Made by a program: the position numbers and the translations under genes
The notes under the pieces: model-generated
The model's database searches: none
What the model was told of the DNA's origin: nothing
Seen by the model: only the letters and a program-made list of their open reading frames with translations
Virus record (IMG/VR): IMGVR_UViG_3300003937_000047
Span: 1 to 33,041 of that record
Direction: 5' to 3' (one strand)
DNA from: a virus
DNA length: 33,041 bases
Shown: one piece after another, positions 1-33,041 of the stretch
How the letters are laid out: each line of letters opens with the position of its first letter
How positions within the stretch are numbered: the stretch's first letter is position 1

Positions 1-112
1 CATTATTTGGTAAAAATTCTTTAGGTGGATTAACCCAGTTTGGCCAAGCATCCCACCATTCTACTAAAGTATCCCAATCAGAATCTTTTAGCATACGTAT
101 GTTTAATTCCAT
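1..112 (-). CDS. GNAT-like N-acetyltransferase, N-terminal fragment (cut by window edge)
   Basis: An ATG at 112 on the minus strand opens a frame that runs without a stop off the left edge, giving 37 residues. It begins MELNIRMLKDSDWDTLVEWW and continues with a Trp/Pro-rich stretch ending PPKEFLPNN. I recognise this as the start of the short GNAT-fold acetyltransferases common in marine phages, where a beta strand (NIRML) is followed by a D-x-D helix. The acetyl-CoA binding motif lies outside the window, so activity cannot be judged. The start lies 5 nt after the stop of the upstream tail gene, and the leader is A/T-only (TTAAATTAA), like its neighbours. The substrate is unknown; virion protein or host modification are both possible. 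The function call is family recognition from the N-terminus only. Confidence 0.5.
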   Translation of the reverse strand, partial: MELNIRMLKDSDWDTLVEWWDAWPNWVNPPKEFLPNN

Positions 113-117
113 TTAAT

Positions 118-1515
118 TTAATATGATGATTCTACAGTATCAGATGACACCGCAAATAATTCTTTTTTAGTTGTTTGATAGTCTGAATTTATAAGTTTTA
201 TTTTAGCTTCTGTAAAGAAACCTTTTAAACCTGTAGACGAAGCCCCCCAAAGTATTTCACCTTCTGTTGCCGGTGAATTGTTTATTAAATTTGCAAAAAA
301 TTTGTTTTCTTTTCTTTTAAAATTATTTACAAATAAATTTGATTCTAAGGAACTTAAAGTTGTTTGTAATGTGTATTCACCTACTGGAACAGAAACATCA
401 CCAGAACTAGCTACCATGCTTTCTAGTTGCCAACCATTACTACCCTCGTAGTTAATAGTTTTAAAATTCTTGACAAGCGATGGTTCTTTGTTTAATATTA
501 CCGTAACACTGGAGTCGTATAATGTTTCATAAAATTTACCATAAGCCGCACCTGTATCAACTCCATTTATTTTAACTGGAGCATTTTGAAGCCAAACACC
601 TTGACCGTTATTTGTTGTAATTTTTAAACTATAAAAATTATTTTTTAAACTTGTTATAAAATCTGGTTTATAATCAAAAAAACTTGTCCAACCTAAAACA
701 CCTTCATCAAAAGAAACAGTTTTATAAGATCCATTATCTTTTTGTATAGATAATATATAGTTTTTACTATGAGCATCCCAACCGCCTCTTATTTGTTTTA
801 CAGGTTCTAAAGCATTGGTCTCATTATTTATACCAGTTAGCTCATCTCTAAAAAAGTCATGCATACCATATGATGATATTTCTGTAATACCATCAGCAGA
901 TAATCTTAATACACATCCTCTAACTCTATCTGTAAAATATTTTCTATAACCATATACAGCAAAACTAAACGGATCATTTGATATACCATATTCACCCGCG
1001 TAAGCTACTATTTGACCTATAACTAAATTAGTAGAAGTTACAGCAGCATTACCTTCGGCTGAATAAATAGCGTCTTTATCTATTAAAGCTCTACTAACTT
1101 TATTTTGTTGAAATATAATTAAGTTAGTATCTTCAGCATATAATTTTATTATTCTACCGTTGGCAGGATCTGTTGATCTAGTAATATCTTGACCAACTGA
1201 AAATTGATTAGTATTATTTATACCTGTTCTAGAATTAAATACACCAGAATATATTAAAGTATTAAATCTATCCTGTTGTAAAGGTTCTAATTCATCTAAA
1301 TAAGCTTTTACACCTAGATCAACTATAGTGTTATTATAACCGCCTCTAATTCTTGATTCTTCAATATACCAATCATATGTTAAAACATTGTTATTTACAT
1401 AATCAGACGGTACATTAGCAAACGGTGCTGTAGGCTTTGTATTAGCTTCAACAATGTTTTTTAGCTTTTTAATTAAAAAAGTATTAAAATATTTAACCTC
1501 TATAGTAGTTGCCAT
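118..1515 (-). CDS. tail-associated virion protein
   Basis: This 465-aa protein has no signal peptide or membrane segment. Its sequence is rich in short beta-strand patterns. Near residues 240-300 it carries KNYILSI, then an aromatic stretch (GWTSFFDYKPDFITSLKNNF) that I associate with tail or hub proteins of marine phages that sit next to the 1208-aa type of protein found upstream here. It is probably a beta-propeller-like tail or spike component on the virion, but the exact role is not visible. It is the last structural gene before the acetyltransferase and starts 18 nt after the stop of the 1208-aa gene. Its leader is TAATAAATT-ATG with no Shine-Dalgarno. It could also be a receptor-binding accessory protein. 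Confidence 0.5.
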   Translation of the reverse strand: MATTIEVKYFNTFLIKKLKNIVEANTKPTAPFANVPSDYVNNNVLTYDWYIEESRIRGGYNNTIVDLGVKAYLDELEPLQQDRFNTLIYSGVFNSRTGINNTNQFSVGQDITRSTDPANGRIIKLYAEDTNLIIFQQNKVSRALIDKDAIYSAEGNAAVTSTNLVIGQIVAYAGEYGISNDPFSFAVYGYRKYFTDRVRGCVLRLSADGITEISSYGMHDFFRDELTGINNETNALEPVKQIRGGWDAHSKNYILSIQKDNGSYKTVSFDEGVLGWTSFFDYKPDFITSLKNNFYSLKITTNNGQGVWLQNAPVKINGVDTGAAYGKFYETLYDSSVTVILNKEPSLVKNFKTINYEGSNGWQLESMVASSGDVSVPVGEYTLQTTLSSLESNLFVNNFKRKENKFFANLINNSPATEGEILWGASSTGLKGFFTEAKIKLINSDYQTTKKELFAVSSDTVESSY

Positions 1516-1533
1516 AATTTATTATCACTTAAT

Positions 1534-4500
1534 TTAACATGTACTTACAATAGTTATTATACCGTTAGTACCCACTTTAAAAAAATTTCTATTATTAAGA
1601 CCCGTATTATTACAGTTATAAGAATAATAAAATGCTGGGGCTAAAGGTGAACTACTTCCGTTGGGACCAGTTCTTATTTCATCACCAACTGTAGGACTAG
1701 AACTTGTTTGGTTATAATAAACAGATTGACCGCACGTAGAGTTTAAAGCTCCACTAAAGTGGCACGATTGTGATTGTACCCCAGGGTCACTAGCGAAAAA
1801 TAGAGTGCCTATAACCGTAGAATTTACAACAACTTGTTGAGTTGCTGTAGAGCTTAATGAACCGTTTGTGGTGTTTCCGTTTGCATCTTCTAGTTTTATG
1901 GTTAAATTAAAAGTACCTGATGGAGTTGAAGCGTTGGGTCTAGATAACACACCTGTAGTTTCATTTATCGAAAATGAATTTAAAGTGTTACCCGCTGTTA
2001 TACTCCATTTTAATTGTTGAGTGTTAGCGCCAGCAACATTTGAAGAAGAACCATTGACACCTGTAATTGTACCTATAGCTCCAGTAACTGCTGTAGTTAT
2101 AGTTATAGTGGGTAAAGAATTTCCACTATTTATTATTGGCGCAGCGTTAGATAAATTACCCCCAAGATATATTTGTGAAGATTCAACACCTGTTGATGTA
2201 ATTATTATACAACCTATTGTAAACTCTCTAATATTTACAGTTTCATTGAAAACAAAATTACCATTAGTAGGGTTTGTTATAAAACTATAACCTGAACCAG
2301 AGTCAGGAGTAAAACTAAATAAACTAGTTACATTATTACTAGCACCATCAAAAACATTAAATGATCCAGGTTTTATAGTAGTTCCTGTTATTGGAGCACC
2401 ACTATTGTTAACTGGAAAAACACCTGACGTAAAAGCAGCGCCTTTAGCTAAAGATTCTGGTTGATTCCAAGTATATGATGCCCAACCAACAGCGCCTGTA
2501 AAATTAGTTAATACAGCCGCATTTAAATCGGCTATTAAACCTGTTGTAGTTGTTTCCCAAAATATATCTAATAAAGATTCTGTAGGGTTTGTTTCATATA
2601 TAGCTAAAACTGGAAAATCATCATCACCTGATTGAGTATCTTGTCTACCAATTGTTTGGTTTCTAGTGCTAATTCTCATTAAATAAGGATCAGATTCATT
2701 TTGATATATACTAGGGTGTTTACTCAATGTGGCTTCTCCGGCTAAAGTAGATTCTACACCTATAGCATCTACATCATGAGTTTTTATATTAGGAAAAAAC
2801 TGTTGATTTAAATTTACAAAAGCACCTGTGTTTAATAATTTATTTTCAACTCTTCCAGATAGCTTAACACTACTTCTATATTGTTTTTGTTCTGGTCCAA
2901 CTTCAGATAAATCTCTAGGTATTTTATTTATATTGTCCCCATATAATGTTGAAAAAGCTGTTTCACCTAATTCCTGACCAAAATATTCTGTGTGACCATA
3001 ATAACCATTAACTATACCTGGTAAATAAGCGTTATAATAATCTTGCTCTTGTTGCTTAACTACAATTTTATATGAATACCAACCAATTGGATTTAAGTTA
3101 TACGCAAATTTAACATCAGCTCCAGAATTACCACTGTCATCATATATTTCTTTATTTATATTTCCGTTGCATGTTACAGTGTATTTACCAGCAGAAGGTG
3201 TATTAGCTTGAACGTTAGTAACCTTAACAAAATCTTTATATTCACCTCTAAGATAATCGTTTACTTGAGGTATATTAGTTGTTGCGGTTGGTATGAAAAC
3301 ATAAGCAGAACCTGTCACAAGAGCATCAAAAGCATTGTTAACATCAAAACCACTTCCTCGTGGAATAGCATATAAACCAGGTTGCCCTATTGATGGGCCC
3401 GATTCTTTAGGTAAGCTATTTGCTCCACCAGAATCTATAGTGCCTCCTAATTGTATTTTTAATGAATCACCAAACCATTCTTTTATAGGATAATTAGTAG
3501 CGTCTGAAGATGTATAAAAAGGATTAAATACAGTGTCACCACCATAGGTATTTGCGCCAACAGTAGTGTTACTAGGTATAACATCTGAAAGTATTACATC
3601 TGATTGTCTACCGTACTTATCTGCTAAAACAAAACCAACTTGATAATTTCTATTTTGTTTAAGAGAGTGATTTGGATATTCAGCCCAAGAGTTATAGTTT
3701 TTAACAGTACTTTTAGGACCTGCGGCTACTTTATAGTTTAAATGAAGAGGTGGAGTATATTTATCTTTAAAATTACCGTATATGATTCTATTACCAGCTG
3801 TTTCTTGTGCAAAAGCTTTTACAGGAACTTTATCATATACTCTTGTTGTTTGATCTTGTGGTAGCGTTCTAAATGGTTTTCTTGATTGATAATCATAATA
3901 AAAAACAGATGAAGTGCCAGACCAATCTGAATCTTCTTCATTTATAGTATCTAAAACCTTTACGCTAAGGCCATCTGATTCTTTGTATAAAATATCAATA
4001 GAAGAAATTTTATAATTAGCATCAACACTGGTGTTAACATTATCTATAGCATCTGGAAAAGGTATTAATAAACCTACGTCTTGCACACCGTTTTCCATAA
4101 ACTGAAGAATTGTGCTTCTAAACGCATTATCTTCATCTAAAGGCGTTGGTGTAGCACCAGTACCAAGATCTCCACTACCTAAAAAATAACCTTTTTGTTT
4201 AGGTATAAAAGCAGCCTGTGTAAAAGGTGCCATTAAAGAATATTCTCCATCGTTAAATCTAAACCTATAGCTAAATCTAACAAACTTGTCTTCTAAAAAA
4301 TCCGGATCACCAGGCCAAGTACTAGCGCTGCCGTTATTAAAATTATCTGTAATATCTACACCAGTCATAGTTGTTGCTAAAAATGTAACGTCTCCAGCAA
4401 TAATATTACTTGACTTATTAATTGTAATTGTAGTTCCAGCTACGTTTGTTACATATATATAGTCTTTAGCTTCCAAAGCAACGTTACCATATTGAACAAC

Positions 4501-5160
4501 AGTCATACCTTTATATATACCGGTTGCAGACGCTACCGCTATTGTTGTAGAGGCTCCAGCTGTTGTGGTAGTTGTTGTAACTTTATTTAATAAATTTATA
4601 GCTTGATAAGGATTATATTTAGCAACAGAAATATTGCTTTCTTCTTTATAATAACCTGGGTTTTCTTTAGCTTTTTTTACATTTATTTTTCTAGGTTGAT
4701 TTCTATCATCAGTGAAAAATAATAAATTTTCTATAGAGCTAACACCTGTTATAAAATGTGTTGTTGAAAAATTTAAAAACGAACCTGAAACCAACAATTC
4801 CCAAGTATTTTGAGCAGACGTAGGACCTAAAAAAAATTCATAAATATAACACTTTGCTGATAGAGGTGCGTATGCTGGATTTCCATTATCATATGGATCA
4901 GTGTAATCCGTTAAAAAAACAAGTATAGTATTGTTTTCTTCATTAGCGTGTTGGCCAATTATAGTTAAAGTATTATCATTAAGAAATGTTATATCTACTA
5001 AATCATTTCCTAAAACAGTTTCTAAAGCACCTATATCATCAGCTTCAGATTTACCTACAGATATGTTCTGCGCATCTCTATATTCACCGTTAGGAATAAG
5101 TCTATCATCCAAGTCTTTATTCATCTTGGATCTTAGAAAACTGTTTTTAATTTCAGCCAT
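1534..5160 (-). CDS. large tail stabilisation/hub-like protein with C-terminal adhesion-type domains
   Basis: This 1208-aa protein opens with a conserved block (KMNKDLDDRLIPNGEYRDAQ at residues 13-31 region, then a GALETVLGN motif near 44-52). A second hallmark, LLFFTDDRNQPRKINV, lies near 145-161. I associate these motifs with a family annotated as stabilisation or tail hub proteins in marine and crAss-like phages. At about 194-262 a Thr-rich linker leads into an inserted beta-repeat (GMTV...ITI...IIAGDVTF). Around residues 1000-1120 there is a cadherin/Ig-like repeat with the signature FSINETTGVLS and a later LEDANGN. The last 80 residues hold four cysteines and end in ITIVSTC, a small C-terminal module. 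It is likely a tail component with surface-exposed C-terminal domains. The core family is reasonably sure, and the domain functions are inferred. Confidence 0.6.
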   Translation of the reverse strand: MAEIKNSFLRSKMNKDLDDRLIPNGEYRDAQNISVGKSEADDIGALETVLGNDLVDITFLNDNTLTIIGQHANEENNTILVFLTDYTDPYDNGNPAYAPLSAKCYIYEFFLGPTSAQNTWELLVSGSFLNFSTTHFITGVSSIENLLFFTDDRNQPRKINVKKAKENPGYYKEESNISVAKYNPYQAINLLNKVTTTTTTAGASTTIAVASATGIYKGMTVVQYGNVALEAKDYIYVTNVAGTTITINKSSNIIAGDVTFLATTMTGVDITDNFNNGSASTWPGDPDFLEDKFVRFSYRFRFNDGEYSLMAPFTQAAFIPKQKGYFLGSGDLGTGATPTPLDEDNAFRSTILQFMENGVQDVGLLIPFPDAIDNVNTSVDANYKISSIDILYKESDGLSVKVLDTINEEDSDWSGTSSVFYYDYQSRKPFRTLPQDQTTRVYDKVPVKAFAQETAGNRIIYGNFKDKYTPPLHLNYKVAAGPKSTVKNYNSWAEYPNHSLKQNRNYQVGFVLADKYGRQSDVILSDVIPSNTTVGANTYGGDTVFNPFYTSSDATNYPIKEWFGDSLKIQLGGTIDSGGANSLPKESGPSIGQPGLYAIPRGSGFDVNNAFDALVTGSAYVFIPTATTNIPQVNDYLRGEYKDFVKVTNVQANTPSAGKYTVTCNGNINKEIYDDSGNSGADVKFAYNLNPIGWYSYKIVVKQQEQDYYNAYLPGIVNGYYGHTEYFGQELGETAFSTLYGDNINKIPRDLSEVGPEQKQYRSSVKLSGRVENKLLNTGAFVNLNQQFFPNIKTHDVDAIGVESTLAGEATLSKHPSIYQNESDPYLMRISTRNQTIGRQDTQSGDDDFPVLAIYETNPTESLLDIFWETTTTGLIADLNAAVLTNFTGAVGWASYTWNQPESLAKGAAFTSGVFPVNNSGAPITGTTIKPGSFNVFDGASNNVTSLFSFTPDSGSGYSFITNPTNGNFVFNETVNIREFTIGCIIITSTGVESSQIYLGGNLSNAAPIINSGNSLPTITITTAVTGAIGTITGVNGSSSNVAGANTQQLKWSITAGNTLNSFSINETTGVLSRPNASTPSGTFNLTIKLEDANGNTTNGSLSSTATQQVVVNSTVIGTLFFASDPGVQSQSCHFSGALNSTCGQSVYYNQTSSSPTVGDEIRTGPNGSSSPLAPAFYYSYNCNNTGLNNRNFFKVGTNGIITIVSTC

Positions 5161-5175
5161 GTTTAATTTTAATAA

Positions 5176-5445
5176 CTAGTACGTTAAATTCTTTTTATCA
5201 CCTGGATTTAAACCTTGTCTTAATTTTGGATTTGCAATTTCTCTAAATCCACCAATATTTTTAGGTTTACTTCCTCGTGTCAAAAGATTTTTTATTATTT
5301 GAAATGCTCCTTTTGCAGCTTTAACACCTGCTCCACCAACAAACCCTAAACCACTAGCCCCTCCAACTATGTTTCTTTTGTTATCGTTCTGAAGATGTTG
5401 TCTAACTTCTTCTTTTGTTGATCCTTGTTTTTTATTATTTATCAT
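5176..5445 (-). CDS. small glycine-rich basic protein of unknown function
   Basis: This 89-aa protein has a basic N-terminus (MINNKKQGSTKEEVRQHLQN). A central Gly/Ala/Phe-rich stretch (residues ~28-55, GGASGLGFVGGAGVKAAKG) is followed by an amphipathic piece, and the C-terminus is basic and polar. The central stretch could touch a membrane, which would fit a small ejection or internal protein, but it is too polar at its ends to call a transmembrane helix. It sits between two tail genes with 7-nt and 15-nt gaps and a leader of AAATAATAAAAAC-ATG, so it belongs to the tail operon. I do not recognise the family. Confidence 0.5.
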   Translation of the reverse strand: MINNKKQGSTKEEVRQHLQNDNKRNIVGGASGLGFVGGAGVKAAKGAFQIIKNLLTRGSKPKNIGGFREIANPKLRQGLNPGDKKNLTY

Positions 5446-5452
5446 GTTTTTA

Positions 5453-6886
5453 TTATTTAATCCATTTAGATTTACCTCTCATAACTTGAATTATTTGATC
5501 AAGCTTAAGGTTAGATAATCTTATTTTAGCATTTCTTAATTTAGCACTTCTTTCTTGTTTAAATCTTCTTACTACATATTCTTGTATTCCTACACGTGTA
5601 GACAAAATTGAATATAATATATGGGCATATAAAGCCTCTTCAGCTAATTTAGGTACCCTAAGATCAAGGTCATAAGCATTTCCATCAGAAATATATTGCA
5701 ATAATATTAGTTTATTAGCTAAATTACTAGTAAAATTAAATGTACCTTTTCTTTCATCAATCTTAAACCAACCGTTTTTCTGGCTAGTTTGTGGTTCTAA
5801 ACCATATCTTTGGCCTAAAAAACTATCATAAACACTTCTATCTAAAACATTTGCATTTTGCAAATCGTTTTTAAATCCACCACTTATGTATCTAGGATTT
5901 GCTTTATTCCAAGCAGCGTCAGACTGAGAAGTAACTTCAGTATTAGCATCGTTACTGTCTTGTATAGGATTACCTTCATCATCTTGAGAAAAAGTATAAT
6001 AAGGACTTTGGTTTAAGTTATTAGCTGGATAAATAGGGTGTAAAACACCTAATTCATCAACCCAAGATAACTTTACATAATTAACATAATCTTGTGGTAT
6101 TGTTAAGCTTAAATTTGAAGGCACAGTAAGTTCTGAAGATTTAATACTTTTCAATGTATCGTAACTAAATTCTTGTAATCCACGCTTTGCATGAAATATT
6201 ACATCTGTTCTATCTACACTAGGTATTAACTTACCGGTTCCAACATAAGCTACTAAAAAATTATTGATAATATCATTTAATCTAGTATATTGGTAATTAC
6301 CATGTTCATCATCTAGAGTATCTTCGTTTAATTGTATTTTTAAATAAGAGTTAAGTGCTAAAGCTTGAGGAACAGTAATTATATTTGGACTAGAAATAGT
6401 CCAAACAGTAACTCTTCTTATACTTAATTGTGTGTTTGTAGGCACACCACCCGCTGGTAAAACCTTACTCATTACCAAAGTATCAACACCACCATTGTTC
6501 GTTTTTGAAACTATAGTTCCATAATTAAAACCAGTTGTTTTATTTATAACAGCAAATAAGTTACCACCTATAGCATTTGCATTAGCAACTATAGTTAAAT
6601 TAGCTTGACCAGCTGCACTTGCGCCACTTGATAGCGCATCTGTGTCAGTTGAAATCGGTGTTAACTCTGTCCATATGTTTGCATCTGGACTAGTAAATAT
6701 TTTAAAGTTATTTAAATTATATCCATTAGTTGCGGGATCAGAGTAATTACCAGGACCAACAACTAAGTTAGTATTAAACGTACTTGTAAAAGTTTGATTA
6801 ATATTACCATTAGATGTAAACTGCTGTGCTCCAGCGTAATATTGTCTATTAGTTTCGGTTATTAAACCACCATTAGGTACTGGCAT
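5453..6886 (-). CDS. neck/adaptor ring protein, long paralogue with N-terminal extension
   Basis: This 477-aa protein has two parts. Residues ~1-200 are a Thr/Asn/Gly-rich beta region without a match in the neighbouring paralogue. Residues ~205-475 match the 195-aa protein encoded at 7880-8467. The first shared block starts DIINNF and ends QEFSYDTLKS, with 27 of 43 residues identical by hand alignment. The second is a C-terminal helical block (VPKLAEEALYAHILYSILS, then a basic helix). A helical protein with this layout, encoded between capsid and tail genes, is most simply a head-to-tail connector or tail-tube ring like P22 gp4 or T7 gp11, although no direct homology to those is claimed. It follows the 324-aa gene by 6 nt and the leader is AT-only. 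Confidence 0.55.
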   Translation of the reverse strand: MPVPNGGLITETNRQYYAGAQQFTSNGNINQTFTSTFNTNLVVGPGNYSDPATNGYNLNNFKIFTSPDANIWTELTPISTDTDALSSGASAAGQANLTIVANANAIGGNLFAVINKTTGFNYGTIVSKTNNGGVDTLVMSKVLPAGGVPTNTQLSIRRVTVWTISSPNIITVPQALALNSYLKIQLNEDTLDDEHGNYQYTRLNDIINNFLVAYVGTGKLIPSVDRTDVIFHAKRGLQEFSYDTLKSIKSSELTVPSNLSLTIPQDYVNYVKLSWVDELGVLHPIYPANNLNQSPYYTFSQDDEGNPIQDSNDANTEVTSQSDAAWNKANPRYISGGFKNDLQNANVLDRSVYDSFLGQRYGLEPQTSQKNGWFKIDERKGTFNFTSNLANKLILLQYISDGNAYDLDLRVPKLAEEALYAHILYSILSTRVGIQEYVVRRFKQERSAKLRNAKIRLSNLKLDQIIQVMRGKSKWIK

Positions 6887-6892
6887 AATTTA

Positions 6893-7867
6893 TTATCTTT
6901 GTTGGTTAATATTTTCTTGAGCAACTTGTTGAGCTGCTACTTGTACTATTTCAGGACTTCTTACTACAACACCTGCATATAATAATATTTTTAATATTAA
7001 TTCAGTTTGTTCAGCTGAATGTAATTCAAAATTAAATGAAGTTGAAGCGTTGAAAATATATTGATTATTTGAACCAGTTGTAAAATTCCATACCGGCGCA
7101 ATAGGTTTTCTAATATATGCTACTTCAATATCGTCTACTATAGTTGTAGGATAAACGGTAAGTTGAGAGTTTTCGTATAAATAAATAGGGTTTGTTGTAC
7201 TAGGAACTGTTAAATCAGATTTTAACAAATGATACAACTCTTCTCTTAAAACTCTTTGTAATTCTTCTGCAACAGGAAAACTATTTGGTTTATATAAAAC
7301 TTGTCCTAGTTTGTAAAATTGCTTAGGATAATAGTTTACAATTAAAGTTTGACCAGCTGGTAATGGGTTTGAAAAAAAGTTTATTGTTGTTCCTGTTATT
7401 TTATATAAATCATCAGCTACTAATATACCGTTTTGAAACACTTGTATCACACCGTTACTTGCTTGTCCAGCTGTTATAGTTTGTGGAGGGTTAGCGGTAT
7501 TATTACCTATAACATACGCTGTAGTAGCTGCAGTTTGCGTAGGGTTGGTAACCATACCTAAAACTGGTGGCGAACCGGAAAATTGTTGTGGTAAATTAAA
7601 AACGTTACTTGAAGATATTGACGTAGCGTTTCCAAACTCTTTAAATATTGATAATTTTTCATCAAGACTAACAACTCTATTAGAGTAATCTGCATCAGTC
7701 TGTGGTACACGTATTTGCTGGTTTAAACTATCAAAATATGTTTCAAATATATCTAATTGAGCTTGTGCACCTGTTTTATTAAACTCAACAGGCGTCATAT
7801 AACCTCTCTGTTCTTTATTTAGTATTAATAAAACGGTTTGATATACAGTATTTACGTTTATTGCCAT
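6893..7867 (-). CDS. neck/tail ring protein, long paralogue (type A)
   Basis: This 324-aa protein is a paralogue of the 244-aa protein at 8474-9208. Their N-termini align without gaps over about 76 residues with 43 identities by hand count, including the block TPVEFNK and the later PQT and LDEK motifs. After residue ~90 it has an extra beta-rich, Thr/Asn/Gln-rich insertion (to ~180) with a repeat-like VFQNGILVADD segment, then returns to the paralogue pattern (EELQRVLREELYHLLKSDLT, YLYENSQLTVYPTTI, a VAYIRKP strand and an HSAEQTELILKILLYAG helix). Position and duplication suggest a ring in the neck or tail. The family function is inferred. It starts 12 nt after the stop of the 195-aa gene, with no Shine-Dalgarno. 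Confidence 0.55.
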   Translation of the reverse strand: MAINVNTVYQTVLLILNKEQRGYMTPVEFNKTGAQAQLDIFETYFDSLNQQIRVPQTDADYSNRVVSLDEKLSIFKEFGNATSISSSNVFNLPQQFSGSPPVLGMVTNPTQTAATTAYVIGNNTANPPQTITAGQASNGVIQVFQNGILVADDLYKITGTTINFFSNPLPAGQTLIVNYYPKQFYKLGQVLYKPNSFPVAEELQRVLREELYHLLKSDLTVPSTTNPIYLYENSQLTVYPTTIVDDIEVAYIRKPIAPVWNFTTGSNNQYIFNASTSFNFELHSAEQTELILKILLYAGVVVRSPEIVQVAAQQVAQENINQQR

Positions 7868-7879
7868 CTTTTGTTTTAT

Positions 7880-8467
7880 TTAAGAAAAATTAGTAAATAC
7901 TAGTCTTGATTTAGCTTTTTCTAATTTATCAGTTTTTTCTATTAATAATCTCTGTAGTGTATTAGGATTTGTGTTTTCTCTATTAGCAAGTATTGCATAC
8001 ACCATACAAGAATACATAGCTTCTTCTGCTAACTTTGGAATAGCGGCTGATTCGTCTGTGGTAAGTGCATTTGATAAATACGTTAACACAATGTTACCAG
8101 CAGTACCATACCTTATAGTTTTAGCTATAAAATCTATATAAAATTTTCCAGCTGCTGGAGGTGTAGTTGTTGATTCTGTTAGCGGGGTAGTTGTAGGACC
8201 TGCAGTAGTCACCGTTACCTTTATTACAGCAACAAAATCAGATGGTAAATCATACGTTTGATTAGTTGCTACGCTGTTTGTTTCTTCTATAAATTGACTT
8301 TTTAATGTTTCATAAGCAAACTCTTGTAAGCATCTTCTTGCGTGAAATATTATCTCGGTTCTTTTACTATCTGGTATTATTTTACCTGGTCCAGTATATG
8401 ATATAATAAAGTTATTTACAATATCATTTACCGATATAAAAGCATTACTTATAGTTGTATTTGCCAT
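7880..8467 (-). CDS. neck/adaptor ring protein, short paralogue (type B)
   Basis: This 195-aa protein has an N-terminal helical block (residues ~14-57, from DIVNNFIISY to FAYETLKS), a middle beta section with a Thr/Pro-rich loop (~90-110), and a C-terminal helical block with IPKLAEEAMYSCMVYAILA. These blocks match the C-terminal 270 residues of the 477-aa protein at 5453-6886, so the two are paralogues. Size and position after the capsid gene fit an adaptor or head-completion ring. It lies 6 nt from the 244-aa gene upstream and 12 nt from the 324-aa gene downstream. The leader is AATAAAAAATC-ATG, with no Shine-Dalgarno. Confidence 0.55.
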   Translation of the reverse strand: MANTTISNAFISVNDIVNNFIISYTGPGKIIPDSKRTEIIFHARRCLQEFAYETLKSQFIEETNSVATNQTYDLPSDFVAVIKVTVTTAGPTTTPLTESTTTPPAAGKFYIDFIAKTIRYGTAGNIVLTYLSNALTTDESAAIPKLAEEAMYSCMVYAILANRENTNPNTLQRLLIEKTDKLEKAKSRLVFTNFS

Positions 8468-8473
8468 GATTTT

Positions 8474-9208
8474 TTATTTTTGATTGTCTACGTTTATTTG
8501 TTGTTCTTTTCCCGTGGCTAATGATAAAGCTAATTGATCTTTAGTCATTACACCGGCATAACCTAATATTTTATCAACTAACAAAGGTTGATCAGATTGA
8601 TGTATTTGAAAGTCGGTTGAGTTTTGAGCGTTATAAATATAGTTACCTAAGTTAGGTTCTATGTCAAAACCCCAAACAGGATCAACAGGAAAAGCTAAAT
8701 AATTTACTCTTATAGAGTTTGACCCTACACCCGTAGGAGTTAATGTAGAAGGATAAAATGTTAATATATTATTTTCGTAAGTATATACTGGATAAAAAGC
8801 TGTTGGAGCTGTTAAAGGAGATTCATTAACAGTATAAACATCTTGCTGCTCTATTCTTTGAACTTCTCTACCCGGTGCCGCACCTCCTGCTAAATAAATA
8901 ACTGAACCTAGTTCGTTTACACTAGTAAGAGCTGTTGTTAAAACCCCGGCAGTATTTGTTATATCTTTTAATTCGTTTCTTTTAAATATTTGGATTTTTT
9001 CATCTAATAAAGCCATGCGGTCTGCATAAGCTAGGGAAGTCTGTGGCATTCTTAATAATTGATTTAACTCATCAAAATATGAAGTGTATATTTCCTGCTG
9101 AGATTGTGCAGCTATTTTGTTAAATTCAACAGGTGTAAGTACACCTCTTTTTTCTTGTTGTAAAACAACTAATACCGCTTTGTAAACTGAGTTTATATTT
9201 ATTGCCAT
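8474..9208 (-). CDS. neck/tail ring protein, short paralogue (type A)
   Basis: This 244-aa protein begins MAININSVYKAVLVVLQQEK and shares its first ~76 residues with the 324-aa protein at 6893-7867. The later pattern is also shared: an EVQRIEQQDVYTVNESPLT helix/loop, YTYENNILTFYPSTL, a VNYLAFPVDPVWGF strand pair, and a QSDQPLLVDKILGYAGV helix. It lacks the beta-rich insertion of the longer copy. It is the first gene of the duplicated neck pair and probably represents the ancestral form. The role as head-to-tail connector or tail ring is inferred from position and fold pattern. The leader AAAATATTAAA-ATG has no Shine-Dalgarno. About 70 bases separate it from the upstream gene. Confidence 0.55.
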   Translation of the reverse strand: MAININSVYKAVLVVLQQEKRGVLTPVEFNKIAAQSQQEIYTSYFDELNQLLRMPQTSLAYADRMALLDEKIQIFKRNELKDITNTAGVLTTALTSVNELGSVIYLAGGAAPGREVQRIEQQDVYTVNESPLTAPTAFYPVYTYENNILTFYPSTLTPTGVGSNSIRVNYLAFPVDPVWGFDIEPNLGNYIYNAQNSTDFQIHQSDQPLLVDKILGYAGVMTKDQLALSLATGKEQQINVDNQK

Positions 9209-9277
9209 TTTAATATTTTAGTTAATAGTGATTAGGGCCACAAAAGTGACCCCCTTCACTATAATTATAGTCACATG

Positions 9278-10042
9278 TTATTGTAACTTTTTCTTGATTG
9301 TTTTAAAAACTTCAACACCTTCATCTGTTTTAAACCATGCAGCTAACGCTGAGTATGGATTTTCATCAAAAGGTACAGTCATTAATTTTCTATCATTAGA
9401 TCCCCAATGGAATGTTCTTTGATCCTGTGATAGTTTAATAATACCACTTTCGCTAGCTCTAATTCCTAAATTTCTAAGACCCACGTTTTCATCACTAGCA
9501 ACCGCTAAAAAGTTAGCTGGACTTCTTTTAGCCATTATAAGTAAATCTCTTCTTAATTCTTTAGAACTTAATGAAGAAACTTTTGATCCTAATTCAACTC
9601 TTAATACTGCCTCTGCGTGATCTATATCCATTTCTTTTGCAGCAAGCATTGCATCTAACTGTAGGTTAATATCATCTAGCTCGTCTTCTGCTACAACTTC
9701 TGCTTCCCATTCTGCATAAACAGCATTTTTTTTAGGGTGATATAATGATAATAGTTTTTGTAAATTTTGTTTTTCTTTAGGCACAGCTAAAACACCATCT
9801 TCAAATATAACATGACCTAATATAACTTCTCCTTTTTGTTCGTCTACAAAAGGTGAGTTTTGATTAGTAGCATATCTTAATTCTCTTTGTGTTTTAGTTT
9901 CTTCGTCAAACCACATTAAAGGTGAACGTCTAGAATTTTTTGATCCTAAAGTATGTGTTAACGGTTCTGCACCGTTTAGTAGATAGTATCTTCTATCTTT
10001 AATCTCCCATTTTGGGGCTTTTATTTCTTTTGTCTTTGACAT
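9278..10042 (-). CDS. conserved virion-associated protein downstream of major capsid protein
   Basis: This 254-aa protein is the first gene after the capsid terminator. It opens with a basic segment (KAPKWEIKDRRYYLL), then RSPLMWFDEETKTQRELRYA near residues 40-58, a predicted helical middle rich in Asp/Glu/Leu (~115-165), and a conserved C-terminal block (SQDQRTFHWGSNDRKLMTVP at ~205-224, then FDENPYSALAAWFKTDEGVE). I recognise this combination from uncultured marine phage genomes, where it also lies next to the capsid gene, but no function is known to me. A head-completion or capsid-associated role is the reasonable guess. Its leader carries three copies of the pentamer ATATA (read on the plus strand) directly next to the start codon. 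Confidence 0.55.
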   Translation of the reverse strand: MSKTKEIKAPKWEIKDRRYYLLNGAEPLTHTLGSKNSRRSPLMWFDEETKTQRELRYATNQNSPFVDEQKGEVILGHVIFEDGVLAVPKEKQNLQKLLSLYHPKKNAVYAEWEAEVVAEDELDDINLQLDAMLAAKEMDIDHAEAVLRVELGSKVSSLSSKELRRDLLIMAKRSPANFLAVASDENVGLRNLGIRASESGIIKLSQDQRTFHWGSNDRKLMTVPFDENPYSALAAWFKTDEGVEVFKTIKKKLQ

Positions 10043-10043
10043 G

Positions 10044-10058
10044 ATATAATATAATATA
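10044..10058 (-). repeat. pentanucleotide leader repeat (ATATA x3) before the 254-aa gene
   Basis: On the plus strand ATATA occurs three times in a row, one base away from the start codon of the 254-aa virion gene (start at 10042). It lies between the capsid terminator and that start, so it forms the translation initiation region. A related 5-nt periodic leader precedes the scaffold gene (12796-12805). It probably keeps the ribosome landing site unstructured in a host that does not use Shine-Dalgarno pairing. Confidence 0.6.
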
Positions 10059-10075
10059 ATTAATAAAATAAAGAG

Positions 10076-10099
10076 TATCTCCGCCCGAAGACGGAGATA
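10076..10099 (-). terminator. strong intrinsic terminator after major capsid gene (UUCG tetraloop)
   Basis: Arms 10076-10085 and 10090-10099 form a 10-bp stem with one U-G wobble, closed by the loop UUCG when read as minus-strand RNA (C-UUCG-G closing). The stem is GC-rich in an otherwise very AT-rich region. It lies 15 bases downstream of the capsid stop codon and is followed on the transcript by CUCUUUAUUUUAUU. This matches a classical intrinsic terminator or an mRNA-stabilising 3' hairpin. It is the best such structure I found in the window. Confidence 0.8.
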
Positions 10100-10114
10100 A
10101 ACTTTAAAGCAATC

Positions 10115-11596
10115 TTAGTTTTGGAATAATACGAAATTATTCGCAGCTTGAGTAACCAAACATCTTTCAGATAACCAGTTAACTTGCATAGCATCTAAGT
10201 TAGTAGTGTAAGCACCACCAGCAGATCCTGTGATCCAGTTTTTGTATCTTCTGTCTTCTGTTTGTGAAGCTCTATATCTAACGTGTAAGAATGGTCTTCT
10301 TATGTTTGTACCTAATTGTTGGTCATAAACAGTTGAAGTTCCAGCAGGAATTAATACACCTTCAATTCCACTTACCGCTACACCACCTCTTGTAGAAGCG
10401 TCATTTAAGTATTTCCAGCTAGTTTTGTAGAAGTCATAAGAACCTCTTCTAAAACCAGAGAAACCTAAATTTAAAGCCATATCCTCAGAGTTTTCAAATA
10501 AACCATAAGCAGTTCCACCTACAGCTCCACCTGAAATTTGACCTAGCATATCATCAAAATCTAAATCAAGACCTCTGTTTAAGAAAAGCATGTTTTCTTC
10601 AATAGCTCCTTGAGTATCTAGATTTTTAAGAACTTGATCAAAGTCAGATAAACCAGTTCCAGCAGAAAAGCCAGACATGATGTTACCTCTTGATTGGATA
10701 GCAGCAAATAAACCTTCAGTACCGTAAGCGTTGATACCACCACCAAATCCTTGGATGTTAGCTTGTTGAGCAGCAAAACTTTGTCCACCAGCTCCAGTAG
10801 CTAATTCACCTTCAACCATTGCCATTTCTAAGTAGTCATCAAATCTTAGTCTTGTTTCAGACTCAGACTTTAGATACCATAAGTATCCTGATGTTCCATC
10901 TTCTGTAGCAACTTCTACCCATCCAATTTGTGCCATATCAGAACCATTGATTTGGAATGAATCTTTTATGATAATTGGGTTGTTAGAATATTGAGTAAAT
11001 GAAGGTTGAATAGACTTGTAAGATCCAGCACCTAAGCCATTATCTACAGGTCCAACAGTTCCTTTAGCAAAGATAGAACCGTAAACAAACATTTTAAGGT
11101 TTGTAGCTCCAACTCCTAAAGCATCCCAGTTAGCTGCAGTAAATGGATAAGCAATAACTCTTTGTCCAATACCACCTGGTAAACTTGTTCTTACCACACC
11201 TTTTAGTGTAACACCAGTAGATGGGTTCATTACAACAATTGTATCATTTGGAAAAATAGCATTTGATACAGCTGGGTTACCACCTAAAGCAAATTCTAAT
11301 TGTGCAACACCTGCACCACCAGTTTGAGCTACATTTTCATAAGAAACGTGTAATCTATTTTGTTCTGACCAAATAACTTGATCAGATGTCATTGGCATTT
11401 CAGCGCCAACCATTCTAAGGAAACCGTTTAAAGTTCTGTTTCCATATCTTTCTACCTCTTGTTCGTAAACTTCAGGTAGATACTGCTGGATAAAGTCATT
11501 TGCACCACCAGTATTAAACGCTAAATAGTTTCCTTGTAGCGCTAATTGTTGTTGAGAAGGTATAATACTTCCAAACACAGGAGTAATTTGTCCCAT
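10115..11596 (-). CDS. major capsid protein
   Basis: This 493-aa protein is encoded directly after the scaffold-like gene and two genes after the portal, the canonical place for the major capsid protein. The N-terminal region (IQQYLPEVYEQEVERYGNRT at residues ~37-56, then LNGFLRMVGAEMPMTSDQVI) resembles capsid proteins of marine and crAss-like phages with an HK97-type fold. Glycine-rich loops occur at ~185-195 and ~268-290, and a long helix-forming acidic segment with ESETRLRFDDYLEMAMVEGE lies at ~245-264. Length agrees with crAss-like capsid proteins (about 490-500 aa). The codon pattern is somewhat less AT-biased than the neighbours, as expected for a highly expressed gene. A strong hairpin terminator follows the stop. 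The leader AAAATTAATTATT-ATG has no Shine-Dalgarno. Confidence 0.8.
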   Translation of the reverse strand: MGQITPVFGSIIPSQQQLALQGNYLAFNTGGANDFIQQYLPEVYEQEVERYGNRTLNGFLRMVGAEMPMTSDQVIWSEQNRLHVSYENVAQTGGAGVAQLEFALGGNPAVSNAIFPNDTIVVMNPSTGVTLKGVVRTSLPGGIGQRVIAYPFTAANWDALGVGATNLKMFVYGSIFAKGTVGPVDNGLGAGSYKSIQPSFTQYSNNPIIIKDSFQINGSDMAQIGWVEVATEDGTSGYLWYLKSESETRLRFDDYLEMAMVEGELATGAGGQSFAAQQANIQGFGGGINAYGTEGLFAAIQSRGNIMSGFSAGTGLSDFDQVLKNLDTQGAIEENMLFLNRGLDLDFDDMLGQISGGAVGGTAYGLFENSEDMALNLGFSGFRRGSYDFYKTSWKYLNDASTRGGVAVSGIEGVLIPAGTSTVYDQQLGTNIRRPFLHVRYRASQTEDRRYKNWITGSAGGAYTTNLDAMQVNWLSERCLVTQAANNFVLFQN

Positions 11597-11613
11597 AATA
11601 ATTAATTTTGTTT

Positions 11614-12795
11614 TTAGTTAAATTTTCTTGTTTTAATCTTCAGTTTTGAAGAATCAAGACCACTGATTGATTTAACTTTTAATCCTCCAACAAATACATC
11701 TCCTGTAGGCGAAGGCCTTACATCTTCTGTTATGTTTTTAGATTTTGCAACTAAATTTTTAGTAGCATCGGATTTACCTTGCTCATAAAAATGTTGTGCA
11801 ATTTTGTCAACATTGTCAGCGGCATACATAGCTTTGTGATAACCTTTAACATCTTTTACATTACCTTTGTCATCTAAGAACTTCTTAATTGTGTTTGTAA
11901 TATTCGATTGTTTATCTGCAACTTCATTAGGGTTTTTAACTCCGTATCTAAATTTTTTTTCACCAACTTGAAAATCAAAACCTTTGAATTCATTAGTAAA
12001 ATAGTTTTTAGTATTAGACTTAAAGTCCTCATGTTGTTGTTGAGCTGTGTTTTGCTCTTCATTATAGCGATTGAAAAAGTCCATTGCTTTTTGTTGGTCT
12101 TGCGTCACACCAGGTCTCAACTTGATTTCCTCGTAGTATTGACTTTTTAAACCATCTAAATGCTTTCGGGCTTTAGCAACCTCTTCTTTATACGCAAGTT
12201 TCTTTTTACGAATCTCACGCTCCTCGTCCACTTCTTCATCATATGAAAAATTATCTTCAATCATAAAGTTAATTTCACTTGAATCTAAGTGTGATTTGGC
12301 TTGTTTATAATACTCTCTTAAAAGAGTATCGTTGTCTACATTAGAATAATCAGCATTTAATCTTACATAATCTTCTAATGTTCCACCAGTTTCTTTCATA
12401 AAGTCTACAACTTTTTCTATGTTTTCTGGTAGCTTAGCTATTTCTCTTGACTCTTCTGGAGTAGGAGCAATAACTTTTTGTTCAATTTTTTCACCTATTT
12501 CTTGTATTTCTTCCTCAACTTTTTCTTCAATAGGTTTTTCTTCTACAATTTCTTTAATTGTTGGTTGCTCTTGTTTATCTTCAAGAATTTTGCTGGACTC
12601 TGATACTTGTTGGTCCACTTGAGGGCTATTTCCGGTTTGTTCTTCCACAGCCACCTCCTTTGTTTCTCCGACTTGAACGGCATCTTTTTCTTCTTTTTTA
12701 GAAAGATCAACTTTAATAACGTTGTCTTTTTTAATTAATTGTTTAGGTTTACTTTTAATTTTAAAAGTACCTTCCTGTTTTACTTCTTCTGACAT
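11614..12795 (-). CDS. capsid scaffolding-like protein
   Basis: This 393-aa protein is highly charged. Residues ~1-110 are Lys/Glu/Val/Gln-rich and look disordered or coiled-coil (runs such as EEKPIEEKVEEEIQEIGEKI). Residues ~125-260 are helical with many Glu/Lys, including a charged block with EVDEEREIRKKKLAYKEEVA. The C-terminus ends basic (KLKIKTRKFN), which is typical for scaffolds that contact the capsid shell. It lies between portal and major capsid protein, the usual scaffold place. I see no protease catalytic motif, so maturation proteolysis is not evident here. The leader has AATAT repeated twice next to the start codon. The call rests on position and composition rather than on a recognised family. 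Confidence 0.6.
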   Translation of the reverse strand: MSEEVKQEGTFKIKSKPKQLIKKDNVIKVDLSKKEEKDAVQVGETKEVAVEEQTGNSPQVDQQVSESSKILEDKQEQPTIKEIVEEKPIEEKVEEEIQEIGEKIEQKVIAPTPEESREIAKLPENIEKVVDFMKETGGTLEDYVRLNADYSNVDNDTLLREYYKQAKSHLDSSEINFMIEDNFSYDEEVDEEREIRKKKLAYKEEVAKARKHLDGLKSQYYEEIKLRPGVTQDQQKAMDFFNRYNEEQNTAQQQHEDFKSNTKNYFTNEFKGFDFQVGEKKFRYGVKNPNEVADKQSNITNTIKKFLDDKGNVKDVKGYHKAMYAADNVDKIAQHFYEQGKSDATKNLVAKSKNITEDVRPSPTGDVFVGGLKVKSISGLDSSKLKIKTRKFN

Positions 12796-12805
12796 AATAT
12801 AATAT
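12796..12805 (-). repeat. pentanucleotide leader repeat before scaffold gene
   Basis: AATAT occurs twice in tandem on the plus strand directly beside the scaffold start codon (12795), followed by the similar AATAA. It matches the 5-nt periodic leader of the 254-aa virion gene at 10044-10058. It is short, so chance cannot be excluded alone; the recurrence across genes is what supports it. Confidence 0.4.
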
Positions 12806-12828
12806 AATAATAAAAATTAATAAATAGT

Positions 12829-15237
12829 TTATTGCGGTTCAAACTGCTCTAAACCAAATCCGCCTAAATTATCCATACCTGCTGATTCAAAATCTGTAGG
12901 TAACAAGTCATTTTGACGTTGCTCAATCATTTTTGATTGCTGCGTTGCTTGTATTTTAGTTCTTTTATCTTTACGATCTTCTATAAATTGTTCTTTTTGT
13001 CTATCGGTATTTATTTTTGCTTGAGCTAATTGTAATTGATAATTAAACTCTTCAGCCATTAATTGTTTTTTAATTAACGCCTCTTGTTCCATTCTCTGTA
13101 TTTCAAACTGAGACTTAGCTTGTTCAATTTGTATTTCAGTTTGTGCTAAAGCTTGCTGTTTTTCAACTTCATTCATAGCCGCTTGTTCAGACTGTTGCAT
13201 ATTGGCCTGTGCTTGAGCTTGAATCATTTGTTGTTGATTAGCTTGATCTCTTTCTTGCTTTTGCTTTCTTTTAAGCTTAAGCATTTGATTTGCTAACTTA
13301 AGATTTTTTATTTGTCTAATATCTATAGCGTCTTCTAAATCAATACCTTGATTTTGTAATGCTATTTGAATATTTTGTTCTAACTGTGCTTTTTCTTCAT
13401 CATCAGGTTCTAGTTCTAAAAATATACCAAAATCATGAAGATTTAAAGAATCTATTTCTTTTAACGTTTGAACATTAAAAACAGATATGCTTTCTTTTAA
13501 AGAGTTAGCTGTTAAAGGAAACATTAAAGCGTCTGCTATTCTCAATGAAACGTTTTCACAAGCTCTTAAAGTTAAATATAAGCTAGCGTCTAAAATATGT
13601 TTTGTAGCAATGTTAGAAGCGTTGGCAGCCATTTTTTGCAATCCGACTAAAGCGTCTTTGTCTGGTAAACTGCCGTCTCGTGCTTCATTAAGACCTGTTA
13701 CGTCTCTTATCATTTGTAAATAATACTGATATGTATTTACAAGTGATGATATTTTTCCGTTTGCACTAGATGTTTGTAATTCTTGAATAGGTACTTTACC
13801 TCTATTAGGATCACCATCTTGTGTTAAGCTTCTACCAACTATACTACCAGTCTGGAAATACATATTTAATGCTTCCTGTGGATTATAATTGGTACCATTA
13901 CCTAAATCAACTTCTGCTAAACCATCTACGTCTACAAAAACCCCATCTGGAACCATACGTTGAATTACTTGTTGTAATTTTAACGATGTTAATTGTATCA
14001 TATCGGCAAAACCAGTTATTCTACTAACAAGAGACTCTATACGGCCTTGATATAAATTAGGCGCACACATAGTATAGTTCATGTTAACTTTTGTTGTGTC
14101 AGAAACTGGTCTTGTCATATTTTCAGCTAATTTCCACTCTAACATTTGAGGTACACCCATTACTTTAGCGCCACTAAATAAAACCTCTATAGATCTTGAT
14201 ACTCTATTAAAGTTATCGCTAGGTGGAGGATTAAAAGTATCTGGTTTTTCTAAAGTTTTTTCTAAACCAGTATCAGTTTGTTTTATTTTAAAAACTTGAT
14301 CAATAAACGTTTTGTATTCAAAAAATAATATTTGAACTAAATCGTTGTCATAATTAGGATTAGCTATATAACCATCTCTACCTGGATATTTAACCATTTT
14401 TTCTAACTCTTGATCAGTTAAATATGGAAACCTTTTTTTAATTTCAGCTAAAGTCATTGACTTTATTTCACCTACATAATATATGTCTTCAAAATTAGGA
14501 TCATTAGTATAAGAATATACTAAATTAGCAGGATCAACATACTCTACTAAAACACCATTAGATTTAGTAAAATTTGTTTTTACAGATCCTATACCTATTG
14601 TTGTAATATCTTCAATAACTCTTTTTTTAGTTAAATGATATTTATTATTAGCTAAAACATTGTTTATAACTTCTTCTTCAGCTATTTCTATACTTTGTTT
14701 ATAGCTTAATTGCATATGCAATTCTAATTCTTCTTTAGTTCTTGGAAGATCTACGGCTGGAATATTTGATTGTGAAAAGTCTTGACCAGTATTTTGCTTT
14801 GCTGTTTCTAACAAATCTTGAGAGTACATATCTCTAACTATGTTAGTTGCATATTGAGTTCTTTGTTTTAAAGCAAAAGGATCTTGTGAAAAAGCTTTTA
14901 TATCATAATTTTTAGATGCAATACCATTTACTACTATATCTACAAATTTAGGTATAATAGGAACTGGTTTCCAATCTAAATTTAAATAAGATAAATCACC
15001 ATTTATAGATAATTCATCTTTATATTTTTGTACGTTTTGCTCTCCTCTAGCATATAATCTAAGATTATGAAAATTTTGGTAACCTGTATTCCATCTACTA
15101 CCATTAACTCTACCACCTCTAAACCATTCATACTCAATAGCTTGTCCTACCAATAACCCATATTCTAAACTTCTCTTTTCCTCTTCAGATACCATCTGAT
15201 CAGGAAACGCACTATTAACACCAGTGTTTAATTTCAT
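12829..15237 (-). CDS. portal protein
   Basis: This 802-aa protein lies immediately after the large terminase gene (terminase stop TAG abuts its ATG, no spacer). Length and layout fit the large portals of crAss-like and related podoviruses. The N-terminal two thirds are mixed alpha/beta (WRGGRVNGSRWNTGYQNF near 38-56, YARGEQNVQKYKDELSINGD near 62-82). A long central region carries the helical stem/wing pattern. Residues ~640-770 are extremely Gln-rich and helical (many Q, K and E with heptad-like Leu/Ile), suggesting a barrel or coiled C-terminal extension reaching into the capsid. It forms the dodecameric DNA entry and exit channel that docks the terminase and neck. The assignment rests on position, size and family pattern, and I am fairly sure. 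Confidence 0.8.
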   Translation of the reverse strand: MKLNTGVNSAFPDQMVSEEEKRSLEYGLLVGQAIEYEWFRGGRVNGSRWNTGYQNFHNLRLYARGEQNVQKYKDELSINGDLSYLNLDWKPVPIIPKFVDIVVNGIASKNYDIKAFSQDPFALKQRTQYATNIVRDMYSQDLLETAKQNTGQDFSQSNIPAVDLPRTKEELELHMQLSYKQSIEIAEEEVINNVLANNKYHLTKKRVIEDITTIGIGSVKTNFTKSNGVLVEYVDPANLVYSYTNDPNFEDIYYVGEIKSMTLAEIKKRFPYLTDQELEKMVKYPGRDGYIANPNYDNDLVQILFFEYKTFIDQVFKIKQTDTGLEKTLEKPDTFNPPPSDNFNRVSRSIEVLFSGAKVMGVPQMLEWKLAENMTRPVSDTTKVNMNYTMCAPNLYQGRIESLVSRITGFADMIQLTSLKLQQVIQRMVPDGVFVDVDGLAEVDLGNGTNYNPQEALNMYFQTGSIVGRSLTQDGDPNRGKVPIQELQTSSANGKISSLVNTYQYYLQMIRDVTGLNEARDGSLPDKDALVGLQKMAANASNIATKHILDASLYLTLRACENVSLRIADALMFPLTANSLKESISVFNVQTLKEIDSLNLHDFGIFLELEPDDEEKAQLEQNIQIALQNQGIDLEDAIDIRQIKNLKLANQMLKLKRKQKQERDQANQQQMIQAQAQANMQQSEQAAMNEVEKQQALAQTEIQIEQAKSQFEIQRMEQEALIKKQLMAEEFNYQLQLAQAKINTDRQKEQFIEDRKDKRTKIQATQQSKMIEQRQNDLLPTDFESAGMDNLGGFGLEQFEPQ

Positions 15238-17442
15238 CTAATTAATTATTTTTGATTCTCTACCTTTGTTATTATATTTTGCAAAACTTAAATTAACAGG
15301 TTGTCTTACAGTTTCAGGTATGGGTCTATATTTGTTTTTATTACAAGCCATGATAGCTAAACCAGAGCTTATAGATGCATCGTGTTTTGTTCTATTGTTT
15401 ATATCAAACGCCGCCCAATCTTCTAATGTTCTTTGAAAGTACATTGTCCCATATTGCTCATTGTTATAACCAACAAACATTTCTATATAAGCTTCAATAG
15501 CAGCTGCGTGAGCTTGCTTAACATCTTCACTTGAATTAGGTATACCACCTATTTCTTTTTCAGCAACAGATAATTTATACATTGTTTTATCAGGCCTGTT
15601 CATAGAGTAACCTCTATAACCTCTTCTTTTAAAATGATATAACAACCTTGGTTTATTATTTTCAGCAAGAAGTGGCATCCCATAAAAAACACAAGCCATA
15701 AGAACATCTTCAAAAAATATTTCTGCGGTTTGTGGTCTTGATATATATTCTAAAAAGAATAAATTAGGTGGACAATCGTCCATTGTAAACTTTGTTAACC
15801 CATGAAGTGATCCTTTAGATCCTCTACCATCTACTGTTCCTGATATATCATATGAGTCACAACCAAAAGCGCCCATATGTTCATTTGCAGGGTATTTTAC
15901 ACCATTTTTGATAATAATTTTATTTTGTTGGCTTTCGTTAGGAACCCATGAAACAAAAAATCTACCTTGTTTACTTGGAACAAACATAACGCTTGTATCT
16001 TTAATCCCATCTACCCACTGAAAATTACCCTGTGTTATAATAGTAGAGTGTTTTAAATCTTCATTATAATCTATTTGTTCGTATATTTTTGTTAAATTAA
16101 ACAAAGATTGTTTAGTTTCATCTCTAAACGCATGTTTTTCAGTACGTGGAAACTGTCTATATAGTTCATTGAGTGCATCAGGATCGTTCTTAAGGCCATC
16201 TACTTCATTTTCCCAGTGTTCGATAACACCGATTTCAATGGGAAAGCCGTCTGGTCCTTTTTTAGGTTTTTGCGGTGTCTCAAAGACAGGTAGGCCATAA
16301 GAATCGATGTATCCTTCGTAATTCCACTCCATAGGTATGAACAAGCTATATAATCCCGAGCTAGTCTGCCCATTGCGGTTTCTTCTGGTAACGTCTGAGT
16401 CATCATATAATTTTTTATAATTTCTACCTCCTTTATCTAAAGCATTTGACGTTGATCCCATCATACACTTACCTATAATTCTAGAACCTAATCGTAAACA
16501 AGTTTTTGTAACCCTCCAGTTATTTAATATATTGTCAGGTTTTTCCCACTTACCAGATTCATCGTGCACAAGTAGTTTTAACTTTTCACCATCATAACTG
16601 TTGTCTCCAGTGTTTTTCCAGTCAATAGTTGTATCTAATCCTTCTAATTCTTCAAGTTGTTCGTTGCTATCTAGTTTACGTCTTGTAAATCTACTAGCTG
16701 GAACTCTGTATGCAAGTTCTGTTTTGGGTCGATCCATACCATCTTGAATCGGTTTGAAGAAAAATGGATAGTTGACGGAAATTGGTACGATTTTATCGGT
16801 AAACATTTTCTTCGCATCAGCCCCTGACTTTGATAAGACACCGTATCTAGCATCACTAGAGATAGTGGCAAGGTTGACAGTTTCGCCTGATGCCATGAAT
16901 GAAAAACCAGACCGTCTGTTTTTGAGGTAGCACATTCCGTAGCAACGTTTATCTGCTTTACAAGCTTCCCAGAATATAAAGAATAATCTGTTTGCTTCCC
17001 TAAAATCTGCTTGCCCAACATCAATCTTGGACCACTGCAGGTACATGTAATGAGTACCAGTAATATAAGTAACTTTACCTTTATTAGTGAACCAATAGCC
17101 TTCGTGACGCTTAGCAAATTCTCTATCAATATACGCATACCATTTTTCTTTAAAATCATCTGGATATTGTTTCCAGTCAAATATTGTTTTAATCTTTTTT
17201 AATGCCTTAGGATACTCGTGCACTTGCCACTTGTCGTAATCTTTATTAACATTTTTTTCTTTTGGTAACGCTATTTTTAAATTTTGTATTTCATAAACAT
17301 CACCTATTTGACCAGTTTTAGATATAACAACAACATCATATTCTTTATTATATCCATACTCCCATTTTTTAGATTTATTTAATCTTTTTATTACATGAGG
17401 TTTTATATGGTCAATTACTTTATATAAAGTTTGCTCGTACAT
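15238..17442 (-). CDS. terminase large subunit
   Basis: This 734-aa protein is the packaging motor ATPase/nuclease. The ATPase domain shows a deviant Walker A (KNRRSGFS, residues 174-181), a Walker B (LKLLVHDE, 288-295, with the catalytic Glu after Asp) and a coupling motif III (MGSTSN, 328-333). The nuclease domain begins with a strand carrying D529 (AFGCDSYD). Further acidic residues lie near 550-620, but I cannot fix the full triad by eye. A 120-residue N-terminal extension precedes the ATPase domain, as in the large terminases of crAss-like phages. The start overlaps the stop of the 91-aa gene in a TAATG junction, and the stop is TAG directly abutting the portal start. A purine-rich AGAAAGAAGA stretch upstream of the start lies in coding sequence and is probably fortuitous. 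Confidence 0.88.
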   Translation of the reverse strand: MYEQTLYKVIDHIKPHVIKRLNKSKKWEYGYNKEYDVVVISKTGQIGDVYEIQNLKIALPKEKNVNKDYDKWQVHEYPKALKKIKTIFDWKQYPDDFKEKWYAYIDREFAKRHEGYWFTNKGKVTYITGTHYMYLQWSKIDVGQADFREANRLFFIFWEACKADKRCYGMCYLKNRRSGFSFMASGETVNLATISSDARYGVLSKSGADAKKMFTDKIVPISVNYPFFFKPIQDGMDRPKTELAYRVPASRFTRRKLDSNEQLEELEGLDTTIDWKNTGDNSYDGEKLKLLVHDESGKWEKPDNILNNWRVTKTCLRLGSRIIGKCMMGSTSNALDKGGRNYKKLYDDSDVTRRNRNGQTSSGLYSLFIPMEWNYEGYIDSYGLPVFETPQKPKKGPDGFPIEIGVIEHWENEVDGLKNDPDALNELYRQFPRTEKHAFRDETKQSLFNLTKIYEQIDYNEDLKHSTIITQGNFQWVDGIKDTSVMFVPSKQGRFFVSWVPNESQQNKIIIKNGVKYPANEHMGAFGCDSYDISGTVDGRGSKGSLHGLTKFTMDDCPPNLFFLEYISRPQTAEIFFEDVLMACVFYGMPLLAENNKPRLLYHFKRRGYRGYSMNRPDKTMYKLSVAEKEIGGIPNSSEDVKQAHAAAIEAYIEMFVGYNNEQYGTMYFQRTLEDWAAFDINNRTKHDASISSGLAIMACNKNKYRPIPETVRQPVNLSFAKYNNKGRESKIIN

Positions 17443-17717
17443 TATTTAGATCTTCTTTCTGCAAAACCGCCAAAAGCTTCTTTTTTCTTTTCTTCTTTTG
17501 GTTTGTCGTTTAACATATCTTCTTCTTCTTTAATACGATTAAGTATTTCAAAAGCATCAAATATAGCTAGCTTTTTTGTAGCAGCTGCATTTTTTAATCT
17601 ATCAGCTGATATATCATCATCAGAATCAACAATAGCTTCTTTTGCAACTTTAATAAGTTCTTCAACCGCTCTGTGCCCAGCTTGGATTATATTCTTCTTC
17701 GTTTCCTTGACGTTCAT
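17442..17717 (-). CDS. small helical protein before terminase; candidate small terminase subunit
   Basis: This 91-aa protein is almost entirely helical (residues ~1-70; IIQAGHRAVEELIKVAKEAI, then ADRLKNAAATKKLAIFDAFE) with a disordered basic tail. It lies directly upstream of the large terminase with a one-base TAATG overlap, which is the usual place of a small terminase subunit. No clear helix-turn-helix is visible, so the role is positional inference. Its first 56 nt overlap the end of the upstream 201-aa gene in another frame. No internal ATG could shorten this without losing the conserved helices, so I take the overlap as real. The leader ATTATAATAAAAC-ATG is A/T-rich although it is coding. 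Confidence 0.45.
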   Translation of the reverse strand: MNVKETKKNIIQAGHRAVEELIKVAKEAIVDSDDDISADRLKNAAATKKLAIFDAFEILNRIKEEEDMLNDKPKEEKKKEAFGGFAERRSK

Positions 17718-18267
17718 GTTTTATTATAATATCATTTGATTTCATACAATACAAACGCTGGCCATCAACTAAAAATTCATATTCACCAAAAGGTTTGTAA
17801 CCTATAAGGTCTCCCTCGTTGATTTCTAGCGCTTCTAACGCACTATTACCATATTTTAATACACCAATAAGGTTTTGCTCTAAAACGTTATGTATTTCAA
17901 CACTGTCTTTAAGCGGTGCAACAAAACATCTATCACCAAAAGACTTCCATTTGTCTTTAGATTTATATAAATAAACTTGATCTTGTTGTACAAAATATAA
18001 ACCGTCTTTAAAATACGACTTACTATTTTTTTCTTCACCTCTTACATTATACCATCTTCTAAATACATTATGATGAATCATTATTAAATCACCTTTTTTA
18101 ACAGGTGTTTTATATGATAAAGGTACTTCTATTACTTTAGCTATATTGTTTACAGCTTTAAAAGTTTCTATTTGAGTATTGATTATAAGGCTTTTGTCAC
18201 CTACCTTAACTTCATTATTATATCGCTGACCGTAAGGTTCAACGATAAAATCAAAAACGCTTTTCAT
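17662..18267 (-). CDS. two-domain GroES-like protein (tandem co-chaperonin fold)
   Basis: This 201-aa protein reads as two GroES-like domains. Domain 1 (~5-105) has FIVEPYG, a VKKGDLIMIHH strand (~56-66) and ends in DGLYFVQQDQVYLY. Domain 2 (~108-185) is clearer: FGDRCFVAPLKD (110-121) matches the GroES opening DRV-V-P, IGVLKYG (134-140) matches the G-V--VG turn, EGDLIGYKPFG (151-161) matches VGD-V-F---G, and FLVDGQRLYCMKSNDIII (165-182) matches the terminal DGEEY-I---DIL. The C-terminal tail is acidic/polar. Co-chaperonins cap the GroEL ring. T4 gp31 is a phage precedent for capsid folding. A classic mobile loop is not obvious, so it may be a diverged capping or structural protein. It starts in a TAATG junction with the 75-aa gene. 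The tandem nature is my inference from pattern. Confidence 0.55.
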   Translation of the reverse strand: MKSVFDFIVEPYGQRYNNEVKVGDKSLIINTQIETFKAVNNIAKVIEVPLSYKTPVKKGDLIMIHHNVFRRWYNVRGEEKNSKSYFKDGLYFVQQDQVYLYKSKDKWKSFGDRCFVAPLKDSVEIHNVLEQNLIGVLKYGNSALEALEINEGDLIGYKPFGEYEFLVDGQRLYCMKSNDIIIKHERQGNEEEYNPSWAQSG

Positions 18268-18494
18268 TAATACTCTAAATCATACTCAACGGATATAGCC
18301 ATGTTAGAATTAAATTTCTTCCACGGCAATATCTCGTTGTTTTTTTTAATGTAAATGTTATAAGAATTATCTTCTGTGTCAAAAAGTATATGAGATATAG
18401 TGTGACCTCCGTATACAGATTGAGCTAGAGAATAATGCATTGCATCGGTTTTGTAATCAGCACCGATACTAATTTTTCTAATAACAGATGACAT
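18267..18494 (-). CDS. conserved small phage protein of unknown function
   Basis: This 75-aa protein has the pattern IRKISIGADYKTDAMHYSLA, followed by a GGHTISHILF strand, then YNIYIKKNNEILPWKKFN and ending in SVEYDLEY. I have seen similar small proteins in marine phage genomes next to terminase genes, without a known function. It is mixed alpha/beta with no Cys and no membrane segment. Both borders are TAATG junctions (84-aa gene upstream, 201-aa gene downstream), so it is probably translated by termination-reinitiation. An AAGGAG sequence lies only 2 nt before the start, too close for standard Shine-Dalgarno spacing and inside coding sequence. Confidence 0.55.
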   Translation of the reverse strand: MSSVIRKISIGADYKTDAMHYSLAQSVYGGHTISHILFDTEDNSYNIYIKKNNEILPWKKFNSNMAISVEYDLEY

Positions 18495-18748
18495 TACTCC
18501 TTAACTTCTTCTTCTTTTTCGATAGGAGTGTAAGAACCGTCTTCAAGATTAATATTAATCGAACCGTATTCTTCTTCTAGTTCTTTCTTAAAGTCTTCAG
18601 TTTGTTTGTTAACTTCATGGAACTTAGATAATACTGCGGTTTTTTGGGCTTCTAAGAAACCTGTTTCATTTAAAAGTTTGTTTAACTCTTTTTGAAAACC
18701 TTGAATCTTTTCTAATTGGTCTTTGGAAATTGATTTTACTTCACTCAT
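18494..18748 (-). CDS. small coiled-coil protein
   Basis: This 84-aa protein is predicted helical almost throughout. Heptad-like Leu/Ile/Phe spacing runs through residues ~8-62 (LEKIQGFQKELNKLLNETG, then HEVNKQTEDFKKELEEEYG), followed by an acidic tail (EKEEEVKE). It could be a small scaffold, a packaging accessory or an oligomerisation partner; I do not recognise a specific family. It opens the run of genes leading to terminase. The leader carries three tandem TTTAA units next to the start codon, and a near-perfect AT dyad lies slightly farther upstream. Confidence 0.5.
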   Translation of the reverse strand: MSEVKSISKDQLEKIQGFQKELNKLLNETGFLEAQKTAVLSKFHEVNKQTEDFKKELEEEYGSININLEDGSYTPIEKEEEVKE

Positions 18749-18763
18749 TTTAATTTAATTTAA
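18749..18763 (-). repeat. pentanucleotide leader repeat (TTTAA x3) before the 84-aa gene
   Basis: Three exact tandem copies of TTTAA on the plus strand touch the start codon at 18748. The same pentamer (other register) is repeated four times before groEL and about twice before the acetyltransferase-like gene. This is a translation initiation leader without Shine-Dalgarno. Confidence 0.6.
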
Positions 18764-18768
18764 TTGGT

Positions 18769-18784
18769 TATTAATGTATTAATA
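18769..18784. promoter_or_regulatory. AT dyad (TATTAAT-GT-ATTAATA) upstream of packaging genes
   Basis: Two 7-base arms are perfect inverted copies separated by two bases, in the 52-base gap between the holin gene and the 84-aa gene. It could be an operator or a weak RNA hairpin. In such AT-rich DNA a dyad of this size can arise by chance, so confidence is low. Confidence 0.25.
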
Positions 18785-18800
18785 TAGTTACAGGTTTTCT

Positions 18801-19262
18801 TTACTTTTTAAATAAACTTGTAGCTTTTTCAGTTGTGCGTCCACCGAAGTAGGCTAAAACAACGGACATCATTACTTTTTCAAAAGTATCGTTCCAAGTT
18901 ACGCCTATGTGAAATGGTATTGAATCTACACTGTCTAATAAGCCAGCAATAGAAAATATAACAATACACCACACTAATACTAATGGGCGTACGTTTTTAG
19001 ATAGCCATGAATCTGACATTGAGTCGGCTTTCCACCTTGATGTAACAGCTTCCATTTCTTTATTTTGTTGTTCAAATATAAGCTGTTGTAATTTTATTTT
19101 GTCTTCACCACTTACATCGGATTTACCTATAGCAGCAATAGCTTCAGCCGGTGAAGTTACACCGCTTAGTACATTTCCCAACGCAGGGTTAACTAGCGAC
19201 GCAGCACCAAACAATAGTTTACCTACTGTAGTTTCTGCAAATTTTTTTTTAGGTTTAGACAT
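18801..19262 (-). CDS. holin (3TM gene-transfer-agent-type)
   Basis: This 153-aa protein has a hydrophobic Gly/Ala-rich N-terminal segment (~13-35, GKLLFGAASLVNPALGNVLS). A soluble helical middle is rich in Gln/Lys (~50-80). A conserved block DSWLSKNVRPLVLVWCIVIF leads into a clear transmembrane segment (~92-112). Another hydrophobic segment (~129-143, VMMSVVLAYFGG) follows, and the C-terminus is basic. The W-K/R-AD-S-DSWLSK-RP pattern is what I know from the 3TM holin family first described in gene transfer agents. It would permeabilise the inner membrane so that the endolysin reaches the peptidoglycan. It sits 2 nt after the metallopeptidase-like gene and about 3.3 kb downstream of the M15 endolysin gene. 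Confidence 0.72.
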   Translation of the reverse strand: MSKPKKKFAETTVGKLLFGAASLVNPALGNVLSGVTSPAEAIAAIGKSDVSGEDKIKLQQLIFEQQNKEMEAVTSRWKADSMSDSWLSKNVRPLVLVWCIVIFSIAGLLDSVDSIPFHIGVTWNDTFEKVMMSVVLAYFGGRTTEKATSLFKK

Positions 19263-19264
19263 AT

Positions 19265-19576
19265 CTATTCTGCTTTATATGCGGGTGCTTCCCACGGTAA
19301 AGTTTTATCACCTTCATCAAAAGATGATCTTAAATATTTTTTTCCTTTCCAGTACATTGCATCTTTATCATAATCCAAATCACCTCTTGCCATTTGATGT
19401 ATATGAACATTTTCGTGATTTATAGTTTCGTTTATTAACTCTGGATCAGTTATATCTTTGTTTATTAAAATGGTTCCCCTTTTGTCAGCTCTACCTATAA
19501 CATCTTTTTCTTCGAAAGAAACATTAACTATTGGAGTAGGAAATTTATCAAAAGGTGGTTTTAGTTTAAAACTCAT
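19265..19576 (-). CDS. mini zinc-metallopeptidase-like protein (HExxH)
   Basis: This 103-aa protein contains an exact HExxH motif (HENVH, residues 54-58) inside a helix TINHENVHIHQM, preceded by an edge-strand-like segment GTILINKDI (34-42). Downstream it has a conserved W-K-G-K-K-Y and ends LPWEAPAYKAE, in which E96 is a good candidate for a third zinc ligand, as in gluzincins. This is the layout of very small metallopeptidases. Substrates are unknown; a role in host wall digestion, virion maturation or lysis is possible. The start overlaps the preceding 50-aa gene in an ATGA junction. AGGA lies 7 bases before the ATG but is inside coding sequence. The motif is seen directly, and activity is inferred. 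Confidence 0.6.
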   Translation of the reverse strand: MSFKLKPPFDKFPTPIVNVSFEEKDVIGRADKRGTILINKDITDPELINETINHENVHIHQMARGDLDYDKDAMYWKGKKYLRSSFDEGDKTLPWEAPAYKAE

Positions 19577-19725
19577 TTTCCTGGAAACATTTTATTAAGT
19601 ACGTTTTTACGCTGTTGACAGCCACAGGGTATGTTTAAACCCTGTGACACTGAATCAACAACTTTTTTAATTCCAGTTGCTTTAGTGAAAGACTCTATTT
19701 TATCACCTAAGCCTCTAGATTTCAT
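19573..19725 (-). CDS. 50-aa Cys-motif micro-protein
   Basis: An ATG at 19725 begins a 50-residue frame (MKSRGLGDKIESFTKATGIK as its first 20 residues) that fills the gap between the 114-aa gene and the metallopeptidase-like gene. It ends in an ATGA overlap with the latter. The C-terminus has the pattern PCGCQQRKNVLNKMFPG, which I recognise as the C-x-C-x2-R-x4-LN motif shared by small proteins of many phages. The function is unknown; two close cysteines could bind a metal or form a contact in the virion. Exact fit between neighbours, coupling to the next gene and the motif support it as a real gene. Confidence 0.7.
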   Translation of the reverse strand: MKSRGLGDKIESFTKATGIKKVVDSVSQGLNIPCGCQQRKNVLNKMFPGK

Positions 19726-19726
19726 A

Positions 19727-20071
19727 CTAGCTAATTGCTACTTGTGAAAATACTACAAAAGTAAGCGCTTGTCCAGTTGAACTAACAGTAGCAGGAATAC
19801 CTCCTACTTTAGAGACACCATTTCCTGGAGATGCAGAGTAAGCATCTAAAAGAGCATCTAATACTGAGTACCCAGCAGCAGCAGCTGTATGAGTTAACTG
19901 TAATTCAACACCATCTTGCATGATGATTGCTGATTTTGTTGTTGGTGCAGTTTGAGGTGCTCCAACTGTTCCTTGGTGAATTAAAACGATGTCGCTTTTA
20001 TCAATAACAAATTTGTTTGTGTTTGATGTAGCGGCCGATCCACCTGTAATAGGGATTTCTAAATAAGCCAT
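19727..20071 (-). CDS. small beta-rich structural protein candidate
   Basis: This 114-aa protein begins MAYLEIPITGGSAATSNTNK and is rich in Thr, Ala, Val, Gly and short hydrophobic strands (IVLIHQG, SAIIMQDGVELQL, LTFVVFSQVAIS). It has no charged helices and no membrane segment. Low charge and beta-strand pattern, together with its place among virion genes, suggest a capsid decoration or other repeated surface protein. I do not recognise a family. It has one of the longer upstream gaps in the window (67 bases). Its leader AACAAAAACAATTATT-ATG resembles the leader of the major capsid gene, which may indicate strong expression. Confidence 0.45.
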   Translation of the reverse strand: MAYLEIPITGGSAATSNTNKFVIDKSDIVLIHQGTVGAPQTAPTTKSAIIMQDGVELQLTHTAAAAGYSVLDALLDAYSASPGNGVSKVGGIPATVSSTGQALTFVVFSQVAIS

Positions 20072-20138
20072 AATAATTGTTTTTGTTTTGTTAATAATTA
20101 ATTGTTAATTGGTATAATCGTAATGGTGTTATTGGGTT

Positions 20139-21038
20139 TTAATGTTTATATCCTTTTTTAGTAGAACCTTTAGACATATTTTTTTCAATAGCAGCTTGTC
20201 TATTAGCTTCATAACCGCTTAAGTCCCCGCTGTTATCTAAGTCTCCTAAAATTTTATTTATACCATAACCTTTAGAGCTATGAATTTTATTAGCGCCTCC
20301 TATGCCAAAAGTGCCGGAAGATGATTTTAAACCTGTTTGCTGTTTCATTGTTTTGTGCTTTCCTTCACTTGTGTATTGACTAGCGCCCGTTTTTAAAGCA
20401 TCATGAAATTGGTTAGATCTTGAAAATCTATCTTTTTCAGCATTCAATTCTTCATTTAATGATTTTCCACTACCACCCGTTGCTTGCATTTCTTTTTTGC
20501 TCATAGATCCACCACCTCTTTTACCGTAAGAACTTAAAGAAGCTCTTTGCTTCATGTGATCATAACTTCCACCACTTCTTGATATGTATTGATTATGTAG
20601 TTTATCTGTATTAAAGCCAGATATTTTAGTTGCTTTGTCTATTATATCGCTTTGTGATCTAGTACTTAAATTTGTATTAATGTTATCAAGATCTTTAACG
20701 GAGCCACTAAGGCTAGTTGACATATTAGATGCCACGCCACCTATTAATCCTTCCCTTGGATCCTTCGCGCCTCCTTTTGCTAGACTTTTTTCGTATCTAA
20801 AGTTAGCAACCGCATCTGATTTACCTCTAAGCCTTCTTTCATTAGTAGCTTTATTTTCTGCTTCTGTTTTTTCTGGATCAGTTTTACTAGGTCCTTGACC
20901 ACTAAGGATCATATCTTGCGATTGTGATGGGTAGAATTTTTCAATACTACCGTTTTTACTTGCACCTCCTGAAAAGCATCCTGATTTGTCAGGCCCTAAT
21001 GAAGGTTTTGTTTTTGCTATTTTACTTCCGTGTCCCAT
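20139..21038 (-). CDS. disordered basic protein with an EF-hand-like calcium loop
   Basis: This 299-aa protein is Gly/Ser/Lys/Asn-rich and low in hydrophobics, so most of it is probably disordered. A block (~155-180) is rich in Gly/Ser/Arg/Lys. At residues 266-277 it carries DLDNSGDLSGYE, which fits all positions of a canonical 12-residue EF-hand loop (D1, D3, S5, G6, D7, hydrophobic 8, S9, E12), followed by a helix EANRQAAIEKNM. Single EF loops of this sort also occur in dockerins and other bacterial Ca-binding proteins. A calcium-dependent internal or ejected virion protein is possible. It stands among small basic virion-associated genes, with the leader AATAAAATT-ATG. Confidence 0.5.
   Translation of the reverse strand: MGHGSKIAKTKPSLGPDKSGCFSGGASKNGSIEKFYPSQSQDMILSGQGPSKTDPEKTEAENKATNERRLRGKSDAVANFRYEKSLAKGGAKDPREGLIGGVASNMSTSLSGSVKDLDNINTNLSTRSQSDIIDKATKISGFNTDKLHNQYISRSGGSYDHMKQRASLSSYGKRGGGSMSKKEMQATGGSGKSLNEELNAEKDRFSRSNQFHDALKTGASQYTSEGKHKTMKQQTGLKSSSGTFGIGGANKIHSSKGYGINKILGDLDNSGDLSGYEANRQAAIEKNMSKGSTKKGYKH
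20208..20243 (-). other. EF-hand-like Ca2+-binding loop within the 299-aa protein
   Basis: Codons for residues 266-277 spell D-L-D-N-S-G-D-L-S-G-Y-E. Positions 1, 3, 5, 7, 9 and 12 all carry oxygen ligands and position 6 is Gly, exactly the EF-hand loop rule. Only the loop is certain; the flanking helices are weakly suggested. Confidence 0.6.
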
Positions 21039-21049
21039 AATTTTATTTT

Positions 21050-21268
21050 TTATTTATTGTGTTGCATATGTTTAGACAGGAAAGTATGATCGTGTCTAAT
21101 ATCTCCAGCTAATTTAGATATATGTTTTTCATCAGCTGTTTGGTTAATGTCTTTATATTTACCTCCTTTTTTTTGATCATCTAAAACATCTCTTTTTAAA
21201 TAGTCAATGTGAGCTTTATCGTCTTTAATCGCGTCTTTCGCGTTACCTTTAGTTATTTTTGTATCCAT
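21050..21268 (-). CDS. small charged helical protein
   Basis: This 72-aa protein is very rich in Lys, Asp and His (DKAHIDYLKRDVLDDQKKGG, then ADEKHISKLAGDIRHDHTFL). It is predicted to be helical and soluble, and the several His residues (HIDYL, EKHIS, RHDHTF, KHMQH) are notable. It could form a small coiled bundle or bind metal or nucleic acid; I do not recognise the family. The start forms a TAATG overlap with the 246-aa gene, so translation is probably coupled. The 299-aa gene starts 11 nt after its stop. Confidence 0.5.
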   Translation of the reverse strand: MDTKITKGNAKDAIKDDKAHIDYLKRDVLDDQKKGGKYKDINQTADEKHISKLAGDIRHDHTFLSKHMQHNK

Positions 21269-22008
21269 TATTGTAGTGCTATTAAGTTTGAAATACCTCC
21301 AGCAACACCAGTAATTTGAACAACCGAAACCGGTAATACAAATCCTTGTGCTGGATTAGTGAACGTTGCTGTTTTATTATCTGCTGTTAAAACAGATATG
21401 CTAGGTAATACATCAAAACTATATGTTAATGTTATGTTTGCAGCAATACTAACAGTTTGATCTAAAGTAAAATTAGATGAGTTAGTTACTGAAGCAACTT
21501 TAGTACCAGCTGGAACACCAGTTCCACCTACATTCATACCTGCTTGTATCAATGGGTTAGGTGATTTTAAAACTAAAGCTGTATTAGTTGAGGCGTTGTT
21601 ATTAGCTGTTGTAATTGTTGAACCATCAGCTCCAGGCGATGTACCTACGAATAAATTATATTCTTTCCAACTGCCTTGGTTTATAGTAAAAAATGTTAAC
21701 GTTTGACTCGCTTGCATTACAACTGATTTATTTAAAGTTACAGTTGTATTACTCCCGTGAACAACACGCGCAACCATTAAATGATCATTTATACCAATAA
21801 CCGGATTCATTGTAGGACATGTTATATACATACCTACTTTAATATTTTTATTTAAAGCTAGCACTATTGTCAAAGACGGAACCGCATTAGCAACAGATGC
21901 CGCTGTAGTTGATTCTGTTATTTTAACCGCACCATCAATTAATTGAGTAGCACTTACAACGGGGACAACTCCACCTTTGTAAGATTCTGTGTAATAATTT
22001 CTAATCAT
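21268..22008 (-). CDS. beta-repeat virion protein candidate
   Basis: This 246-aa protein consists largely of beta-strand patterns. Two repeats share the plan hydrophobic-x-GM-x-V-(G)-x-x-V...T-(V/F)TL...A...LT(F/Y): one at ~56-105 (IKVGMYITCPTMN to TLTFF) and one at ~155-200 (IQAGMNVGGTGVP to TLTYSF). The Thr/Asn/Ala/Ser-rich composition and lack of charge fit a surface-decorating or fibre-like virion protein. The same repeat plan appears once inside the 1208-aa tail protein (~215-262). The leader is TAAAAAATAAAAAAA-ATG, with no Shine-Dalgarno. The role as decoration protein is inferred. Confidence 0.5.
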   Translation of the reverse strand: MIRNYYTESYKGGVVPVVSATQLIDGAVKITESTTAASVANAVPSLTIVLALNKNIKVGMYITCPTMNPVIGINDHLMVARVVHGSNTTVTLNKSVVMQASQTLTFFTINQGSWKEYNLFVGTSPGADGSTITTANNNASTNTALVLKSPNPLIQAGMNVGGTGVPAGTKVASVTNSSNFTLDQTVSIAANITLTYSFDVLPSISVLTADNKTATFTNPAQGFVLPVSVVQITGVAGGISNLIALQ

Positions 22009-22014
22009 TTTTTT

Positions 22015-22305
22015 TTATTTTTTATTTTTATTTTTATTACAAAAGTTTCTAGCAGCATCAACACTGCCAAATCCCCATTTTTTTAAAGCCATAGCTTTTC
22101 TAGTTGGCTCACCTTTAGCATCTTTCATTGCTCCTTTCATACCAGCAAATCTACAAGCAAAAGAAACTCTTCTAGGATTAGTACCAGATGTTTGTCTACT
22201 TCCTAGTTTCTTACCAGTTTCTTTAGTATAATCAGATCGCATTTTACGATTTTGTTTTTCGTATGCTTTTTCTTTTATAGCTGGTCCTTTTACTTTATAA
22301 GCCAT
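22015..22305 (-). CDS. basic Cys-containing small phage protein (DUF6321-like)
   Basis: This 96-aa protein is strongly basic. The core, from ~34 to 90, reads KLGSRQTSGTNPRRVSFACR, then FAGMKGAMKDAKGEPTRKAM and KKWGFGSVDAARNFCNKNKN. I recognise this block as a widespread small family in marine and other phages, and think it corresponds to DUF6321, though I cannot check. Two conserved Cys and the highly basic charge suggest nucleic-acid contact, for example an internal head protein, but no function is established. It lies 3 nt from the next basic gene upstream and 6 nt from the 246-aa gene downstream. Confidence 0.55.
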   Translation of the reverse strand: MAYKVKGPAIKEKAYEKQNRKMRSDYTKETGKKLGSRQTSGTNPRRVSFACRFAGMKGAMKDAKGEPTRKAMALKKWGFGSVDAARNFCNKNKNKK

Positions 22306-22308
22306 TAT

Positions 22309-22599
22309 TTATTTTTTTTTAGGTAAAACTTTAATTTTGCCATTTTCAGTTCTAGCATATCTATGCGTAGAAGTTTCTTTGCTCGGTATTAATTCTCCGC
22401 TGTATGTACCATCGCCATATTTCCAAGTTACTCTCTTATCCGCTCCTTGAGATTCTTTTATAGCTTTTTCAGTTGGATAATCTTTGTCTCCAGGTTTTGC
22501 AGGTGACTCACCTCTTTTCCTTTTTGCATGAATATTAGCCCATAAGCCTTTTTTCTTTGCTGCGCCACAATATTTTTTTAATAATGGTGATTTTAACAT
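22309..22599 (-). CDS. basic small phage protein with WANIHAKRKRGESPAKPG motif
   Basis: This 96-aa protein is Lys-rich (it ends KVLPKKK). Near residues 18-41 it carries GLWANIHAKRKRGESPAKPG and then DKDYPTEKA, which I recognise as a recurrent motif in small proteins of marine phages. The C-terminal half has a beta-like segment (RVTWKYGDGTYSGELIPSKE). The strong positive charge again suggests DNA binding or packaging of genome ends, but this is not shown. It pairs with the adjacent 96-aa basic protein (3-nt gap). The leader AAATAATATAGTT-ATG has no Shine-Dalgarno. Confidence 0.5.
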   Translation of the reverse strand: MLKSPLLKKYCGAAKKKGLWANIHAKRKRGESPAKPGDKDYPTEKAIKESQGADKRVTWKYGDGTYSGELIPSKETSTHRYARTENGKIKVLPKKK

Positions 22600-22601
22600 A
22601 A

Positions 22602-23066
22602 CTATATTATTTTGTATTTAGTTTTACCGTTTTCTTTATAAGCTTTTAAACATCTTCTTCTGTTTGCATCTTCAGATACATAACTTACATGTACCCAATT
22701 AGGGTTTTCATCCGTACCAAATTCCCAAATAATTTGATCAAAATCTAAATTATTTTTTATATACTCATACATCTCTGCATTAGTTTTATGACCATAGTTA
22801 TCGTCTAGGTCAAGTGCGCAACCAATACAATGTTGAGAAGTTGTGCTTCCGCCAATAGCAGAATTGAGTTGGGGCGAGCGATAGAAACTATTAATAGCGA
22901 TTGGACCACCCACCCATCTACGTAGAGGTTCAAACACTTGCTCTGCAATAGTTTTCATGTTAATTAAATCTATTTCTCTAGGTGTATTGTCAATACCAAG
23001 CCTAGTAGCTGTGTGAGATTTAATCCCTTCTTTAAGCGAGATGTGTTCACTTATTCTATCACTCAT
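22602..23066 (-). CDS. endolysin, peptidase M15 family
   Basis: This 154-aa protein shows the metal-binding pattern of M15 (D,D-carboxypeptidase/L-alanyl-D-glutamate type) peptidases. SQHCIGCALDLDD (78-89) gives H79 and D86, a second site WVHVSY gives H126, and the strand FDQIIWEF with E115 is a candidate catalytic acid. An upstream FYRSPQLNSAIGG (61-73) is the family's substrate-side motif. No signal peptide is present, so it needs the holin to reach the wall. Length agrees with phage M15A enzymes. It lies among small basic virion genes; the holin is 3.3 kb downstream. The leader TTTCACTAAA-ATG has no Shine-Dalgarno. The assignment is sure to the family level. Confidence 0.85.
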   Translation of the reverse strand: MSDRISEHISLKEGIKSHTATRLGIDNTPREIDLINMKTIAEQVFEPLRRWVGGPIAINSFYRSPQLNSAIGGSTTSQHCIGCALDLDDNYGHKTNAEMYEYIKNNLDFDQIIWEFGTDENPNWVHVSYVSEDANRRRCLKAYKENGKTKYKII

Positions 23067-23078
23067 TTTAGTGAAATT

Positions 23079-23249
23079 TTACTTTGCTAAAGAACTTATA
23101 GGTCCAGCTTTATATGGTACATCTGCTTTCATAACTTGAATACAACTGTCACCACATCTAGAATTACCTTTTACTAATGTTCTACCTTCTTTTGGTAAAC
23201 CTGAAATCCATATTGCGTTTTGCCCGTATTGCCCTGGTTGTTTTGCCAT
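23079..23249 (-). CDS. 56-aa micro-protein with CGDSC motif
   Basis: An ATG at 23249 opens a 56-residue frame that fills the gap between the 149-aa gene and the endolysin gene. It reads MAKQPGQYGQNAIWISGLPK at the start and has SRCGDSC in the middle (C32 and C36). The start sits 11 nt after the 149-aa gene's stop, and the leader TAAAAATAAATATT-ATG matches those of neighbours. Two close Cys could be a metal or disulfide site. No recognised function. Its fit between neighbours and the typical leader support it as a gene. Confidence 0.65.
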   Translation of the reverse strand: MAKQPGQYGQNAIWISGLPKEGRTLVKGNSRCGDSCIQVMKADVPYKAGPISSLAK

Positions 23250-23260
23250 AATATTTATTT

Positions 23261-23710
23261 TTAAAATTCGTTATATAAACTATTAATTCCTTTTTTGTCT
23301 ATATCTATTGGTGTAGCCATAGGTGGATTCATAGCTGGTTTAATACCAACAGGATCTAATTCATCAGACGGAATAGCTCTACCACTTCTGTCCACACTCT
23401 CTGGTGACGTTAAACTTTTAAATGTTTCCACTTGATTTCCACCCATAAAACTTGATTCTGGTGTAGAAACACTTGCGTTTCCATCCATAAAATTTAATTC
23501 TGGTCTAGAAACATCTCCTTTAGGCGGAGTGCTTAAAGGTACTTGATTAGCAGGATCTTGGAGAGCTTTTAGTAACTCTGGATCTTTTATATACTCATCC
23601 ATTTTAATACCACGGTTTTGTTGTGATGCCTCCCAAGCTTTTCTTGACATAGCCTTAAAACCACCCTTTTTAAGTTTTGTGCCCATTAAAGCATTTGCAT
23701 TAAAAAACAT
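23261..23710 (-). CDS. disordered small protein with short internal repeat
   Basis: This 149-aa protein is mostly polar and Pro/Ser-rich. A near-repeat is visible at ~69-92, where RPELNFMDGNASV is followed by TPESSFMGGNQVE. The N-terminus is basic (KLKKGGFKAMSRKAWEASQQ). The C-terminal half is Pro/Asp-rich with no clear fold. It could be an intrinsically disordered internal or tail-linked protein. The start is 2 nt from the stop of the 35-aa micro-gene and the leader is CTTAAATAATT-ATG. I do not recognise the family. Confidence 0.45.
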   Translation of the reverse strand: MFFNANALMGTKLKKGGFKAMSRKAWEASQQNRGIKMDEYIKDPELLKALQDPANQVPLSTPPKGDVSRPELNFMDGNASVSTPESSFMGGNQVETFKSLTSPESVDRSGRAIPSDELDPVGIKPAMNPPMATPIDIDKKGINSLYNEF

Positions 23711-23712
23711 AA

Positions 23713-23820
23713 TTATTTAAGTTTAGCTTGTAATTTAGCTATTTTTTTGTGAATAATTTTGTTGTAAGAAGAGTCTTTTTTCTCAACTTCTTTTTTAACT
23801 TCTTTTTCTTTTTTTCCCAT
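23713..23820 (-). CDS. 35-aa lysine-rich micro-protein
   Basis: An ATG at 23820 opens a 35-residue frame (MGKKEKEVKKEVEKKDSSYN as its first 20 residues) ending in TAA. It fits exactly between the stop of the 147-aa gene (2 nt before) and the start of the 149-aa gene (2 nt after). The peptide is Lys/Glu-rich and helical. The tight fit and the AT-rich leader (ATAAAAACAGATAATC-ATG) argue for expression. It might be a small DNA- or RNA-binding or scaffold-like peptide; no function is assigned. Confidence 0.6.
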   Translation of the reverse strand: MGKKEKEVKKEVEKKDSSYNKIIHKKIAKLQAKLK

Positions 23821-23822
23821 GA

Positions 23823-24266
23823 TTATCTGTTTTTATCTTTATTAACGTGATCAATAGACGTAATCATAACTTTGTCTATATATGTTTTACCTTTCATTAT
23901 TTTGTTTCTAGTAGTTGAAGTCGGTATATCTTCTTTACCAAGCATAATACGGTACATACGGCTTATGAGTTGTTTACACTTGAAGGAAACTTTATAAATA
24001 TTATACTTTTGAGTTGTGCGGTTGTGTTTTCTCCAAACCGTTATCCAACCTTCTTTAAGTAATCTGTTCCAGCGTCTATTGTCCCAACTATAAGAATACG
24101 TACCGATTTTAAAATCTTCTCGTGTAAAAAGATCCATGCAATCGAAATAAATTAACAATTCTAAATCAGCATCGTTTAAATTATTATTTTTACAAGCCCA
24201 TTTTCTAATGATCCTGTAATGTTTTAAAAGATTATGATTTCTAATATCACTTGGTTCTAATCTCAT
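23823..24266 (-). CDS. winged-helix-like DNA-binding protein candidate
   Basis: This 147-aa protein has a helical N-terminal part (KHYRIIRKWACKNNNLNDADL, ~15-35) and then LELLIYFDCMDLFTREDF. Next comes a segment YSWDNRRWNRLLKEGWITVW (~58-77) that looks like a recognition helix followed by the first wing strand (WITVWRKH), then YNIYKVSFKCKQLISRMYRI. This is the pattern of MarR-like winged-helix proteins I have seen in marine phages, though no autoregulation is shown. It starts in an ATGA overlap with groES. A regulator linked to the chaperonin operon is plausible, and a structural DNA-binding protein is the alternative. Function confidence is moderate to low. Confidence 0.5.
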   Translation of the reverse strand: MRLEPSDIRNHNLLKHYRIIRKWACKNNNLNDADLELLIYFDCMDLFTREDFKIGTYSYSWDNRRWNRLLKEGWITVWRKHNRTTQKYNIYKVSFKCKQLISRMYRIMLGKEDIPTSTTRNKIMKGKTYIDKVMITSIDHVNKDKNR

Positions 24267-24523
24267 AACACTACCACTACGTGTGCTATATTTACAACTT
24301 GATATATTTCTTTTTTAATTTCAATTTGATGAGCGTTATTTTTATCAAAATAAATAACATCATTTTTTTTAATACTTTTTATATTGTCACCAACTGATAT
24401 TATAGTTCCTTCTGCATACCTTATATCTTCTCGTTGTTTTTCTGCTAAAAATAAACCTCCCTTTGTTTCTGAAACGCCTATTTTAGACATTTGAACTATT
24501 AAATTATTACCTATTGCTTTCAT
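24263..24523 (-). CDS. groES: GroES co-chaperonin
   Basis: This 86-aa protein matches GroES. The N-terminal strand is NNLIVQMSK, followed by a mobile-loop region VSETKGGLFLAEKQ (18-31), the classical E-G-x-I-x-x-V-G-D turn (AEGTIISVGD, ~38-47), the K-x-x-D-V-I-Y-F strand, and a C-terminal EIYQVVNIAHVVVVL. It is about 10 residues shorter than E. coli GroES. It caps the phage GroEL ring. The mobile loop keeps the GG-hydrophobic triplet (G-G-L-F-L) used to dock on GroEL. It follows groEL, the reverse of the usual bacterial order, and overlaps its 3' end by 17 nt. An ATGA overlap links it to the downstream winged-helix-like gene. Confidence 0.85.
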   Translation of the reverse strand: MKAIGNNLIVQMSKIGVSETKGGLFLAEKQREDIRYAEGTIISVGDNIKSIKKNDVIYFDKNNAHQIEIKKEIYQVVNIAHVVVVL

Positions 24524-26063
24524 TAACTCTAAGATTATTAATTACACAATCGGTTGATAGAATAGTTGTAGCGACAGAGCTTGCATTTTTTAAAGCGCTT
24601 TTTGTGACGAGTAAAGGATCAATAATTCCTGACTCAATCATATTTACCATATTTCCTGTAACAACATTTAAGCCTTCTCCTTGAGTTTTAGATACTTTAG
24701 CATTAACTATACCCGCGTTTAACAATATAGTTTCAAAAGGTGCTTTAATTGCTCTTAAAAGTATGTTTTCACAAGCGTTTTCTGATTTAACTTGTTGTGA
24801 TGCATTTAATAATGCAATACCACCGCCTGGAACTATACCCTCTTTAATAGCAGCTTTAGTAGCACATATTGCGTCTTCAACTCTATCTTTTTTTTCTTTT
24901 AATTCAACTTCAGAATTAGCACCAACTTTTACAACAGCAACTTTACCAGATAATCTAGCTAATCTTTTTTCAAGATTAACTATTATAGCTCCATGTTTAG
25001 CTGTTTTAAGTCTAGATTTTAAATCTTCTATTAAATTTTTTATTTCCTCACTAACTTCATGAACTTGCAATATTGTCTCATGCTCACTAGTTATAGTTTT
25101 TTTACATTCACCTAATTGTTCTGGTTGTATTAAATCAATATCATCACCTAAGTCTTCATTAATAACAGTTGCACCAGTTAATAAAGCAAGATCTTCTAAA
25201 GTTTCTTTTTTATTAACACCATATATAGGAGCGTCAATAACATTAACTTTTATATTGCCTTTTATTTTATTCATTGCAAGAGCAGACATAACCTGTTGAT
25301 CAACATCAGCTATAATAAGTAAAGCTCTTTTGTTTTTAATAGCATACTCTAAAACAGTTTGTATTTTTCTTACATTATCTATTTGAGATTCTACTATAAG
25401 CACTAAAGGTTTTTCTAATTCTGCAGTTTTTGTATCTTGATTAGTTACAAAATGAATATTTTTTAAACCTCTATTGTATTGTACACCATCTATTGTTTCA
25501 AATTTAGTTTCTGGTAAATCTGAAACTTCTAGCATTACAACACCTGTTTTATCAACCGATCTAAAAGCGTCTGCAATAATTTTACCTAATACAGGGTCAT
25601 TGTTGGTAGATATAGTTGCTACTTGATCTATCATTTCATCTTCAACTGGAATTACAATTGAATTCAAGTAATCTACAACTTTATTTGTAGCACTCTGTAT
25701 ACTTTCTTTTACTTCTCTTGCGTTTTCTTTTGTTATTACTCTGTATGCTTCATTTAATATTGAATGCGCTAATACTGTGGCTGTAGTTGTTCCGTCACCA
25801 GCTTCACTAACAGTTTTTTTAGCAGCTTGCTTGAGTAATGTTGCTCCCATGTTTTCAACGGGATCAAGAAGTGTAATAGCTTCAGCTACAGTTACACCAT
25901 CTTTTGTGATAATTGGTTGGCCAGTACCATCTTCTAACATAACACACTTACCGCTAGCTCCTAACGTGGAGCTAACAGCTTGTGTAAGTTTCGTAATACC
26001 AGCAAACACATTGTTTTTAGCATCTAAACCAAAGTTCAGATTCTTTACAATTGCATTTGACAT
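24507..26063 (-). CDS. groEL: GroEL chaperonin (phage-encoded)
   Basis: This 518-aa protein aligns along its length with GroEL. ATP site: TLGASG (33-38; E. coli has TLGPKG), TKDGVTVAEAI (53-63, D55), GDGTTTATVLA (89-99, D90), the distal catalytic-type aspartate in RVEDAICATKAA (D397), PGGGIALL (412-419) and the IIDP motif near the end (D482). The apical domain (~190-370) keeps the fold but has RGLKNIHF (198-205) where E. coli has RGYLSPYF, so two substrate/GroES-contact tyrosines are replaced. The C-terminus ends at NESNR without the GGM tail. It folds phage proteins such as capsid or tail subunits together with the GroES encoded next to it. The leader has AATTT four times. It starts 29 nt after the 106-aa gene. 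Confidence 0.92.
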   Translation of the reverse strand: MSNAIVKNLNFGLDAKNNVFAGITKLTQAVSSTLGASGKCVMLEDGTGQPIITKDGVTVAEAITLLDPVENMGATLLKQAAKKTVSEAGDGTTTATVLAHSILNEAYRVITKENAREVKESIQSATNKVVDYLNSIVIPVEDEMIDQVATISTNNDPVLGKIIADAFRSVDKTGVVMLEVSDLPETKFETIDGVQYNRGLKNIHFVTNQDTKTAELEKPLVLIVESQIDNVRKIQTVLEYAIKNKRALLIIADVDQQVMSALAMNKIKGNIKVNVIDAPIYGVNKKETLEDLALLTGATVINEDLGDDIDLIQPEQLGECKKTITSEHETILQVHEVSEEIKNLIEDLKSRLKTAKHGAIIVNLEKRLARLSGKVAVVKVGANSEVELKEKKDRVEDAICATKAAIKEGIVPGGGIALLNASQQVKSENACENILLRAIKAPFETILLNAGIVNAKVSKTQGEGLNVVTGNMVNMIESGIIDPLLVTKSALKNASSVATTILSTDCVINNLRVNESNR

Positions 26064-26083
26064 AATTTAATTTAATTTAATTT
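26064..26083 (-). repeat. pentanucleotide leader repeat (AATTT x4) before groEL
   Basis: Four exact tandem copies of AATTT on the plus strand are directly beside the groEL start codon at 26063. It is the longest of the periodic AT leaders in the window and probably forms the ribosome landing region of a highly translated gene. Its exact periodicity is visible by eye. Confidence 0.75.
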
Positions 26084-26092
26084 GATTAAGTA

Positions 26093-26413
26093 TTATTTGA
26101 ATGTTTTGACAACTTTAGGTCCTTGTAGAAAATCAACTTTCTTTTGATAATGATCAACACTACCGTCAATAGCAGCTTCTGCAGATTTTAAAGTTTCACG
26201 TCTAGTTACATCGAACCATCTGTCGCAACATTCGTCTTCGTTACAATCACAGCTAGGGTCTTTGTACTCGGTTTGAAAATAACCATTAGGTAACTGAACT
26301 ATTCTCCAGTTTTTCTTTTCAGCTAAGTGCTTCCAAGCTTTAATAGTTTCTTCGGAAATTTGTGGTGTTTTGGGTTGACCCATTGAAGAGGTCAACGAAT
26401 AAAAATAAGTCAT
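26093..26413 (-). CDS. small Cys-rich conserved phage protein
   Basis: This 106-aa protein contains an acidic cysteine cluster DPSCDCNEDECCDRWFDVT (~52-70) with four Cys, and an upstream KAWKHLAEKKNWRIVQLPNG helix/strand. The cluster is suggestive of metal binding. The rest is helical (ETLKSAEAAIDGSVDHYQKK) and ends basic (VVKTFK). I recall similar small proteins in marine phages but no function. It is the first gene after the dyad/promoter region and immediately precedes groEL (29 nt), so it is probably co-transcribed with the chaperonins. An internal start at M11 is possible; the AT/A-rich leader favours the longer form. Confidence 0.55.
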   Translation of the reverse strand: MTYFYSLTSSMGQPKTPQISEETIKAWKHLAEKKNWRIVQLPNGYFQTEYKDPSCDCNEDECCDRWFDVTRRETLKSAEAAIDGSVDHYQKKVDFLQGPKVVKTFK

Positions 26414-26453
26414 CGTTTTTTGGTTTTAAGGGTTAAACATTATTTTTGGTTTA

Positions 26454-26494
26454 TATCACTACCACAGTGATATAGGTTTAGTTATACTATCACT
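26454..26494. promoter_or_regulatory. candidate operator: three TATCACT half-sites in the groEL upstream region
   Basis: The 7-mer TATCACT occurs at 26454-26460 and 26488-26494 in plus orientation and as the inverted AGTGATA at 26466-26472. The first and inverted copies form part of a perfect 9-bp dyad (26452-26460 / 26466-26474) with loop ACCAC. The region is the only intergenic gap of about 100 bases before the chaperonin genes. It could bind a repressor or form an RNA 5' hairpin. The regulator is not identified. Confidence 0.4.
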
Positions 26495-26506
26495 TGTTTT
26501 TTACAA
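26481..26506 (-). promoter_or_regulatory. candidate promoter for the 106-aa/groEL/groES operon
   Basis: On the minus strand TTG (26504-26506) is followed after 17 bases by TATAAC (26481-26486), a spacing that fits both the general sigma-70 pattern and the Bacteroidota TTG-N17-TA pattern. One TATCACT half-site lies between the two boxes, and the 9-bp dyad falls near the expected start of transcription. The canonical Bacteroidota extension TTTG after TAnn is missing, so this is only a candidate. Confidence 0.3.
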
Positions 26507-26514
26507 AACTTACA

Positions 26515-26907
26515 CTACTCAGCCTCTTCCTCTTCAATTTCTTCTTCTTCTTCAACAGGTGGTACTGGTGGGTTTTGCCATGTAAAGTATAAATCTTCGT
26601 TTACAGGTGTGATTTCAAGCTTGATATTATCTTCAATAGATTTAGCTATTGCGGCCACGTCTAAAGCATCTTCAAGCCATCCGATTACTACAGCTTCAAA
26701 AGCTTCAGTGTCTGCATAAGGCACAAAAGGATCTCCTGGTATGTATTGAAAACCTTGAGCACCTATTGAACTCGCTGAATAAGTTTTTCCTCCAGATTCT
26801 TCCGAGCCTGAGTAAGTCCAATGCACTGTGTATATCACGTTATCTTCACCTTCAGCTTGAATATGTGCATTCATTTGGTTAATTGTCCATTTGTAAGTAA
26901 TTGCCAT
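26515..26907 (-). CDS. conserved small virion/fibre-linked protein (DUF7936-like)
   Basis: This 130-aa protein begins MAITYKWTINQMNAHIQAEG, with a VIYTVHWTYSG strand and a conserved turn PFVPYADTEAFEAVVIGWLE (~60-79). It ends with an acidic tail (PPVPPVEEEEEIEEEEAE). I have seen this pattern in small proteins next to tail-fibre genes of marine phages and cyanophages, and think it corresponds to DUF7936, without being able to verify. The acidic tail is a notable low-complexity extension. It lies 4 nt after the last fibre gene, so it belongs to the fibre operon. Tail-fibre attachment or assembly help is a guess. Confidence 0.5.
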   Translation of the reverse strand: MAITYKWTINQMNAHIQAEGEDNVIYTVHWTYSGSEESGGKTYSASSIGAQGFQYIPGDPFVPYADTEAFEAVVIGWLEDALDVAAIAKSIEDNIKLEITPVNEDLYFTWQNPPVPPVEEEEEIEEEEAE

Positions 26908-26911
26908 AATT

Positions 26912-29191
26912 TTAATTTTCTAATTGTTCTATTCTTGATTTTAAATCATTTATTATTTCTTGTTGTTCTTGAATTGCTTTTAATAAAATAGGTGTTAATT
27001 TAGAATAGTCAACACCTTGCATTTTTTCACCATCTTTCTCTCCTGTAACTACGTTTGGCAATGTTTGTTTTAATTCATGTGCTATAAAGCCATAATCTCT
27101 TTGTTCGACATCTTTCCATTTGTAATCGTATGCTGTTATATTGTTTACTAAGTCTAAAGCGTTAAAATCTTTTAAATCTTCTTTTAATCTGTAGTCCGAA
27201 CCTGTGTTGTAAGAAACAGAGTTAGCCGAACCGTTTCTTGTAATAGAACCCATTGAAAAAACGCCTGGTCTATTAAAAACTATAAAAGCTGCACCACTAG
27301 CATCAGATGTGTCTTCAAATATAGATACATTATTACTACTTACGACATGCAGTTTATATGTAGGTGAAGTCGTTCCAATACCAAAATCTCCACCATTAAA
27401 ATATGAATCACCGTTTGTAGATAAAACTACTTTTGAACCACCACCAATTTGATATAAATATAAATATGCATAACCATTAGATATTTCGTGGAACATAGCC
27501 AATCCGCTAGATGTTCTTGTCATTAATGGCGTGCCGTTGTTGTCTTGAATATCTAAGCCCGCTTGTGGATTATCGTAGTTAATCCCTACATTTTTATTAG
27601 AACTAATAGTTATAACATCACCTCCACCATTGTGATTTATTCCAAATCTCAAATGTTCTCCATAATGTTTTAATTCTGTATAGGTTGCAACACCGGGATT
27701 ACCCGTAGCATTAGCCCCTGTTAATCTCATAGAAGCGGTTGTATCTTGACCAATATTTTGTATTCCCAAGCCTTTTCCTGTAACAACAATACTTGTTCCA
27801 TCATTTCCAATACCGACATTTCCAGAACTGTCTATACGCATTTTTTCTGTTCTTGAAGAATCTCCTGAACCTGTAAAAAAAGCTAATTCATTAACATTAT
27901 TACCACCGTTATTATAAACTGCTAAACCTGCCCAACGGTCTACGTTTGTTGAAGGGTCAGAATTACCATATAATTTTAAATATCTACTATACCCAGTATT
28001 TGTATTATCTCCTGCAATAAAGACATTGTTTGAAAAAGTTGCGAGTCCACTATCAGCAATAGTTAATTTTTGAGATGCAGTTCCACCACCTATAATAGTA
28101 TTAGTTCCACTTCTATAAATAATATTTGCTGAATTAGCTGCGTTATTTATAACATCAACAAGAATATTAGCGTTAAATTTAGTTGTGCCATCTGAGTTTA
28201 TAATCATTCTTGTTGTTGCTACTGTATTGTTTGCAGCAGCAGTTCCAAAGATAATTTGTGAGCCACCATTAGCACCCTGCAATCCTATATGAGCGTGTGA
28301 TTTATTAGCATCATTAAACGCACCTGTATTTGGATTTCTTTGAGTATTAAATTGTAAGTTTGTACTATCAAAATCAATATAACCACCACCGTTTAATTTA
28401 ATAACTTTTGAGCTACCAGTCATATTAAGACTACCACCCATATCAATATCATCTAAAAATGTAGCTGAACCACCATTTGACATATCTAAAGTTAAAGCAG
28501 TAATTATATTACCTCCATCTTTACCTCTAAAAAATATATCCTTATTATCTGCTAAATTAGATACGTAAAGATTACCTGTATTATTATCAATATTACTATT
28601 TTCTGTTGTGCCATTATGATATATGTCTAAATCATATCCAGTACCTAATCTTATTTTTTTATCATCTGGTAAACTTACATCTCCTGAAAAAGTTGATTCT
28701 GCACCACCCGTTTGTATAAAAGCTGCGTCTACAGTTGTTGTTCCGTTTAAATAAGTTGTTCCATTGTTGTAAAAATCAAACGAACCATGAACAGCTGAGC
28801 TTTTAACAGCAAACTTACCTGTTACATTTATACCTAAAACATCTCCAACTGCGTTAATATTTGAAGCTATTGAATCAGTACCTAAGGTTAAATCGCCACC
28901 TGTTACAGTAATATCTCCTGCAAAAGTTGAGTCATTACTTGAAAAAGTTATAGGACCATCACCTATTACTTTAGTACCTGTAAACTTAGTTACAGTGTTA
29001 GCTGTACCAGATCCAGTTATATCACCACCACTATCATTATCTGGTCCCCAAGCTAATTGCCCACTACCATTTGTTTTTAATACAAAATTTGGAGAACCAT
29101 CTGCAGTTGGAAAAGTAAATGCATTGTTAAAAGTTACCGCACCTGCGTCACTAACGCTGAATTTACCATTTATGTTTGTTAATAATGCCAT
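26912..29191 (-). CDS. tail fibre with C-terminal S74 intramolecular chaperone (fibre 3)
   Basis: This 759-aa protein has an N-terminal module (MALLTNINGKFSVSDAGAVT, ~1-50) that matches the next fibre's N-terminus, then a long Thr/Ser/Asn/Gly-rich beta fibre with FSGDVSL/TFAGDITV-type and NVGI(G/N)-type repeats. It ends in an S74 chaperone: S665 opens S-D-Y-R-L-K with Lys at +5, the Ser/Lys dyad of the endosialidase-type self-cleaving domain. Further marks are GFIAHE (~702-707) and a C-terminal heptad helix. In this family the C-terminal domain trimerises the fibre and is released by autocleavage before the Ser. Target receptors are unknown. It begins 1 nt before the stop of the upstream fibre gene. 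Confidence 0.8.
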   Translation of the reverse strand: MALLTNINGKFSVSDAGAVTFNNAFTFPTADGSPNFVLKTNGSGQLAWGPDNDSGGDITGSGTANTVTKFTGTKVIGDGPITFSSNDSTFAGDITVTGGDLTLGTDSIASNINAVGDVLGINVTGKFAVKSSAVHGSFDFYNNGTTYLNGTTTVDAAFIQTGGAESTFSGDVSLPDDKKIRLGTGYDLDIYHNGTTENSNIDNNTGNLYVSNLADNKDIFFRGKDGGNIITALTLDMSNGGSATFLDDIDMGGSLNMTGSSKVIKLNGGGYIDFDSTNLQFNTQRNPNTGAFNDANKSHAHIGLQGANGGSQIIFGTAAANNTVATTRMIINSDGTTKFNANILVDVINNAANSANIIYRSGTNTIIGGGTASQKLTIADSGLATFSNNVFIAGDNTNTGYSRYLKLYGNSDPSTNVDRWAGLAVYNNGGNNVNELAFFTGSGDSSRTEKMRIDSSGNVGIGNDGTSIVVTGKGLGIQNIGQDTTASMRLTGANATGNPGVATYTELKHYGEHLRFGINHNGGGDVITISSNKNVGINYDNPQAGLDIQDNNGTPLMTRTSSGLAMFHEISNGYAYLYLYQIGGGSKVVLSTNGDSYFNGGDFGIGTTSPTYKLHVVSSNNVSIFEDTSDASGAAFIVFNRPGVFSMGSITRNGSANSVSYNTGSDYRLKEDLKDFNALDLVNNITAYDYKWKDVEQRDYGFIAHELKQTLPNVVTGEKDGEKMQGVDYSKLTPILLKAIQEQQEIINDLKSRIEQLEN

Positions 29192-29192
29192 A

Positions 29193-32000
29193 TTATTTAT
29201 TTTCTAATTCTTTTACTCTAGCTTCTAATTCTTGTATTGCAGCCACTAACAGTGGTACTAATTTAGCTTGATCTATGCCTTGTGGTATAATACTACCATC
29301 TTCATTAACTGCATCTTTTTTTCCTACAATAGCCTCAGGCACTATATTTTGCACTTCATGCGCTATAAATCCGTCTACTGTTTTATTAGGTTCTTCTATA
29401 AAATTAAATCTACTTGGTTTTAATTGATTAAGTCTAGATATAGAATTACTTATTGGAACAATATTTTCCTTTAATCTATAATCAGAGCTTGTAACATATG
29501 AAGTTGCTGAACCAGATGTAGATATTCGTCCTACATAAGATTGGCTTGTTCCTGGGTTTTTATGATAAAATTCTATTTGATTAGTTCCAAGTTGGTTACT
29601 ACCAAACATCATTATATTTGCAGCTGTGTCAGGAACATAAAACATACTATTTCCGCCATTAGCAAAAAAATTACTCGCAGCAAATCGAGCTGTAAACGCA
29701 TTAGTAATAGTTGTTGTAGGTCCAGTATGTAAAGTAGTTTGAGGTGCTGTATTTCCGATTCCTACGTTTCCACTAGTTATTAGTAAATTTCCATCATCAG
29801 TTAAAGTCATTTTTTGTGTTCCAGCAGTTCTAAATGACATATCATCTCCATTATGATTGTATTCAATCGCACCTCTATATCTTTCATTTCCATTTATTCC
29901 ATCCGCAAATCTAATTGCACACCTTCCACTACTAGCTTGATTTCCATCTGTAGCTATTGTCATACCTATAGTTGGTGTTGATCCATTCACTCCACCTCTA
30001 ATAACTAAATTTCTTGATTCACCATCAAAATCATCAGGTGTAGACGTCCCGATTCCGACGTTTCCAGATGAATTTATAACAATATTTTTATTAAAAGCCG
30101 AACCATATGAATGACCTAAAAATAAATAATCACCTGCATCATTCCAACCAATAAAACCAGCACCACCTCCAGAACCACTCTCACCAATCCATATATAAGG
30201 ATTAGGAGCAATAACATTAATGTTACCAGCCACTTCTAATTTATTTGAAGGCGAAGCCGTTCCAATTCCTATAGCACCTGTAGTTATTAATGATGTATTA
30301 ACACTATTTCCTGAGCTTGCACCAATAGACATTACTGAATTTGCTGATACTGCAGCTGAAGTTGAATTAGGGTTATTTATATAAACCGCATCTCTAAAAG
30401 TATATGTAGAAGAAGTAAGAACAGTTTGGTCGTTAGAAACATAAAATCCTCCTCCAACTAATGCAGTTCCTCCATTAACTTCTAATTTATAGCTAGGCAC
30501 AGTCGTTCCGATTCCTACGTTACCAGAGGTATCAATTACAAGTCTATCATTCGTACCAACCCTACTGTAGTCAGATATTTTAAATTTATTGCTATCACTT
30601 CTGTCTGTTCCTATACTCCAGTCATTTCCGTCTGTGTTAAATATAACATAACAATCGTCTGTTGTGTTATCACCTATTCTAATAGCTGTAGGATTTCCAG
30701 GGTGATCTATTTGAAGCCTATCTTCTGGATCTGTAAGCCCGATTCCTACATTTTGTGAATTATCAATTGTTACAGCGGAGGTGTTATTCGTGCCTATATG
30801 TATATCTTCATTTTCTCTTTGCCAAATATAAGCAGTTGAACCGTTTACACCAACAGTAAGACCATCATTAGAGCCATTACTACCAGTAGAGCTAGTTTGG
30901 AATTGCATGTAAGAAACAGTACCAGTACTTCTTGCATATATAGGAATACTTCCACTACCACCAAACACACTACCACCAGTTTCTGTAGTTATTAAACCTG
31001 CAAAAGTTGTAGTACTTGTAGAAGGCGTGCCCATACCTGATACAGAAATTACACCTGAACCTGCATTATTATTTAAACCCCAATCATTATTAGCATCAGT
31101 CCATAATCTCCTCCAATACTTTAAGCTTTTAGAAGTGCCACTTGAACTAAGATCACCTGCAAAAGTTGTGCTTCCATTATTAAAAATTTCAACAATATCT
31201 AATCCATTTCTACCAATTCTTAATTTTCCTGCTGCACCTATATTTTCTATAAACCAAGTACTGTTTGTGTATGTAGTATTAGAACTTCCAAAATATATTG
31301 CAGGTCTTCCTGCCCCAAAAGTTCCTATTTTAATTTCATCAACCGAACTACTTGCAGCAGAGGTGTTAGATAAATTTGTAAATGTAGTGCCTACGGCTGT
31401 TAGTTTTATTTTAGTATCACCACCTCTTTGTAGAAGAAAATCTCCACCTACCACATTTAATTTATCATAATACCCTTCTAGATAATTACTAGAATTATAC
31501 TTAACTTGTAATAAAGCATTAGATGTGGTAGCTTCAGTCTTTATTCTATCGCCAGCATTAACCTTACCTGAAGTGGTTATATCACCTGTAAAAGTTACGT
31601 CATTGTTATTCGCCATTTTAAAGATGACGTTTGAAGTGGTTTCATTATAAAAATATATAAAAGCAGAATCATGTTCAATAGAAAAATTATTTGCACCTGT
31701 TCTTCTAAAAGCTATTTTTTTATCACTTCCAACATTATTACAAGTAATTGTTCCGCCTGCTGAAATTACCCCACCAACTGTTAAACTGTTAGAACCGTTA
31801 ATAGCTAAATTACCAGTAAGTGTACCACCAGTGAGTGGTAAGTAAGGACCACCAATAACAGTATCTGGATCAACCCACGTTGGGGCAGCATTACCATTTG
31901 ATTTTAATATATAACCTGATGTACCCGCTTGACCATTAAATTTTATGGCTCCAGTAGAGTCGACCGCAAATTTATCGTTAATATTAGATAATATTGCCAT
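29193..32000 (-). CDS. tail fibre with C-terminal S74 intramolecular chaperone (fibre 2)
   Basis: This 935-aa protein starts MAILSNINDKFAVDSTGAIK, paralogous to the fibre downstream. A Thr/Ser/Asn/Gly-rich shaft includes five copies of an NVGIG/AIGIG motif, several with T-x-x-P-x-x-K-L-E-V (residues ~418-750). The C-terminus has S839 opening S-D-Y-R-L-K, the S74 dyad pattern, then GFIAHE and a KLVPLLVAAIQELEARVKEL helix. It probably forms a homotrimeric receptor-binding fibre whose C-terminal chaperone is removed by autocleavage. It lies 3 nt after the preceding S74 gene and has the leader AAATAATTA-ATG. Confidence 0.82.
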   Translation of the reverse strand: MAILSNINDKFAVDSTGAIKFNGQAGTSGYILKSNGNAAPTWVDPDTVIGGPYLPLTGGTLTGNLAINGSNSLTVGGVISAGGTITCNNVGSDKKIAFRRTGANNFSIEHDSAFIYFYNETTSNVIFKMANNNDVTFTGDITTSGKVNAGDRIKTEATTSNALLQVKYNSSNYLEGYYDKLNVVGGDFLLQRGGDTKIKLTAVGTTFTNLSNTSAASSSVDEIKIGTFGAGRPAIYFGSSNTTYTNSTWFIENIGAAGKLRIGRNGLDIVEIFNNGSTTFAGDLSSSGTSKSLKYWRRLWTDANNDWGLNNNAGSGVISVSGMGTPSTSTTTFAGLITTETGGSVFGGSGSIPIYARSTGTVSYMQFQTSSTGSNGSNDGLTVGVNGSTAYIWQRENEDIHIGTNNTSAVTIDNSQNVGIGLTDPEDRLQIDHPGNPTAIRIGDNTTDDCYVIFNTDGNDWSIGTDRSDSNKFKISDYSRVGTNDRLVIDTSGNVGIGTTVPSYKLEVNGGTALVGGGFYVSNDQTVLTSSTYTFRDAVYINNPNSTSAAVSANSVMSIGASSGNSVNTSLITTGAIGIGTASPSNKLEVAGNINVIAPNPYIWIGESGSGGGAGFIGWNDAGDYLFLGHSYGSAFNKNIVINSSGNVGIGTSTPDDFDGESRNLVIRGGVNGSTPTIGMTIATDGNQASSGRCAIRFADGINGNERYRGAIEYNHNGDDMSFRTAGTQKMTLTDDGNLLITSGNVGIGNTAPQTTLHTGPTTTITNAFTARFAASNFFANGGNSMFYVPDTAANIMMFGSNQLGTNQIEFYHKNPGTSQSYVGRISTSGSATSYVTSSDYRLKENIVPISNSISRLNQLKPSRFNFIEEPNKTVDGFIAHEVQNIVPEAIVGKKDAVNEDGSIIPQGIDQAKLVPLLVAAIQELEARVKELENK
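29755..30760 (-). repeat. coding repeats for NVGIG motifs in the fibre shaft
   Basis: Five similar short blocks (near 29755-29775, 30050-30065, 30260-30275, 30505-30525 and 30740-30755), variants of ATTCC-(T/G)-ACGTT on the plus strand, encode NVGIG or AIGIG within the 935-aa fibre. Similar blocks occur in the 759-aa fibre (27810-27830 region). They are protein repeats, not mobile elements, but offer stretches for recombination between fibre genes. Coordinates are approximate. Confidence 0.55.
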
Positions 32001-32003
32001 TAA

Positions 32004-33041
32004 TTATTTGCTTTTAAGTAATTCTATTTCAGCTTTTAATTCTTGTATTGCTTTTACTAACACAGGAACTAAATTCGATTCAGTATAAGATAATTTATCC
32101 TCATCTGTATTATCAATTATAACAGGATTTTCACCCTCTAATTGTAATACTTCTTGTGCAAGGAATCCATATCTTTTACTTCCTTGAGTTTCTTCTGAAT
32201 CTCTATCTTTTCTAAACTTATAAGAAATCGGTTTTAATTTACTAACAAAATCTAATCCGTGAGGTACATCACCAAAATCAGTTTTATCCCTTTTATCAGA
32301 TGTTACAGTCCAAGACACTCTAGTATAAGCATTTGTTATACTATTATCTCCAATTACAACCCTACCACTTTGAGTTGTTAATTGGAATGGTGAAGAACCA
32401 CTACCTGAACCGTGTCCTATACAAATATTATAATCTCCTGTTGAAGCTTCATCTCCTGCGGCTTGGCCTACATGCGTATTATTACTACCTGTAGTTGTTG
32501 AATCTCCTGCTCCTTTACCTATAAATGTATTGTTCGGTCCTGTTGTAACTTCTGCTCCTGCTTGATGACCTAAAAACGTACAACGAGTTGCACTTGTCAT
32601 TTTTGCTCCTGCATATCTTCCTACTACAACATTATTGCTTCCTGTTCCTACACCTATATAATTAGCTAATGAGCCAATAAAAACATTTTCTGTTCCACCT
32701 GTTCTGTTTATTGCTGCTTGATGACCTATTATAACATTTTCTCCCGATGCAGTTGTAGCATTATTTATATTATATCCTGCTCTGAATCCAATAAATATTT
32801 GACTTGACCCTGTTGTTTCTAAAAATCCTGACTCTGTACCAATAGCAATATTGCTTGCGCCTGTTGTAAGTTGTGCCAATGCTCTATCTCCAATACCCAC
32901 GTTATAATTAGTTGTTGAACTTGTTAACGCTTTATAACCTAATGCGGTATTTCCATTCCCTGTTTGGTTTGATGATAATGAGTTAAAGCCTAAAGAAACG
33001 TTTCTTAATCCTGATGTATTAGCATGCATTGCATTTCTACC
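32004..33041 (-). CDS. tail fibre with head repeats and S74 chaperone, 5'-truncated (fibre 1)
   Basis: The frame remains open through the right edge. The ATG at 33029 is preceded in frame by G-R-N-A, which continues the repeat, so it is an internal Met. The gene therefore begins outside the window. The visible ~345 residues hold about ten 20-residue repeats of the plan N-x-(V/I)-x-(I/L)-G-x-x-A-(G/L)...T-T-G, similar to the left-handed head repeats of YadA-type adhesins. They end in an S74-type chaperone with S-D-K-R-D-K (Ser and Lys at +5), GFLAQE and an LVPVLVKAIQELKAEIELL helix. The repeat head is probably the host-contact shaft. Receptor specificity is unknown. Confidence 0.72.
   Translation of the reverse strand, partial: GRNAMHANTSGLRNVSLGFNSLSSNQTGNGNTALGYKALTSSTTNYNVGIGDRALAQLTTGASNIAIGTESGFLETTGSSQIFIGFRAGYNINNATTASGENVIIGHQAAINRTGGTENVFIGSLANYIGVGTGSNNVVVGRYAGAKMTSATRCTFLGHQAGAEVTTGPNNTFIGKGAGDSTTTGSNNTHVGQAAGDEASTGDYNICIGHGSGSGSSPFQLTTQSGRVVIGDNSITNAYTRVSWTVTSDKRDKTDFGDVPHGLDFVSKLKPISYKFRKDRDSEETQGSKRYGFLAQEVLQLEGENPVIIDNTDEDKLSYTESNLVPVLVKAIQELKAEIELLKSK
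32395..33041 (-). repeat. YadA-head-like ~20-residue protein repeats in fibre 1
   Basis: About ten successive units of 18-24 residues occur, with recurring forms such as NTALGYKALTSSTT, SNIAIGTESG and NNVVVGRYAGAK. They run from near residue 210 of the visible protein to the window edge, so the array continues outside. It encodes a beta-roll-type shaft. Confidence 0.6.

Follow-up and report, generated by a model that had tools for sequence, protein, structure and literature searches.

Both chaperonin genes are annotated, with groEL first, in the GenBank records of the elemoviruses, the Flavobacterium phages vB_FspP_elemo of the Baltic Sea. Cellulophaga phage phi38:1 (Pervagoviridae) also encodes a GroEL and a GroES. 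According to the available text of PMC5332604, GroEL occurs in 36 of 78 marine genomes of the group containing phi38:1, and the available part of PMC13288928 includes the phi38:1 GroEL in its tables of infection-proteomics proteins. Phage EL encodes the chaperonin gp146, whose double rings separate with ATP (PMC7185714 and PMC5934643, excerpts) and which needs no lid (PMC5934643, excerpt). It is grouped with other phage chaperonins, reportedly including that of AR9, that work as single rings. T4 gp31 is a GroES-type lid without roof loops, an absence thought to admit the larger T4 capsid protein, and its partner is the GroEL of the host (PMC6318259, excerpt).

Here, we analysed a chaperonin locus in a 33,041-base virus record, which is probably a fragment of a larger genome. 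We refer to this whole stretch of DNA as the window. In the limited literature collection searched, we found no report of the groEL/groES overlap, the roofless lid or the second lid of these phages. The relevant features of the window are the following:

24507..26063, strand -, groEL, first gene of the pair; 518 aa, ATG start
24263..24523, strand -, groES, second gene of the pair; 86 aa, ATG start
24507..24523, strand -, groEL/groES overlap of 17 nt; TAA, the stop of groEL, spans groES codons 5-6 (gg-TAA-t)
24263..24266, strand -, groES/gene X overlap, an ATGA start-stop
23823..24266, strand -, gene X; 147 aa, matching phrog_17028 (function unassigned in phrog) at 2.9e-9
17662..18267, strand -, second GroES-like gene; 201 aa, matching phrog_13932 (co-chaperonin GroES) at 3.4e-27
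15238..17442, strand -, terminase large subunit, which places the phage; phrog_6681 at 2e-162 (context)
26515..26907, strand -, DUF7936 protein upstream of groEL; PF25590 at 2.9e-20 (context)
22602..23066, strand -, endolysin/M15 peptidase, downstream; phrog_894 at 1.3e-29 and PF08291 at 2.1e-14 (context)

Gene order in phages and bacteria

The coordinates of the pair, the leading position of groEL, the 17-nt overlap and the ATGA overlap were all exact in the initial annotation of the window. The terminase matched 87 phage records, named for Flavobacterium (68), Cellulophaga (15), Tenacibaculum (2), Maribacter (1) and Caudoviricetes (1). The Caudoviricetes record is MW202828 (Podoviridae sp. 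ctfjg026), whose terminase is 63% identical to that of the window; those of the Flavobacterium elemophages are 44% identical. Because of the names of these records, the host is probably a flavobacterium, as judged from the relatives of the phage.

The elemoviruses likewise have groEL first, with a 1-nt groES overlap and an adjoining relative of gene X, and a cpn10 gene directly upstream of the terminase frame. They differ in that their GroEL is 38% identical to that of the window, X is convergent rather than co-directional, and the chaperonin pair runs opposite to the structural genes. MW202828 and its IMG/VR relatives resemble the window in gene order and in terminase, but X is convergent in them, GroEL is 36% identical and the spacing of the pair is very variable. 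Phage phi38:1 shares with the window a GroEL, a GroES of the same clade and a phrog_13932 gene before the terminase; by contrast, its groES comes first, one gene separates the pair, and the neighbourhood is one of replication genes.

All 80 IMG/VR relatives fetched (the best 80 of at least 536) had groEL before groES; one, L002, matched the window at 100% identity and could represent the same virus, and 44 rows, the window included, were left at <95% identity. The same order was found in 13 of 14 elemovirus-like loci, the remaining locus being cut inside groEL, and in 77 of 80 MW202828-like loci (the best 80 of 442), the other three having no groES in the stretch. groES came first in both phi38:1-like loci and in the phages immuto, SJC03 and MW202566. 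In five Vibrio phages, groES was not found in the fetched stretch. The crAss-like cr111_1 was considered as a parallel groEL-first case and rejected: its 89-aa frame, which overlaps by 35 nt, failed the GroES profiles (E values of 0.37 and 0.33 when two sequences made up the search space).

The initial annotation described the order as the reverse of the bacterial one and held that the same order in the presumed host group would indicate an ordinary host acquisition. The reversal was borne out. We sampled 99 genomes of the order to which G001, titled as a Flavobacteriaceae MAG, belongs; GroEL was present in 94. In this Flavobacteriales sample, groES lay upstream on the same strand and within 1,500 nt at 94 of the 95 groEL places above the cut-off used, four partial matches below it having been dropped; at one place it was not adjacent, and at none was it downstream. 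The presumed host group thus lacks the order seen in the phage. Among the bacterial loci nearest to the window GroEL (the best 80 of 582), groES was upstream in 37 and absent from the stretch in 42, and a Planctomycetota locus, L096, had groES between two groEL genes. The groEL-first order is an old and ordinary trait of the phage group, already visible in its members, and no recent rearrangement, which closes the question raised by the initial annotation. Marine et al. 2017 (ISME J) reportedly tie gene order to GroEL phylogeny in their abstract. That study is cited in the available portions of PMC7185714, PMC10831059 and PMC8390657.

Descent of the chaperonin pair

In the GroEL tree, the window clade had a support of 100 and a long stem (1.66 changes per column) outside the bacteria. 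In a wider GroEL tree, the three groEL-first lineages joined with a support of 85, and phi38:1 and immuto fell outside; this join was not starred, and it comes from a quick search in which long branches meet and from which cr111_1 and Vibrio K368 were left out. In the tree of GroES, a clade (100/99) away from the hosts comprised 25 rows, drawn from the three lineages and phi38:1; the elemo-like and MW202828-like rows had been trimmed to the C-terminal 86 or 88 residues. Within it, phi38:1 was nested with the window and MW202828 rows (94/87), and its placement outside was not rejected (AU p 0.30).

Bacteroidota are among the best cellular matches (40-42% identity), as might suit a recent capture of host genes followed by local shuffling. 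However, the well-supported window clade on its long stem outside the bacteria, together with the groES-first order of the hosts, makes such a capture very improbable. Nor do we uphold the proposal that the two genes were acquired separately: GroEL and GroES each stand apart from the hosts, as they would for a pair carried together, and the trees are too weak to weigh against exchange. A long phage history of the groEL-groES pair is thus well supported. The proposal that the pair was rearranged holds broadly, since the hosts and several phages are groES-first and a switch falls within a phage lineage; the GroES and terminase trees do not clearly favour a single switch.

A six-row portal tree grouped the elemo, window and MW202828 rows without phi38:1 (96/97) and rejected elemo with phi38:1 (AU p 0.028). 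By contrast, a six-row terminase tree grouped elemo with phi38:1 (100/100) and rejected elemo with the window and MW202828 (AU p 1e-4). The conflict indicates that the phages exchanged genes, so that neither a single switch nor strict vertical descent is secured. Window and MW202828 are 36% identical in GroEL, as against 63% in terminase and 51% in portal. The difference between GroEL and terminase implies that groEL either evolves fast or was replaced once, and its replacement in one lineage is possible.

It has also to be considered that groES beside X came first and that groEL was gained upstream later, which would have created the reversed order. In phages phi19:3 and phi18:3, a single-domain groES lies near a convergent relative of X (E value of 3.9e-18), one small gene away, and no GroEL match was found in phi19:3. 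The GroES proteins of the two phages are identical and therefore count as one case. The GroES of phi19:3 falls outside the 100/99 clade, beside that of Bacteroides phage SJC03 (93/85), although joining it to this clade was not rejected (AU p 0.26); moreover, phi38:1 carries both genes with groES first. We regard this sequence of events as distinctly unlikely.

On balance, we find it fairly likely that the locus as a whole is an inherited viral chaperonin operon of a phage group whose known members infect Flavobacteriia. A phage ancestor would have carried both genes, and the order would have gone from groES-first to groEL-first, most simply by one switch in that ancestor. The pair would then have diverged far from the host chaperonins.

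Junctions within the probable operon

The length of the groEL/groES overlap was compared in 81 loci, the window included; the elemophage L082 was omitted, as were L083 and L084, for which the groES start had been misplaced. It was 17 nt in 58, 20 nt in 17, 4 nt in three and 1 nt in two. In the remaining locus, L077, 374 nt separate the intact groEL and groES and contain, by our reading, an endonuclease-like frame. Overlaps of 1, 4, 17 and 20 nt were found in the elemo-like loci, and the MW202828-like loci ranged from small overlaps to a spacing of about 2 kb; the values for these two groups are approximate, the start having been taken as the last ATG that leaves 78 aa or more. For L084, a value of 44 nt comes from an upstream start; in the alignment, its groES begins 48 nt further on, beyond the end of groEL. 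The value of 1943 for L083 likewise reflects a wrong start.

The groEL stop falls at groES codons 5-6, as gg-TAA-t or gg-TAG-a. In most 20-nt overlaps, the stop site reads ggg-aat-aat, which shifts the groEL stop by one codon. As read from the junctions, the 4- and 1-nt overlaps use a different frame from that of the 17-nt overlap, so that a small indel immediately ahead of groES would interconvert the forms. The next stop in the frame of the 17-nt overlap is the one in groES codons 5-6. Judging from these junctions, the 17-nt overlap probably arose incidentally through such an indel.

The groES/X junction is steadier than the groEL/groES junction. groES ends in ATGA in 72 of the 81 loci and in GTGA in nine, and X begins 4 nt inside the groES end in 77 of the 78 loci with an identified X; in the other three, the sequence stops within about 310 nt past groES. 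X also adjoins groES, in convergent orientation, in 13 of 13 elemo-like and 76 of 77 MW202828-like loci. Although no family match lies behind this reading, X reads like a winged-helix protein.

The initial annotation attributed a fixed stoichiometry to translational coupling. Under selected coupling, a ribosome that ends groEL would restart on groES and then on X, fixing the ratio of the products. The overlaps of 1-20 nt that 80 of the 81 loci show and the start-stop end of groES in all 81, at which X begins in 77 of 78, are in keeping with this, as is the lack, by reading, of a strong Shine-Dalgarno-like stretch ahead of groES. However, a junction that varies among 1, 4, 17 and 20 nt, is interrupted in L077 and is spaced very variably in the MW202828-like loci does not establish a fixed ratio; in sister phages, other genes commonly lie between the two. 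Furthermore, tight packing is general throughout the window. Of the 35 junctions between the 36 same-strand frames taken as genes, eight overlap (by 1, 1, 1, 1, 4, 4, 17 and 56 nt), and at another 19 the genes lie 0-20 nt apart; the overlap of groEL with groES ranks second in length and is not unique. We therefore consider selected coupling possible but doubtful. Translational coupling as such is plausible in the window's own clade. Since the overlap varies and is interrupted, coupling may help but would hardly be essential across the phage group.

Under the preferred reading of an inherited phage operon, groEL, groES and X are probably made together late in infection. They share a direction and have overlapping ends, and the same strand carries genes for tail fibre, endolysin, holin, terminase, portal and a virion protein, which points to late expression. 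A Bacteroidota-type promoter pattern was uninformative: it matched the window four times, each time on the + strand, where 2.3 matches were expected, and four were reached in 23 of 100 shuffles.

Predicted properties of the ring and its lids

According to its whole-length profile, the window GroEL is a Group I chaperonin (GroEL/Cpn60): it matched Pfam Cpn60_TCP1 at 3.6e-59, with 201 bits against a cut-off of 34.3, over positions 1-487 of 490. It also matched phrog_5725 at 4.3e-138 and is 38.7% identical to E. coli GroEL. Residues D52, D87-T91, D398, G414-G416 and D495, which we take to form the ATP and Mg site, are identical in the window. Among 44 nonredundant phage rows, the 14 ATP-site positions were 0.98-1.0 identical to the host majority. 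P33, in the nucleotide site, is replaced by Ala in the window.

The ring-ring contacts have fared differently. The host residue was present in 2% of the 44 rows at A109, 5% at R452, 5% at S463, 20% at V464 and 75% at K105. The mean loss of host identity was 0.54 at ten inter-ring positions versus 0.28 at matched equatorial positions, a modest difference (one-sided p 0.019), and two of the ten, 434 and 467, are not host-conserved (0.30 and 0.29). The list of ten positions is in part our own assumption. R452, E461, S463 and V464 are named as inter-ring positions in the available text of PMC12696368. Of 12 other phage GroELs, including two groEL-first relatives, 11 keep 0-3 of the ten contact residues and that of SJC03 keeps six, so the loss is not special to the window's clade. 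The exact SR1 signature at 452/461/463/464 was considered and rejected: in the computed alignment, the window has E452, N461, K463 and V464. At position 452, relatives most often have K. A Gly-Gly-Met tail is common in GroELs, but it is neither universal nor required of the family; GGM was found in the last 30 residues of none of 81 phage rows versus 85 of 111 bacterial rows. The degraded contacts hint that the GroEL is possibly single-ring, although ring number does not follow from sequence. Like EL gp146, which is 26% identical over 86% of the window GroEL, it is phage-encoded with altered ring-ring contacts; the window differs in encoding a lid.

The window GroES belongs to the GroES/Cpn10 family by both profile and fold. 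It matched Pfam Cpn10 at 4.8e-10 (39.8 bits versus a cut-off of 21.1), and its AlphaFold2 model (pLDDT 87.6) has the Cpn10 fold, with Z up to 11.8 and Foldseek E values down to 3.8e-6. Its mobile loop reads GG-LFL in the window and mostly GG-LFL or GG-LLL in the clade, with lower model confidence there; the corresponding hydrophobic tripeptide of E. coli GroES is I25/V26/L27 (PMC5575113, excerpt). The roof hairpin is absent: strand 36-44 runs directly into strand 56-60 in the model, and the alignment with E. coli GroES has a 9-column gap at the hairpin. The model shares the roofless fold of T4 gp31 (Z 9.9 against the gp31 chain of 2cgt), although gp31 serves a host GroEL and the window phage encodes its own. 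The initial annotation stated that both proteins keep their main functional motifs. This is accurate for the nucleotide-site residues and the GroES mobile loop; it fails for most ring-ring contacts, the Gly-Gly-Met tail and the roof hairpin.

With its ATP-site residues intact, the GroEL ring would bind and hydrolyse ATP and would be capped by its own GroES. The apical replacements L234Q, V263A and V264M, fixed in the 80 loci at positions that we take to bind lid and substrate in E. coli, fit a matched private lid. As with T4 gp31, the missing roof hairpin could leave room in the cage for larger virion proteins, and those of the capsid, tail fibre or portal would be likely clients.

The second GroES-like gene is separated from the terminase by a 91-aa frame (17442-17717). 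Its protein matched Pfam Cpn10 at 0.023, below the cut-off. In the predicted structure, residues 1-103 aligned with Cpn10 (Z 7.9, rmsd 2.5, 81 residues), a score under the Z of 8 below which the tool warns that a match may reflect a common arrangement. The second half of the 201-aa protein matched the wide GroES profile; this match is not independent, since the profile was iterated over a set holding the window. The only structure matched over both halves was 7ekq chain R (CrClpP-S2c; Foldseek E value of 2.7e-4, 156 residues, rmsd 4.7), which we take to be a double-domain chloroplast co-chaperonin. Confidence in the model is low (pLDDT 66, falling below 50 over much of the second half). The gene probably encodes a tandem of two Cpn10-type domains.

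Taken further, these features could describe a private three-part machine: a single-ring GroEL with decayed contacts, a matched roofless GroES and, by the packaging genes, a tandem-domain lid resembling the Cpn20 of chloroplasts and apicoplasts (the subject of PMC4242682 and PMC3542282); the two lids might then differ in the virion clients that they serve. This reading is speculative and, in our judgement, unlikely as a whole. The flavobacterial phages of this group seem to substitute a ring and lids of their own for the folding cage of the host. Should the ring prove single and the lid roofless, they would provide a natural test of how a chaperonin cycles when it has no second ring, one that is open to experiment in the cultured elemophages.

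Relatives of the second GroES-like gene are annotated cpn10 in the elemophages, and phrog_13932 genes precede the terminase in elemophages, phi38:1, phi19:3 and MW202828. In phi19:3, with no GroEL match of its own, the phrog_13932 protein would have to serve the host GroEL.

Gene order around groES

In the window, groES is followed by a 147-aa gene, gene X.

23823-24266, (-): gene X

Across the window and the best 80 of 536 relatives, gene X was found at 78 loci, and at 77 of these its first 4 nt overlap the 3′ end of groES. It is convergent in two sister lineages. Phage phi19:3 has a gene X relative near a groES gene. In L077, an IMG/VR relative of the window, a frame is inserted between groEL and groES.

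L077:6555-6928: inserted frame, reading like an endonuclease VII/HNH-type homing endonuclease

Additional GroES-type genes

The window contains a second GroES-like gene, upstream of the terminase gene and separated from it by one small frame.

17662-18267, (-): second GroES-like gene, 201 aa

Its product probably comprises two Cpn10-type domains in tandem. Relatives are present in the elemophages, phi38:1, phi19:3 and MW202828.

phi19:3 3617-4746: region with two GroES-type genes

No GroEL match was found in phi19:3. In the GroES tree, its single-domain GroES groups with Bacteroides phages, although it lies near the same gene X.

Divergence of GroEL and the packaging genes

Between positions 15238-26063 of the window and MW202828, identity was 63% for terminase but only 36% for GroEL, which may reflect fast change or replacement of GroEL. 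According to AU tests, the terminase and portal trees (rows including the window, MW202828, L386 and L388) conflict on the elemophages and phi38:1, indicating that packaging genes were exchanged among these phages. The terminase frames of the elemophage row and of phi38:1 are both ∼100 residues longer.
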